Source: Jaenimonas drosophilae (taxonomy: Eukaryota; Euglenozoa; Kinetoplastea; Trypanosomatida; Trypanosomatidae). Taken from it: 64,000 nucleotides of DNA. Under the pieces are notes generated by a model that saw nothing but the letters and a program-made list of their open reading frames with translations, did no database searches and was not told the origin of the DNA. Where the stretch lies: NCBI GenBank assembly GCA_030849065.1, contig JASAON010001612.1, positions 31,760 to 95,759 on the forward strand. Direction: 5' to 3'. Position 1 is the first letter of the stretch. Each line of letters opens with the position of its first letter. Positions 1 through 64,000 of this stretch are shown here, piece by piece. Both the position numbers and the translations under genes were made by a program.

Positions 1-324
1 GACGAGGAGGAGGATGTGATGGACCTCAACGGAGGCTGGTTTGCTGCGGAGCGTCCTGGCTCAACACAACAAGGCCGAGGCGGGAGCTCTTCCGGGAAGC
101 CTGCACGACGGGGCAACAATGATGATCGCTACTACTCACGTGATGGAGGCGGTGTGATGGACCTCGACGAGCTCGCCGAAGGAGATGGCCGTGATGGGGA
201 TTATGATGGGTTGCACAACATGGATCCTGACTACAGCGAGGCCACACCACAAAACAACATTTTTAGCACCATGGGGTGTACCGATTATGGCTCGGGCGGG
301 GATGAGTCAGAGGAAGATGGATAG
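1..324 (+). CDS. C-terminal end of an acidic Gly/Asp-rich protein (5' truncated)
   Basis: The reading frame is open from the first base and stops at 322-324, so this is the last 107 codons of a gene that starts upstream of the window. The visible part is low in hydrophobic residues and rich in Gly, Asp, Glu and Ser, with acidic runs at its beginning and end (it closes in ESEEDG). No domain, membrane segment or catalytic motif can be seen. It is probably a disordered acidic tail. It is co-directional with every later protein gene, which supports its belonging to the same polycistronic unit. The protein it belongs to cannot be named from this fragment. Confidence 0.7.
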   Translation, partial: DEEEDVMDLNGGWFAAERPGSTQQGRGGSSSGKPARRGNNDDRYYSRDGGGVMDLDELAEGDGRDGDYDGLHNMDPDYSEATPQNNIFSTMGCTDYGSGGDESEEDG

Positions 325-1049
325 CCCCTCCATACGAGTGCGTGTGTGCGGGTGTATAGTTGTGATTTGCGGGATTATTCTGGCACACAGCACGTAGTCG
401 CATGAATCCTCTTCGGGTGCAGCCAGTTGTTGGCAGTTGGGGAGTGATGTTGCATGTTATGTTGCGTTGCCAACACAAGGCAAGAGATACACCACACGTA
501 CACATACACACAAATGACGTTGAGGGTGATTAGGTGTGTCATTCATCATTCATTCTTCTTGTTACTCATGTTGTGCTTTTGTAGAATACCCACAAACTCG
601 ATAGTTCGAACACACTTCAATACCCAACTACATCACCAACATCTTCTCACCACTTATCGGCGGCAACTTATTCCTCTGTGCTGTGTGCCCCCAATCCTAG
701 GAACTGATATCTGCTACCACCTCAAAAGTGGAGCTCTACATACGCCATTTTTCCTGCTCAGGCTACCCACTGAAACAAAGCACAGAGAGAGGGAGGAAAT
801 CACGTGTACTAGCAGAGGTCCTACACCCCACGTGAGGGAGTTGCATCATCATCATCATCCGTTGTGATAGTTGACGGATCGGGGCTCTTTTTTCTTGGTT
901 TCTTTGCTTTGTTGCATCCCCAGCTGCCTTGTCCGTCACTTGGACGCCTGCGTGCGCGTGTTTCTTCGTTGGTGGTGGGCTGAATTCTCTGCGTACCATC
1001 ACATCCCTGCACATCACAACACACAATTCCGTTGTATTCCAATTCCAGG
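325..1049. other. Intergenic spacer with trans-splice signal for the next gene
   Basis: No credible gene. Short frames here (for example 454-867) have His/Thr/Cys-rich repeat-driven composition. A pyrimidine-rich stretch at about 884-910 is followed by AG at 922-923. No ATG lies between that AG and 1050, which supports the start chosen for the next gene. A short CAT run lies at about 846-858. Confidence 0.6.
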
Positions 1050-3530
1050 ATGGCAGCACTAGCCTCCATCTCTGCGGAGCTCAAGCCACTTCTTCGTGCC
1101 ATGAGCGATGCCGCGTACAAGCGCGACCACTATGCCGTGATGCAGCCCTACGAGGAGCTGAAGGCCTCTCCGGCTCACACTAGGCTTGCGGAGCTGGCAC
1201 GAGATCATCGGGCAGAGCTGGAGGAGCTGCATGCCCGCGAGGCTGAGGTGGATGTGTTGCAGCCATCCTACCTCCTCACACGTCACGCAAAGGCGGCTGC
1301 CACTGACCCCGATGACTTCATCAAGTATCTCATGGCTGTGATTCGACGTGTGGAGGAAGGAGTTGGCCAAGCCACGCTCTCCTTTCTGCTGCAGTACCCC
1401 GACGAGACGGAACACGCCGAGGGCATCGTGGAGGATTATGAGCAGCAATTCTTCACATCCACCTTCTTGCGTGCGATTCCACGCCCCTCCAACTCCGCCT
1501 CAGACCTCATCACCGTTGCACAGATTCACGATGGCGGTTTTGATGCCGACGTGATCTCTGCCGCGCTGCTGAAGCACCCACCTGCTTCTAGCGAGGAGCT
1601 GGCTGAGTTGGTGCGCTTCACGCGTAGCATCGGCCTCTCCATCACTGTGGCGGCGGGTGAAAACCTGGAGCGCAGCTTCGAGCGCTGCATGCGGCAGGAG
1701 TCGGCGCAGAGTGTGTTCGAGCGGATGATCGCCACGGGCCTCCCGCCCTTCTCCACTCGCCTCTTTGCGTTGCTCTTCAATGCCTCCAAGACCTTCGCCC
1801 CCGGCAGTCGTGGGGTGCTCGACTACTACGAGCTCATGCTGGACTACGGCATCACACCAGAGCCCAGCACGTGGAGGATTCTGTGCAAGCAGTGCTCTGG
1901 CTACGCCTGCGATCACTTCACGTTGCGGCAGAAGAGCACCACCGCACCTATTCCCGCTCCAACAACAACAACAAGCACCTCGGCATCATCAACTACGGCA
2001 GGCGGAGCTTCTGCTGGAGCTGCCGTAGGTGCTCATCGTGAGTCTCGGCGCAAGGATGAGCGCACCTACTACCTGGAGCGTCTGCGGGAGTTGGTCAGTG
2101 CAACGAAGCCCAACCCGGTGCCCCTGATGGAGGCACTGAAGCTCGTCCATCGTGCCCAGGTGGAGGGCACCTCTTTGCACGGTGACAACCTACTTCCCGT
2201 GGCGTTGTTGCACGATTGCTGCAAAGGCACCACACGCCAGGCAGACTTGATGTGGCCCTTTGAGAAGTCGCAGGCCTGCCAGCCGGGCAAGGTGCAACTG
2301 CCACGAGAGGTGTTGCGCAGCCTGCCCAGCCAAGGTACACCACATCACCAGGACCCACACCACCACCCGGATGAAGATGCCGGTGCGCCAGCTCTCGTGC
2401 AGCACAACGCCTTCGATTTTCATTTGGATGGGGCGGTGGGGGAGCTCCTCGAGGATGGCTCACCGCCACAAAACCATGACGAGTGGGAAGGTGGCTCCAG
2501 TGGCACCTCCAACCCAGACCGCTCCCCACTTCTTCCCCGCGAGACCACGACGCACACCAACGAGAGTAGCTCTCCCAACGCCAGCAACCACAACCGTGGA
2601 GGGAATGCTGCCCCGCAAGATGCCTCTTCTGCGCCAGCACGTCGTCCAGCCGGCATCGCCTCTCCCGGTGAGGAGGCTGACTATGTGCTGAAGGTTCTTG
2701 CCCAGTTCGGTGCCATGGCGGAGAGCGGGCTCATTCAGTCCATCTTCTTCGCCAACAACACCACCAACAACGACGAGGTGGCGAGTGAGGTGGCACAGGC
2801 TGTGATTCGCTTTCTGGTGGAGTCCTCGCGAGAATCACGTGGGGTGGGGGTGAGCCCCATTCTCTGCTCCGATTGCCGCCGACTGATGCACTATCTCGTG
2901 CGGCTGCCAAAGCCAAACCCAGGACCTCTGCGCCTCATGCGCACCATCGTGCTGCAGTACTACGAGTATACCCATGAGTACGGCACCGATTGGCGATCCA
3001 CGGTCCCGGCTGGCCAGGACCACAACAACAACCTGCGCACGGTCTTTCCATTCCTCTCCACGGCCATGCGTGGGAGCTCGCTGGAGGCGGCACTTGGCAT
3101 CTTCACCCTTGGACTCGTCATGAGCACCGAGGCAGTGCCAACACGTGCCATTGAATCCCTGCAAATCATGCGTACCAAGGCATCTCACCGCTCACAGCAC
3201 CACCCCGTCCTTGTGGCACTCGAACAGTGTCGCTGGGTGCGTGCGGCGGTGCTGGAGCACCCATCACTGGTCCCGCAGGTGGATCGCAGCCGCTCCAACC
3301 CTGACCTGGGCAGTGCCGAGAAGGATTCGGCGGAGGATGGGATGCCCGTGGGCCACGAGGCGAGTGTGCTAGAGGTCTCCGGCCGTTCCTCCTCCACGCC
3401 CGTTTACACCCTCTATCACTATCTCTACAGCATTCTGCGTGAGTTGGAGGTGGGTCGGGAGATTGCGGAGTGGTACAAGATTCAGCTGCGTGAGGAACAG
3501 AAGCACGTGGTGGCCCACAAGGCAGGATGA
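1050..3530 (+). CDS. Hypothetical 826-residue helical protein, possibly PPR-like
   Basis: The start is the first ATG after the pyrimidine tract/AG near 884-923. The N-terminal 290 residues are predicted by eye to be almost entirely amphipathic helices. Around residues 225-280 the pattern of paired helices (FERMIATGLPP, then YYELMLDYGITPEP) resembles pentatricopeptide-type hairpins, in which a residue pair precedes a 'G-x-x-P' turn. Kinetoplastids have many divergent mitochondrial PPR proteins, so this is plausible but unproven. A Thr/Ser/Ala-rich linker (about 300-330) and a His/Asn/Ser-rich disordered segment (about 430-540) separate this from a second helical region (545-826). No catalytic motif is visible. 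I see no clear mitochondrial presequence, which weakens the PPR reading. The coding call is firm; the function is unknown. Confidence 0.85.
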   Translation: MAALASISAELKPLLRAMSDAAYKRDHYAVMQPYEELKASPAHTRLAELARDHRAELEELHAREAEVDVLQPSYLLTRHAKAAATDPDDFIKYLMAVIRRVEEGVGQATLSFLLQYPDETEHAEGIVEDYEQQFFTSTFLRAIPRPSNSASDLITVAQIHDGGFDADVISAALLKHPPASSEELAELVRFTRSIGLSITVAAGENLERSFERCMRQESAQSVFERMIATGLPPFSTRLFALLFNASKTFAPGSRGVLDYYELMLDYGITPEPSTWRILCKQCSGYACDHFTLRQKSTTAPIPAPTTTTSTSASSTTAGGASAGAAVGAHRESRRKDERTYYLERLRELVSATKPNPVPLMEALKLVHRAQVEGTSLHGDNLLPVALLHDCCKGTTRQADLMWPFEKSQACQPGKVQLPREVLRSLPSQGTPHHQDPHHHPDEDAGAPALVQHNAFDFHLDGAVGELLEDGSPPQNHDEWEGGSSGTSNPDRSPLLPRETTTHTNESSSPNASNHNRGGNAAPQDASSAPARRPAGIASPGEEADYVLKVLAQFGAMAESGLIQSIFFANNTTNNDEVASEVAQAVIRFLVESSRESRGVGVSPILCSDCRRLMHYLVRLPKPNPGPLRLMRTIVLQYYEYTHEYGTDWRSTVPAGQDHNNNLRTVFPFLSTAMRGSSLEAALGIFTLGLVMSTEAVPTRAIESLQIMRTKASHRSQHHPVLVALEQCRWVRAAVLEHPSLVPQVDRSRSNPDLGSAEKDSAEDGMPVGHEASVLEVSGRSSSTPVYTLYHYLYSILRELEVGREIAEWYKIQLREEQKHVVAHKAG

Positions 3531-4040
3531 ACCACACATATATTCACAGACAGCCTCTACTTGCCATGAAACATTAGGTGCAAGGAGAGAGAGAAAAAAA
3601 TATACGTATGTGAGTGTGTGTGGTACGTCTTGTTGCTGGCTGGACCAGAAGAGTTGTGATTGGCTCTACGCCTCTCATACACACTGTGCTGATGAGCATT
3701 GGTTCTGTTTTTTTCTGTGCATGGATGAAGAAGGAAGTGCGCATGTCTGTGTCTGTGTGCTATGGGTGAATGCGCTGAAGGCACCTCACGAGTGTGAGTA
3801 GGGGCGTTCTCTCCCTCACGATGCAATGCGATCCTCCTCTCTCCTCTTCTCACTCGTCATCCCGCCATGGGCAATCGATCTTGGGACGGCGATACCTTCA
3901 TCCAACCACTCTTATTCTTCTTCTTCTGATTATTATTCCTATTCGCTTCCACGACAGCTCACACACACACACACACACCTTCACGCGTGTGCGTTGTTCT
4001 GTGTGGTGTACCTCGTAGCTCCACCAAAACGTCCAAAAGC
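3531..4040. other. Intergenic spacer
   Basis: No credible gene. It holds a pyrimidine-rich stretch at about 3907-3950 (TTC/TCT repeats), an AG at 3956-3957 and a (CA)n run at about 3960-3978. The first ATG after this AG is the start at 4041. Confidence 0.6.
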
Positions 4041-7000
4041 ATGCAAGTTGAGACGGAGAAGGCGCCCGGAGATGGCGTCCCGCTCGAGCAGCTCTACAAA
4101 ACGGAGTGCCTGCGGGTTGGGGTCCTCCCGAACAGCGCCATCCTTCGCGAGCTCACGACGGAGCGTGCAGCCTTGATCCTCTCCGGAACCTCGCCACTGG
4201 CGCAGCCCGACTTGGTCATGAGTCTCAAGGACAACATCATTGGCTCTGCCGGCCTACGTGCCCTCTTTCCGGTGCTCCGCTTTAGTCACCGCACCCTTCA
4301 CACCCTCAATCTCAGCGGCAACCATTTAGGCAACAGCGCCATTGTGCAGCTCGCCCAGCTCCTCGCGAGTGGCTTCCCGGCCCTCCGACGCGTGGAGCTC
4401 GGAGATAATCCCTTCACCTACCAAGCCGCGAAGCAGCTTATTCACATGTGCGAGGGTGACGCACGCCTACGACGTCTGCCGGCCTCACTTTTGCCCGATG
4501 ATCCCACCATCGCCTTTGATTTCGTGGATTCTACGGAGGTGGAGTCCACGGCACTCAGCAAGCGCGCGGGCCGTCGTGCTGCCCAGGCACGCCGCATGAA
4601 CCGTCTCGCGAGCTCCCCACTCCAGCCCAACAGCGCATCCATCCTGAATAGCACCAACAACACCGCTGCCAACACGGCTGAGGCGGCCACCGCTCAGGGT
4701 GCCAACCCGGCGGAGGAGGTGGCGGCGGTGAGTATCGTGGAGGACCCCAAAGGTAGTGCCATGGATCGGATGGGTGCAGATAATGGCATCGAGTACGTTG
4801 GCATTGAGGGCTCCCTGATGAGCCAGCCCCTCATTGAGAGCCTCCAGACGCGCTTCCACGAGGCCATCCAACGTCGTGAGCGTCGCAAGCAGCTCCTCTT
4901 CCACGGCTATGTGGGCTGCCCCGTCCTCAGCCATGTTGGTGAAGGTGCCACACCCTCGCGGCCCTCGTTGCCCTCATCGAGCCTCCACGGCCACAGCACC
5001 GCCACCTTCAACTCTGATCTCGCCGTTACCCCCACCACCGTTCCTGGCACGATGGAGCGGCCAATGCGCGAGGATCAGCCGATGCCCGACACCTCCATCA
5101 ACTACATGGGGCAGGAGTCCTCGGTGCTTGACATGCAGAGCGCTGGCTCGCCACTCTGCTTGGAGTTGGGCTCACGCTCCATGGGGTCCAACGCACAGGG
5201 AACCCCAACAACAACATCTACATCCTTGTTGGCGGCACTGCCAATTCCAGCCGCGCCATCCACGTCCTTCCTGCCAACGGTGGCCGTGGTCACTCCACCT
5301 GCGGAGGAGCCACCGCAGCAACAACAACAACAACAACAGCCTTCAACTGATATTGCGGCTGATGCAACCGAAGAGAGTAGTGATCCGCCCAAGTGGCTGC
5401 GCGAGACGGCCCCTGTGGAGGATGTGATGAGCGCAGTACATCACCCAGACAACGTGGCACCGCAACCCGGTGAGGAGGATGAGGTGGTTGCACCACAACC
5501 GGAGGATGATGTGCCACCCTCACCCGTTGCAGCAGCAGCCGCTGACGAGACACCAGCAGAGGCTGTTGGAGGTGATGAGGAGAAGGAGGAAGTTGTTGCT
5601 GTGCATGAAACTACGAACGAGGAGGAGGCAGACGGTGTTTCTCCGATCGTCATCCACACCGAACACAGCAGCGAGGACCGTCTTCGCTCAGATGCCCAAC
5701 ACGTTGCCGAAGAAGCACAATCCAGTACCAGCACACGCAAGAGCGGCAGGGCAACGGCCAATGGCGATGGCCCTATGCCTCCGTCGTGGTTGGATGAGAC
5801 GGAAGAGCCTCCCGCTGTCGAGGTTGCACCAACCAAGTCAGAAGAGGAGGAGGAGCACACACCAGATGTAGCACATGTGTGTGCTATAACTCCCGATCAG
5901 GCCAGTTATACCCAGCCGCCCTCGCGCATGGAGATTGAGCAGCCGCAGGTCGTGGAGCGCAAGACGCTCGCTACGCCAAAAGACACCGCCGTGGAATCCA
6001 CCGCACCGGAGTGGCTCGATGATGGCATGGAGGAGCCCGAGGAGGCTTCTCCTCTCGCACCCGCAGCTCCAACGGAGGTGATGGTGGAGGAGGCAGAGCC
6101 AACGCAGGGCGAGGATGTTGAGGAGGTACCCGCCACGATGGAGGATGAAGATGATGTGGTGGAGGCTCTCCAGGCACCTCCTCCACTTGATGATGTGCAT
6201 GAAGTGGCGATTGATGATGCCCCAGCTCCGGCAGTGGAGGATGACGTAGTGTCTACTGCCCACAACGATGAGGTTGGCGTGGAGGTTCCGTCAGCAGCTC
6301 TGGCGCCATCGGAGCATGAGGAGGTCGAGGCACATCCCACTCACGACGAAGAAGATGCTGAAGAAGCCGTACCACTAACAGCAGCAGTGGAAGATGAGGT
6401 TCAGGCGGCCCCTTCCCACGAGGACGATGCGGAGGAAGACTTGGAGCTCCCCGGAATGGATGATGATGATGTGGAGCTGATGCCAGCTTCCGCTCATGAA
6501 CTCGGCAACGAGGTCGCTGATGCAAATGCCTCCCCACTAGGTGGTGTGGCTCCTCCCGAGTCTGGGACGCCCAACTGGCTGGATGAGGATAATACAGCCG
6601 CACCCTCCGATGAGGCAGGACGACTAGCACCAGAGCTGACTGAAAACATTGATCATAGTGCTCATGAGGAGGTGCCGCTTCACTCTCAGGCAAACACAAC
6701 GGTGGTGGAGCAGGGCAGGAATGATCTCGAGGAAACGAGTGCCTCGGCCATGGTCGATGGTGTTCTGGTAGAGGCTGCTGATGGTCCCGCAACAACAGCG
6801 ACGGAAGATGCTGAGACTGTACCCGTGCCCGTTGATGAGCGTAGTGATGAGGTGGAAGCTCCTCCGGCGATGGTGGTGGAGGATGCGCTGACGGCAGAGC
6901 CACCTCAAGCGATGGAGGACGATGTTCCAGCCGAGACCGCCCCACAAGAAGAGCAGGAGGAAGAAGTGCGCGACGAAGAAGTAGCAATGGATGATGATGC

Positions 7001-7280
7001 AGCTTCTCCTGTGGAGGAGGAGAGCATCCCCATTGAGGATGATGCGCCGATTGCCGCCCCCGAGGAGGTGGAGGATGCTGCTCCAGAAGATGTTGCGCCT
7101 GTGGCAGAGGAGGCCTCCCCCGTCCACGTACCCGAGCCCGCACCTCCTGTGGTGGAGAACGATGTGCCCTACACTGGCGACCCTCTCGATGCCATTGACT
7201 TCTCCAATCTCGGAGCAAACAACAACAACAACGGTGGTGATGGTGATGGAGCTCCATCGTGGCTCGACGACATGTGGTAG
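4041..7280 (+). CDS. LRR protein with long acidic tail carrying repeated PxWL motifs
   Basis: 1079 residues. An upstream in-frame extension to 3987 uses no ATG, so I start at 4041, the first ATG after the AG at 3956. Residues about 50-130 form a short ribonuclease-inhibitor-type leucine-rich repeat block: LNLSGNHLGNSAI is followed by a second repeat beginning VELGDNPF. From about residue 420 to the end the chain is acidic and disordered, dominated by Glu, Asp, Ala, Pro and Val. It contains five copies of a short motif, P/A-x-WL-(D/R)-(D/E), at about residues 451, 582, 656, 844 and 1072; the last copy is almost the C-terminus (SWLDDMW). A (CAA)n run at 5321-5340 encodes poly-Gln. Regularly spaced tryptophan motifs in disorder suggest multivalent docking to a partner; no partner can be named. 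Confidence 0.88.
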   Translation: MQVETEKAPGDGVPLEQLYKTECLRVGVLPNSAILRELTTERAALILSGTSPLAQPDLVMSLKDNIIGSAGLRALFPVLRFSHRTLHTLNLSGNHLGNSAIVQLAQLLASGFPALRRVELGDNPFTYQAAKQLIHMCEGDARLRRLPASLLPDDPTIAFDFVDSTEVESTALSKRAGRRAAQARRMNRLASSPLQPNSASILNSTNNTAANTAEAATAQGANPAEEVAAVSIVEDPKGSAMDRMGADNGIEYVGIEGSLMSQPLIESLQTRFHEAIQRRERRKQLLFHGYVGCPVLSHVGEGATPSRPSLPSSSLHGHSTATFNSDLAVTPTTVPGTMERPMREDQPMPDTSINYMGQESSVLDMQSAGSPLCLELGSRSMGSNAQGTPTTTSTSLLAALPIPAAPSTSFLPTVAVVTPPAEEPPQQQQQQQQPSTDIAADATEESSDPPKWLRETAPVEDVMSAVHHPDNVAPQPGEEDEVVAPQPEDDVPPSPVAAAAADETPAEAVGGDEEKEEVVAVHETTNEEEADGVSPIVIHTEHSSEDRLRSDAQHVAEEAQSSTSTRKSGRATANGDGPMPPSWLDETEEPPAVEVAPTKSEEEEEHTPDVAHVCAITPDQASYTQPPSRMEIEQPQVVERKTLATPKDTAVESTAPEWLDDGMEEPEEASPLAPAAPTEVMVEEAEPTQGEDVEEVPATMEDEDDVVEALQAPPPLDDVHEVAIDDAPAPAVEDDVVSTAHNDEVGVEVPSAALAPSEHEEVEAHPTHDEEDAEEAVPLTAAVEDEVQAAPSHEDDAEEDLELPGMDDDDVELMPASAHELGNEVADANASPLGGVAPPESGTPNWLDEDNTAAPSDEAGRLAPELTENIDHSAHEEVPLHSQANTTVVEQGRNDLEETSASAMVDGVLVEAADGPATTATEDAETVPVPVDERSDEVEAPPAMVVEDALTAEPPQAMEDDVPAETAPQEEQEEEVRDEEVAMDDDAASPVEEESIPIEDDAPIAAPEEVEDAAPEDVAPVAEEASPVHVPEPAPPVVENDVPYTGDPLDAIDFSNLGANNNNNGGDGDGAPSWLDDMW

Positions 7281-7760
7281 GAGGCACACCATCACGTTCA
7301 TGTGTAGCTCTGCTCAAGCAGAATTTGATGTACTCTAGCAACACAAGGGAGGTTGTGGGAGGTGTCAGTGGGCACCCTCTTCCTCCCTTCTTCACCCAGA
7401 TACCCACACATTCACTCACGCACACTTGCACTTGTGCAGGATGTTGGGCATCATGTGCCGCACATTGCGGTCAGCCCCAGCCACCCCCCAAACTATCACC
7501 TCTCCTCATTGCGGAAGGTGTCTTTTGGGGGGGGGGCTACGATGTGGCTGTTGTACGTACACCACGACACCAAAACATGACTGTATATTCGTGTGTACGT
7601 AGTACTTCTGAGTGTGTTCTTAGTGTTGTCTTTGCTGTTCCTGAAGATCCTACCCCTACACCTATCTCTTCCTTCTTCTGTTGTTGCATGAATCTGTGTG
7701 TGTAGTTCGCCACTCCCATTCATACCCTCCATACAACCCCTCTCCACACACATCGTCATT
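7281..7760. other. Intergenic spacer with G10 run and adenylate kinase splice signal
   Basis: No gene seen. A run of ten G lies at 7527-7536. A pyrimidine-rich stretch at about 7651-7679 precedes an AG at 7704-7705. From that AG to 7761 there is no other ATG. Confidence 0.6.
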
Positions 7761-8606
7761 ATGGCCGACAGCAACCAGGTTGAGCAGCCCAAGGAGATCG
7801 CCGCGACGGAGAAGATCTCTGAGGACACCCTCAAGTACCTCCGCAACAAGCGTGTGCCCGAGCTGATGGAGTACCTCCTCCGCAACCTCATCCAGGAGCA
7901 GCCCGAGAAGCCCAGCGAGTTCATCCGCGACATCGTGGCGAACCCCCTGCCCCCGCACATCATCATCGCCGGCCCCCCAGCCTCCGGCAAGAGCACCGTC
8001 TGCCACCACATTTGCGCCTTCCTCCGCAAGAAGACCGGCAAGAAGCCCGTGCACATCAGCTCCGGCGACCTCCTCCGTGATGAGGTGGCCCGCGGCACCA
8101 ACCTCGGCAAGATCGCCGAGGGCTACATGAACGACGGCCACCTTGTGCCCGATAGCCTCATCGTCAGCATGATCCGCGAGCGCGTCCTTCAGGACGATGC
8201 CGCCAAGAACGGCTGGCTCCTCGACGGCTTCCCACGCAACCGCGACCAGGCCATGGCCCTCGATGCCGAAGGCTTCGCCCCCGACCTCTTCTTCGTCATG
8301 GATATCCCCGATGATGTGCTCATTGAGCGCGTGGAGGGCCGCCGCTCCGACCCAGTGACGGGCACCATCTACCACCTCAAGTTCAACCCACCTCCCCAGG
8401 ACGACTTCGTGCTGCTGGACCGCCTTGAGCACCGCCCCGACGACACCCGTGAGGTGCTCGGCCCCCGCCTCGAGACCTTCCACACCACCGTGGAGAATGT
8501 GCTGGAGCACTACGCCCCGGTTACCGTCCACCTCAACGCCAACCGCCCCGAGCGGGAGATCTGCGACGATGTGGAGCCCATCATAGAGCACCTTCTTGGG
8601 CTCTAA
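7761..8606 (+). CDS. Adenylate kinase with N-terminal DPY-30/RIIa-type docking domain
   Basis: 281 residues. Catalyses ATP + AMP to 2 ADP. The nucleotide-binding loop GPPASGKST is at residues 71-79, with Lys77. An SGDLLR segment, the NMP-binding DGFPR motif and a lid segment containing GRRSDPVTG followed by YHLKFNPP identify a long-form adenylate kinase. Residues about 25-60 (TLKYLRNKRVPELMEYLLRN and following) match the DPY-30/RIIa dimerisation-docking helix pair, which in kinetoplastid adenylate kinases and other axonemal proteins is associated with flagellar placement. A flagellar role is therefore likely but inferred. Codon use is strongly biased to C/G endings compared with most neighbours, consistent with high expression. 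Start chosen as the first ATG after the AG at 7704; the longer frame from 7698 has no support. Confidence 0.95.
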   Translation: MADSNQVEQPKEIAATEKISEDTLKYLRNKRVPELMEYLLRNLIQEQPEKPSEFIRDIVANPLPPHIIIAGPPASGKSTVCHHICAFLRKKTGKKPVHISSGDLLRDEVARGTNLGKIAEGYMNDGHLVPDSLIVSMIRERVLQDDAAKNGWLLDGFPRNRDQAMALDAEGFAPDLFFVMDIPDDVLIERVEGRRSDPVTGTIYHLKFNPPPQDDFVLLDRLEHRPDDTREVLGPRLETFHTTVENVLEHYAPVTVHLNANRPEREICDDVEPIIEHLLGL

Positions 8607-10092
8607 GCACCTCGATGGTGTTGGCTGGATGTGCGTGTGTGTGTGTATGCGCGCGAGGGGGAATGGACGATGGTTGGCGGTGAACGAGCCTTCGTTGGAG
8701 GGGTGCTCGGCAACAGCGCTGCCGTCCTCAGACAGGAACGTGTGGGGGTGTGAGAAGCACTGGATCGGTGGCGCGGGGAGAGCGCGCACACACAGCGCTA
8801 GGTGGTGCTGAAGACAAGTGAAGTGAGTGCGTGTCTTTGGAGATGTGGAGGAGGAGGGAGTGTACCGGCGTACATCTGTTTCTAAACGGCACGTTGTGGT
8901 GGTTTGCACCAGAGTTGGGCTCACGTACCTGTGTGTATGTGGCCAACTCGTACCCACCATCTAACACACGCTGCGGAACCTCCCTCCTCTAATGCCTCCA
9001 TGGTACATCCTCTTCATTCTATTCCCTACATTTTTCAGCACACACACCCTTGGTGAGCTCCTCTACCATCATTTTGATGATGCCATCAGATCTTGGTCTT
9101 GGTGAATCCACCCACGACGAGCAGGGGAGATGCACGGGCGGCAACAATCACCAGCCACACTCCTTGTGTTGGGTATTGTCAGTCTGGCCTCCCCCCACTC
9201 CTCCCCACATCTCCTTCCCTCCCCTCACGAACATCTCCACGTGAGTCTTTGAATGTACTAAAGCAACAGCAGGCTACGGATGTATATCTAGGTTATCTTC
9301 CTATCTTTTTTTGGATTCATGTGTATTGGTGGTGTAGAGTGATGAAGATGATGATGGTGTGGTGTGTATGCGGCACCCTGTGTGGAGCCTGCACACGAAC
9401 GTGAGTTGCACTCACGTGGCATCCTTCATCTCTTCTCTCACTCTCCGTGTGTCGCTTCACTCCACGGAGCAAAATGAGGCACAATGGATGGGCCCATGAT
9501 GGTGTTGCACTGTCGTGGCCCTGGCACCACATTCCTCACCCTAGGTGAGGAGTGAAGAGCGGTGGTTCGTACAAGACTGCAGAAAAATGTTCCCGCACAC
9601 GAAGAAAAAAATTCCTCTTCTCAATACTGGTGTGGAGCAGGCTGCTCCTCTCAGTTGCTTCCTTGCTGTGCTGTGAGCTCACTACTCGCTCCAGCTGATG
9701 TGCTCTCACCCTCTCTCTCTCCACCTTGTACTTGCACCTCCTCTTCCTGTTGTTGTTGTTGTTGTTGTTGCTGCTGAAGTACGTCATTCAAACGTTTGTG
9801 GTTGGTCTTCACACAGTCTAACTTAGCTCTATCGTGGATCTCCACCCTCTTAACCCCTCCACACACACACACAACACCAACAAGTGCATCCCATCTGTGC
9901 GTGCGTGTGTTCGTTTTGTAGGTAGGTACCTCATCAGCATCTAGTCCGTGGTTGGCGCTTCCTTGTAGCTTTTGGCCACATATTTCTTCGTACACAACTT
10001 GTTGTACCAACACTGGAATCATCAGTGGTGCTGAAGATACACCACCTTCGTCTACGTACGCCACACACACACACACAACGAGAGCACATATC
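8607..10092. other. Long intergenic spacer with TTG repeat and splice signals
   Basis: About 1.5 kb without a convincing gene. Contents: GT-rich stretch near 8636-8650, a (TTG)n run at 9748-9776, (CA)n near 9860, and two possible splice acceptors (AG at 9920-9921 after TTCGTTTTGT, and AG at 9967-9968). Between these acceptors and 10093 there is no ATG. Small frames such as 9093-9404 have no recognisable sequence and look accidental. Confidence 0.5.
9748..9776. repeat. (TTG)n trinucleotide run
   Basis: Uninterrupted GTT/TTG repeat in the spacer before the WD40/coiled-coil gene. On the sense RNA it is complementary to the (AAC/CAA)n runs inside coding regions. Confidence 0.95.
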
Positions 10093-13000
10093 ATGAGCTA
10101 CCGTCCCATTACGCCGAGCAACGGCACCCCAACCCATCAGCGGTTGTACAGCCGTGCCAGCACGCCCATGTCGCGGCCATCCAACAACAACCGCATTGGC
10201 AGGCCGAGCGTGGTGGCGAGCAACGGTCGCAAGACCTCGCGCAGTGTGGGTGCCATGCGTCCATCCAACGCCGCTGGCGGAGCCTCCACCTCCAACTACG
10301 GTGGAGGAAGCGTTGCAAGCTTTATGCCCCCAAACAGCCAAAGTGGCCGTAGTCGGCAGCTCTCCACCGTTGTACGCCACAACGCTGGTGGCGAGCTCGT
10401 TCAGCACGTTCCCTCTGTGCCGAAGCTGTACGTGGCGGATGTGAATCCCACCTACTGCATCGATGGTGCGGCACGTCATGTGGAAACGGTGAATGAGCGC
10501 GTGGCGTGGACGGCAGAGTACGACGGCACCCTTCGCATTCGCAGCCTACCAAAGGGCACCCCACTGAAGCAGCTCGATGGCCGTGAAGGCACCTTCTGCA
10601 GCAGCCTCTTGTATATTGAGCCCTACCAACGTATGTGGGCCGCCTTCCATGACGGCTACATTCGTGTGTACGATGTGGCCACCGCCAAGGTGGTGAAGGA
10701 GGTGGTGCAGCACAGCGGCGGCATCAACGCCATGGTGATGGTGGAGGGCGTCGTTTACACGGGCGGTGTGGATTGGAAGATTTGCCAGTGGAGCCAAGAA
10801 ACGGCCACCTACGAGCGCCTCTTCTTTGGCCACAATGGTGCGGTGCGCTGCCTCTGCACCGGTGTGGGGCCAAGCGGTGCGGTGCTCTTCTCGGGCAGCG
10901 ATGATTCCACCATCAAGGCGTGGAACCCGTACGCCGCACTGAGCGCCGACCAGAACAACGCCGACGCCTGCATGCACACCTTCACGGGCCACGAACGTGC
11001 CGTGCTGAGCTTAGAGATGGTGCCCTCCTTTAGCCAGTTGTGGTCTGGTGGCGAGGATGGCACCGTGCGGGTTTGGAATCTTGAGAATCTGCAGCCCGTT
11101 GGCATCTTATCGGGCCACACCGCCCCGGTGAGCTCACTACTCGCGATGGAGTCGCGGATGTGGTCGGGTGATAAGCACGGCGCCATTCAGCTGTGGGATA
11201 TTGGCAGCATGGCCCCCATCTCCAAGATCTCCGGCCGTGGAGCTCGGCATGGCATGGTGCTGACCATGAAGCGTGTGCAGCCCTGCTCGGCGTGGAAGGT
11301 TTGGACGACGGGTTCCGCGGGCACCATTCAGTGCTGGAACGTGGAAACGGTGCCCATTCTCTTCGATGAGCGTGGCAAGGCCCCGACGAAGCGAGGCATC
11401 AGCCGGGATAAGGCGGAGGAGTACGAACAGTACATTCGCACCTTGCAAGATGAGCTCGATGCCGCACGACGTGAGGCACAGTTGAACTACGAACGCGATC
11501 GGATGGAGGTGCAGCGTGAGCTGGAAACGCAGCAGCTCCTTGCCGAGGAGAATGATGCCCTCAAGATGCGCCTTCGTGAGATGGAGGAGCTTGCTGAGGA
11601 CGCCGCCTCCACTGGGCAGCGCCGTGCGCAGAGCCGCCAAGACGATGGCCAACGCCAGGCAGAGCGCGTGCGGCAGCTTGAGCAAGAGCTCCGCCGTGCG
11701 AAGCAGGCCATTGATCAGTTAGAGGCCGCCGCTCAGCGTCAGGCTACGGCGCCATCGCCCTCGCCCGCGCCGGAGCCCGCGGCCACGCCGATCGCGGCCC
11801 TCCTTGCCGACCCCGTCACTGGTGAGGTGCCACGTGCTGCGCGCTCCAAGCACATGCGGAAGCTCGAGGACGCCGGCCTTGGCAATTGGGAGTACCTCCT
11901 GCAAAACAAGCCACATGAACTACGTCAGCGTGCGATGGAGGATATGTGTGCGGCCCTCGGCGTGCCCGCTGGCCAGGTGGAGCTCGCGCTGCGGCCCATC
12001 AACGGCCCACAACGGAGTGGCGAGCCGCTGCCCGCGGATTTGCAGGTGGAGGCCGTCGTGATGCACCCATCCAAGATGCCGGCGGAGGAGCTGGAGCGGC
12101 GCATGGAGGTGTACGGCTTCCCACGCATGCTGGATCTCTACGACCGCGCACGTGGAGCACCGAAGACGGGCCTCGACGCCGCGGAGGAATCGCTCCGCCA
12201 GCTTCGTCAGCAGAAACAGGCGGAGCCCGTGCGGGAGGAGGCGGCGGCGGCGGCGGCCCCCACGCGTGCAGATCCAATCGCCGCACGCAAGCTTGCCGAG
12301 GCACAGCGCGAGGTGGAGCAGCTCCGCGATGCCAACGACAGCCTCGCCAAGGACCGCGAAGATCTTCGTGCCGAACAGCGCATGCTTCGCAAGGAGAACG
12401 ATGCGCTGATGCGATTGGTGCCCACCAACACACCACCGCCGCCGCCTGCCGCTGCCGCTGCTGCACCGAAGAAGCGCACCAAGACGGCCTCGACCAACAC
12501 GGAAGCGGAAAAAGTGCCCGCCGTTGTTTCTGCACCACGCTCCGCCAGCAGCCCTGCGCCGAGCTCCGCCTCTGCACGCGCCACGCGTTCCGCCGCGGGT
12601 GCCCCATCTGCCGAAGATGCACAACGTCAGGCAGCCCGTGAGGCATCGTTGATGGCCGACGTTGCCGCACACAAAGACACCGTGGCGTACTACAAGACGG
12701 TTATTGAAGAGAAGGAGGCGGAGAGGAAGAAGCTGGAGGAGGCGCTGCGTCGTGCGCGTGGCTCCACCGGCAGCCCGAGCGCCGGCGGTGCTGCGGCGGA
12801 TGATGGCGAGGGTGACTTCTTTGTGCCGTCGCACATCTCCCGCGGCCGTCCAAGCTCGGTGCGTGGTGGCGCGGGGAGCAACAGCCGTGGGGCAGCGGTG
12901 TCGGAGGCGAGCGCAGGCAAGCCCGATGCGCTGGCCGCTGAGAATGAAGACCTCCGCGCGCAACTTCGTCGCGTACGTGCGGATCTCGCGAAGGTGAAGG

Positions 13001-13917
13001 CGGAGTCAGGCCCCGCCAGCCCCACACCAACACCGGAGGCATCCAAAATGGCCACCGATTTGCGACGAGCTCAGCGCGAGGTGGAGGACCTCAAGAAGAA
13101 GTTGGAAGCAGCCAACAGCGCCGCCAACCCCAACAACAACAACAACAATAACAGTACTGCCCCTAGTACTTCTGCGCGTAGTGGTGCTGCCTCTGCTGCT
13201 CCAGCTCCAGAGGTGAAGGCGTTGGAGCGTCAGGTGGCCGAGAAGGCGGCGGAGAATGGCCGGCTGGACCGCAAGCTGCAGCAGATGCAGGCGCAGGTTG
13301 ATGAGCGGCTGAAGCCGCAGATTGCGGAGCTGAAGGAGGCCAAGGACCAAAAGGAGGCACAGGTGCGCGAGCTGCAGAAGACCGTGAAGGAGCAGCAGCG
13401 TGAGCTCCAAAAGGCCCAACAACAAGTGCAACAACAACCGTCGGCACGTCCCTCCACGCAGAGTGTGGAGTCTCCCACTCATCGTCGTCAAGGGGAGCAG
13501 CAGGCCGCGGCACTGAATGAGGTGAAGGCGGAGCTGAAGGAGGAGCAACGCAAACGTGCGCAGCTCGAGCGGGACCTGAAGAAGGCCACGACCGAAGCAG
13601 AGAAGGCCAACACTGCCGCAGAGAAGGCCAACGCTGTCGCAGAAAAGGCCAAGGGAGAGTTAGAGAAGGCCAAGGCTGCTGCACGCCAGCCACGTGAGTC
13701 CATTGATGAATCCGGAGGTGGCCAACTTGTGCGTGGTCGCACGGGCAGCGATGACTTCGTGCGTCTTCGTCGTGAACGGCTCGACGGACCATGCGCCAAC
13801 AGCCTCGAAGCTGAGAATCTGGCGCTCTCGGTACGTCTAGCAGATGCCGAAGCCGTGATTAGCGACCTCCAAAACAACAACGTCAGCCAACGACGCAGCC
13901 ACTCCACAACGGCCTAA
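10093..13917 (+). CDS. WD40 beta-propeller / FAZ1-type domain / coiled-coil protein
   Basis: 1274 residues. Residues about 1-125 are Ser/Asn-rich and basic. About 125-420 form a seven-bladed WD40 propeller: blades end in IRVYD, ICQWS, IKAWN, VRVWN, IQLWD and IQCWN, with GH dipeptides between blades (FGHNGAV, TGHERAV, SGHTAPV). A coiled coil follows (about 435-560). Residues about 570-685 are a compact segment with the pattern LEDAGLGNWEYLL, then a helix, then LQVEAVVMHPSKMPAEELE, then FPRMLDLYD. It resembles the small alpha/beta domain seen in kinetoplastid FAZ1 and other cytoskeletal proteins. The remainder alternates coiled coil with Ala/Pro/Asn-rich linkers, including an (AAC)n poly-Asn run at 13132-13150. 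Overall this looks like a large cytoskeletal or flagellar scaffold. Start is the first ATG after the acceptor candidates at 9920-9968. Confidence 0.9.
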   Translation: MSYRPITPSNGTPTHQRLYSRASTPMSRPSNNNRIGRPSVVASNGRKTSRSVGAMRPSNAAGGASTSNYGGGSVASFMPPNSQSGRSRQLSTVVRHNAGGELVQHVPSVPKLYVADVNPTYCIDGAARHVETVNERVAWTAEYDGTLRIRSLPKGTPLKQLDGREGTFCSSLLYIEPYQRMWAAFHDGYIRVYDVATAKVVKEVVQHSGGINAMVMVEGVVYTGGVDWKICQWSQETATYERLFFGHNGAVRCLCTGVGPSGAVLFSGSDDSTIKAWNPYAALSADQNNADACMHTFTGHERAVLSLEMVPSFSQLWSGGEDGTVRVWNLENLQPVGILSGHTAPVSSLLAMESRMWSGDKHGAIQLWDIGSMAPISKISGRGARHGMVLTMKRVQPCSAWKVWTTGSAGTIQCWNVETVPILFDERGKAPTKRGISRDKAEEYEQYIRTLQDELDAARREAQLNYERDRMEVQRELETQQLLAEENDALKMRLREMEELAEDAASTGQRRAQSRQDDGQRQAERVRQLEQELRRAKQAIDQLEAAAQRQATAPSPSPAPEPAATPIAALLADPVTGEVPRAARSKHMRKLEDAGLGNWEYLLQNKPHELRQRAMEDMCAALGVPAGQVELALRPINGPQRSGEPLPADLQVEAVVMHPSKMPAEELERRMEVYGFPRMLDLYDRARGAPKTGLDAAEESLRQLRQQKQAEPVREEAAAAAAPTRADPIAARKLAEAQREVEQLRDANDSLAKDREDLRAEQRMLRKENDALMRLVPTNTPPPPPAAAAAAPKKRTKTASTNTEAEKVPAVVSAPRSASSPAPSSASARATRSAAGAPSAEDAQRQAAREASLMADVAAHKDTVAYYKTVIEEKEAERKKLEEALRRARGSTGSPSAGGAAADDGEGDFFVPSHISRGRPSSVRGGAGSNSRGAAVSEASAGKPDALAAENEDLRAQLRRVRADLAKVKAESGPASPTPTPEASKMATDLRRAQREVEDLKKKLEAANSAANPNNNNNNNSTAPSTSARSGAASAAPAPEVKALERQVAEKAAENGRLDRKLQQMQAQVDERLKPQIAELKEAKDQKEAQVRELQKTVKEQQRELQKAQQQVQQQPSARPSTQSVESPTHRRQGEQQAAALNEVKAELKEEQRKRAQLERDLKKATTEAEKANTAAEKANAVAEKAKGELEKAKAAARQPRESIDESGGGQLVRGRTGSDDFVRLRRERLDGPCANSLEAENLALSVRLADAEAVISDLQNNNVSQRRSHSTTA

Positions 13918-14560
13918 CCCAACCAAGAAACAACGATGTTCGTTGTTGTTGTTGTTGTTGCCAGGTTGTGTATATGATGGCTGTCGTTGGTTGAATCTAT
14001 TCTTTCTGAGTGTTTGTAACTCGTGTGTGTGTGTGTCTTGTTAGATCCATCTAGGCCCTGACCAACACCAACGTTTCTTTGGCCTTCATATCATCCAGTC
14101 CGTGCTCGCCCCCCCCCAACTAAGCTATTGGCTTTGGGGGTGAATGATGCACGAGCATGTGTGGTGGTGATGTTGGCTTGTTTGTTGGTGATGGAACTGG
14201 TATGGAAGACGTTGTGTGCCATCTGTACGATATCTGTAGATGAAGGGTGCTTCCTGGCTGTGTGTGTGCGTGTGGAAGAGAGTTGGGCATGGCGCATGGT
14301 GGTACAAGAGTCGTATGACGGCCTACTTCCACGTAAGAAGTGCGTCCGCCCTCACACATACACAGAGGGGCATCCTGAACCCCTTTCGTTGTTTTTCTAT
14401 GAGTTCTCTGCCACCAACAGATGCACATGATGGATGGATGGCGTGTTGTTGTGTGAGGCATGTCGGAGGCACAATCTTCTCTTCAACGTCTATTGTTCGT
14501 CTATTCAAGCGTAAGTTGGCACATTTATTGGCAAGTACTCACTCAGGACTACGTTGACGG
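13918..14560. other. Intergenic spacer with hairpin and GTT run
   Basis: No gene seen. Just after the stop codon an 8-bp perfect inverted repeat with a 3-base loop (13929-13947) runs into a (GTT)n array ending near 13961. Downstream are (GT)n near 14022-14034 and a pyrimidine-rich patch at 14475-14506 before an AG at 14508-14509. Confidence 0.55.
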
Positions 14561-15997
14561 ATGATGGCAGGCAAGTGTGCTCCTGCACATCCAGTGGAGC
14601 TCTTCCATCGTCTGGCGGACCCTCAACTGGGCAGCTCCTCCGTTGTGGCCTTGGTGGCCGCTCCATCCACATTGGTGGAGGAGCATGATACATCACCATC
14701 ACCCTCGGTGTTGTGGTGCGGCGAAGCAGATGGCACAGTGAGCCTGCGTATGCCACGCGATGCAAACGCAGTGTTGCGTGTGCTTCCCAATCCGTGGGGC
14801 GATGCAGCACAGGATGTGGCAGTGGTCCGACTACTCCCCGTCTGCGCTACCCCATTATCATCATCATCATCTCTTGTGTGGGTCTTCTACAAGAATGGCG
14901 GCATTGCCGTGTGGGATGCCCAACACTTCAGCGTTGTACACCAACACACACCAGAAGATGCAAAAGATGTGGCACCAATTGTGGCTGCCTGCACCGCCAT
15001 TCTTGCCAAGGTTGCCGTGGTGATGACTGCCGACGCACGTGGCCAACTTCGTTTGTGGTCCGCAGATGCGCAACACAGCGCCGCCCTACTCTCCTACAAC
15101 GCCAGCCCCGTGTGGGGCTTGGCGGCAGCTCACAACCCCGAGACGGGCATGGTGCAGCTCCTCATCGCCACCTCGGCGCACGGCATCATCAGCGGCAGCC
15201 TCCCGGATGCATTGGCGGATGTGTCGGCGCCCATCGCAGCCGGCTCGGTGAGCTTCGCGCCATTTGGAAAACAAGATCGCAGCCAACGTGTTGGTGTGCG
15301 GGCGCTCCACGTCTTTGCAGATACGGCGGAGGTGTGGGCGGCAACGGAGCGTGGGACTGTGGAGGTGTGGGATCTCTTCTCACAACTGCAATCAGCAGTC
15401 GTTGAGCTGCACTCAGGTGAATCGTCATCATCTTCTTCAGATGTTGTTGCAGCCGTGGCGCTCGTGGAAGTGGGCCCTTTTGTGTGTGCGACGCAAGCCA
15501 ACGGTCATCGTACGCTGCTTCAACGCTTTACGAAGGAGATCATCCAGGGGATGCCCGCAGACGCTTCCTCATCATCATCTTCTTCCATGTTGGTGCGTTG
15601 CTCCACGGCCTACACCGTGTGGAGCCGCACCGCTGTTGGTACGTGGATGTCGTGGATGATTGAGAACCCTAAAGATGATGCAGCACGTGCTCATCCAGAG
15701 GTTGAAAGCTTTGACGTGGATGATCTGGATGATGTGTGTTGTGCCGAGGATGATGATGATGATGAGGGGCCCACTGCTGGTGGCATGGGAGATCTTCTAC
15801 GTAAGTTTGGCATTCACGATGATGCATCTGACGAGGATGGTGGTGGTGATGATGATGATGATGAGACTGTGAGTGACGAGGATGTGCCGGATGATGATGA
15901 AGTACGTCATTTGCGGCAACAAGTCGCGGCATTGACTGGGGAGAAGGAGGCCCTTCTTCGTCGTGTAGCTGCGCTGGAGCGTCAGCTCGGCCGTTGA
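14561..15997 (+). CDS. WD40-type beta-propeller protein with acidic tail and C-terminal coiled coil
   Basis: 478 residues; two adjacent ATGs open the frame. Blade-like segments ending in tryptophan-centred strands are visible: GEADGTVSLR, NGGIAVWDAQ, ARGQLRLWSAD, ERGTVEVWDLF. They suggest a single divergent propeller over residues 30-390. After that come very acidic stretches (Asp runs encoded by GAT repeats near 15750 and 15848) and a final heptad-like helix (residues about 447-478) able to form a coiled coil. The propeller is probably a protein-interaction platform. I see no features to tie it to a named complex. It follows another WD40 gene, but the two are not obviously duplicates. Confidence 0.85.
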   Translation: MMAGKCAPAHPVELFHRLADPQLGSSSVVALVAAPSTLVEEHDTSPSPSVLWCGEADGTVSLRMPRDANAVLRVLPNPWGDAAQDVAVVRLLPVCATPLSSSSSLVWVFYKNGGIAVWDAQHFSVVHQHTPEDAKDVAPIVAACTAILAKVAVVMTADARGQLRLWSADAQHSAALLSYNASPVWGLAAAHNPETGMVQLLIATSAHGIISGSLPDALADVSAPIAAGSVSFAPFGKQDRSQRVGVRALHVFADTAEVWAATERGTVEVWDLFSQLQSAVVELHSGESSSSSSDVVAAVALVEVGPFVCATQANGHRTLLQRFTKEIIQGMPADASSSSSSSMLVRCSTAYTVWSRTAVGTWMSWMIENPKDDAARAHPEVESFDVDDLDDVCCAEDDDDDEGPTAGGMGDLLRKFGIHDDASDEDGGGDDDDDETVSDEDVPDDDEVRHLRQQVAALTGEKEALLRRVAALERQLGR

Positions 15998-16189
15998 TGC
16001 TGTGGTACCATCACCACCAAAACACTGGTGGTGCATGATGGATGAGCACAGAGTATGAGCTCGTTGAGGGCTCGTTTCATAACCGACGTTAAGCCTTGAT
16101 TGCTTTTTTCTTCTTCTATTTCCGTGTATGGCTGTCCTTCAACAACACTGCACACATGAGTATCACATACTTCATCATCTTCTACATTC

Positions 16190-16223
<34 letters not shown>

Positions 16224-16396
16224 CTGTGATAGACCAAAGGTCAGGAAAGAAGGTGAAGGTGAAGCTGAGTGAGACACAATCATCGCGATTCTCATCGCGT
16301 GCTCACCCACCACACACCTCATCGCCCAACAAGACCCACACGCACACACACAAACATTGGCCTACATATACACGTTCTTCACACCAAGAAGAATTG
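15998..16396. other. Intergenic spacer with long GTT array
   Basis: No gene. A perfect (GTT)n array occupies 16191-16223 and is followed by AG at 16231-16232. (CA)n lies at about 16338-16350. The frame that extends upstream to 16226 has no ATG until 16397. Confidence 0.6.
16191..16223. repeat. (GTT)11 array
   Basis: Perfect trinucleotide array immediately upstream of a possible splice acceptor AG (16231-16232) and within the leader of the following coiled-coil gene. The T content may allow it to serve as part of the pyrimidine tract. Confidence 0.95.
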
Positions 16397-19300
16397 ATGC
16401 TGGAGCGACGCGTCTCGAAGCGTAGCTCCGCCACTGCGATGAAGCACAGCCTCCCGCTGCCGCCGGCGGGTGGCGCCACGCCGAAGCGCAGCGCGCGGGC
16501 AGATTCTCATGGCAGCATCTCCGTCGTGGATGAATCCTATCGTGCGCTGGAGATGGCACATGAAGAGCTGCGTGAGTTGTGTGCCGCCCAGGGCGATCAT
16601 CTCGCCAGCTTAACAACGTTGGCGGAGGAGCGCAAATTGAATGAATCCGTCTTCGCAACGATGGAGGCGGAGCATGAACGTACGGATGCCTTTTTGGTTG
16701 AGCTGCGCGGGTTGTTGGCCACGTTGGTCGGCAACACCTCCACGGAGGCATCATCCTCCACCTCCGCTGGTGGTCGGCTGCAATCGAGCACCGTCAATAC
16801 CCACGCTGCACGGTCAAGTGCCAAGAGTGCCAACAGCTCCACCAAGGCTGCTCATGGCGCCGAGATGGTGGCCGAGGGCAGTCCGGCAGTGATGGCCGCC
16901 CTTCGTGAAGTTGTGGCACAAGTGCGGATGAAGATGGCAGCACTCGAGCAGGTGGAGCAGCGCCATGCACTACGAAACCGGCGGCTGGAGAAGGAGCTCA
17001 AGGTGGTGCATCAGGCCAACACATCGAGCACCGATGCATCAACCAACTCCTCCGAGCAGTGCGCCGTTATTGCCATCACCAACTCTGCGGCTGAGGGTCT
17101 CGCGTTGCAGGAGCGCATCATTCTGCTAGAGGATGAGCTGAAGGATGCCACCAAGGACGTACAGAAGCTCTCACAGGAGCTCAGGAAGCATCGTCAGGAT
17201 CTCCACACAAGCACCGCCACGGTGGAGCTGCAACAAAAGAAGATTGATGAGCTCCGCGCAGCCATGAAGCGCAAGGACCAACACTGGGCCGACGCAGAGA
17301 AGCGCTGCCGCGCCGCGGAGGGTGCGTTGGTGGCGGGAGGCACGATTGCCGCCCCAACACGGCTGAGCGCACGTGGCTCATCGTCCAACAACAGCACCTC
17401 TACATCCACGGCTGCCTCACCGCGCGATGCCAACAACAACATCGCCACGCCGCACACACGTCTCTTCACGGGGGCGAAGATGGTGGAGTTGTGGGAGCAA
17501 TGTCCCACTTCCCTCACGCAGGCACTCATCCACGACGTGGCCAAGGCGCTGCGTCTGTTGGACGATGCCGTGTACGACGTTGTGTGGTGCAGAGCTCCGG
17601 TTGGCGAGCCTGCGTTGCATGTACGCATGATGATTCGCCATGGTGCGCAACACAGCGCAGAAGAGATTGATACGATGGTGCTGGCCGCCACCTGCGATGC
17701 GCTGTACGCCTTGGTGCTTACCTCTGCAGCAGAGAAGAGCACCGCCACTGCCTCCGCATCCGTGGAGCTGATGGAGCTCCGCGCGCAGCACGCAACACAG
17801 GTGGAGGAGCTCTCGCAGCTGCGGCATCGTGTGCGCGAGGCTGAGAAGGAGCTGGCGCGTCGTGATGATGTGGAGGAGGACATCAACGTCGCCCTCGAGA
17901 ACACCGCCAACACCCTTCAGGATATGCATGCTAGCATGAGTGCGCACCGTGGAGAGGCGGAACGTGCGCGGGCGGCAGAGCAAGAAGTGCGTCGTGAGCT
18001 GGAACGTTGCCGCACGCAGTCGCGGCAGTTGGAGAGCACCATTGCCACACTTCGTGCGTCGGCAGAGGCGGAGCAATCCCACGCGGTGGATGCGGCGCAT
18101 CTCGAACGTGTGGAGGCCGCCCACGCTGCCACCATGAAGAAAATATCCGCGCAGCTCGATGAACTCACCAACCAACGTGATGCTGCCACCCAGGCCCTCA
18201 CACGTTTGCAGGCCAAGACAACAAGCAAGACGTCAGCCAGTGCGGGTGGTGGTGGTGCCACCACTCCACGTACACCAACGTCGTCCGCGGTGATGCGTGA
18301 GAGTGTAGAGGTGGCCATTTCCCTCACGCAGGCGCCACACGTGGTACCGTTTCTTCGTGCGGCGCTGCGCCAAGACGACGACGATGGCCGCACAACCTCG
18401 ACGGTGTTGGCCAACCTGCTCCTGGCAGAGTGCGCCCTGGCCACGGGGCATGCGCCACGGCAAATGAAGCGCGTGGAGGTGAAGGAGGCACCGCCCACTT
18501 TGTTGGCCACGGTGGAGCTGCGATGCAACGTGGATGGCAAAACGTCGTCGTCTGCCCTGCGTGATGAGCTGCACCAACTCATGCATAAGCGCGCTCGTTT
18601 TGATACCGTCGTGGCCTATCTGGAAGCGCAGGCCACAGCCCAACAACAACAACAACAGCAGCTGGAGAAGCAACCACGTAGCAACACCGCTGACGCAGCT
18701 GATGTTGCTTCACTTCAGGCCGTGGATGCCATTCTCAGTGAGGCCCTCACCGCGGTTCAGCGGCAGACGACGCAAACACCACTGCAGCGTGCGGAGCTGT
18801 TGGCGCGACGCCTTCGCACGCTTGATACTCTTGTTCGGAGCTCACGCAAGGAGGAAGGTGGTGCGGCACATGTTCGTGGCTCCACCTCCTCCGTTTCATC
18901 CTCATTGGGCAACACAACGGCGTCGGCGGAGGTGCAGGAGCTCCGCGACAGCCTTCAACGTGCCACACAACACAAGATGGATTTGGAGGCACAATTGAAG
19001 AGCATGAAGGAGGAGTCGGCGAGTAGCACCGAAGCGCTGCTCTGCCGTGTGCATCGTCTGGAAGCTGCGTTGAAGGAAAAGCGGCCAACAACAACAACGA
19101 CAGCAGTAGCAGATGGGGAGGAGGTGCGACGGCTGAAGGAAGAAGTGGAGCGCCTGCGTTGCCATGAACGTCGGGCAGCCAACACCGCGGAGGAGCAAAC
19201 GCAGATGATTGATGATTTGCGAGTGCAGCTCGCCCAGGCACGTTCGATGGTGGCAAATCCGTCAGCGACGTCAGCCCCTGCCATGAGTGCCACCTCTTCC

Positions 19301-20080
19301 TCATCCTCCTTCACCCAGAACACCAACAACAACAACAACAACGCTGAGAGTGGTGTTGGTGCTGGTGTAAACCTTCACGCTGAGAATCAACGTTTGCGTG
19401 TGCAACTGAGGGAGATGGAGGTTGATATGAGCGACTTCGCACGCATTCAGGCCTCACTCCAACAGGCGCTCGATGCCACACAGAAGGAGCTCCGTGCCAC
19501 ACGCAATGATAAGCGTGCGCTGATGCAGGAGTTGGCCACGAAGGATGACCAGCAACGTGAGTTGCGACGACGCCTACGGATGAGTGAGGAGCGGCCCGAA
19601 GGCGGAACGCCTCCACTGGCCTCCCGACGCGCATCGATGGATGCCATCTCACCCATGATGCCAAAATCACCACGCTCACCCGGAGTACGTCTTCAGCGCT
19701 GCCACACCGCGCAGGTGCTTCCCTCATCCTCCGCTGAGCTACGCAGTGAAGCACTGGATGCATCTGGCTCGTCATCGATGCTCTTCCAGCGGCAGGCCAG
19801 TGCCGGGAGTGTGGCGCCAACCACGATGCGCAACACCTTCACGACCATCAGCACGTCGGGGCCACGTACACTCACGCCAACTGGCTCGTACTCCTCCACG
19901 AGTGACAAGACACCAACAACAACAACACAAAGTTTTCAACGCAGCCACACCGCATTCAGTGGTGAATTCAGCTCCGCACGTCCACCACAGCCGCAGCAGC
20001 CAACGGCACGCGGCGGAGAGGATCCGCACAGCGCTTCACTGCGACGGCAACAGCGCATCAACATCCGCAAGCTGGCGTAG
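16397..20080 (+). CDS. Coiled-coil cytoskeletal protein with one or two FAZ1-type domains
   Basis: 1227 residues. The chain alternates long heptad-rich helices with Ser/Thr/Asn-rich linkers. Residues about 354-445 (starting TRLFTGAKMVELWEQCP, then helix ALIHDVAKALRLL, strand DVVWC, strand LHVRMMIRH, helix EEIDTMVLAATCDALYAL) match the alpha/beta outline of the FAZ1 conserved domain of kinetoplastid cytoskeletal proteins. A second, weaker candidate lies at about 633-745 (PHVVPFLRAAL; VELRCNVDGKTSSSALRDEL). (CAA)n and (AAC)n runs encode poly-Gln near 18642 and poly-Asn near 19322. The C-terminal 170 residues are Ser/Thr/Pro-rich with several RxxS sites, possibly phosphoregulated. Likely a flagellar or subpellicular scaffold. 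The start at 16397 is the first ATG; an internal ATG at 16439 is an alternative. Confidence 0.85.
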   Translation: MLERRVSKRSSATAMKHSLPLPPAGGATPKRSARADSHGSISVVDESYRALEMAHEELRELCAAQGDHLASLTTLAEERKLNESVFATMEAEHERTDAFLVELRGLLATLVGNTSTEASSSTSAGGRLQSSTVNTHAARSSAKSANSSTKAAHGAEMVAEGSPAVMAALREVVAQVRMKMAALEQVEQRHALRNRRLEKELKVVHQANTSSTDASTNSSEQCAVIAITNSAAEGLALQERIILLEDELKDATKDVQKLSQELRKHRQDLHTSTATVELQQKKIDELRAAMKRKDQHWADAEKRCRAAEGALVAGGTIAAPTRLSARGSSSNNSTSTSTAASPRDANNNIATPHTRLFTGAKMVELWEQCPTSLTQALIHDVAKALRLLDDAVYDVVWCRAPVGEPALHVRMMIRHGAQHSAEEIDTMVLAATCDALYALVLTSAAEKSTATASASVELMELRAQHATQVEELSQLRHRVREAEKELARRDDVEEDINVALENTANTLQDMHASMSAHRGEAERARAAEQEVRRELERCRTQSRQLESTIATLRASAEAEQSHAVDAAHLERVEAAHAATMKKISAQLDELTNQRDAATQALTRLQAKTTSKTSASAGGGGATTPRTPTSSAVMRESVEVAISLTQAPHVVPFLRAALRQDDDDGRTTSTVLANLLLAECALATGHAPRQMKRVEVKEAPPTLLATVELRCNVDGKTSSSALRDELHQLMHKRARFDTVVAYLEAQATAQQQQQQQLEKQPRSNTADAADVASLQAVDAILSEALTAVQRQTTQTPLQRAELLARRLRTLDTLVRSSRKEEGGAAHVRGSTSSVSSSLGNTTASAEVQELRDSLQRATQHKMDLEAQLKSMKEESASSTEALLCRVHRLEAALKEKRPTTTTTAVADGEEVRRLKEEVERLRCHERRAANTAEEQTQMIDDLRVQLAQARSMVANPSATSAPAMSATSSSSSFTQNTNNNNNNAESGVGAGVNLHAENQRLRVQLREMEVDMSDFARIQASLQQALDATQKELRATRNDKRALMQELATKDDQQRELRRRLRMSEERPEGGTPPLASRRASMDAISPMMPKSPRSPGVRLQRCHTAQVLPSSSAELRSEALDASGSSSMLFQRQASAGSVAPTTMRNTFTTISTSGPRTLTPTGSYSSTSDKTPTTTTQSFQRSHTAFSGEFSSARPPQPQQPTARGGEDPHSASLRRQQRINIRKLA

Positions 20081-20485
20081 ATGATGCGTGGTGAATAAAA
20101 TGAGCTAATGATGGTGACGTTGATGTGTGGCAGTGGTGTGTTTGTGTGGTGCAGCACCATGCAGACTACAGACACACGCACACAACACAACACAACACCT
20201 CAATCATTCTCAGCTTCACCTACTTGTACTGTATCTTCACCAAAAATGGTTTCATTTGTTTTTTTGTTCTTTTATTCGCACACTTGTACAATCATCACCA
20301 ATGTTCTTTTTTTTCCTTTTCTGTTCGTGTGTCGTTGTGGATGTTGGGCCGGCAGACGTTCCCATCATGGACGTTCCCCCCTTCGCCCGCGTTGAGGAGC
20401 AAGAGCATCCTTCGTGTAGGCATAGAGGCTGAATGTCTTGGCTGCCACCACGACGTGCCCCCACGCCATGCATCTTTGTACTTCC

Positions 20486-20513
20486 TCATCATCATCATCA
20501 TCATCATCATCAT
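20486..20513. repeat. (ATC)n trinucleotide array
   Basis: Nine or so tandem ATC units in the spacer. It would encode poly-His if the upstream frame were translated, which I consider untrue. Confidence 0.95.
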
Positions 20514-20600
20514 TCTAGTCGAGCCAGTGAATTCATCTATAGAATTAGATCCACAAGCACACAAGCACACCTCAGCACCAACAACAACCAACCAAGATTA

Positions 20601-20622
20601 TTTTTTTCGTGTCGTTGTGCAG
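20601..20622 (+). promoter_or_regulatory. Putative trans-splice acceptor for thymidine kinase
   Basis: A T7 run at 20601-20607 and a T/G-rich stretch lead to the first AG at 20621-20622, only eight bases before the ATG at 20631. This is the expected pyrimidine-tract/AG arrangement of a kinetoplastid spliced-leader addition site and would give a very short 5' leader. Confidence 0.55.
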
Positions 20623-20630
20623 ACGGTACG

Positions 20631-21437
20631 ATGATGGCAACCATGGGACTCCGCTGCGGCCGCATTGAGCTCATCATTGGCCCGATGTTTGCTGGCAAGA
20701 CCACGGAGCTGATGCGCCGTGTAAAGCGCGAGACGCACGCCCTACGCAAGTGTTTTGTTATAAAGTACAGCAAAGACTGCCGCTACGACGTGGCCACGGT
20801 GGTCTCACACGACCAGACGATGCTCAAGGCCCAGGCTGCCGTTAACTCACTGAGTGAGGTGAAGGATATTTGGCAGTCCTTTGACGTGTTGGCGGTGGAC
20901 GAGGGCCAATTTTTCCCAGACTTGGTGAGCTTCTGCAACACCGCTGCCGATGCGGGAAAGATGGTTGTTGTTTCTGCACTCGACGGCGATTATCGTCGTC
21001 AACCGTTTGGCCACATTTGCGATCTCATCCCGCACTGTGAGTCGGTGAAGAAGCTCACGGCGGTTTGCATGGTGTGCCACGAACGTGAGGCGAGCTTCAC
21101 GCGGCGCACCGTGGATGCCCAGCAACAAGAGCTGATTGGCGGCGCAGATATGTACATCGCCACCTGCCGTGAGTGCTTCAGCCGGACGGACTTGGCCCTG
21201 CATGAGTGCGCCAAGGTGGCAGCCAAGACGGCCTCCGTTGTGGAGAGCTCCTTCGCTTCACGTGCGAAGCCGGCGGAGGAGGCGGCGCTCAGTCAGCCCG
21301 TCGATGGCAAGAAGCCAGCTGCTATTGATTCAGCGGAATCATCGCCAGCGGGCAAAGTGAAGCCGCCAATTGTGCAGGTGGAGGATGAGGTGCCCATCCT
21401 CTGCATGACTCCGAAGCGGGCTCGCATGGAGATGTAA
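20631..21437 (+). CDS. Thymidine kinase (type II, TK1-like)
   Basis: 268 residues. Transfers the gamma-phosphate of ATP to thymidine/deoxyuridine in pyrimidine salvage. The P-loop GPMFAGKTT is at residues 17-25. The catalytic glutamate sits in DEGQF (residues 90-94, Glu91). LDGDYRRQPFG is the conserved segment after the Walker B region. Two CxxC pairs (CMVC and CREC) form the structural zinc site, and the lasso sequence DMYIATC is present. All key residues of the TK1 family are intact. Beyond about residue 200 there is a 60-residue Ala/Ser/Pro/Lys-rich extension ending in PKRARMEM; the PKRAR stretch could be a nuclear signal (inference). The start is the first ATG after the splice acceptor at 20621; MMATM offers a second ATG three codons later. 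Confidence 0.96.
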   Translation: MMATMGLRCGRIELIIGPMFAGKTTELMRRVKRETHALRKCFVIKYSKDCRYDVATVVSHDQTMLKAQAAVNSLSEVKDIWQSFDVLAVDEGQFFPDLVSFCNTAADAGKMVVVSALDGDYRRQPFGHICDLIPHCESVKKLTAVCMVCHEREASFTRRTVDAQQQELIGGADMYIATCRECFSRTDLALHECAKVAAKTASVVESSFASRAKPAEEAALSQPVDGKKPAAIDSAESSPAGKVKPPIVQVEDEVPILCMTPKRARMEM

Positions 21438-22486
21438 ACGTGGAGTGAGGTGCTTATCTGGAGGTCGTCGAGCACACGAACAAGAGGCACGCCTATAGAT
21501 TTTCATAGATTGTGATGGTGTGTTGGTGTTGTTGTTGGTGGTGTTGAAGTACATCCACAGCAACAACAACGCTCCATCACACACACACACACATGGTATG
21601 AAGGAACGAAGATGCCCCCCCCCCCCCCGAAAGAAAAAATGAAGTTGTCCGAGCAGTCTGACGTACTTTCTTCGCTGTTGGTGTTTTCAGGGGAAAAAAG
21701 ATTGTGCCCGGCACTCTGCACTCACGTGTGCTGGAGTGAAGGGCAAACGAAAAAGAGGGTCTTCCTTGGCAAGAACAGATGCCGCTCTCTCTCTCTCTCT
21801 GCGCGGCCTCATGCTGCAGCTTGTGGATGAAGTGAGCCATGGTTTTGTTGAGTTGATGCGTTTTGTGATTGATGATGATGATGATGCACTAGTACCTGTA
21901 CTTCTTCTGTTCTTCTATCTGCCTCTCTTCTGTTCGTAAAAATTAGGTGTGTTGCATTAGAGTTTTCATATCGACGCGAGAGCCGTCGGCATACATCTGT
22001 GGATTCATTCCCCCACAACACCAGGATATCCATTTTATCAACGTCGCGCGCTGCTACCACGCACATTCGTTCGTAGCCGAGCACCTTTCTTCTTCTTTTT
22101 TTTTGTTCGCTTCATTCTTCGTTCCTGATTTGTTGTGTGCGTGTTTGGCATCACCAAAAAAGCTGCTCCTTCACTTACCAACTCTTCGTCTGAATCCCCG
22201 GACGACGCTTGTGTGGATTTGAGCACGCTCCTTGTGTAGTTCCAGCATCCACGCACATCAACAACGCACATATCCTTTTTACCATTCATTTACTCATAGA
22301 ACTCTTCTTGGAGTGAGGAGCACCTGACCCATCGTCGTCGTCTTGAAGGAGTGCCTATCCCTCACTCCGACGTGACCAACACCTTTGGCGGCTGCAACAT
22401 CCTCCTTCCCCCCTCCCCACCACCACCAAAAAAAACCAGTACAGCATCCATCCTCACCCCTATACGTGTGCGCATACCCTGCAGCA
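21438..22486. other. Intergenic spacer with C14 run
   Basis: About 1 kb, no convincing gene. A run of fourteen C lies at 21615-21628. (CA)n at about 21580-21594, (TC)n at 21786-21800, (GAT)n near 21869-21884. A pyrimidine-rich stretch at 22401-22418 precedes the first AG at 22438-22439. There is no ATG between that AG and 22487. Confidence 0.55.
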
Positions 22487-25400
22487 ATGTTCTACAGGAA
22501 GCCCGAGGTGCAGGTTGTGTGCCGCTTCAAGCCCGTGAGCAAGGAGGAGTCTGGCCACTACGTGGATAGCAAATTGCCGCCCGTCTGCGTGGTGTTTGAT
22601 GAGCAGAATGTGGAGGTGCTTGACCGCGTCTACGCTCCAAACTTCATCGAGGGCAGAGCGCCCAAGATGCCGTCGGAGAACGCCAAGAAGCGAGATACAC
22701 TTCGTGATCTCTCCAAGACCTTCACCCTTGACTCCATCCTCAGCGACAAGGCCACCCAGGAACAACTCTACGCACGTGTGGGCTACCCCATTGTGAAGAA
22801 TGTTGTCAAGGGCTACAACGGCACCGTCTTGGCCTATGGTCAGACGGGAAGTGGCAAGACGCACAGCATGCTTGGCCCGGAAGGTGGTACCTTGGATGTG
22901 TTTAATCGCAACTCTGAGCTCTACAGCTCACGTGGGCTCATTCCTCGCATGGTGGAGGACCTCTTCAAGCTGCTCGAGGCCATGAACGCGTCGGAGCGGT
23001 CGTGGAGTGTGAAGGTATCAATCTTTGAGATTTACAAGGAAGATATTCTGGATCTCATGGGTGGCAAGAAGAAGACGCCCGCCGTGCCGCAGGGGGCCAA
23101 GAGCTTCCGTATTCGTGAAGATGTAGTGGGTGGCAAGGGCATCTACATTGAGGCGATGGAGGCGGTGCCGGCCAACTCTGCCGAGGAGCTCCTTTCCATG
23201 ATTAAATCCGCGATGCATCGTCGCAAGACCGCCGTGACGAACTTCAATGAGACCTCGAGTCGCAGCCACAGTCTTGTGTGCATCAACGTGGATCAGGTGG
23301 ATCGCACCGCCTCCTCCGACGGGGTGCAGATCTTCAGCCGGCTGAATCTCGTGGATTTGGCGGGCAGTGAGAAGGTTTACAAGACCTTGGCCGCCGGAGA
23401 GCGGCTGAAGGAGGCTCAGATGATCAATCTGAGCCTCACACTTCTCGGCAACGTTATTTACAAACTCACAGACGGCAAGTCGGGCTACGTGCCTTACAGA
23501 GACTCCAAGCTGACACGCATCTTGCAGGAGTCGCTCGGTGGCAACTCCATCACCACCTTGGTCTGCCACTGCTCCATCGCCATGTACAACCGTGAAGAGA
23601 CCCTGAGTACGCTCCGCTTCGCGCAACGTGCCAAGCGGGTGAAGAACAAGCCACGTGTAAATCGCGAGCTCACCAACACGGAGCTCAAGTTGCAGCTTGC
23701 CGCAGCCAACCAAACGATTGAGGTGCTGAAGCAGAAGATTCAGCTTAACAATGAACTCCTCGGGCAGCAGCGAAATAAGAATGAGGAGTGCGATGCAGAG
23801 ATGCAATCCATCCTCGATTCGCTCATGCGTGAGATCGAGGACCTCCGTGAGGAGCTGCAGCTGAAGGAGGAGGAGCTGTGCCACGAGCGTGATCGCGTTG
23901 ATTTTTACCGCAAGGAGGCCGCACAGTTGGAGCAGGAGCTGGAAGAAAACCGCCAACGTGCCAAGCGTGAGAAGGAGCTGCTCGAGGATGCGCTCGGACG
24001 GGCCCAGGGCGACAATGCGCGTCTTCTCGCTCAACTCCGCGAGCTCAAGCGGGATCTTCCCGAGGGCCTTGGTGGCCACATCAATAATAACAACAACAAC
24101 AATGGAAGCTGGACGCCACGTCGTACGCCACGGGGTGAGACACGCGATGGTACCAACTCCCCGATGCCCGCACACCTCTGCGGCCTCACGTCAACGGCCG
24201 CTGCCGCCGCCGCGATGGAGGAACAGCTCCGCCGCCCCGAGACGGCCGACAAGGTGATTCAGAATGATTTTTGTGGCAGCTTCCACGCCGTGGTGCCACT
24301 CGGCCAAGATCAGGATCTGCTCGTGGAGAAGGATGGCGTCGTGGCACGTCGGCGATTGGTGCGATGCCCGGATTGCGGCCATCTTCTTCTACTCCCCGCG
24401 ATGCGCTCGCAGGCCACCATGACCGTCTTGGGCATGGATTCACCCGCGCTGCTTGAAGGTTTGCGTGAGCTCACGGAGGAGGAACGCACGGCGAGCGTGG
24501 CGGTGGAGAACCCAACGCGACCGCTCGGCAGTGATGAGGTCAGCCGCTCGATGCAAGTGGCAGGGCAGCTTCTCTCGGCCATTGCTGCACCACCAACCAC
24601 CAACAACAACAACAACGGCGCCACAGCAGCGGATGAATCTGGAGCTGCGGCGGATGGTGCAGAGGCGGCGGATGGAGGTCTTCCCAAGGATGAGCAAACC
24701 ATGCGTGCCGTGGAGATTCTCGAGCAGGTGCTCAACGTCATCACGGATGCCGTCCAGCGCGATGAGGATCGCCAGAAGCAACGCGATGATGCTGCTGCGG
24801 CAACAGCCAACAATAACAACAACAACAACCCCGCCAAGGGCCTCACCGCTGAAGATGCTGAAGAGCCCCACACGGAGCTGCAAGACGCGCTGCAAATCTC
24901 TGCCCGTGTGTTGCAGGCGTGGCGGAAGAGCGATGGCACCCTCACTCCTGCTCAGCTCATTGAGCAAGAACGTCTCGCACAGTTGGAGCTGCGCAAGCTC
25001 AGCGCACCTGAGCAGGCCGCCTTCCTGGAGCATGAAGAACATCTCGTGGCGGCGGAGCTCGATCATCTCGGCCGACGTTTGCAACGTCTCGTGGCGAGCG
25101 AGGAGGAACGTGCGGCGGATAAGAATGGCGTTCTTCGTGGCAAGGATATTGAGCTCGCCTGTGGTGGAGAGAAGGAGGCGCTTCAGGTTGGCTTTGGCAC
25201 CTCCTTCGCGGACGTGCCCGTTGCCACGCTGCGCGACACGATGGCTGGCAAGCCCGATGGCGCACAATTCAATGAGGATCAACGTGGAGCGATGGAGCGT
25301 GGCGTGAAGGCGCTTCAGGAAGAGATTCAGCAGCTCTTGGCTGCGCATGAAGCGGAGCTTGCGCATGGCTTGGTGGCGGCGTCGAAGCAGGAGGAGGCCG

Positions 25401-28400
25401 CCCTCTCCGCCGAGTACGTGGATGGGATGCAGAAGGATCTGGCCAAGATGATGGAGGATCTGAGAAACACCGCCACGGAGAAGATTCAGCAACTGTTGGC
25501 GCGCGATGCTCCGCTGACACCCGACGATTTGGCCGGCATCACGGCCGTCCTCGAGGCACGTGCTGCGGATCGCATCGAGGGCATGAATGAACAACAACAA
25601 CAACGTGCGTCGCGGCATCGTCGCAGCCAGGGTGAGCGCCAGCTGAGGCAGATTGCCGCACGTGAGTCAGCCAAGCTGGCGCAAGGCACGCAAGCCGCCC
25701 TTACCGCCTCCGTCGAGCAGCTGCAGGAGCTGCTTCACGCCCTCGCCTCCGGTGAGGATGAGGCCGCACGTGCTCAGAATGCCGAGGCCGTCAATGAGCT
25801 GTGCGTCGCGCTGCAGGATCAGCTGGGTTCTGCCCTTCAAGAGAGCACCTCCAGCCAGGCACGTGCGACGGATGAGGAGGTACAGAAGCTGGTGGAGCGC
25901 GCGGATGAGGTGAGCCGCGAGGACCACGCCAAGATTGTGGCGAAGCTCGTTGCCGAGGCCAATGACGAGCTTCGCCAAATGATGGCCAAGGTGCAGGTGT
26001 TGGCGGTGCACGAGCAGATGCCAGCGGAGGTGGGCGGTGCCGCTCCCCTCACGGCGGAGCAGTTGCAGAAGCTCGCGCAGGAACTGGAGAGCCTCCCTGC
26101 CTCGGCACTCAGCACCGTTGCCAAGGCTGGCATGAGCAACAACAACTACAACAACGGTGGTGTGTCGGGCGATGGGCGCACGGCTGGTGCGTTGGAGTCG
26201 GGCGAGACGTACATCAGTGCTCCAGCGGCCCTGATGGTGGCCCTCACACCCGAGCGCATGGAGAGGCTCTCATCGCAGCTTCAGGTGCTCGTGGCTGAGG
26301 ATGCCGCCACCGGTGGCGCACTCTCCGCCTCTTCTCCCAACACCTCCGCCGCACGTGGCGCACGTGAGGATGGATGCGATGGAGGCATCTCGTTGCCCAA
26401 GGCGCAGTGGACGCACGCAACACGCATGAGCGTGGCAGACAACGCGAAACGGCAGCTCGCCGCCGGTGAGTGGGAGGACTTCGTTGCTAACTCAAAGCAG
26501 TTCGTGGCGGCGGAGCAGCGCAAGGGTGCGATGCAGGATGCGCGCGCATGCACCGTGGAGCTCCAGCGCATGGACCGGCGCCAAGACAGCCTCGGCCATG
26601 AAGTGATTGAGCAGCTCCCCAACACGCTCCTCGCCACCACGATGGCGGAGCAGGAAACGCTGAGCGATCCGCAGAAACTGCTCGTGGAGGAGGGGGTGGA
26701 GGAGCTCGCCCTGACGCTCGAGAGTGCGTTGGCGGAGCAGCGTGAGATGCAAATGATGGAGCTGCAGTCTGTCTCGATGGCGGAGCTGCAGCGCTCCGCC
26801 GCATCGATGGAACGCATCAGTGCCGATGACGTTGAGAACCTTGGCCGTGCGTTGCAAGCGGTGGTGGCGCAGTCGCTGCAACACGAGATCCGCGCGCTCG
26901 AGGGCCCCATGACGGCGGAGAAGGTGGATGAGGTCTCGGTGCGCCTGGAAGGCCAGGCCAACCGCATCATCGCCGCGGCATGTGCTCAGAAGCAGCAGCT
27001 CAACGAGAAGGAGCAGGGCGCTCTTGTTGCCACGTTGCAACGTGCCTTCGTGAATCATCAAGAAACAACGAAGCAGAAGCGTCAGAAGGTGGTGGAGATT
27101 GCCATGGCTGAGCTCGCAACGAAGCTGCGCGCGACGGCCAACAACGGACGTGAGGCACGTCAGGGAGAGGTGGCCACCCCACGGACGATTGAGCGTCTGT
27201 GCGCAAAGCTGCACGTCATTGCCTCGCAGGAGCTTTCTCGCGTGGAGCAGAAGCAGGCCCTCATTGTCTCGGATGAAACGGCGCGCCTTCGTGCCGAACA
27301 ATCTCACCACGCAACACTACGTGAGGTGTCCGTGATGAGCAATTTGCAATCCTACGCCCAAGACACCATTCAGCACATTGTTGGGCGTGTTGCGATGTCT
27401 GCGGCATGCGCCACCGATCCATCCGCGGCAACAAGTGGTGGTGCCTTGGTGAAGTACAACCCAAGCTGCTCCTCCCTTACCCCTTACACCGCCATCAGTG
27501 GGGTTGGTGCTGGTGCGGATATGAGTCAGCTGAGCGAGGATGCCACCGCGCTGCAGCTCACGGAGCTGAGCATGGCCTCGGGTGAGGTGCGCGGCATCAT
27601 TGCGGAGGAAGTGGTGGCCTGCTTGCAACAGGCGCAGCTCGCGTCGCGAGAGGGCGTTGCGTTGGCCCTCCGCATCCGCGCGATGCCAACACCCGAGAAG
27701 GAGCGTCTGGCGATTCAGGTGCGGCGTGTGGGCGATCGCGGGACGCTCACCTCCCCGAGCCAAGCTCGTCGCCGTCGTGCATCAGAAGCAGCTGCTGCTG
27801 CTCACGCTGCTGGTGGTGCCATTGCCATCAACAACACGTTGAATAGCCCCAACAACCTCGGTGGCAGCAACAACAACAACAACCGCTCGGTGCCACGTCT
27901 TCGTGGTGTGGTGGCCGAGGACGTCATGCCGCTCGAGCCCACCGCCCCGATGCCCGTTGTGGTAAGCCGCGAGCAGCTCCACGACTTGGCCGCTCAGATT
28001 GATGCTCTTCAGCACATGGAGAACGCATCTCTGCGTGGCGCGCCCACCGCGGAAGTGGAGCGACGTCAGAGCACCCAGCTACCACCCTGCACACACGATG
28101 AGCTCACCCAGCTCACCGCGCAAATCTGCACCCTCCCCGAGGATGAGTTCGCTCTGCTCCAACGCCAGCTCGTCGTCTTCACGCGCGCGCTGATGCCGCT
28201 CGAGGAGCAACAACGCAGTGCCGCCGCCGCTCTCACCTCCGTGGCGGGGTATCTCACCGCGGTGCAAGACGCCTACCACACACAAGTCACGGATGCACGC
28301 ATTGATAGCAGCATCGATCCCGCGAAACTGAATATGGCCCTCTCGCAGGTGCAGCGCGCGACGCTCTACGCCGGTGAGGAAGACGGTTCCACGGCGGCCA

Positions 28401-31400
28401 CGAGCGGGCGACGAGATGTGAGCGGCATCATCACCGCCCCGAACCGCATCAGCGCCTATGAAAGTAGCAATATGGGTCTGAGCGCGACGGAGCTGAGGGG
28501 ATCTGCACGCAGCCAGCAACAACAACAACAACAGCAGCAGCTCCTCCAGCTGCAGCAGAATGAGGAGCTCTCACCGACACAACTTCGTCAGCTGCAACAA
28601 CAACAACAACAACAACAGGCGCAGCTCGAGGGCCCCGCATCTCGTCTGTTGCTGGAAGATCGCAAGGCGCAGGTGCAGCAGGAGCAGGCCAACTGCCTCC
28701 AGGCCTTGTGCGACACCATTGAGCGTGCTCGTGGTGAAGAGGCGGAGCAGATGCAGCAGCGGCCATTCATCTCCATGGACCAACCCGAACGTTTGCTCAT
28801 TGAATTCATCAACGAAGCAGATCGCAACAACAACAACAACAACAACAACAGCAACGCGCTCGCACTACGCGCAGGCTCGGAGAATGGCGTTCTCACGGCG
28901 AGTGAGGCTGAGGCGGCTGCTCTGCGCAGCGAGGCACGCAATCTTCGTGCTCTGCAAGCGGTTCAAGTGGTGCTCCGCAACAGCATCAACGAAGGATACA
29001 ACTCATCACGCCATGAGGTTCCTGTGCGTGACGCAACCATGGCGGTGGAGCTCATTGTGTACGACACGGAACGCACACAACTTCAGCGTCGCTCGAGTGT
29101 TCGCCCATCTCCGCCCTCCGCTTCTACCCTGGTGCCCGTGGATGAGGATCAGCCACAACGCCCGGTGGTGCTGCGTGGCCGCGAGGTCTCGCCATCACCG
29201 CCCAACCCTGCCAACACCGCCTTCGTTCGTGGAGCCAACGCACATGCTCATGTGCAGCCCGTGGAGGTGAGCGAGGTGATGGACGAAGACGCACAAGACG
29301 CCACGTCGGTGCCCTTCTTCGCCACTTTGGTGGAGCATTATCTCGCGCAGTGCCCCGAGGTGGTGGAGGCCGTTTCGGTGCTTCACGCCGCGACGCAGGT
29401 GCCACAAACCACCTTCAACCAAAGTTTCTGCTCGCGCGCGATGAGCGTTGAGGAACAACAACCGCTCGAGGAGGTGACGAACCTCACGGGTGAGGAACGT
29501 GGTGGCCCACCTCTTGCAGCACAGCAACAACACGTTGGTGGTCTTGCTGGGGTGCGCGAAGGAATCGAGCAACGCACCTCCGCGCCACGGATGGAAGTGC
29601 TCGAGCGACGAACCAGCGGCCAACAAGGCCAGCTTCGTGAGGATGGCGATGCGTGCTCATCCAAGCCACGCTTGTTGGCACATCAACGTCATGGCGCCTC
29701 CTTGAGCGAGCCCATCCGCACCGAGCGCATCATCGTCTCGCTGGAGATCCTCGAAGAGGCCGTTTCGGCGGTGTTGGCGGCAAACCGCGATCATGTATTG
29801 AACCCTTATGCCGGCATGGCGCCTGAAGAGGTGCAGCTCGTGCGAAGGGCGAGCGAGCGTGTTGAGCAGCGGCCCGGTGCCGCCCCGCGCACACGTGTGC
29901 ATGGAAGCATCAGCTCCATCCACGCAGAACGTGTGCTGCTCGCCACACAAAACCTGCACCTCGCCGGTGTCTCGGAGGAGCGTGCCGGTCTTTCTCAATC
30001 GCCGGCACGTGCCGTGGATGCCTCGATGCACGAATCCTCTCTCGCCGCCGATGATGATTATGATGATGATGATGAGGCTGCTCAACAACAACAACAACTC
30101 CGCAGTCGTGGTGGCAGCAGCCACAACCTCAGCAACCCGCGCTCCCGCTCCAACTCGAAGATCATGATGAAGGATGGTGTGGAGCAGGTTGGATGCTCTC
30201 CGATGCAGGTACATTGTGCCACGGCCGCGATGCGCACCATGGTGAATGAGGCGCAGCGCGTTCCTGCCGCACGTGAAGCGACACAAACCGAGGATGAAGT
30301 GGTGTGGCGTGTGTTGGCGCGTGAGGATGTGCAAGAGGCTCTCAAGGCGCTTGAGCAGTGCTCGGCCGAGGCAGATGAGCTCTACGCCGGGCCGGTGGTG
30401 GTGAAGCAGCCCTACACATTCTCCACGCAGCGGAGCCACACACGTGGCGCACCGGTGCAGGTGAGCGAGGCCCTCGCCCTCCCCGAACGTGATGAAGAAA
30501 ATCGTCGGCACGTGCGCCACGCCGTGGCCACCATTGATGCTGCGCTGCACAATCTTCCCTTGGCTGGCCGCATGAAGCCATCAATTCAACGTGTGGTGGA
30601 GATGGTGCTGGATAACGAGGATGATGCGATGGCGGAGCAACGCAAGAAGAAGCGTGTTCTCACGCGTCTTGGTTATGCCAAGGCCACCAACGATCGCAGC
30701 ACCATGACGGAGATGATGGGCTCCGGTGATGATTTGGCCCTCGCACTCGCCGCGGCACACACCCCACGTGCGTTGTTGGGCACTGATGGCGCACCATCAT
30801 CATCCACGGCGGAGGTGGCGGCCTATCGTGAGGCGGTGGCGGAGATGCTCCAGACGTTTGGTGCGCCTGAGGATGAGATCGCCATCAACGAGCGCCAACA
30901 CCCTGGTGAGTGTTTGCGACGTTTGCGACGCGAGGTTGCGCTACACAAGAAGGCTGAGGAGCCACTCCTGCGGCAGGAGGTGGCGGCGAAGCAAACCGAG
31001 CTCGCGTGCATCCGCGACACCATGATGGAGGTGCGCCGATTGGTGGAGGAGGCGCAACGTCACGGGGCGGAGGAGGAGGTCCTCGCGTCTGAGAATCCCC
31101 GCGTTCAACGCACGCGCAGTTTGCCCGATGTGTTTCGTGATATGGTGTACGCCACACCGAATACACCACGCAATTATGAAAAGGAAAATGGCGCACGTCG
31201 CTCGAGCAGCTCCGCGGCGGGCCGTCCGGGCACGAGTGGCGTTCTGACGGAACAATCATCCAACCGCGGAGGTGGTGTGGTTGGGCGTGGTGGCGCAGAG
31301 AAGAAGTTGAGTAACAACAACAACAACAACAACACCTCATCCTTCATGGAGGAGAACAACAGCCATCAGCTTGTGAATGGCAAGCTCGCGATGCTCCCCG

Positions 31401-32218
31401 AGATTCATCTCGAGGAGCTCCAGCGTTTGTGTAACGCCCATCGCGCGGCGGAGGCGGCGATGCCTTCAAATGGCGCCGTGCCACAGACCGAGGTGGAGCG
31501 CAAGGCGGCAGAGGCCGCAGGCAGCGTTGTTGGGACAACAGAGGTGATTGTGCAGTACATTCGCCAACACTTTTCAGATTATTGGGAGTTGTACCGCACC
31601 TACGAAGAAATCACGTGCCGCGCAGAGCGTCTTGATGAGCTCCTTGACAAGAGCCGCAACGACCGTGATGATAGCAAGCAAGAGTTGGATGCTCTGAAGC
31701 TCGTTCTTGATGCGTTGCGCAAGGAGAATGACAACATGCGCTACGTTCTTCGTGACATGAATGTGGATCTGGAGGAGTACATGGCCAACCTCGCACAACA
31801 AAAGAAGATCAATAAGAAGCTCAAGGCGGAGGCAGATGATCTCAAGGGCAAGGCCGCGGCGCTGAGCACAACGGCACAGCAACAAGAGTTCTGCGAGATG
31901 GGGGCGATGGAGCTGCTCATGAAGAACGAAGACATGTCTGCCATTGAAAAGAGTCTCGAGGAGGTGCAGTACTTCTGCGATGAGGATCTCATCCGCAAGA
32001 AGCGTGCCATGTTGGCCAAGGGCATCAAGGCGATTGGCAAGTTCTGTGAGAAGATGTTGGCAATGCTCCAGTCGCAGCCACGCTTCAACACGGGCACCCT
32101 TGAATCGCAGAGGCTGAATCTGTTGCAGGGGTTGGCGGAACTCCTCGGGCGCATCGATGATGCACATGAGGAGCTCAATACTCAGGTGGAACGCCAGCGT
32201 CAGGGCGTGGCGCGATAG
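22487..32218 (+). CDS. Giant kinesin with N-terminal motor and repetitive 2.8-kresidue tail
   Basis: 3243 residues, far longer than typical kinesins (700-1500). The motor domain occupies about residues 1-400: QVVCRFKP, Walker A GQTGSGKT (118-125), switch I NETSSRSH (from Asn254), switch II DLAGSE (290-295), and the microtubule-binding LTRILQESLGGNS. Neck and coiled coil follow (about 400-530). The tail contains many poly-Asn/Gln runs encoded by AAC/CAA (for example 24085-24101, 24601-24616, 28513-28532, 28597-28617, 28825-28851, 31314-31334). It also has a CPDCGH sequence near residue 627 and a series of degenerate helical units starting with (L/M)-T-x-E-x-(L/M/V) between about residues 1010 and 1880. 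A final coiled coil lies around 3000-3240. A plus-end-directed microtubule motor is expected from the N-terminal motor. No frameshift is seen. The start is the first ATG after the AG at 22438. Confidence 0.95.
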   Translation: MFYRKPEVQVVCRFKPVSKEESGHYVDSKLPPVCVVFDEQNVEVLDRVYAPNFIEGRAPKMPSENAKKRDTLRDLSKTFTLDSILSDKATQEQLYARVGYPIVKNVVKGYNGTVLAYGQTGSGKTHSMLGPEGGTLDVFNRNSELYSSRGLIPRMVEDLFKLLEAMNASERSWSVKVSIFEIYKEDILDLMGGKKKTPAVPQGAKSFRIREDVVGGKGIYIEAMEAVPANSAEELLSMIKSAMHRRKTAVTNFNETSSRSHSLVCINVDQVDRTASSDGVQIFSRLNLVDLAGSEKVYKTLAAGERLKEAQMINLSLTLLGNVIYKLTDGKSGYVPYRDSKLTRILQESLGGNSITTLVCHCSIAMYNREETLSTLRFAQRAKRVKNKPRVNRELTNTELKLQLAAANQTIEVLKQKIQLNNELLGQQRNKNEECDAEMQSILDSLMREIEDLREELQLKEEELCHERDRVDFYRKEAAQLEQELEENRQRAKREKELLEDALGRAQGDNARLLAQLRELKRDLPEGLGGHINNNNNNNGSWTPRRTPRGETRDGTNSPMPAHLCGLTSTAAAAAAMEEQLRRPETADKVIQNDFCGSFHAVVPLGQDQDLLVEKDGVVARRRLVRCPDCGHLLLLPAMRSQATMTVLGMDSPALLEGLRELTEEERTASVAVENPTRPLGSDEVSRSMQVAGQLLSAIAAPPTTNNNNNGATAADESGAAADGAEAADGGLPKDEQTMRAVEILEQVLNVITDAVQRDEDRQKQRDDAAAATANNNNNNNPAKGLTAEDAEEPHTELQDALQISARVLQAWRKSDGTLTPAQLIEQERLAQLELRKLSAPEQAAFLEHEEHLVAAELDHLGRRLQRLVASEEERAADKNGVLRGKDIELACGGEKEALQVGFGTSFADVPVATLRDTMAGKPDGAQFNEDQRGAMERGVKALQEEIQQLLAAHEAELAHGLVAASKQEEAALSAEYVDGMQKDLAKMMEDLRNTATEKIQQLLARDAPLTPDDLAGITAVLEARAADRIEGMNEQQQQRASRHRRSQGERQLRQIAARESAKLAQGTQAALTASVEQLQELLHALASGEDEAARAQNAEAVNELCVALQDQLGSALQESTSSQARATDEEVQKLVERADEVSREDHAKIVAKLVAEANDELRQMMAKVQVLAVHEQMPAEVGGAAPLTAEQLQKLAQELESLPASALSTVAKAGMSNNNYNNGGVSGDGRTAGALESGETYISAPAALMVALTPERMERLSSQLQVLVAEDAATGGALSASSPNTSAARGAREDGCDGGISLPKAQWTHATRMSVADNAKRQLAAGEWEDFVANSKQFVAAEQRKGAMQDARACTVELQRMDRRQDSLGHEVIEQLPNTLLATTMAEQETLSDPQKLLVEEGVEELALTLESALAEQREMQMMELQSVSMAELQRSAASMERISADDVENLGRALQAVVAQSLQHEIRALEGPMTAEKVDEVSVRLEGQANRIIAAACAQKQQLNEKEQGALVATLQRAFVNHQETTKQKRQKVVEIAMAELATKLRATANNGREARQGEVATPRTIERLCAKLHVIASQELSRVEQKQALIVSDETARLRAEQSHHATLREVSVMSNLQSYAQDTIQHIVGRVAMSAACATDPSAATSGGALVKYNPSCSSLTPYTAISGVGAGADMSQLSEDATALQLTELSMASGEVRGIIAEEVVACLQQAQLASREGVALALRIRAMPTPEKERLAIQVRRVGDRGTLTSPSQARRRRASEAAAAAHAAGGAIAINNTLNSPNNLGGSNNNNNRSVPRLRGVVAEDVMPLEPTAPMPVVVSREQLHDLAAQIDALQHMENASLRGAPTAEVERRQSTQLPPCTHDELTQLTAQICTLPEDEFALLQRQLVVFTRALMPLEEQQRSAAAALTSVAGYLTAVQDAYHTQVTDARIDSSIDPAKLNMALSQVQRATLYAGEEDGSTAATSGRRDVSGIITAPNRISAYESSNMGLSATELRGSARSQQQQQQQQQLLQLQQNEELSPTQLRQLQQQQQQQQAQLEGPASRLLLEDRKAQVQQEQANCLQALCDTIERARGEEAEQMQQRPFISMDQPERLLIEFINEADRNNNNNNNNSNALALRAGSENGVLTASEAEAAALRSEARNLRALQAVQVVLRNSINEGYNSSRHEVPVRDATMAVELIVYDTERTQLQRRSSVRPSPPSASTLVPVDEDQPQRPVVLRGREVSPSPPNPANTAFVRGANAHAHVQPVEVSEVMDEDAQDATSVPFFATLVEHYLAQCPEVVEAVSVLHAATQVPQTTFNQSFCSRAMSVEEQQPLEEVTNLTGEERGGPPLAAQQQHVGGLAGVREGIEQRTSAPRMEVLERRTSGQQGQLREDGDACSSKPRLLAHQRHGASLSEPIRTERIIVSLEILEEAVSAVLAANRDHVLNPYAGMAPEEVQLVRRASERVEQRPGAAPRTRVHGSISSIHAERVLLATQNLHLAGVSEERAGLSQSPARAVDASMHESSLAADDDYDDDDEAAQQQQQLRSRGGSSHNLSNPRSRSNSKIMMKDGVEQVGCSPMQVHCATAAMRTMVNEAQRVPAAREATQTEDEVVWRVLAREDVQEALKALEQCSAEADELYAGPVVVKQPYTFSTQRSHTRGAPVQVSEALALPERDEENRRHVRHAVATIDAALHNLPLAGRMKPSIQRVVEMVLDNEDDAMAEQRKKKRVLTRLGYAKATNDRSTMTEMMGSGDDLALALAAAHTPRALLGTDGAPSSSTAEVAAYREAVAEMLQTFGAPEDEIAINERQHPGECLRRLRREVALHKKAEEPLLRQEVAAKQTELACIRDTMMEVRRLVEEAQRHGAEEEVLASENPRVQRTRSLPDVFRDMVYATPNTPRNYEKENGARRSSSSAAGRPGTSGVLTEQSSNRGGGVVGRGGAEKKLSNNNNNNNTSSFMEENNSHQLVNGKLAMLPEIHLEELQRLCNAHRAAEAAMPSNGAVPQTEVERKAAEAAGSVVGTTEVIVQYIRQHFSDYWELYRTYEEITCRAERLDELLDKSRNDRDDSKQELDALKLVLDALRKENDNMRYVLRDMNVDLEEYMANLAQQKKINKKLKAEADDLKGKAAALSTTAQQQEFCEMGAMELLMKNEDMSAIEKSLEEVQYFCDEDLIRKKRAMLAKGIKAIGKFCEKMLAMLQSQPRFNTGTLESQRLNLLQGLAELLGRIDDAHEELNTQVERQRQGVAR

Positions 32219-33267
32219 TACGCCTTCATTATCATCATCATCATCAACATCATCATCATCATCATCATGGTAAGTGAGTGCGTGGTGTGTTGGATGATGT
32301 GGTTTGGTTTTTTGTTTGTTTTCGTTGACGCGCATCAGCACATGTGTGCGGATGTGTTGTTTGCGACGTTTCATAATTCATTCATCATAGAAGCCATCAG
32401 AAGAAAGACGCATGCGCAGTTATGCGTCTTGTGTGTGCGTGTGTGTTGGATGATGAGATAGGGATAGGGAGATGTTGGCACACCACAAACATGCATATAC
32501 ATGTTCTCTGTGTAGTGATTGTGGCTGTATGAGAGGAGTGGAGCACGTTGTTGCATTCTTCACGATGATCAATGTTCTCCAGGGATAACTCCTCCACCAG
32601 CAAAACACGCATCTACGCATGAAGAGCATCTCCCTCACCCCCCAACATTTATATCATCAGCACATCTTCACGTTGTGCAGTGGCAGATGTTTTCATCCAT
32701 ATAATCCGTGCTGTGAATGTGTTGTTAGAGTAGAAGGTGGGATCATCGCTGGATGGCCCCACCGCGTGTTGATTATTTCCGATTTTTTTTTCATAATTTG
32801 AGATCGTACTCCGATGTGTGTGTTGCGCGTGCTGTTGGGTTTTTTTTTGGTTCGTGAATGTGTATGCGCATGTGCCATGTCTGTTGGGCGTCGCGGGTAC
32901 TTCTCCGTCAACGCCATCATCATCATCATCCACTTGGCCTCACTCACTACTTGTGATGAGGATGTGCAACGAACGCAACGAGTGAGTGTTGGATGGCACG
33001 TGGAGGTGGCAACGTGGCCCCCAGACAACTAGATGTTGGTGCTGTGCCGCTCATTTACCACCATCTTACACCCATGAATGAAACACACAACACAAGTGCA
33101 TCAACAACAACACACGCATCATGGACGTTAGTCCTCCTACTCCCAGCTGAAGATGATGCTTCAGCACACTTGTTGTGGTTGCGTTGGAGCAGTGATACCA
33201 CCTACACACATTTATCTCTCCTCTTTCTTCTCATTGTGCATGTGTGAGGATAGCGGCGATTCATTGA
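32219..33267. other. Intergenic spacer with ATC arrays
   Basis: No convincing gene in about 1 kb. An interrupted (ATC/CAT)n array spans 32227-32269 directly after the kinesin stop. T-rich patches lie near 32786 and 32837-32850. A pyrimidine-rich patch (about 33209-33235) precedes an AG at 33247-33248, upstream of the ATG at 33268. Confidence 0.55.
32227..32269. repeat. Interrupted (CAT)n array
   Basis: Tandem CAT/ATC units with one interruption (ATCAACATC), starting 9 bases after the kinesin stop codon. Confidence 0.95.
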
Positions 33268-34026
33268 ATGAGGAAGCAGTTGAGATGGCCTCGGGTCCAT
33301 GTGTGTAGGCCGCTTATTGATGCGCAACGGAGATGGGGGCGCACACCACCACCACCGCCACCTCCCTCATCATCATCATCATCATCATCACCGTCCTCTG
33401 CATCATCAACAACTTGTGCCGTGAAGAGCCCCACAGCACCACAACTATCATCGTCTCGTGTGCCGAATTATCTCCGACGTGCGACGGCCAACGACCGCGC
33501 CATGGAAGATGATATAAACGCGTTGCGCCTGGAGTTGGTGGAGGCACGTCTGGAGCTGGCCAAGCGCCAAGATGATGCTGACGGCATCAACACCCGCGCT
33601 CTACTCCGCCAGCTCTCGGACGCGGATGTCAGTGGCCACCAACTCGTGACGAAGTGCCGCAACGAGGCTTTTGTGTTGCACATGAGCCATGATGTGGTGG
33701 AGGCGGAGCTGCGTCGCGTGCTGAGCATTGGATTAACGAATGCGGAGGTGGATGAAGCGGCGATCGCGAGCGGAGCGCGGCACCTGATTCGCGCCAACTT
33801 GGCCATTCGAGGATCTCCCGCGGTGGGGGCATTGCAGCGCATCGATGATGGTGCAAAAACAGTTGGTGAAGCTTCATCCACAAGATTAGGTGGCGGTGAT
33901 GGTGTGGCATCTTCCATCTCACCCGAGATGATGCGGCGATGTGCGGCGTGGCAACGAGTAGCTAAAGTACTCCGCCGCGTCAGGGCGAAGGAGCGTCGAA
34001 GACGTCGTCAAGGACGCCATCCCTGA
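33268..34026 (+). CDS. Hypothetical 252-residue basic helical protein
   Basis: Residues 25-50 are poly-Pro then poly-Ser, the Ser run being encoded by a TCA/ATC array at 33368-33391. From about residue 79 (MEDDINALRLEL...) a coiled-coil-like helix is followed by mixed helical sequence, and the C-terminus is strongly basic (RRVRAKERRRRRQ), which could bind nucleic acid or serve as a nuclear signal. No known domain recognised. I start at 33268, the first ATG after the AG at 33247. An ATG at 33502, just before the conserved-looking part, is an alternative that would give 174 residues and drop the Pro/Ser run. Regular codon use downstream of 33500 supports the gene. Confidence 0.65.
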   Translation: MRKQLRWPRVHVCRPLIDAQRRWGRTPPPPPPPSSSSSSSSPSSASSTTCAVKSPTAPQLSSSRVPNYLRRATANDRAMEDDINALRLELVEARLELAKRQDDADGINTRALLRQLSDADVSGHQLVTKCRNEAFVLHMSHDVVEAELRRVLSIGLTNAEVDEAAIASGARHLIRANLAIRGSPAVGALQRIDDGAKTVGEASSTRLGGGDGVASSISPEMMRRCAAWQRVAKVLRRVRAKERRRRRQGRHP

Positions 34027-34150
34027 TCATGTTGAGCTACCCACACACACACACAACATAACATAACACAAACAATAAGATGAAGTCGTGCAGTGTAGCC
34101 ACTGACAACACACATGTTCTTCTTGCTACATCATTCATTCACGTTCTCAC

Positions 34151-34170
34151 TCTTCTTTCATGTTCGTTAG
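34151..34170 (+). promoter_or_regulatory. Putative trans-splice acceptor for flavohaemoglobin
   Basis: Pyrimidine-rich stretch (TCTTCTTTC) with the AG at 34169-34170. An ATG at 34160, in frame with the gene, lies upstream of this AG and would be removed. The next ATG is 34250, which matches the family's N-terminus. Confidence 0.5.
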
Positions 34171-34249
34171 ATTAACAACCTCCTACTCCTATCGACCCCC
34201 CACCCACACACCTACACAACCCAACCCAACAACACACACCTTCATCATC

Positions 34250-35455
34250 ATGCCTCTTGCCGAGAAGACGATCCAGGTGATTGAGAAGACCGCCCCCGTT
34301 GTGGCAGCTGCAGGACCCGCCCTCACCGCCGCCTTCTACCAGCGCATGCTGAGCCACAACCCCGAGCTGAAGGATGTGTTCAACCTCGCCCATCAGCGCG
34401 ATCTCAGCCAGCCCAAGGCCCTCTTTGATTCCGTCGTGGCCTACGCCACACATCTCCGCGACCTTGGCGCACTCGGCCCGGCCGTTGAGCGCATTGCGCA
34501 CAAGCACGTGGCCTTCAACATTCAGCCCGCACAGTACCAAATTGTTGGCCACCACCTGCTCAAGGCCATTGAGGAGAAGCTGAACCCCGGTCAGGATGTG
34601 CTGGATGAGTGGGGCAAGGCCTACGAGCAGCTCGCCCAGGTGCTCATTGGCCGCGAGGAGGAGATCTATGCCAGCGTTGCCAAGCAGGCCGGCGGGTGGC
34701 GCCCCACGCGGCCCCTCACCGTCACGGAGAAGACGAAGGTGAATGATCTCATCACGAAGTTCAAGCTCTCCGCCGCTGACAAGAAGCCGATTGTGCAGCA
34801 CCAGCCCGGCCAGTACCTCACCCTTCACGTGCGCCACCCCAGCCTGCCCCTGCAGGAGATTCGCCAGTACAGCATCATCTCCACCCCCAACTCAGACTAC
34901 TACGAGATCGCCCTCCGCCGCCACGACCAGGGCCAGGTCTCACGCTACATGCAAGACGTGGTGAATGTTGGCGATCAGATCAACGCCGCTCCCGCCTACG
35001 GAGACTTCTTCTACAACACCCCAGCATCCTCCGAGGCACCCATCGTCTTGATCTCTGGCGGCATCGGACAAACGCCGCTCCTATCCATCCTCCGCACCCT
35101 CGCCGCCAAGAAGGAATCGCGGCCCATCTACTGGCTCCACGCCGCACACAACGCCAAGGTGCGCGCCTTCGCGGATGAGGTGGCACAGATCCAGGCCACC
35201 GCGCTGCCACAGCTCAAGACCTACACGTGGCTGAGCGAGGTGAGTGCTTCGGATGTGAAGGGCAGCACCTACAACTTCACGGGCCACATGGAGCTCAAGG
35301 CGGTGCCGGAGATCTTCGCCACGCCATCTGCTGAGTACTACTACATTGGCCCTCAGGGATTCATGCAGCACGTTGCCAGCCAACTCACCGCGAACAAGGT
35401 GCCCGCCGCACAGATGCACTTCGAGTGCTTCGGACCCTTCAACCCTATTCAGTAG
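34250..35455 (+). CDS. Flavohaemoglobin (nitric oxide dioxygenase)
   Basis: 401 residues, the normal length for bacterial Hmp-type proteins. Oxidises NO to nitrate using O2 and NAD(P)H. Residues 1-140 are a globin: B10 Tyr30, proximal His86 in the AHKHVAFN segment, and the REEEIY segment that closes the haem pocket. A ferredoxin-reductase FAD domain follows, with RQYSI and GQYLT. The NAD domain has GGIGQTPLLS, and the C-terminus has FECFGPF. All hallmark residues are present and no break is seen. Codons are strongly C/G-ending, like adenylate kinase, suggesting good expression. The family is mainly bacterial and fungal, with scattered protists, so acquisition by lateral transfer is likely. 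It is now well integrated, with the same spacing and splice signals as its neighbours. No targeting signal is seen; probably cytosolic NO detoxification. Confidence 0.96.
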   Translation: MPLAEKTIQVIEKTAPVVAAAGPALTAAFYQRMLSHNPELKDVFNLAHQRDLSQPKALFDSVVAYATHLRDLGALGPAVERIAHKHVAFNIQPAQYQIVGHHLLKAIEEKLNPGQDVLDEWGKAYEQLAQVLIGREEEIYASVAKQAGGWRPTRPLTVTEKTKVNDLITKFKLSAADKKPIVQHQPGQYLTLHVRHPSLPLQEIRQYSIISTPNSDYYEIALRRHDQGQVSRYMQDVVNVGDQINAAPAYGDFFYNTPASSEAPIVLISGGIGQTPLLSILRTLAAKKESRPIYWLHAAHNAKVRAFADEVAQIQATALPQLKTYTWLSEVSASDVKGSTYNFTGHMELKAVPEIFATPSAEYYYIGPQGFMQHVASQLTANKVPAAQMHFECFGPFNPIQ

Positions 35456-37159
35456 TAGGAACACATAGGTACTAGTGTAGCTATATCGTGTGGCGTGCAT
35501 GTGTGTTGTGGGGGAGGTGTGCGTGTGTGTGTGTGAGTGAATGTGTGTGTGCTTCTGCATCATACCATCATCTATCATCATCATCACCATCTCCACTTCA
35601 TGGCACGCATGCTCATCTGCCACTACTCAGACGCCGCGACGCGGGTCCGTCGAGTACCAACAGATGTTTCTTTCCTTCCTTTTTCCGGTGCGCTATGCTT
35701 TTTTTTCTTTCGTATACATCCGTCATGTTGTGCATGAGACCGTGCGTGTGTATGTGTGTAAATGAGGTGCTGATGTACTTCACCTGCAACTACATCAGCC
35801 TCGTTTGTTGTGCCGTGGCACGAGGGTGTAGCATACACACACACATACATACATATACACTCACGAGCAAAGCACGCCTCTCACGGGTGTTGTTCGTGTT
35901 GGATACCCACTACTTCTTTTACACGGACGAACGTGCTTTTTTGGCCGCTCTCCCTCTTTCTTCATTGCTCGCGCTCCACTCATTCTTCCGAATCATCCGC
36001 CATCTCCATCACACACACACGCGTTTCCGTTTTTTTTCTCTCCTCCGTTGTTTTTTTTTTCTTTGATGTTCTTTCCTGTGTTTATGTCTGGCTGAAATGA
36101 TGTGGTTCTGGTTCAGGGATGCGCATACACGCACGTATCACACCTCTGCTACACACATCCGCCACTCATACTGAGGTACTATTTGATGAAGCATGGATGG
36201 TATCTTCCAAGGGATGATGATGATGATGATGAGACGTGAATGGATGCCTCCACTTTTTTTTTCTTTTTTTTCGATGTTGGCGCTGCAAAAAGTGTTTGCT
36301 GTCGCTCTTGGATTATGTTTCTTGTTATCGCCGCAGCCGCAGATGAAGACGGTGGTGCAGCTCTATTCCACCCCCACATACACACACACACACCTAAAAT
36401 ACGATGGATGAGTGATGATGTACCCCGCCGCAGGACAACACATTGATGAGTTAGTGTTTTGTATTCATCAATGTTGTTATTGTGAGGCACTCACACTTCA
36501 TAACGATGACTTCTTCAGCATAATCGTAGCTCCTCCATCTACATACACGCTGCTCATCTATCTCTCCGCCTGCATCTGTGTTGCTCGCACTTTTTTTTTC
36601 TGTAAAGAAAATACTTCTTGTTTGGATGTGTTGGTGGCTTCATCGCGCATGTATGTGTGTTTGTGTATGAAGAGAGGACGCCAATCAGCGATGTCTGGCT
36701 CATCTCGGCATCAACACGTTCCTCCTCCATCCGTGCGCGTGCCACGCTCATCCAAGTTCTTTTTTTTTCTTTTTTTTCTTTTCTTTTCCGACTTCGAACT
36801 GCCCGACTCCGTCGATGAATGTTCATGATGATGTGTTTTCATGACGATGGTGCATCTATCCTCGTGGAGGAGATGGAGGAAATGATGATCATCGCTCATG
36901 TTTCCTTTCGTGCTTTATACCGGTTCATTCCGAAAACGAACTAAACTCACATCATGATTCATCAACGCACATGTACGTCTGCACCAGCACACCTATCTCT
37001 TCCATCATACACAACCTCTCATCTTCACTCTCCTTCATTGCACCTTCTTGTGTAGTGGGGCGTTGATGAATGGCAACACCACACAACACAACTCACTCAG
37101 CATACACATACATACATACATAAATACACCAACTACAACAACAACACACGTCTTGAGTG
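35456..37159. other. 1.7-kb spacer with many T-rich tracts
   Basis: No protein gene I believe in. It carries at least six pyrimidine tracts with T runs of 8-10 (near 35698-35710, 36028-36037, 36049-36063, 36253-36272, 36589-36601, 36760-36785), plus (GT)n at 35521-35535 and (CA)n at 36010-36020 and 36380-36392. Frames such as 35488-36066 and 36412-36828 translate to Cys/Phe/His-rich repeat-driven sequence. A possible acceptor AG at 37054-37055 is followed by a short out-of-frame upstream ATG at 37065. Confidence 0.5.
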
Positions 37160-39502
37160 ATGGACGCCTTGGGTCTTCGGCCGTTGAAGCCTAAGCTCAC
37201 GATGAGTTCCGTGCGCGGAAAAATCATCGTGCAGAATGACGGCGGTGAGCGCATTGGTGCCTATGGTGGCACAGAATGTTTCTTATCACGTCAGAGTGGT
37301 GTTGGCCCATGTTTGGTGGTGCGATCGAGCCGCCATCGACGCCACGAAGGAACCTTCTTTCGTCTTGTTGGCCTCCAACGCATCCTCTCCTCCCACTGTG
37401 CGGAGGGCAAACTCACGTTGATGATTCAGCACGGCACGTACCTCTGCACCATCTTCATTCACACCGAGGCAGATGTTGATGCTCTGCGCATGATGGCCGG
37501 AGTACTGCAAGACAGGCGTTCATGGGCCACCTCCATGGAGCAGAATGTGGCCTCACGGAGTACGGCAAAGCGTGGAGGTGGTACAACAACGAGTGGTGGC
37601 GCGAGAAACAGCGGCCTTCGCCAACCAGAATTGGCACCGCTGGAGAATGAATACGTGGACTTCGATGATGATGATGATGATGATGATGATGAGCGTGGTG
37701 GAGCACAAGAAGAAAAAGTGGGGCCTTCATCGTCACCGGCAGCAGCTGCAGCCCGTACCTCCACAACCGCAGATGGAGGACCAACAACAACATCATCATC
37801 ATCATCACCTCCAATGATGATGATCCCATCGTCGCGCAGTTACCGTGGTAGTGGCATGGCGCTCTCCGCAGAGCAAAAGAAGGCGGTGGAGCTCCTTCGC
37901 GCCGGAAAGCATCTCTTCATCACGGGCGCCGCCGGCACCGGCAAGTCTGAGTGGCTCCACCACGTCATGGGAGCCGTCCTGCCGCAGTTGGCCGCTGAGC
38001 GCGGTGGCCACGTTGCCCTCACCGCCACCACCGGTGTTGCTGCGCGGGCGATTGGTGGCTGTACTCTCCACGCCTATTCTGGCATTGGCCGGGGCGAAGG
38101 CACCGTGGAGGCCATTGTGCGCCGCGTGCAGAGCCGCCCTGACCTCGTACGTGCGTGGCGTTCGTGTGCCATTTTGGTGGTGGATGAGGTATCCATGTTG
38201 TCCGCCCGCATCTTTTCACTCGTGGAAGAGGTGGCGCGTGTGGTGCGGCGCGATCCGGCACCATTTGGTGGCGTACAGCTCGTCTTGGTTGGTGATTTCC
38301 TACAGCTGCCGCCCATCTCACGTGGTGGAGAGGAGGTGGGCTACGCTTTTGAGAGCTCCGCGTGGGCATCGTGCCGCATCCAGCCCATTCTCTTCACCAC
38401 CAACCATCGCCACGATCAGGATGCGGCCTACGCACGATGTTGCGAGGACCTCCGTCGTGGTGAGTGCACCGTGGCGGTGGACGACGTACTCATTTCCAGC
38501 CTTCATCGCCCTCTCGGGGAGGAGATGTTGGGCATCTCCGCCATCACCGTCTTTCCCACCCGCGCAGAAGCGGAGCGATGCAACGAGGCACACCTCCACG
38601 CGCTCGACGTGGTACACTTCCAGCGCTATCACTCCGAAGACTATGCCGCCATTCCTGGCGCAGACGTGGATCAGGAGGTCTCCTTCCCGGCCACCCTCAC
38701 GCTGAAGGTTGGCGCGCACGTGATTCTTCTCGCCGCCATTCACGAAGGACGCCACCCCAACCTGGTGAATGGCAGCTTCGGTGTGGTGGTGTCATTTGCC
38801 GAGCAAGATGTTGGCGGTGCGCTGCCCATTGTGCGCTTCACGTCTGGGGAGGAGGTGATGGTGCCACGCGTCACGTCGCAGGTGTCGGGGGCGGATGGCC
38901 GTTTGGCCTTCAGCCGTACGCAGGTGCCACTCTTGTTGGCCTGGGGCCTCACCGTACATCGTGTGCAAGGTCTGACACTTCCCATGATGCGCATCTCCAT
39001 CAACGCACGCTTCTTCGAGCCTGGCCAGTTGTACGTGGCCTTGTCGCGGCTGCGGAGGTGCGAGGATTTGTGCGTGGAGGCATATGATGTACCCTCACTG
39101 CGTGCGGCGCTCGCCGTGGCACCGGCCGCCCAACAATTCTACGCCAAGATGCTGAATACGCGAGATGCGCAGGCGGAGGAGCTACGACAGCAACGTGTGA
39201 TGGAGGAGCAGAGTGTGCTCGAGGAGCGGCACAAGCGTCGAAGAGAGACGGAGCGAGCCGAGAAGCGGCAGAAGCGCAAGATGGAAGCCATGGAGATGAA
39301 GGAGGAACAACAACAACAACAACAACATGTTCCGGTGAGTACATCGCACACCGCGGTGAAGCATAGTGAATCTCCAAATACTTCTTCATCTTCGCATGCC
39401 GCGGCGGCTGTGGCGCCACTCGAGGAGGATGATGCGATGATGATGAGCTCTCAAGTGCAGCGCATGGCGCGAGGGTTGATGATGGATGATGAAGAGTTCT
39501 AA
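37160..39502 (+). CDS. PIF1-family 5'-3' DNA helicase
   Basis: 780 residues. Walker A GAAGTGKS is at residues 256-263 (Lys262). Walker B is LVVDEVSML (Asp342-Glu343). Motif III is LVGDFLQLPP, later motifs include TVHRVQGLTL, and the C-terminal motif is YVALSRLRR. These define the PIF1 branch of superfamily 1B. Residues about 10-120 form a compact domain (GTFFRLVGLQ, KLTLMIQ, CTIFIHTEADVDALR) that resembles the N-terminal domain of animal PIF1; this match is tentative. An acidic/Ser-rich linker with GAT and ATC arrays (37662-37692, 37788-37806) joins it to the helicase core. After the core come a basic charged coil with poly-Gln (39305-39327) and a Ser/Asp-rich tail. Kinetoplastids have several nuclear and mitochondrial PIF1 paralogues; which one this is cannot be told here. 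No clear mitochondrial presequence. Confidence 0.93.
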   Translation: MDALGLRPLKPKLTMSSVRGKIIVQNDGGERIGAYGGTECFLSRQSGVGPCLVVRSSRHRRHEGTFFRLVGLQRILSSHCAEGKLTLMIQHGTYLCTIFIHTEADVDALRMMAGVLQDRRSWATSMEQNVASRSTAKRGGGTTTSGGARNSGLRQPELAPLENEYVDFDDDDDDDDDERGGAQEEKVGPSSSPAAAAARTSTTADGGPTTTSSSSSPPMMMIPSSRSYRGSGMALSAEQKKAVELLRAGKHLFITGAAGTGKSEWLHHVMGAVLPQLAAERGGHVALTATTGVAARAIGGCTLHAYSGIGRGEGTVEAIVRRVQSRPDLVRAWRSCAILVVDEVSMLSARIFSLVEEVARVVRRDPAPFGGVQLVLVGDFLQLPPISRGGEEVGYAFESSAWASCRIQPILFTTNHRHDQDAAYARCCEDLRRGECTVAVDDVLISSLHRPLGEEMLGISAITVFPTRAEAERCNEAHLHALDVVHFQRYHSEDYAAIPGADVDQEVSFPATLTLKVGAHVILLAAIHEGRHPNLVNGSFGVVVSFAEQDVGGALPIVRFTSGEEVMVPRVTSQVSGADGRLAFSRTQVPLLLAWGLTVHRVQGLTLPMMRISINARFFEPGQLYVALSRLRRCEDLCVEAYDVPSLRAALAVAPAAQQFYAKMLNTRDAQAEELRQQRVMEEQSVLEERHKRRRETERAEKRQKRKMEAMEMKEEQQQQQQHVPVSTSHTAVKHSESPNTSSSSHAAAAVAPLEEDDAMMMSSQVQRMARGLMMDDEEF

Positions 39503-39679
39503 CAAAAAATGAGATTTTCCTCCAGCTTCATGATGATGATGGCGTGGGGAAAAGATGGGTGGCTAGCATAGATCACGTCGTACACACACACACACACACA
39601 CTTGCACATGAAGATAGACGTGAATGGATAGAAGTACTGAGCTGTATTGAGCTCGTGATGATGATGATGATGATATGTC

Positions 39680-39701
39680 TTCTTCTTCTTATAATTTTCA
39701 G
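39680..39701 (+). promoter_or_regulatory. Putative trans-splice acceptor for L1-domain protein
   Basis: TCTTCTTCTT followed by ATAATTTTCAG; AG at 39700-39701. The upstream in-frame ATG at 39675 lies before this AG, so the mature mRNA would first offer the ATG at 39771. Confidence 0.5.
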
Positions 39702-39770
39702 CCAGGTACGCACAACAGAGCAGAGCACAACCCACTCGCACAGAAGAATACACTAGGAAAGTTGCGCATC

Positions 39771-40565
39771 ATGCCGCAAGATAAGCGGCTCATCATCACC
39801 AAGGCTGTGCTCTTCAAGCTTCAGCGCCTCTGCCACAACGACGAGGGTCTTGCGTCGAAGGAGGGCCTCTTTTTAGAGTTCATCTTGCCAAGTGTGGTGC
39901 TGCAACAGTGCCCGGAGCTCCTCTCCGGGGCTGCCTTTCATCTCCCACACCGCACCTTCCCACGTGATGGGCGCACGACGTGCTTGATTGTGCCAAAAGT
40001 GATATCACTGGATTGCTTCAAGATTAATCAGCGCCACGGCTACGTGGATGCCGTCGTCACGGCGGAGGCCATCAGCCGTCGTGGAGATGCAGAATCCGCG
40101 GCGCGCGCGGCCAAAGTTGCAAAGACCTTCACGCACTTTTACGTGGACGCACGCATCGTGGCGAAGCTGCCCATCGTCATCACGGAATCGGTTCAGCGTT
40201 CATCATCATCATCATCATCTGCGCCATCAACATCTACGCCATCTGCCAAGGATGATGTGAAGAATGGCGGATATGCCGCAAAGAGCCTCACGGCGGTTCA
40301 AGGTTTGGATGAGCGGGAGAGCCTCACCTTTCGTCTCTCGCAGGCTGCCACGGGGAGCACCATCCACGCACAGCGCCACGGCCAACTTCGTCTTCGTGTT
40401 GGCCATGGCGGCATGACGGCCGGTGATGTGTGTGATAATGCCAAGTGCTTCTTGGTGGCACTGAAGAAGGACTACCCAACGGTTTGGAAGTTCCTCACGG
40501 AGGTGCGGCTGACGTCGAGCAAGACGGATAGCATCCGCTTCATGGAGATTCACATTCAACGTTAA
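39771..40565 (+). CDS. Ribosomal L1-domain protein, UTP30/RSL1D1-like
   Basis: 264 residues. The fold outline follows the L1p/L10e superfamily as in yeast Utp30/Cic1 and human RSL1D1. An N-terminal helix (ITKAVLFKLQRL) is followed by strands (LFLEFILPSV; PHRTFPRDGRTTCLIVPK) and a helical insert with Lys/Ala. The C-terminal L1 signature is RLRVGHGGMTAGDVCDNAKC, then a VALKK helix and LTEVRLTSSKTDSIRFMEIH. In the known proteins the equivalent part reads as V-R-I-G-x-x-S-M followed by a helix and a strand with K-x-T-x-S. A Ser-rich insert encoded by TCA repeats (40201-40220) interrupts the middle. Expected role: nucleolar ribosome biogenesis. It is shorter than RSL1D1, lacking the long basic tail. 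Family assignment rests on pattern, not alignment. Confidence 0.75.
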   Translation: MPQDKRLIITKAVLFKLQRLCHNDEGLASKEGLFLEFILPSVVLQQCPELLSGAAFHLPHRTFPRDGRTTCLIVPKVISLDCFKINQRHGYVDAVVTAEAISRRGDAESAARAAKVAKTFTHFYVDARIVAKLPIVITESVQRSSSSSSSAPSTSTPSAKDDVKNGGYAAKSLTAVQGLDERESLTFRLSQAATGSTIHAQRHGQLRLRVGHGGMTAGDVCDNAKCFLVALKKDYPTVWKFLTEVRLTSSKTDSIRFMEIHIQR

Positions 40566-41500
40566 TACAAAAACAGAAAACAGATGCATTCGTCCATGAA
40601 GGAGAGGATGGTATGTGTGTGTGTGAGAGAGAGAAGAGTGCGTGTGTGCGTGCATCTCTTTCTGCGGGGTGATTAAGATACGCGTACGTTTCGGTTAATG
40701 AATCCTCAACAACACTGATGTGTGTGCGTGTGTGTGTGTGCTAAGTTGTGCGTAACTGCACCGTCGTTGTTGTAAATGTGCTGTGAAGCATGAAGGTGGT
40801 GGCTGCATCCACCTCCTCATTGTGGCCAGTGTGTCGCACCACTCTTCGCTGACGCTCCCATTCTCACTTATGATGCATCTCTTCTTCTTGTTGTTGTTGT
40901 TGTTGTAGTATTTTCTTAGTTTGTTTCATCAAGTGGCCAAACATTGTTGCACGTCTTCTCCTCTGCGACATCACTTTCATCAGGCAGGCACACACAGTTG
41001 GACTGACGTGGAGTTGGCTCCAGCATCATCTCCAAGCGTGTGTGTGTGTGAGTGTGTTTGTGTGTGTGTAGGAGAGGCGTACCTAGATACCCACACCGTC
41101 GTTCTTCATCACGACACAATAAGGTGTGCGAGTAGAGATTGGCCCTGCAGCAGCAAAACACACTTGTCTTTGTATTCCAGGAAGAAGTACTCCACGGACG
41201 TACTACGGCAGCCCCTCAGCCCGTAGAATTAGGTACATCAAGGCACAAGAGCAGAGAGCTTGTGGTTGCGTCAACGTCGTGTGTGTGTTTGTGTCTTTTT
41301 TCATTCCAGTTTTTTCTTTTTGCTGTTTCACGCACTTGGTGTTGCGACCATATCCACGACGAAGAAGAGAGAGAGAAAGAAAAAACATCCGCAGAACACC
41401 GCTTATTAGTAAGCCGCCGAAGCCGATCTCCATCGATACACGTACACGTACAACAGGAGAATAACAAGCAACGGTGAGTGTTGTGTGTGTTGTGTGCGTG
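40566..41500. other. Intergenic spacer
   Basis: No gene seen. Contains (GT)n near 40613-40624, 40720-40739 and 41036-41070, a (TTG)n run at 40888-40907, and T-rich stretches (41296-41325) with AG at 41308-41309. There is no ATG between 41309 and the start at 41501. Confidence 0.55.
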
Positions 41501-44323
41501 ATGGATCGTCGGACGGCGCCTACTGGCTCTGCCAGACCCCCTCCTCCGTCCTCTGTTGGGACCACTGCCAAAGGCAGCGCCACCACCAATCATAACCACG
41601 GAGGAGGCGCGAACAACAACAACAACACAACAACAACATCGTCCAGCCATGGCCCAGTGAGGCGACCGCCACTTGTGGCACGCGTTCCTCCAACTGTTGC
41701 ATCCACGGCGACCAACACACGTGGAGCTGGAGCGCCAACGAAGCGCATATCCGCATCAAGCGCCAATCGCCATCATCATCCTAGCCCTAGCAGTAACAAC
41801 CAGAACAGTGTTGGTGTCGTTGGCGGCGGCGGTGGCACCACTGCCCCAGCAAGCGTTGAGGGAAGTACCACCACCACCAACAACAACAACACCTCCTCCT
41901 CCACCTCCTCTCCCGCTCCTTCCAGTCGTGCTCCCCAGACAAGCACCACCACCACAACAACCGCCAACAACAACAATAACAGCGGCAGCAGCACCTCCGC
42001 CAACGCCTACCTACACTCCAGTGGTGCATCTCAGGTGGTCTCGGAGCTCTTTCTGAAGGTGGTCAATGCACGTCCGGCAGATCCCATCCCGTACCTTCTC
42101 GCACAACTCCAGCCCCAAACACAAGGACAGCAGCAGAAGCCCACGGCCACAACAACAACAACCTCCACCACTACCAACAAGAACACCAACAACGCAACAG
42201 CGTCGAGTGTTGCTCGCGTGGAGCCATCTCCGCCAAGCCTGGAGCGTGGGCCCGCCGGTCCTGCGCGCGCCGTTGTTTTTGGCGCGACCACATCCGGCAT
42301 AGAAGTCAGCGAGAGCAACACCAACAACAACGTGGATGCCACACTCGATGATGCTCATCATCGCACGAATAGTGCTGGCCAGAGCTCCTCTGTTGGCCGA
42401 CGTGGTTCCGGGCGTTCAGCGCTCCACCACAGCGGCAACACCGCCATCCCGGGCGGCGGCCATCATCGCGTGTCGCTCTCCCTCGGCCCCAATGCGAGCC
42501 AGCTTGTGCGCCCCTCCGCCATCAATACGGGCGTCGTTGGTGGTGGCGGCAGCAGCACCAATTTGGTGATGATGGATGGCGCCGACGAAGCCATCATCCC
42601 CGCCATCAGCCCCATCACAGGGAGCTGCAGCACCTTCCCCGACTTCAATGCCACAAACGGAAGCACCACCAACAACAACAACAACACCTCCATCAAGCGT
42701 CGTGCCAGCCGACCTCCATCGGTGGGCCATGCCGTGGGGAGCGCATCCTCAGGGATGCGTAGCCCGTTTCCTCGCCACAGCGTCTTCGCCATGGATGAGA
42801 GCTCACGCAGCGACTTATCCAGCATGATGAGCATCAACTCCGTTGATCTGCAGGATTTCATCCAGGATATTCGTCTGGCGAAGGAGGAGTGTGTTGGTGA
42901 GAAGATACACATCACCTTGGCGGACTTCGCCAACATCATTGAGCACGTTGCCCTCGATTTGCCCGATGTTGGTATTCTGTCCGACCTGTTCCAGGAGCTG
43001 AGTGAGCCACTTCCCAACAACAACAACAACATCAGCAACAACAGTGGTGCTGGTGGAGGAGTGGCACACAACAACAACAACGCCGCAAGTACCACCACCA
43101 CGACGACGGCTGCCACTATCCCCATTGCGGCCAACGGGCAACGCCCGCAGAGCTCCGCCTCCTCCTCCAAACGTGGTTTGGTGCTGCTCACTGCCGCGGC
43201 GATTCCGTCAGCCGAAGGCCCCGCAGCTTCCGGAACGAGCAGTGCTCTTGATGGCGGCCCCACCAACCGTGGCGTCGAAGCAGCGGAGCCTGCAACCAAC
43301 AACAACAACAACAACACGTTGATGGTGCGAGGAAGTGAAGAGGAGGAGGAGGAGGAGCCCACGGTGGCCTTCAGCACACTTCTCGCACGCATGGCGCTGA
43401 AAATCCAAGGCCGCTACCCGTCCGAGGTGATCCGCTCCGTCTTCTTCGAGCTCGTGAGCGATGCTGCCAACAACGCCAACAACAACAACAACAATCCTTC
43501 CATGGCATCCACCGCTGCCGCCACTGGTGGAAGTGCGAGTGCTGCTGCCACAACCATGCATAACGCCACCACCAACAACAACTCATCCTCCGTCGCACTT
43601 GGCCCAGATTCCGCAGCGGATGCGCCATCCTCGCTCAGTGTGGTGTGCCGCGATGATGCCGCCAACAACAACAACAGCAACAACAACGCCTCCATCATGG
43701 ATGGCAGCACCGCCTCGCCAGATCAACGCAGCCCGCGCATCGTGGAGGATGCCTTCAGCAGCCCGCTCCTCCTTCTTGGTGGTGCGGAGATGGATGGCCG
43801 CTTCAGTGCGAGCGCCGCCTCCTTTGGTGATACCGTTCAGAATCATCTCTCCGCGACCTCGCACACCGCGCCGGTGTTGGCCCAGCTCACCCAGACTCTC
43901 CCGCTCACCGTGTGCATTCACGACGGCATTCAAGGACGTTTGGGTTTGCGCCGGCTGAGCTCGTCGGAGATTCTTCACGGCCTTCGTCATGTTGGCATCC
44001 CAGATGGCCAACCGGAGTGGAGGTGCCACTGCAACGACTTCATCAATCTCGTACACACCCTCACGGCAATCCACAACAACAACAACATCAACCTCCTGAA
44101 CGCACACCACATGAGCTCCAGCGGGCTGGGGAGTCCGGCCTTGTTAATGAGTGGCGGAGCGACGAGCTCTGTTGGTGTTGTGGCAACGGCGGGCGGCGGA
44201 AACGGGGGAGGTGCGGTGGTTGGTGGCTCAAACATGAGCAGCGCGACGCAATCGCCGTGCGGGAACCCATCATCGGGGCCGTTTTCTGGGCTTCTACGTC
44301 AATCCACGACGGCCTCCATGTGA
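41501..44323 (+). CDS. Asn-rich protein with three dispersed EF-hand-like segments
   Basis: 940 residues, more than half low-complexity Asn/Ser/Thr/Gly, with many (AAC)n runs. Three ordered islands stand out. The first, about 450-502, contains LQDFIQDIRLAKEE, then HITLADFANIIEHV. The second, about 619-654, contains PTVAFSTLLARMALKI, then PSEVIRSVFFELVS. The third, about 817-856, contains RRLSSSEILHGLRHVGI, then CNDFINLVHTL. In order they mimic the helix-loop-helix pieces of calmodulin-type proteins, with 'F-x-x-(L/F)' after a short strand and 'E-x-I-R-x-V-F' in helix 3. The Ca-binding Asp-x-Asp-x-Asp loops are missing, and where they should be there are Asn runs. I infer a degenerate, non-Ca-binding EF-hand protein, perhaps cytoskeletal. 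This is a pattern match only. The start is the first ATG after a possible acceptor at 41308. Confidence 0.75.
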   Translation: MDRRTAPTGSARPPPPSSVGTTAKGSATTNHNHGGGANNNNNTTTTSSSHGPVRRPPLVARVPPTVASTATNTRGAGAPTKRISASSANRHHHPSPSSNNQNSVGVVGGGGGTTAPASVEGSTTTTNNNNTSSSTSSPAPSSRAPQTSTTTTTTANNNNNSGSSTSANAYLHSSGASQVVSELFLKVVNARPADPIPYLLAQLQPQTQGQQQKPTATTTTTSTTTNKNTNNATASSVARVEPSPPSLERGPAGPARAVVFGATTSGIEVSESNTNNNVDATLDDAHHRTNSAGQSSSVGRRGSGRSALHHSGNTAIPGGGHHRVSLSLGPNASQLVRPSAINTGVVGGGGSSTNLVMMDGADEAIIPAISPITGSCSTFPDFNATNGSTTNNNNNTSIKRRASRPPSVGHAVGSASSGMRSPFPRHSVFAMDESSRSDLSSMMSINSVDLQDFIQDIRLAKEECVGEKIHITLADFANIIEHVALDLPDVGILSDLFQELSEPLPNNNNNISNNSGAGGGVAHNNNNAASTTTTTTAATIPIAANGQRPQSSASSSKRGLVLLTAAAIPSAEGPAASGTSSALDGGPTNRGVEAAEPATNNNNNNTLMVRGSEEEEEEEPTVAFSTLLARMALKIQGRYPSEVIRSVFFELVSDAANNANNNNNNPSMASTAAATGGSASAAATTMHNATTNNNSSSVALGPDSAADAPSSLSVVCRDDAANNNNSNNNASIMDGSTASPDQRSPRIVEDAFSSPLLLLGGAEMDGRFSASAASFGDTVQNHLSATSHTAPVLAQLTQTLPLTVCIHDGIQGRLGLRRLSSSEILHGLRHVGIPDGQPEWRCHCNDFINLVHTLTAIHNNNNINLLNAHHMSSSGLGSPALLMSGGATSSVGVVATAGGGNGGGAVVGGSNMSSATQSPCGNPSSGPFSGLLRQSTTASM

Positions 44324-46071
44324 TGATGATGATGATCATGTTGTTGTTTGTGTGTAGGATGCAGCACACACACACAGAGAGAGACACACATGGTTGTTGC
44401 TGATGGATGGATGTGTGTTTGGGGCATACGCAGGTTGTAGTGGGGTTGTGTAGGTGTTGTGTAGCTCCAAGTGGCTGCCACCCCGCCATCGCGATCATCT
44501 TCTTGTTTGCTTTTTCTTTTGTTTCGGCCTTCGCCGTTGTTGGGGAGCTGACGATGGTGATGGCCATGACGGTGGTGGTGGTGGTGGTGGTATGCGGGTG
44601 TGTGTGAGCTGCACCGTTCACCACCGTCATGGCCATCCTACCCAAATTCACTCACCCCCGGACGCACCACCAACGACAACAACAACAACACAGATTTTCA
44701 TCGTGTGCAGATTGAATGGAAAGATGAATCTGGGAGAGGTGGAAAATGATTTGTGTGTGGTGCCGGATGATTCACGTACCATCATCATCCCCTAATGATG
44801 AGCATGGTACGTCATGTAGTTCTACAAACAACCACGCACACACACACACGCAGTTCATCTGCATCTCCCAACTATTTTCACCCTCAACGCAAATCTCAGC
44901 CACTAGCATCTCTTCCTCTTGATCTCTTGTACGTGCGCATGCTGCCACGGTTGTTGGGTGCGTGTTGATGTTGTTGTTTGGCTCCTTTCTTTCGTTTATT
45001 TGGAGGAGAGTGAGAGAGACACGGTGAGGAGGTGATGTTCGTGGATGTTGATGGTAGATGCTTGCCACACATCATGATCACTACTACTCCTCATCGAAGT
45101 TGCTCCCACTCCTTCTGCATCATCTTCATCCCCCCCTGCTCGCTCGGTGAGCGCATGTTCATCTCTCTACGATCATCATCATCATCATCATCATCCTCTC
45201 CGTGTTGATGCCACAGCCAACACATATCTGGTTGGCCCAGCTGGTTGGATGTACGTGTACGAGTGCCGATATGAGATACCTCGCACGTACAAACATTCAT
45301 GCGCACACACGCAAGATCTCCTCTTCTACATCATCATCATCATCCACGCACACACAGAAACATGCACCTCATCAACAACACACACACACGTACGTGTGCG
45401 GATGCCGATGTGTGTTGCTCAACACAGTGTGTTGGAGTTTGTGCTGAAGGCCAGGAGTAGGAGGAGAGAGATGGATGGATGGATGATCTTCTCTCTCATG
45501 TTATGTTTGCCACCATTCATGCTTATATTTCTGTTGTTGTTGCTTTTTTCTTTCTGTTTCTTGTATCAACGCGTGTTGTTCCATCTGCCTCGCACACCGA
45601 CAAACACGCCAACACACACTCACACACACAACGATCAACGCAGCAATGCCAATGTTTGCAACAATCTCACTCGGCCACTATGCCGACTGCGCTCTCTTCT
45701 GCCCATCTTCTTCAAGACAAGATCAACGAAACATGTTTGTGATGATGATGATGTTGCACAACAAGTGCTTCATCATCGTCATTTATACCAATCCACTACA
45801 CGTACGTACATCTGTTGTTGTGGCACTCATCCTCTCTTTTCCTATTCATCATCATCATCCTCTCACGTAGCCACAACGCTGCATTAGATTCATCAGCAGC
45901 AGCAGCACACACACGCACAAACAAGAAGATAGAGGTGTGTTGCAACACTTCTTGTGTGTGAGTGTTGTGTTCCACGAAGAAGAGATCATTCATCAGCACT
46001 TGCTGCCTTTTCTAGACTAGATCACGATCAGCTCACCTACACACTTTTGTTGTTTTGGTGTGGTGGCAGCG
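44324..46071. other. 1.75-kb spacer, repeat-rich
   Basis: No gene I can support. Holds (GTG)n near 44572-44590, (CA)n at 44365-44375 and 44827-44850, a CAT array at 45174-45194 and several T-rich patches. The longest frame (45147-45887) translates to His/Thr/Phe-rich sequence produced by these repeats. A T-rich stretch at 46044-46058 precedes an AG at 46068-46069, just before the next start. Confidence 0.5.
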
Positions 46072-49000
46072 ATGCCAACCTCTCCTCTTCCAGGGGCATT
46101 GCGTGCCGTGGATAACATCAACACCATTCACACACGCGTATCCAACGCACTCCGAACATCGAAACCGGCCCCGCAACACACATCAGCATCATCTGCGCAC
46201 ACGAGACCAACTGGATCTCTGCGGGATGCACGCACATCATCCCGACAACAACAACAACACAGCTTTAGTAGCCAGGCAACACGTGGAAGTGGCCAACAAG
46301 CTGAGCGACGTTCATCCTTGCACTCCTCCACGGGAGACTATCATCATGCTCATCATCATCAGCAACAACAACAACAGCAACCTCCGCGTGCATCTCCGCC
46401 ACCGGCAGACTCCGCGCCACTCCGTTCTCTGGTTGATAGGAAACAACGTGAGCGCAGCCAATCTCAGAACACTCCCGATGATCATCATCATCTTCGTCCC
46501 ACAACAACAACATCATCAACTACACGTACATCATCATCCACCACACCTCCACGTGGCGGAGATGATGAAGCTCGTCGGCCATGTGGTGAAGACGACTATC
46601 GTCCGTGGCTGCGCAAAGCCCTCGCCAACGTATTGCGGCAACTGGCACACCATGGCACATCACCAACAACACGTGACGATGATGATGATGATGATGCAGG
46701 TGTGGATGTGAGCGCACTCAATGCGCACGTCGTTGATCCGCTCGTCGATCCGCTCCTCCGCCTGATTCAACGCCATTTGGATGATGTACGTCGCAGCTAC
46801 GATGCCGCCCTCACCCAAACACGAGAAGAGGCATCCCAACAACGCACATTAATACAACAACAAGACGTTGAGCTGCTTCAGTTACGACTCCAACAACAAC
46901 AACAACAACAACAGCAACAACATCCGTCTTCGGAAGAGGTGGTGGCGCGGTGTGCTGCCGCCAACGCCGCGGCAGCCGCCAAGTGGGCGGAGTCGCTCGA
47001 AGCCGCGCAACAACATTTTGAGGCGCAGGTGCGTTCCATGCACGCACAACATCAAGATGATATGATGAGGATGGAGGAGGTACATCGCACACGTGACGCA
47101 CAACGTATCGTGGAGGCTGAGCAACGAGTACGTGATGCGGAGATGAAGGCCGAGTCGCGCTGGTCAGCGATGGTGGAGGCAGCCAACTCCGATGCCAACG
47201 TGTTGCGGGACGTGGCGGAGGAGCTCAAAGTGCAAAATGAGCAGCTCACGCATCATGTTGCATCGATGGAAGCACAGCTTGTGCAGCAAGTGAGCTCGCT
47301 CGAGGGCATGGCGGCCAACATTCGCGCGGAGCAGAGTCAGCGTTGGCTGGCGGAGCTACACGAAACACGCCAAAAGTATGAGAACTTGTTGGAGAAGGAG
47401 GCGATGCAACATGCGTGTGGAGGTGTGCAGATGGAGGAGCATCAACGCCTGCTGCAACAGCTACACACGTTGGAGGAAGAGATGCGTGAGCTTCGCGCCA
47501 CACATGCGCAGCGCATCGCGACGGAGGTGGCCGCTCATGATGAGGATTGGCAGCAACGTTTGCACGCGGAGCACACACGATGGATGGAGCGCGATGCACA
47601 TCTTCATGAGGTATGGGCGCAACAACGCCAGCATATTCAGCAGCTCGCGCAGGAACAACTTCACCATGAGATGTCTCGCCACGCAACACAACTCACGGAG
47701 GAACGCACACGTGCGGCACAACGTGCGGATGAGATGGTGGCACACAACGCCGACTTGTGGCAGCAACGTTGGGCGGAGCATCAACATCAATCTGACGTAC
47801 GTGAGGCGGAGATGGCGAAGAAGCACGCAGCGGCAGACGTGGAGGCGCAAGCACTCGTGGATGTACGTCTTCGTGATGCGCACGATGCGTTGCGTGCGGA
47901 GCGGGAGGCGCTTCACCATGATAAGTTGGAGCTCACGGCACAGCGTGCGGAGCTGGAGATGGAGATGGGGCAACGTGTACGTGTGGAGGTGGAGGAGCTG
48001 GAGCAGCAATGGCAGGCGAGGCTCTTGCGTCTTGCTGAGGAAATGAGGCAACACCAACACGATCGCGAGGAGGTGATGTGGGAGCACCATCACGAACATC
48101 TTCGTTTGATGGAGGCACACCACAACCACGTCCATCAAGGTGTACGCCACGAACATTCCGAGGAGCTCCGCGCGATGCAGTCTGCCGTGGAGGAGCGCGT
48201 CGCGGCGCAACATGAGCATCTTCATGATCTTGTGCAGGCCTCACGGGATGCGTGGCTCGAGCAGCTCAATGCGCGCATGACGGAGCTCCTCCGCACACAC
48301 AGCGATATTATTCGTGGAGAGCAACGTGATATTGAATCCACGCGGATGGGCGCGATGCAGCAACACTGGCAACGTCAGGTGGCGGAGGTGGAGCAACGTT
48401 TTCTGGATGGCATCACGTCTGCCGCACAACGTCATGAGCTCGAGATGGATGATGCGCGGCAACAACACTGGCACGCGATGGAGGAACTCCGCCGGACATG
48501 TGCGGCAGAGGTGGTGGCGGTGGAGGAGCGCTGCGCTGCACGCATGTTGGCCATGGACCAACAACACGGCACGAACATGGCCTCGGCACTGGCAGATGGC
48601 GAGGCATCGATGGAGGCGCTGCGCAAGATACACCAACAACACATGGAGCAACAACGTGATGAGCATGTCGCACAACTCCATCAACGCGATGAAGCACACA
48701 AGACCTTGATGCAAACCATGGATGAGATGCAGGAAGGAGAGCGCCATCGCTTCACCCAGAAGCTCACCGAGCTCCGCGCTGTTGCGGATCAACGGTTGGC
48801 GGAGCTCGTGGTGCATGAGGCGGAGATCCGCGCCACATGTGCGGCAGATGTGGTGGCGGCCGAGACACAACATCTTCATGCGCTGGAGGAGCTCCAACGG
48901 AGTGTGGCGGAGAGCTCCAGCAAGGCGCTGGAGGCCTTGCGTACCGACGTGGTACAGCGTATTGAAGGTCTCGCTATGCATCTCACCACATTGCAACACG

Positions 49001-50073
49001 AAACACACACGAGCGATGCACGCATGTTGAGCACCTTGTTGGAGCACGTTGATGCCTTTGTGGAGAGCCACACGCAATCTGCCGTGGATGGCGCCGGCCT
49101 CCGCTTCGCCGCGCTGGAACAGATGCAGCAACAACACATGTTGCGTATTCATCAGCTTCGTGATGAGCTCGAGGCTTCCTTGACCACTTTTGCAAAAGGG
49201 CTCGATGCATCTGCGGGGCAACACGCAGAAATGATGGAGGACCAACTTGAGCAACATGTGCAGCAGCTTGAGGAGCGTGTTGGTGATGCAAATGGCCGCG
49301 CGCAGAAGCTCGATGCGCGACTTCAGCGCGCACTCGCGGAACAACATCGCTTGCAAGTGGAGAATGAGTGTGGCCGTGCGGAGGAGCTGCGTCAGATGGA
49401 GGTGCGCTACCAACAACTGTTGCAACACGCACGTACGGAGCACCACGCCACCGCCACAACGTTGCGGAAACAACGCGTGGAGTTGATGGAGCAGCGCATG
49501 ACGGAGGAGTGGGCGGCGATGAGGATGAAGGATGGCTCACATGTGTTGCCAACATATGCACCAACAACACCAAGCACACCACAGGTACCTCTGCACGTGA
49601 AGCTCCCCACACACAGCAACAACAACAACAACAACATTCCGTGTGCTGCACCATCATCATCACCATCATCATCATCATGTGCTCGTCCAACCAATCTGGA
49701 TGAAGCCATGAGAGCGTTGCAGAATCTGTGGGTGCAGCTCCACACCTCGCATGCGGAACAACAACATCTGCACGCGTATATGCGCTCAGTGCCACAAGAA
49801 GAACAACTCCCAACTGTGTTGCGTGAGTGGGAGAGGCTGCAGGAGCAGGTATTGATGTTGGCACAACTTCATCGCCGTGAGGAGCTTCTTCGTGTGTTGC
49901 GAAGTGCTGATGCATCGGTGGCGGAGTCAGAGGAGATGATGCGTGCAGAGTTGGCGGAGCTCACCAACACGCTGACCCATGATATCCCCGCACACGAGTT
50001 GCGCCATCAACGCGTGTTTTCCGTGGATGGGCGTCGTGTGATGGACTGCCTGCTTCGGCCCGTTGTGGGCTAA
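46072..50073 (+). CDS. Large Gln/Glu/His-rich coiled-coil protein
   Basis: 1333 residues. Residues 1-180 are a Ser/Thr/Gln/His-rich disordered head with CAA and ATC trinucleotide runs. From about residue 235 to 1180 the sequence is almost pure heptad-pattern helix, rich in Gln, Glu, Arg, His and Met, with a poly-Gln stretch from (CAA)n at 46891-46920. After a Pro/Asn/Ser linker (about 1160-1205) there is a separate helical C-terminal module (LDEAMRALQNLWVQLH through the end RRVMDCLLRPVVG). The extended rod suggests a structural filament or a tether at the basal body, flagellum or Golgi; nothing narrows it further. The unusually high His and Met content follows from CAT/ATG-type codons. The start is the first ATG after the AG at 46068; the four extra upstream codons of the frame contain no ATG. 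Confidence 0.85.
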   Translation: MPTSPLPGALRAVDNINTIHTRVSNALRTSKPAPQHTSASSAHTRPTGSLRDARTSSRQQQQHSFSSQATRGSGQQAERRSSLHSSTGDYHHAHHHQQQQQQQPPRASPPPADSAPLRSLVDRKQRERSQSQNTPDDHHHLRPTTTTSSTTRTSSSTTPPRGGDDEARRPCGEDDYRPWLRKALANVLRQLAHHGTSPTTRDDDDDDDAGVDVSALNAHVVDPLVDPLLRLIQRHLDDVRRSYDAALTQTREEASQQRTLIQQQDVELLQLRLQQQQQQQQQQHPSSEEVVARCAAANAAAAAKWAESLEAAQQHFEAQVRSMHAQHQDDMMRMEEVHRTRDAQRIVEAEQRVRDAEMKAESRWSAMVEAANSDANVLRDVAEELKVQNEQLTHHVASMEAQLVQQVSSLEGMAANIRAEQSQRWLAELHETRQKYENLLEKEAMQHACGGVQMEEHQRLLQQLHTLEEEMRELRATHAQRIATEVAAHDEDWQQRLHAEHTRWMERDAHLHEVWAQQRQHIQQLAQEQLHHEMSRHATQLTEERTRAAQRADEMVAHNADLWQQRWAEHQHQSDVREAEMAKKHAAADVEAQALVDVRLRDAHDALRAEREALHHDKLELTAQRAELEMEMGQRVRVEVEELEQQWQARLLRLAEEMRQHQHDREEVMWEHHHEHLRLMEAHHNHVHQGVRHEHSEELRAMQSAVEERVAAQHEHLHDLVQASRDAWLEQLNARMTELLRTHSDIIRGEQRDIESTRMGAMQQHWQRQVAEVEQRFLDGITSAAQRHELEMDDARQQHWHAMEELRRTCAAEVVAVEERCAARMLAMDQQHGTNMASALADGEASMEALRKIHQQHMEQQRDEHVAQLHQRDEAHKTLMQTMDEMQEGERHRFTQKLTELRAVADQRLAELVVHEAEIRATCAADVVAAETQHLHALEELQRSVAESSSKALEALRTDVVQRIEGLAMHLTTLQHETHTSDARMLSTLLEHVDAFVESHTQSAVDGAGLRFAALEQMQQQHMLRIHQLRDELEASLTTFAKGLDASAGQHAEMMEDQLEQHVQQLEERVGDANGRAQKLDARLQRALAEQHRLQVENECGRAEELRQMEVRYQQLLQHARTEHHATATTLRKQRVELMEQRMTEEWAAMRMKDGSHVLPTYAPTTPSTPQVPLHVKLPTHSNNNNNNIPCAAPSSSPSSSSCARPTNLDEAMRALQNLWVQLHTSHAEQQHLHAYMRSVPQEEQLPTVLREWERLQEQVLMLAQLHRREELLRVLRSADASVAESEEMMRAELAELTNTLTHDIPAHELRHQRVFSVDGRRVMDCLLRPVVG

Positions 50074-50580
50074 TCACCACCAACAACATTCATGATCATC
50101 ATGAAATTTTTTTTGGTGTGCGCTAGATCATTGCACGCCATCTTCACGCAACTCTCTCTCACTCATCTGCACTCATGCATCTATCCACGACGTACACGGT
50201 CGCAACACACACACACACTCTCTCTCTCTTCCTCCTTCATCATCTTCAGCACCAACGCACACATTATCATCAACGCACACACACGTTTGGCAAGACTCGC
50301 CAACACTCACATACACAAGTGCCGTGTCGTACGCGTCATTTATCCTTGTGTGTTGTGATTGAGGTGTGTAGAGCTACTGCCTACCCTCCTCCACACATAT
50401 TCGGTAGCATACATTACTGCTCCTTCCTTTTTGTGTGTGTTTTCACGATTAACGTGTGCGTACAACACACGCCCACACACATCTGCTGCACTCATACCAA
50501 CCGCAGCACAACAACAACAACAACAACAACAACATCATCATTCTTATACACCACACTTACACACATACAATCACGTTAGG
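50074..50580. other. Intergenic spacer
   Basis: No gene seen. (CA)n near 50208-50218, (TC)n at 50219-50229, a (CAA)n run at 50511-50533 in the putative leader, and AG at 50578-50579 directly before the ATG at 50581. Confidence 0.55.
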
Positions 50581-51333
50581 ATGAGCTCCTTCAACGAAGG
50601 CCCTCTTTCTTCACCCGGGGTCTTCACAGACGTGCACGTGGAGGTCCATGGTCACGTGGTGGTGCCTGTGCGCATGGACCTCCTTCGTGATGTGGAGGAT
50701 GTTGAGCTGGAGCGCGAGGTGCTCAACGAGGCGGTACGCATCGCCGTGAGTGAAAAGCTGGGCTACTTCGATGCCATCACGGTGCGACCAACGCAAACAG
50801 CACCACCACCAACAACAACAACAACAACAACGTACACCGCTGATTTAGATCTGCCACGTCTCGGAAACTGCCTCGAGTCCATCCAACTCGCCTACGAACA
50901 CGTCGTGGAGCAACTCGCCGACATTCACGCACTCGCTCAAACCTTCAACAGCCAACAACAACAACGTGATGGAGGTGATGGTGCTGCGTCCACCACACCC
51001 AACAACATGACGGCAGATGCTCTCTTGGCGCGTGTGTTGCGCATCACCACTTCCACGTTGCGTGTGCCAGCAAGTCTCGTCGAGGCCGCTGCGCATGGAT
51101 TCGTGGCGGAGGCGCCGGGCCTCTCCGTCGCGGCCTCATCGCCCAACGACTTTAGCTCAACGCAACACACGAGTGAGGCAGATGTATCCACGCGTGTGGT
51201 GTGTCGTGGCTCGCAGGGTGAAGAGATCACGTTTATGCGCAGCCACACGCAACACACGGCGGGTGGGCCATCGAGCATCGAGGCTGATGAGGATGAGATG
51301 GACTACGAAGCACAAGGATATACACGTTTGTAG
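50581..51333 (+). CDS. Hypothetical 250-residue protein
   Basis: Not recognised. Residues 13-75 look ordered: a strand-rich stretch (DVHVEVHGHVVVPV), an acidic helix (EDVELEREVLNEAVRIAV) and a strand (YFDAITVRP). A poly-Thr linker encoded by an ACA run (about residues 80-87) leads to a helix (LESIQLAYEHVVEQLADIHALAQTF), a CAA-encoded Gln run and another helical stretch (ADALLARVLRITTSTLRVP). The C-terminal third is acidic and Ser/Thr-rich, ending EDEMDYEAQGYTRL. No membrane segment. Start at 50581 is chosen because the upstream extension is a translation of CA/CAA repeats. Codon use in the ordered parts matches neighbouring genes, so I believe it is real. Confidence 0.75.
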   Translation: MSSFNEGPLSSPGVFTDVHVEVHGHVVVPVRMDLLRDVEDVELEREVLNEAVRIAVSEKLGYFDAITVRPTQTAPPPTTTTTTTYTADLDLPRLGNCLESIQLAYEHVVEQLADIHALAQTFNSQQQQRDGGDGAASTTPNNMTADALLARVLRITTSTLRVPASLVEAAAHGFVAEAPGLSVAASSPNDFSSTQHTSEADVSTRVVCRGSQGEEITFMRSHTQHTAGGPSSIEADEDEMDYEAQGYTRL

Positions 51334-51568
51334 GTTGTACGCCATCACCAATTTCATGATTGCGTGTTACGATGATTATGTTGTGGTGTAGGTGTCTTTG
51401 TCATGACGAAGGATGCTGATTCTAACACCAACGTGCTCTGTTGTGTGTGTGTGTGTGTGTGTGTCGTACATACGTGCAACAACCATCATCAACCAACAAC
51501 ATCATCATATCATCAAGATCTCCGTGTAGTTTTGTACGCGTACCTGCGTGCAACAAGGATAGGTTAGG

Positions 51569-53434
51569 ATGGAGATGATTCAGGGCATGACGGCTCTGCT
51601 CGAGCGCATCGACCAACACGCGGAGGATCTCGCGACGGGTGAGCTGGCGGAACAAGAAGTACGTCAACGCAAACAACGCACAACACATCCGCATCGCTCA
51701 TCCAAGAGAAGAGGTGCTGATGAAGCTGCTGTGCCAAGCTTCTCTTCTCTCTCTCTCCCACCACCTCCATCGGGTGCATCCATAACACATGTTGCACGTC
51801 GCGCAGATCCGCCACAGACACGACGGCAACACACGCGACTGCGCATGAACGATGGCGTGATGGAGGAGGCCGGCTCCTCCGCATCATCATCATCTTCCTA
51901 CACAAGTGAAGAAGAAGAAGAGGAAGAAGAAGAAGAAGAACACCATCATCAACATCATCAACGTGTTGGTGGTGATAGTTGGAGTGCGGATGCGTTGAAT
52001 TTGCAGGTGACTCGTCTCACGCAGGAGTTGCGCTTCACCAAGGAAAAGCTCGACGCCACACAACAACGCATCGCCACCATGACAGATGAATACAAGACGA
52101 GTGAGGATCATGTCGCCGAGCTCCAACATGAACGCGATGTTGCCACGAAGGAGGCAGCGGCACTCGCTCAGCGCCTTCATGTCATGTCAGCAGAACACAA
52201 GGATGTGGTGTACCAGCTCGGTGAGCTCCGACGATTGCGTGATGAGGCGGAGGAGCAGTTGGCAACGTACAAGCGTGATTCCGCCGCCATTCTCGAGGAG
52301 ATGCAGCTCGAGCTCCATCGATTGCGTGGCACCTCTGCCACAGATGCATCGCACAGCAACAAGAAGATGAATGATGATGATGGTGGTGTTGGTGTGGATG
52401 AGGTTGCTGCCGCACAAGTGCGTGAGCTTCAACGTTTGCACGCAACCAACACACGCCTAACGAAGGATTGCGATGATTGTCGGCGTGAGGCTGCGGCTGC
52501 ACGCCGTGAGGTTGAGCACCTGATGGATCAACGCCGTGCGTGGGACATGGAGCGCGAGGAGCTGCGCCTGACACACACCTCCGCCACGGAAGCTCTGGAA
52601 GGCGAAGTGGCAGCGCACAATGAAACGCGTGCGGAGCTCCGTCAAGCTCGCGCAGATGCACGTCGTGCCACCAGCCAACATACACAACAACAACAACAAC
52701 AACAACATGTACGTGGTGATGCCAACACAAGCGTGCACGTACATGAGGAGCTGCCCATGGAGGAGCGTCTGGCCCTGGTGGAGGTGCAACTGGCAACGAC
52801 CGTGGCAGAAAAGGATGAGCTCCTTCACGCGCATCACGTCAGCCGCGTGGAGCTCAGCGACGCACAACGTGAGTTGGCGCGTGTGGAGATGATGGCGGCG
52901 GAGTGGCGCAGCAAATACCAACAGCTCTCGAATCAAGTTGAGGATGATGTAGTAGCACACGCCGCGGGAATGGCACGTGCACGGCCAACAACAACAACAA
53001 CGTCAGATGTTGTTGGTGTTGGTGGTGGAGTGAGCTCCATCTACATGGGCGGTGTGCGGCAACTTGGCCGTGAAGAGAGCGCCTCTGCCGCGCGCTCCTC
53101 CACACCACCGCCGGCATCGCGTGTACGTCGCTCCGCCATCTCTCGCACACGTGCGATGGAGGTGATTGCTCAACGTGGTGGTCGTGCCGGTCATGTTGCG
53201 GTGGAGGTGGCCACCATGCTCGATCAGTGCTCATTGTGGCTGCTGCACCACGTACAACACCGCGCGTTGCTGCGCATCGTGTTTTTGTGCTACGTTGTTG
53301 GGTTACAGGTGTGGGCGGTGTTGATGTACGTGCTCATCTTCAGCTCCAATCACGTCGATGGGGGATGTGCCGTGATGGCGGCAACGGCGATGCCTGCCAA
53401 TCCTAACATGCCCGACGTGGTGATGGCCGAATAG
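51569..53434 (+). CDS. Golgin-84-like coiled-coil protein with C-terminal membrane anchor
   Basis: 621 residues. A helical N-terminus (1-40), a Ser/Glu-rich disordered segment with GAA-encoded poly-Glu (51907-51940) and then a long coiled coil (about 145-475, interrupted by a Gln run). After a Ser/Thr/Gly linker, residues about 540-600 read ALLRIVFLCYVVGLQVWAVL..., a single membrane segment close to the C-terminus preceded by an amphipathic segment with Arg and His. The order 'long coiled coil, Arg-rich approach, one TM with Y and W, short acidic end' is that of golgin-84/GOLGA5 (and CASP), and the local pattern R-x-x-F-x-x-Y-x-x-x-L-x-x-W matches golgin-84 as I know it. Expected role: vesicle tether on cis/medial Golgi rims. 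The assignment depends on the tail; CASP is the alternative. Confidence 0.75.
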   Translation: MEMIQGMTALLERIDQHAEDLATGELAEQEVRQRKQRTTHPHRSSKRRGADEAAVPSFSSLSLPPPPSGASITHVARRADPPQTRRQHTRLRMNDGVMEEAGSSASSSSSYTSEEEEEEEEEEEHHHQHHQRVGGDSWSADALNLQVTRLTQELRFTKEKLDATQQRIATMTDEYKTSEDHVAELQHERDVATKEAAALAQRLHVMSAEHKDVVYQLGELRRLRDEAEEQLATYKRDSAAILEEMQLELHRLRGTSATDASHSNKKMNDDDGGVGVDEVAAAQVRELQRLHATNTRLTKDCDDCRREAAAARREVEHLMDQRRAWDMEREELRLTHTSATEALEGEVAAHNETRAELRQARADARRATSQHTQQQQQQQHVRGDANTSVHVHEELPMEERLALVEVQLATTVAEKDELLHAHHVSRVELSDAQRELARVEMMAAEWRSKYQQLSNQVEDDVVAHAAGMARARPTTTTTSDVVGVGGGVSSIYMGGVRQLGREESASAARSSTPPPASRVRRSAISRTRAMEVIAQRGGRAGHVAVEVATMLDQCSLWLLHHVQHRALLRIVFLCYVVGLQVWAVLMYVLIFSSNHVDGGCAVMAATAMPANPNMPDVVMAE

Positions 53435-53593
53435 GGTGGTTGGATGATGATGATGATGTGTGTGTGTGGCACAACATGTTCGTGTGTGTGTGTGTGTATG
53501 CATGAATGGAAGATCATTGCATCAAGATACATCAATAAGTTTGCTCAACCATGTAGATGCAACAAGAATCAGCACAACCTCATCCTCATCATC

Positions 53594-53613
53594 ACTTTCT
53601 TCTTCTTTCTTAG
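53594..53613 (+). promoter_or_regulatory. Putative trans-splice acceptor for the third WD40 gene
   Basis: Pyrimidine tract CTTTCTTCTTCTTTCTT followed by AG at 53612-53613. No ATG occurs between this AG and the start at 53662. Confidence 0.55.
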
Positions 53614-53661
53614 ACAGAACATACAAGCATAAACACACAAACATCGCACCGTTCGTGAGAA

Positions 53662-55383
53662 ATGGCATCCACCGTAGCACCTCCACGACGAGCTCCGCCA
53701 ACAACAACAACAACATCATCATCATTGACGGCATCACCGGAGCTCCTCGAGACACGCATCCGCCATCTTCTCCCCATCTCCCAGCAACGCGCCCGAGATC
53801 GTCTTGTTCGTCTCAAGAAGCTCTACGCCACACCACGTGTGCAGCTCGTGGAGGCACATGATCGCATCACGCGCGATGTTGTGCGACGACTGCGCCTGAC
53901 GCAGTCCATCCGCAACGTTCGTGTGGCAAGCAACCTGAACAACAACAACAACACATCATCATCAGCGTCATCTGTTGTTGGTAGTCTGTGTATGCCCTTG
54001 TGCTCCATCATCAACATGGGCGCTGGACGTGTTGTGAGTGGTGCCGTGGATGGCCTCCTCACAATGTGGCGAGTACGTGATGGCACATCCATGTGCAGCA
54101 CATCAAGTTGTAGCGGCAGGCAGTCGTGGGGACGTGTGCGTGGCATCTGCGCACTTCCATCACGGCCGAACATGTTTGCGACGGCCGCGATGTTCGATGA
54201 GCAGATTCGTGTGTGGGAGGTTGTGGGTGATGATGGTGTGGAGATGCATCAACGTGCCAGCACCATCAAGAACAACAACAACAACAACAAAGTGAGTTCG
54301 TCCTCCATCATTCATCAGCTTGCTGCCGACCCAACAGGCCACCTTCTTGGCAGTGCTGGTGCCGATGGATGTGTGCGGTTGTGGGATCTGCAACGCATGA
54401 ATGAAGATGAGCTCTGCACGCTGGAGGTGCACGACGGCTACGACGTGGCGGTGCGCGCGCTGTCATTTCACGTTGACGGAAGCCTCGTGAGCAGCGCCGA
54501 TGATGGCGGACGCATCATCACGTGGGATCTTCGATCCGGTGCGTTGGCCTTTGCCAGCACACACAACAACAACAACAACAACAACAACGTGAAGAAGAGT
54601 GGTGGTGGTGGTGGTCATGCCAAGGCTGCAACGTGTGTGTGTTGGTCGCCGTGTGGCTCACGACTTGCCTCGGGTGGTGCCGATGCCGTCATTCACGTGT
54701 GGGATGCACGCATGCTCCATCAACACGCACAAACACGTCGAGATGCTTCACCATCATCATCATCATCATCGGCAGTGGTGCGATTGCTTGGCCATGAAGA
54801 TGCCATCACCTCCATCGCCTTCTACGATGCACTTGGTACGCACTCCGTCTTGCCGATGCATATCTCATCAACCTCGCTCGATCATTCATTGCGCGTGTGG
54901 AGCTGCGATAATGGATTGGAGGAGCGACGCCTGGAGGCGGCAGCTCCTGTATACGCCCACTGCTTCACTCACGACAACAATAACAACAACAACAACAACA
55001 CGCGAACAGAAAATGAAGATGATGTTGTTGTTGGTGATGGCAAGACGAAGCATGAGCAACGCACGCTCTCACCAGCTGCCATTGTTTCTGTGGGCCACAG
55101 CAAATACTGGTCGGTGTGGGATGTGATGGATGATGATGATGTGCGCGAGCACCTCGTCCGTGAAACCGAAGACATCGCCGCAACACTAGGTGGAGGTGGA
55201 GCAGCTAACATCAACAACAACAACAATGACGAAGATGATGAGGAAAGCAGTGATGATGAGATGGCGGCCCTCCGTCGTCCTGCCGCTGCACCACAGCCAA
55301 ACAACAACAACAACAACAACAATGGTGATGATGATGAAGACGACGAGGATGAGATGGAGCTTCTCCGTCGCCGCAAGGAGTGA
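53662..55383 (+). CDS. WD40 repeat protein with acidic Asn-rich tail
   Basis: 573 residues. A Thr/Ser head and a basic helical segment (RDRLVRLKKLYATP..., residues 45-95) precede a beta-propeller. Blades are marked by VSGAVDGLLTMWRV, QIRVWEVV, LLGSAGADGCVRLWDL, SSADDGGRIITWDL, LASGGADAVIHVWDA and SLDHSLRVWSC. Asn runs from (AAC)n lie in loops between blades (near 53938, 54272, 54565, 54975), so the propeller tolerates large low-complexity loops. The C-terminal 80 residues are acidic with Asp/Asn runs and end in a charged helix (EMELLRRRKE). The role is presumably a scaffold in RNA or protein complexes. The N-terminal basic helix followed by WD repeats is reminiscent of splicing-type WD proteins, but I cannot assign one. 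Confidence 0.88.
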   Translation: MASTVAPPRRAPPTTTTTSSSLTASPELLETRIRHLLPISQQRARDRLVRLKKLYATPRVQLVEAHDRITRDVVRRLRLTQSIRNVRVASNLNNNNNTSSSASSVVGSLCMPLCSIINMGAGRVVSGAVDGLLTMWRVRDGTSMCSTSSCSGRQSWGRVRGICALPSRPNMFATAAMFDEQIRVWEVVGDDGVEMHQRASTIKNNNNNNKVSSSSIIHQLAADPTGHLLGSAGADGCVRLWDLQRMNEDELCTLEVHDGYDVAVRALSFHVDGSLVSSADDGGRIITWDLRSGALAFASTHNNNNNNNNVKKSGGGGGHAKAATCVCWSPCGSRLASGGADAVIHVWDARMLHQHAQTRRDASPSSSSSSAVVRLLGHEDAITSIAFYDALGTHSVLPMHISSTSLDHSLRVWSCDNGLEERRLEAAAPVYAHCFTHDNNNNNNNNTRTENEDDVVVGDGKTKHEQRTLSPAAIVSVGHSKYWSVWDVMDDDDVREHLVRETEDIAATLGGGGAANINNNNNDEDDEESSDDEMAALRRPAAAPQPNNNNNNNNGDDDEDDEDEMELLRRRKE

Positions 55384-55577
55384 GTGCGACGCGACACTAA
55401 CTACAACCAACCACATACACATACCACATACCACACATACTTGGCATTCATGAACGCATGCAACTGCACACATCTCATCATCTTCTTCTTCCCTTTCTTC
55501 TTCACACACACACACACACGTGATTGTGTTAAGCCAACAACATCATCGAAACTAATCTTGATTGTTGTTGTTGTCAT

Positions 55578-55609
55578 TTCTTGTTTCTCTTTTTTTTTCT
55601 TCATCTTAG
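55578..55609 (+). promoter_or_regulatory. Putative trans-splice acceptor for the TPR/IQ gene
   Basis: A long pyrimidine tract (T9 within it) ends in TCTTAG, AG at 55608-55609, 17 bases before the ATG at 55626. The upstream in-frame start at 55581 lies inside the tract and would be spliced off. Confidence 0.6.
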
Positions 55610-55625
55610 AACACACATACACGCG

Positions 55626-58600
55626 ATGGAGTACCTCAAACCGAAGCCCAACTCCGTCGTTCGTGTGGCCGATACGCCCTCGCCAACACACGACAACAAC
55701 AACATCACGTCGCAACGCATGTTGGATGTCGGTAACGAGGCGTTGAGCTCGCTGAAGTTTCTCCTTCGCATGGCGCGCAACTTTGAGGATCAGGGGAATC
55801 TGCACGAAAGCATCAAGAGTGCGGAGTCGGCGCTCATCCTGCGCAAGGTGCGTGAGAAGGAGATTGAGGCCGTGATGGAGGGTCGCGAGGAGATCATCAT
55901 CTCGGCGAGTAGCTCACGCGCCAACACCCCACGCAAGCCGAACACCGCGGCACACGCACGGCCAGAGAGCCCACCCATGATTGTGCCGGGAAGTGTACGT
56001 GAGCAGGCCAAGGAGCTCGTCCTGCGCTGCAACAGCTACGCCGTGTCGGAGCTCAACAAGAAACACTTTGAGTCGAGCAACTTCTTCCTCAACAAGGCGC
56101 TCTTTCTCACCGACAACGGCGCCAAGAAGACGCCCGGCGATGCCTCACGCAGCATCAAGAAGGTGATGGCGCTGACCGCCGCCTCTCCGGCCGAGCTCGC
56201 CGCCGCGGTGGCCAACACGCCAGAGGAGGAGGCTCTCACGGTTGGATGTTTCGCTGGTTTCGAAGAAGACCGGCTTCGTTTGCGTGCCTCAACCTACAAC
56301 AACCTCGGATGCATGGACCGACGTCGTGGCAAGCTGGCCGAGTGCCTCGATCATCTGCGTCAGGCCATTCACATTGAGGTGCGCCTCGATCCGAGCACCG
56401 CGGGCAGCGCGAGCACCTACTTGAACCTCTGCACCGTTCTGAATGAGATGCAACGGCACGGAGAGGCCGTCGTGGCCTGTGAGCGCGCCATCGCCGCCCT
56501 TCAGCTCAGCATTCTCGAACAACCGGAGGAGGAGCAGCTCGCACGCACCGCCACCATGTTGGTGGTTGGCTTATACAACTTGGGTGTGTCACTGGAGCGT
56601 CGCGCACGCCCACACGACGATGATGCCGCACACAAGGCCTACCAGCAGGCTCTCGATGTGGCACGGCGCTATCTCTTTGGCCCATCATGTGGCAGCGTGG
56701 AGGAGGCGCTGGACCAGATCAAGCGCATGACGGAGCCGCGGCTCTATCAAGCGCCACCTCCGCCCGATCCGGCAGAGGTGGCCGCCGCTGTTGCCGCCAT
56801 CGCACGCGCCAACGCCACCCCGCTCTCTGAGATCCACGCACTCGAAGCAACGACGCCCGGTCTGCACAGCGACGATGGCGCATCCCCGCCCATGCCCAGC
56901 CACACACGTGGCAGCCCGCTCGATGCCTCGTCGCGCATGAGTGCCGCGGATAGCGGGGCACCGAAGAGCTGCGATGATGACGGCAATGGTGCTGCCGCAC
57001 CGCCAACTCAGCCGCCAACGCAGGAGTTGTTTGTGCGATCGCTTCCCGTGTTGCCGACCATGGCAGCGTTGAAGCGTGGCAGTGGTGCCGCGATGAGCTC
57101 CACGACGGAGCACAGCGGCCACATTCACACGCCAATGAGCGCGGGGAATCCGCCCCAACACGCCAGCACGTTTTCTGGCTTCTCCATCTCGCAGCCAAAC
57201 ACAACGCGCAGCGCCGGTGCGTCGAGCACAGGGCATCATCAGCAACAACACGTGCCAACCACCACTGCCACAGGCCAGGAGCTCCTCAGCTTCCATAGCA
57301 GCAACAGCAGCAACATGGCACAACGCCGCCCACTGCAGCTCGCACCCCTTCATAGCCAATCCATTGGCGATGCCTCGAGTAGCTCTGCTGCCCCTCTCGC
57401 CCGACAACTCCGCCACGATGGCGCAGAGACGCTCAACACGCGCAGCTCGAGCTCCGTTCATCTCGCCAGTTTCCAACAAGGAGGTGGCAGCACCACCAAC
57501 CTCGCCGCACCACCACCACCACCAGGGCGTCGCGTGAGTATGAGCACGCGTGGCAGCATCTCCGCACCTCCCGTCGTGAATGAAAAGAACCCATTTGGAC
57601 GACGTACATTTGGCAGCACCAGTAGCATCTCTACAACACCCTCACGTCTGCCGCCCTTGGGCAACAGTCCGAGCGCGAGCATCACGAGCGCCATGAGCAA
57701 GCAGAGCCCGCAGGCTGCCGCACTCGAGGAGAAGCGCAAGGCCGCGGCACGATCGAAGCGTTTGCAGGAAAAAGTGCGCCACAACACGCGACGACGGCAG
57801 GAAAAGGAGGTGGCGGAGCAGGATGGTGCCATGGCAGAAGTGATGTACGAGCAGATGTTGCAAGGGATGCGAGAAGGTGAGCTCCGTCGCTGCTACAACG
57901 CCGCCACGCAGATTCAACGCGTGTGGCGTGGGGTGATGGCCCGCAGCCTCATTCGTAGCATGATGCAATCCGTCGTGGTGTTGCAACGCGTGGTGCGACG
58001 GCATCTCACCAAGGTGTGGGAGGAACGTCGTCGTGCAGAGGAGGAGAGGCAGCGGCTCATGGCGGAGCGTCAACGCTTGCAGCTTCAGTCTGCGCGCAAG
58101 ATTCAGGCACGTGTGCGGCAGTTTCTGCGGCGTGTGCAGATCCGTCGTGAGTACCTCGCCCGCCAATCGCGCAGTTTCTACGCCGCGCGCGTCATTCAGC
58201 GCGGCTACCGCGCCGCCTGCCAACGTCGTCGTGAAAATCTCGCCGCCCTCGCGGAGGCGCAGCGCCGCGAAGATGAGCAGCGTGCCTTCCGCGAGCGTGT
58301 TGCCGCCCGACGCATCCAACTGGCCTACCACCAATACCGCGGACGGCGGGTGGAGTTTGCAGCGATTCAGGAAAAACAACGCCGCAGTCGTGCCGCCACC
58401 GCCATTCAGGCGTTGGTGCGCGGTGTGTTGGCGCGTGCGTGGTTCCGCTACTACCGCGCCTACCGCCGCGACCAGGAACTGCGCTCCGCCGTCAACGTAC
58501 GCCGCCTGGTGCTGATGCAGTCGGCCATGCGCGCCGTGCAGAGCTACCAACTCTGCCGTGAGAAGGAGGTGGCACAGCTCATTGCCAAGGCCAATCTGCG

Positions 58601-60755
58601 CCTCTTCCAGGCCGCGACGAAGATCCAGACGATGTGGCGCCAACACGTGGCCTTCATTCATCTCGAACGGTTGCGCGCCGACAAGGCACGTCTCGATCGC
58701 CAGGCCATTATCTTGCAACGTTGGCTGCGCATGTGCGTGATTCGCTCCGAATACATTCGTCGCCGTGATGCACGTCGTCGTGAAGCTGCCGCCATCACCA
58801 TTCAGGTCTGGGTACGTGCGCGTTGGCAACACGCCAAGGAAAAGGCCTTCGCCGAGTACCACGCGAAGCTGCTCAAGGCGCAACAACTTGAGCGACTGCG
58901 TCAGTCGGGCAGCCGTGTGGTTCAGGCGTGTTGTCTGGCCAAGCGCAGCGCACTCATTGTGGGGAGCATGATGAAAACCTACCAAAAACACGAAAAGGCG
59001 GCATGTGTGTGGCAGCGTGTGGCGCGTGGCTACGATGGGCGTCGTGAGGTTGCTCTCGATCTCAAGGCCACGCGGTTGATGCGGCAGCAGGAGCGCGAGC
59101 ACATGTTTCGCACCGTCGCCGCCCGCGTCATTCAGCGCGCGTGGCGGTGTGCCATGGCCAAGGATACCGTGGAGCGCATGCGTCGTGAGGCCGCCGCGGC
59201 CGCCATCATCGCACGCAGCTATCGCATTTATCGCGCCAAGATGGAGCTCCATGCGCTGCGCGATGCGCGTCTCGCCAAGCAGCAGGAAGTCTGCGCGAGA
59301 AAGATCCAGCGCATCGTGCGCGCCTACCTCATCAAGCGCAAGGCGCGAGAGATGGATGCCTACTACCGCGCACAACACATTCGCAAGATGGAGCGGCAAC
59401 GTCGTGAAGAGGTGGCAACCATCATCCAGGCCTTGTGGCGCGGGTATACAACACGCAAGGCCGTGCAACAAGAGGTGGAGGCCCTCCACGGCTTGGCGAG
59501 CTACGCCGTGAAGATTCAGCGCGCGTGGCGCAATCACTTCCTGCGGTGCAACATGAAGGAGGAGCTCCTCGTGCGTGGGGAGGAACGGCAGGAGCGGTCC
59601 AAGGCGGTGCTCAAGCTGCAGTGTTTCTGGCGCAAGATGGCGGCGGCGGAGCGCGTGGCACGTTTGCGCGAGACCAACGCCCAACGCCAACACAGCGCCG
59701 TTGTTCTTCAGTGTTGGTGGCGTGGCGTCTTGGCACGACGGGTGCGCGCCGCCCTCCTCCGCGCCCGTGACGAGGAAGAACGCGTGGCGCTCTTCTACGC
59801 CAGCAAGTGGGAGAAGGCCGTTGGCATCGTCAACGCCTTTCTGCGCGCACGACGTTGCCAACTTGAGCGCGTTGAGAACATTCGTCTCTCCCTCCTCAGC
59901 GAGCTCACCTACGAGCAACAAGAGGTCTTCAAGGTGCGCCACAGCGCCGCCACCCGCATTCAGGCCATGTACCGCGGCCACTACGAACGTGTTTATGTGC
60001 GTGGTGTGCGTCGTGAGAGGGCCGCGGAGCACCTCCTGCACACCGCCCTCGCCAAGAAGCAACAACGTGCGGCACTCCGCCTGCAGTGCGCCTACCGCAG
60101 CCACGTGGCGCGGAAGGAGGTTGGCTCGCGCATGGCAGAACGTCGCGCCCAGGTTCTCGCCACCCACGAAAAGCTCGTTGAGACCGCCGACACGCGCGAT
60201 GTTGTGAAGGAGCTCTTTTGGGTGCACGCCGCCACCGATTTGCGGAACAACGCCGCCACACGTCTCGCCAAGATTCAACAACAACAAGATGCGGTGCGGC
60301 GCATCATCACGTGCTACCGTGGTTGGTGTGCGCGCCGACGCACCACCGACGACCGCCTCATTCGTCGTCGTGACCGCGCCGCCAAGATCATCCAGGAACA
60401 CTGGAAGCAGTACATCGCCATCACCACCATCAAGGCGGAGCAGCGCAAACAGCAGGCCGCGCTGGAGATTCAGCGACGTGTGCGTGGTTGGCTCGTGCGC
60501 AAGAACTGGGCCCACTGGCGCCATCAGATGGAGGCCGACCGACGCATGCACGTCATGGCCGACGATGTGTATGATGGGGCAGCCACACGTCTGCAGAGTT
60601 TCTGGCGTCGTGTCTCGGCACGCCGGCACACACAGCGACTGCGTGAGAGCCGCCAACAACAAAAGGAGCTGGAGGCTTGCAACGAGGCCGCCACCGTCAT
60701 CCAGGAAGCCTTCCGCACACACTACGCAGAGAACTCACCTCGTCCTGACAACTAG
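55626..60755 (+). CDS. TPR plus multi-IQ-motif protein, 1709 residues
   Basis: Residues about 30-370 carry TPR-type helix pairs, for example STYNNLGCMDRRRGKLAECL, then YLNLCTVLNEMQRHGEAV and GLYNLGVSLERRA. Residues 400-700 are a Ser/Pro/Thr-rich linker. From about 755 to 1700 the chain is a tandem series of IQ motifs (consensus I/V/L-Q-x-x-x-R-x-x-x-x-R/K). By eye I count about 27, including IQRVWRGVMARS, IQALVRGVLARA, IQRAWRCAMAKD, IQALWRGYTTRK, LQCWWRGVLARR and IQRRVRGWLVRK. IQ motifs bind calmodulin or calmodulin-like light chains without needing Ca2+, so this is probably a calmodulin-decorated rod. There is no myosin or kinesin motor and no calponin domain, so it is neither a myosin nor a standard ASPM. 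A cytoskeletal or flagellar/centriolar role is inferred. Low-complexity trinucleotide runs are few in the IQ half. Confidence 0.93.
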   Translation: MEYLKPKPNSVVRVADTPSPTHDNNNITSQRMLDVGNEALSSLKFLLRMARNFEDQGNLHESIKSAESALILRKVREKEIEAVMEGREEIIISASSSRANTPRKPNTAAHARPESPPMIVPGSVREQAKELVLRCNSYAVSELNKKHFESSNFFLNKALFLTDNGAKKTPGDASRSIKKVMALTAASPAELAAAVANTPEEEALTVGCFAGFEEDRLRLRASTYNNLGCMDRRRGKLAECLDHLRQAIHIEVRLDPSTAGSASTYLNLCTVLNEMQRHGEAVVACERAIAALQLSILEQPEEEQLARTATMLVVGLYNLGVSLERRARPHDDDAAHKAYQQALDVARRYLFGPSCGSVEEALDQIKRMTEPRLYQAPPPPDPAEVAAAVAAIARANATPLSEIHALEATTPGLHSDDGASPPMPSHTRGSPLDASSRMSAADSGAPKSCDDDGNGAAAPPTQPPTQELFVRSLPVLPTMAALKRGSGAAMSSTTEHSGHIHTPMSAGNPPQHASTFSGFSISQPNTTRSAGASSTGHHQQQHVPTTTATGQELLSFHSSNSSNMAQRRPLQLAPLHSQSIGDASSSSAAPLARQLRHDGAETLNTRSSSSVHLASFQQGGGSTTNLAAPPPPPGRRVSMSTRGSISAPPVVNEKNPFGRRTFGSTSSISTTPSRLPPLGNSPSASITSAMSKQSPQAAALEEKRKAAARSKRLQEKVRHNTRRRQEKEVAEQDGAMAEVMYEQMLQGMREGELRRCYNAATQIQRVWRGVMARSLIRSMMQSVVVLQRVVRRHLTKVWEERRRAEEERQRLMAERQRLQLQSARKIQARVRQFLRRVQIRREYLARQSRSFYAARVIQRGYRAACQRRRENLAALAEAQRREDEQRAFRERVAARRIQLAYHQYRGRRVEFAAIQEKQRRSRAATAIQALVRGVLARAWFRYYRAYRRDQELRSAVNVRRLVLMQSAMRAVQSYQLCREKEVAQLIAKANLRLFQAATKIQTMWRQHVAFIHLERLRADKARLDRQAIILQRWLRMCVIRSEYIRRRDARRREAAAITIQVWVRARWQHAKEKAFAEYHAKLLKAQQLERLRQSGSRVVQACCLAKRSALIVGSMMKTYQKHEKAACVWQRVARGYDGRREVALDLKATRLMRQQEREHMFRTVAARVIQRAWRCAMAKDTVERMRREAAAAAIIARSYRIYRAKMELHALRDARLAKQQEVCARKIQRIVRAYLIKRKAREMDAYYRAQHIRKMERQRREEVATIIQALWRGYTTRKAVQQEVEALHGLASYAVKIQRAWRNHFLRCNMKEELLVRGEERQERSKAVLKLQCFWRKMAAAERVARLRETNAQRQHSAVVLQCWWRGVLARRVRAALLRARDEEERVALFYASKWEKAVGIVNAFLRARRCQLERVENIRLSLLSELTYEQQEVFKVRHSAATRIQAMYRGHYERVYVRGVRRERAAEHLLHTALAKKQQRAALRLQCAYRSHVARKEVGSRMAERRAQVLATHEKLVETADTRDVVKELFWVHAATDLRNNAATRLAKIQQQQDAVRRIITCYRGWCARRRTTDDRLIRRRDRAAKIIQEHWKQYIAITTIKAEQRKQQAALEIQRRVRGWLVRKNWAHWRHQMEADRRMHVMADDVYDGAATRLQSFWRRVSARRHTQRLRESRQQQKELEACNEAATVIQEAFRTHYAENSPRPDN

Positions 60756-60815
60756 ATGAGGTGTGTGCGTGTTGGATGAGAGGTGTGGCGGTTGTTGTCT
60801 GAGCTCCCGCCCCCA

Positions 60816-60915
60816 GTTGTTGTTGTTGTTGCTGTTGTTGTTGGTGATGGTTGCGTGTGCTCCTCTGCACTGCTAGAGCAGTGAGTGGTGCTGTTGTTGT
60901 TGTTGTTGTTGTTGG
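60816..60915. repeat. Paired (TTG)n arrays in 3' flank of IQ gene
   Basis: Two interrupted TTG/GTT arrays about 50 bases apart downstream of the stop codon at 60755. Their complement, CAA/AAC, is the commonest trinucleotide run within the neighbouring coding regions. Confidence 0.95.
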
Positions 60916-61160
60916 TGATGACGATCGCAACGACGATGATGATGATGTTGGTTCGTTATAGTTTTCGAGCATCCTACTTTTTCTTCTCTTTTTTTGATGT
61001 ACAAGAGAATACAATTGTTCGAGTCCACGACATCTCTCAACTTCTTCATCTTGGCTGTATCTCTGTGAGTGTGTGTGTGTGTGTGTCGTGGCCTCCCAAT
61101 GCCACGACCACTCAGCTGTTTTTTCTTCATTGCGATTGCTGTGATGATTAAGTGACATGA

Positions 61161-61207
61161 TTCTTCTCCTCCTGTTTCACTTCTTTTTTTTCTCTTTTTC
61201 TTGGTAG
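61161..61207 (+). promoter_or_regulatory. Putative trans-splice acceptor for the TFIIIC-like gene
   Basis: About 40 bases of nearly pure pyrimidine (including a T8 run) followed by GGTAG, AG at 61206-61207. The first ATG after this is 61250. Confidence 0.6.
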
Positions 61208-61249
61208 CGTACATCCCCTCACTCTTCTTTCGTGTGCGTGCGTGCGTTG

Positions 61250-63142
61250 ATGGAGATGCAGCCCACACATCGCGCCTTCGTTACAGTCGAGCTTCCTTTC
61301 CGCGTATCACCACCACACCTCCTCTCCACGACCGAGCAAGCCGCCCAACGTCGTGCGATTGAGGTCTTCGCACCACCAGCCTTTATCCAGCCAAGTCTGC
61401 GAGAGCTCAACCACAACAACAACACTGCAGGGCCAACACTCCCACGAACATTTGCATTCACCAACAACGATGGCAGCAGCAGCAGCAGCGACGATGATGC
61501 AAGCAGCTCCAGCAGTGGCAGTCAAGCAAACAACAACAACAACAACGTTGATGTGGTGCGCACACTCCCCACACAGGCCAGCGACGCACCGCCCGCCTGC
61601 CGCTACGAGGCTGGCCATATCTTCAGCGCCTGGCGCAGCACCAACTGGGAAGGCGAGGATGTGTGCGCGCGCATGAGCGATTTTCAGTCTGCCGCCCTCA
61701 TTGGCAACAACCGCGCCGCGGAGGTGGCGGAGCAGTGGCGGCGGGATCTCTTTCCCTCCACGGAGCCCCAAATGTTGTTGCAGGGCTACTGCCGCAATGA
61801 CGTACTCCTCCGGGTGCGTCAACGCAAGCGCTATCGCCAGCTCCGTGATTCCGCAACGGGTGAGGTGGTGCAACGCGAGCTGCTTGCTCATGATGAAGAT
61901 GTTGCTGTTGCGTCGTCTTCGTCATCGGCGGCAGAGCCTGAGGTGCAGGTCGTTGGGGTTGTGTCGCGGGAGGTGGAGCTCGCACGGCCCGCAGACTTCA
62001 GCTTCGCCCTCCTCTCCAAGGATTTGGCGGTGCGTGCTCCAGAGCTCTGCAGTCGGGATGTGCTACCACCAACCCGCTATCTCAGCCAGCGTGCCCCCGT
62101 GGAGGCCCGCTACGAGATGGGACGAGCCCGCAACACCTCCATCACAACCAACAACAACAACAGCAATTCATCTCTAACAGCACCAGATGCAGGTGTGGGT
62201 GAGCCGTCTCCTACACAGTGGGAGCTGTCGGCGATGCCATCGGTGCTCATCTCCCCCGAGAGCGAGACGATACCTCCCGTGCCGCTCGCGGCCCACCGCG
62301 ACTTCCTCGAGCTCATTGGCGCCTCCCCAGACGGCCGCACCCCGCGCGAGAGCGACCCCGCGGAGGTGCGGGTGCTTCGACGGCTGCTCGAGGAACGCCC
62401 GTTGTGGTCCATGACGCGTCTCTCCGAGGCCATGTGGCGCTCCGGGCGCTGCCCACGTGCGCACCTCAACAAGCAGGTCATTCAGTGCCTCACCTACGTT
62501 GTCACCAACGGGCCCTTCAACCGATTGCGCATCCGCTTTGGCTACAACCCCTACGCCTCCAGCGCCAGCGTCGTCTATCAGCGCATCTCGTTCCGCATCG
62601 CCCGCCGCTCCGATGTTGGTGTGCGCCTCCGGGATGTCTCGCGCTCGCCCTACATCGCCGCCGCCATCAAGACGGTGCTGGAGGAGGAGGCGAAGCGGGC
62701 AAGTGGTGCGCAGGTGGGGCCCACCTTGACGGAGTGTCTGTGCCGCACCATTGCGGGCGGCTGCTTGCACGCCTCCGTCCAGGTGGCCGAGGTGTTGGAT
62801 GATGAGGTGGTGCAGTCCATGGTAAAGCACATTGAGACCGGCACCGACATGGACGTTTCACGACGACGGCTGCCTCAGGGGTGGTTCCGCTCCGGCACCC
62901 ACAAGCAGCTCCTCAGCCACTTCCTGGAGAAGCTCGGCAGCCTCCTCATGGACCGCCTTGTGCCCCTCCTGCAGGCGGCTGAGAATGGCGCGAGTGTTGG
63001 GCAGCGCCGCACGGCCGTTGATGAGGAGGAGGCGGGCAGCTCAGACGGGGTCGCGAGCAACGTGGCGAGTAGCGGGGGGTCTTCCATGTCGGAGGACGAT
63101 CGCGGGCTCATGGGCGAGGAGGAGGAACACCACGCGACATAG
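61250..63142 (+). CDS. TFIIIC subunit tau95 / GTF3C5 (Tfc1)-like protein
   Basis: 630 residues. Three regions match the layout of TFIIIC tau95. First, an N-terminal strand region (FVTVELPFRVSPP) and, after an acidic/Asn linker, a basic segment NDVLLRVRQRKRYR (about residue 180), corresponding to the 'LLLRVRRR' stretch of the dimerisation barrel. Second, the hallmark block at about residues 375-450: LLEERPLWSMTRLSEAMW, a helix, VVTNGPFNRLRIRFGYNP, then VYQRISFRI. In GTF3C5/Tfc1 this is the winged-helix DNA-binding region with 'RP-x-W', 'GPW-R-x-L-x-x-x-x-GYDP' and 'YQ-x-x-D-F-R'. Third, an acidic C-terminus, also typical of the family. Expected role: binding of the tRNA A-box and assembly of Pol III factors. 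Asn runs sit in linkers, as elsewhere. It is the last protein gene before a tRNA gene. The start is the first ATG after the AG at 61206. Confidence 0.75.
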   Translation: MEMQPTHRAFVTVELPFRVSPPHLLSTTEQAAQRRAIEVFAPPAFIQPSLRELNHNNNTAGPTLPRTFAFTNNDGSSSSSDDDASSSSSGSQANNNNNNVDVVRTLPTQASDAPPACRYEAGHIFSAWRSTNWEGEDVCARMSDFQSAALIGNNRAAEVAEQWRRDLFPSTEPQMLLQGYCRNDVLLRVRQRKRYRQLRDSATGEVVQRELLAHDEDVAVASSSSSAAEPEVQVVGVVSREVELARPADFSFALLSKDLAVRAPELCSRDVLPPTRYLSQRAPVEARYEMGRARNTSITTNNNNSNSSLTAPDAGVGEPSPTQWELSAMPSVLISPESETIPPVPLAAHRDFLELIGASPDGRTPRESDPAEVRVLRRLLEERPLWSMTRLSEAMWRSGRCPRAHLNKQVIQCLTYVVTNGPFNRLRIRFGYNPYASSASVVYQRISFRIARRSDVGVRLRDVSRSPYIAAAIKTVLEEEAKRASGAQVGPTLTECLCRTIAGGCLHASVQVAEVLDDEVVQSMVKHIETGTDMDVSRRRLPQGWFRSGTHKQLLSHFLEKLGSLLMDRLVPLLQAAENGASVGQRRTAVDEEEAGSSDGVASNVASSGGSSMSEDDRGLMGEEEEHHAT

Positions 63143-63930
63143 ATGCAAGTGAGCACACAGATATATACATATATATATACATGCATTCGTTGAGATGCGT
63201 ACATTTTCATCATGAATGTTCTTTCATGGCTGAAAACAATGAATTGGGGTTTTCTACCGGTTTGCTTTTGCCGATTATTGTTTTCTTCTCGTAGGTGGTG
63301 GTTAGGGTGTCGACGCTTGGCCCTGTAAGGGTCGGGGCGGTCGTTTGTTAGTAAACAATTAGGTTAAACTTTTTCCCCCTTTCATTGTGGCTTGGACATG
63401 CCGGGGGTTAGAGAGTATAGGGAGGTGGGCGGGCGTGGAAAATTGTTGTTCCCTGCCTAGAGAGACAGTGCGCACTCGACTGGTGTGTAACGGAATGAGG
63501 ATCACGTGTGTTTTGTCTCAGGCATTGGTTCCAAAGAAAACCCAGAAATGTAAAGTGGCACCCGATCACTTCATCTCGATTCAGTACGAGACGTGTCGCT
63601 CGTCAGCAATGTGCCACCACTCGTTGCGCGACACAATGTCGCAAATTCCGTCCAGCTGATAGTGGATCAGTTCTTCTATTGGGTCGTCCCAATCCGAGCC
63701 ATGTTCACCCGCCTACAGAAGGCTCGGTGTGCTCGCATGAGTCTGAATGTTCGCGCTGGGTTTAACCAGGTCTTGTACGTGGCATACATCACGGGGATAC
63801 AGCCGCCCACGAAGTTGCGGAGGCTGAACCCCGCGTGGCGCCGGATCCAGATGACCATAGCGGTTCGCCAAAAGTCGCGAGTGGGCCGGCGCCACCCCCA
63901 AAAAAAAACCATCGTTCGGTGGCAAAAAAG
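63143..63930. other. Compositionally distinct region between the protein-gene unit and the tRNA
   Basis: No trinucleotide arrays occur here, unlike every other spacer. A short AT run (63163-63180) follows the last stop. From about 63290 the sequence is G-rich on the + strand. From 63554 one + frame is free of stops to the window end, running antisense through the tRNA. Its codons look ordinary (many C/G third positions) and it contains patches such as QLIVDQFFYWVV, but I recognise no family. Candidates are a decayed mobile element, a transcription-termination zone or an unannotated gene continuing beyond the window. Confidence 0.4.
63903..63929 (-). terminator. Pol III terminators of the tRNA-Pro gene
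   Basis: On the - strand T6 (complement of 63924-63929) lies one base after the tRNA 3' end. A 5-bp hairpin with one G-T pair (63910-63923) and a T9 run follow at the complement of about 63900-63908, as a back-up terminator. T runs of four or more are the known Pol III stop signal. Confidence 0.7.
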
Positions 63931-64000
63931 GGTCCAGCCGGGAATTGAACCCGGGACCTCTCCCACCCTAAGGGAGAATCATGCCACTAGACCACTGGAC
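63931..64000 (-). tRNA. tRNA-Pro (anticodon AGG), missing its first base at the window edge
   Basis: Read on the - strand, the sequence folds as a standard cloverleaf. The acceptor 3' side CTGGACC (63931-63937) pairs with GGTCCAG, of which the first G lies just beyond 64000. The D arm contains TGGTCTAGTGGCA (A box). The anticodon stem CTCCC/GGGAG encloses the loop TTAGGGT, giving anticodon AGG. The T arm is CCGGGTTCAATTCCCGG (B box GGTTCAATTCC). No intron is present. Directly 3' on the - strand is one C and then T6, and further on a T9, which are good Pol III terminators. The gene is opposite in direction to all protein genes. Confidence 0.95.

Follow-up and report, generated by a model that had tools for sequence, protein, structure and literature searches.

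A divergent Tau95 orthologue, a subunit of TFIIIC, from a non-Trypanosoma trypanosomatid

tRNA genes are transcribed by RNA polymerase III, which TFIIIC recruits to them. An open reading frame (ORF) at the end of a contig of the trypanosomatid Jaenimonas drosophilae raises the question of whether a recognisable subunit of this factor is encoded there, and whether the tRNA gene beside it has any bearing on its function. The ORF lies on the plus strand at positions 61250..63142 of the window, by which we mean the whole 64,000-nucleotide stretch analysed (contig JASAON010001612.1, assembly GCA_030849065.1), and encodes 630 amino acids plus stop from an ATG at 61250. A single frame staying open over 630 aa has p ~5e-8 under a mononucleotide model. 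The original prediction, a TFIIIC tau95-like subunit, is borne out: Pfam, sequence matches in the PDB, a profile search and structure comparison all point to GTF3C5/Tfc1/Sfc1, and we are therefore close to certain that the ORF encodes an orthologue of Tau95, in a trypanosomatid outside Trypanosoma.

Membership of the Tau95 family

The Pfam Tau95 domain (PF09734), the winged-helix DNA-binding region of the family, matches residues 272-449 (62063..62596, plus strand) with an E-value of 1.2e-20 and 75.1 bits against a cut-off of 23.7, and spans profile positions 2-144 of 144. Apart from this domain and the N-terminal family Tau95_N discussed below, Pfam listed three more families, all under cut-off, and an NCBIfam search of the protein assigned no family. 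Six of the seven PDB sequence matches were S. pombe Sfc1, human GTF3C5 or yeast tau95, the seventh being a designed protein (E 2.7). When the profile of our alignment was compared with the PDB instead, the same six chains were recovered at lower scores (4bji at 30.1 bits versus 31.4 by single sequence; 9gi4 at 18.7 versus 26.9), together with one unrelated chain at E 0.31. The profile search thus found tau95 proteins, and no unrelated winged-helix family matched better.

A winged helix with its winged-helix-interacting part was found in the predicted structure, in a modelled DNA-binding domain at residues 328-571 (62231..62962, plus strand). Identity to S. pombe Sfc1, S. cerevisiae tau95 (Tfc1) and human GTF3C5 (TFIIIC5) is 17-24% over aligned residues. 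The product could in principle be a Rap30-like protein of TFIIF, or another winged-helix factor, rather than part of TFIIIC. A structural match to TFIIF Rap30 does exist; it ends at the winged helix (residues 354-432) with a much lower Z, and by structure comparison the winged helix of the window protein resembles Rap30/TFIIF no more than it does Tau95. Taken with the sequence matches, this leaves the Rap30-like reading with next to no probability.

Membership of the Tau95 family is also visible in short motifs. RPLW (residues 383-386; 62396..62407) was located in the alignment, and NGPFNRLRIRFGYNP (residues 420-434; 62507..62551) and VYQRISFRI (residues 442-450; 62573..62599) in both the alignment and the PDB sequence matches, all on the plus strand and all as foreseen. 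R383, P384, W386, G421, R425, R427, R429, P434 and Y435 are invariant in the 21-row alignment, and judged from these rows the motif residues of this block look to be under constraint. A basic stretch had been placed before the block as 'LLLRVRQRK'. It is present, but reads VLLRVRQRK and, at residues 185-193, lies about 180 residues upstream of the motifs rather than adjoining them, within the weak match to Tau95_N. The acidic C-terminal tail occupies residues 590-630 (63017..63139, plus strand), with 12 D/E and 1 K/R.

The N-terminal half and the trypanosomatid relatives

The N-terminal triple beta-barrel, through which Tau95 dimerises and which is a feature of Sfc1, Tfc1 and GTF3C5, is far less distinct. 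Here it is represented by a single match to Tau95_N at residues 182-252 (61793..62005, plus strand), with an E-value of 0.016 and 16 bits against a cut-off of 23.1. This match falls in a low-confidence part of the model: the N-terminal half is rich in asparagine, serine and glutamine and was modelled poorly; of the 33 ten-residue blocks ahead of residue 331, 27 have a pLDDT below 60. The expected structural likeness to tau95 was recovered for the winged helix and its interacting part, while the barrel was not confirmed.

These features, together with a long branch in the tree, would be expected of a Tau95 that has, in this lineage, lost or rebuilt its N-terminal dimerisation module and joins TFIIIC in another way. 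The relatives argue otherwise. A protein search that scored the 7991 candidates with most words in common gave 21 homologues, with E-values from 6.4e-113 to 7.5e-65, each carrying a precomputed PF09734 label. The organism is named for 13 of them, all trypanosomatids (Novymonas, Leishmania, Phytomonas, Leptomonas and Trypanosoma); several of these are annotated as TFIIIC subunits and others as hypothetical proteins. Our alignment comprises 21 rows, the window protein and 20 of these homologues, P0021 (1007 aa) having been omitted for its length. Identity to the aligned homologues is 32-42%, the nearest standing at 42%. All 21 members match Tau95, but only five reach E<=1 against Tau95_N, the lowest value being 0.004, and a weak N-terminal score is therefore common among the relatives. 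Moreover, E14-L15-P16-F17, R182-N183-D184, S239-R240 and R246-P247-A248-D249-F250 are invariant in 21/21 rows, and PMC10781861 describes, by prediction and homology modelling, that the Tau95 proteins of T. brucei and L. major have the dimerisation domain. We regard loss or rebuilding of the module as very improbable.

In the tree, the three Trypanosoma rows split from the other 18 (100/100). The window protein falls among those 18, on a long branch (1.57) whose place is flagged as unsure. One row, P0005 from L. major, is 700 aa long and on that size probably corresponds to LmjF.21.1100. With the published trypanosomatid Tau95 proteins (Tb927.10.980, LmjF.21.1100; PMC10781861) the window protein shares the Pfam domain, the acidic tail and blocks of conservation from end to end; unlike them, it has an asparagine- and serine-rich stretch of its own, in runs across residues 54-99 (61409-61546), where the aligned relatives carry other low-complexity inserts.

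Genomic setting and the neighbouring tRNA gene

Trypanosomatid chromosomes have a polycistronic layout, with which the run of co-directional ORFs in the window agrees. The Tau95 gene closes a likely gene series of 19 long plus-strand ORFs, picked from the 60 ORFs listed. The main doubt in this series concerns 7.5-9.0 kb, which holds two competing ORFs, one of 432 aa on the minus strand and one of 281 aa on the plus strand. Elsewhere, too, picked ORFs are overlapped by long minus-strand ORFs, the largest of which (960 aa) lies opposite the plus-strand IQ-motif ORF 55626-60755, itself backed by Pfam. Several other ORFs of the window have recognisable domains. ORFs 10093-13917 and 16397-20080, which lie close together, both contain the FAZ1 conserved domain (PF23398), the first also having WD40 repeats; ORF 20433-21437 is a thymidine kinase (PF00265, E 1.4e-60); and ORF 22487-32218 encodes a 3243 aa protein with a kinesin motor domain. 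Globin, FAD-binding and NAD-binding domains follow one another in a flavohaemoglobin-like order in ORF 34160-35455, which is possibly of bacterial origin.

Downstream, the stretch 63143-63920 has 13 matches in the source genome including itself, with different parts matching in different places; the best further match is 83% over query bases 443-687. A frame within it (63593-63898) matched no Pfam family. The stretch is perhaps a degraded mobile element. A gene near a contig end that adjoins such repeated sequence might be a decayed or non-expressed copy. Against this, the Tau95 frame is intact, with zero internal stops, and retains the invariant alignment positions. It is also the only copy found in the source genome: a protein search found no paralogue (6/6 first-look candidates scored), and PF09734 gave a single match (1/1). 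Finally, the ATG is preceded by a polypyrimidine tract at 61180-61202 followed by an AG at 61206-61207 (61180..61207, plus strand). In view of how trypanosomatid mRNAs are processed, we take this tract and AG to be a plausible trans-splice acceptor, which would leave a 5' UTR of about 42 nt. That the ORF is a decayed or non-expressed copy is thus hardly credible.

A tRNA gene had been noted nearby, and its proximity judged probably coincidental. The gene is a tRNA-Pro(AGG) at 63930-64000 on the minus strand, separate from the Tau95 gene, convergent with it and about 0.8 kb past its end. It is truncated by the contig end, which is also the window end; ARAGORN places its first base one position beyond. 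The gene matches the B-box pattern with one mismatch (two such matches in the window against a chance mean of 3.23), and its fold is no better than that of shuffled sequences (z -1.16; 25/200 shuffles fold at least as well). Six stretches around seven of the 12 further matches to 63143-63920 were scanned with ARAGORN and Rfam (C199, C338, C324, C344 and C200 were left out; stretch L012 is truncated by a contig end). One of the six, L013, holds tRNA genes, near an SRP RNA gene. At L013 1177-3927, the minus strand holds three tRNA-Arg(ACG) genes and the plus strand a gene for protozoan SRP RNA. The last tRNA gene and the SRP RNA gene diverge from each other, 106 bases apart, and a tRNA-type upstream promoter common to both would be consistent with this arrangement. 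Coincidence fits these observations: neither the window nor the six scanned stretches gave any sign that the Tau95 gene and tRNA-Pro are functionally linked. Tau95 bound at the convergent tRNA-Pro could conceivably halt or shape transcription of its own gene series, and would in that way form a feedback loop. Its one support is position, and we consider it highly unlikely.

Tau95 and TFIIIC in trypanosomatids

We also searched for partner subunits and other polymerase III factors, using four Pfam families of Pol III factors. PF10419 and PF04182, for partner subunits, gave zero matches in the source genome; these are weak tests, PF10419 being positive in 0/14 control genomes and PF04182 in 8/14, all prokaryotes. 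PF12657 and PF07741 likewise had zero matches in the source genome, with 0/14 control genomes positive for either. The WD40 ORF 53662-55383 was considered as a relative of Tau60/Tau91 because both of these are WD40 proteins, for which no trypanosomatid orthologue is known (PMC10781861). This candidate was not supported: its Pfam matches are general WD40 models, and no TFIIIC subunit is named in the best 60 of its 251 PDB matches.

The original prediction drew its importance from a TFIIIC that is poorly defined in kinetoplastids. A 2024 paper has superseded that view by describing Tau95 and a four-subunit TFIIIC for T. brucei and L. major (PMC10781861). As that paper reports, the factor had been missed by the first trypanosomatid genome analyses, and the published Tau55 and Tau138 are matched weakly by HHpred. 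T. brucei Tau95 copurifies with Tau55, Tau131 and Tau138, while Tau60 and Tau91 were not found; ChIP located it on tRNA genes and the U2 snRNA gene, and not on the 5S rRNA gene in that assay. For S. pombe, PMC3799434 reports that the Sfc1 DNA-binding domain (Sfc1-DBD) has a weak affinity for both single- and double-stranded DNA and discriminates little between sequences, and that the acidic tail inhibits DNA binding; the corresponding S. cerevisiae tail residues are dispensable for viability under normal growth conditions.

By analogy with these studied orthologues, the window protein would be part of a TFIIIC complex whose other subunits are Tau131, Tau138 and Tau55. Its winged helix and interacting domain may contact tRNA-type promoters on their A-box side, with little preference for particular sequences, and its acidic tail may hold it in check. 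It would help to recruit TFIIIB and RNA polymerase III both to tRNA genes and to snRNA genes with upstream tRNA or tRNA-like promoters.

Because the same protein was described in trypanosomes and Leishmania in 2024, the Tau95 gene is an ordinary though divergent member of a known family. The presence of TFIIIC in these parasites was already answered by that work (PMC10781861), and the present finding is a confirmation that opens nothing new. What it adds is a divergent sequence for this factor, which helps to show which residues are constrained.
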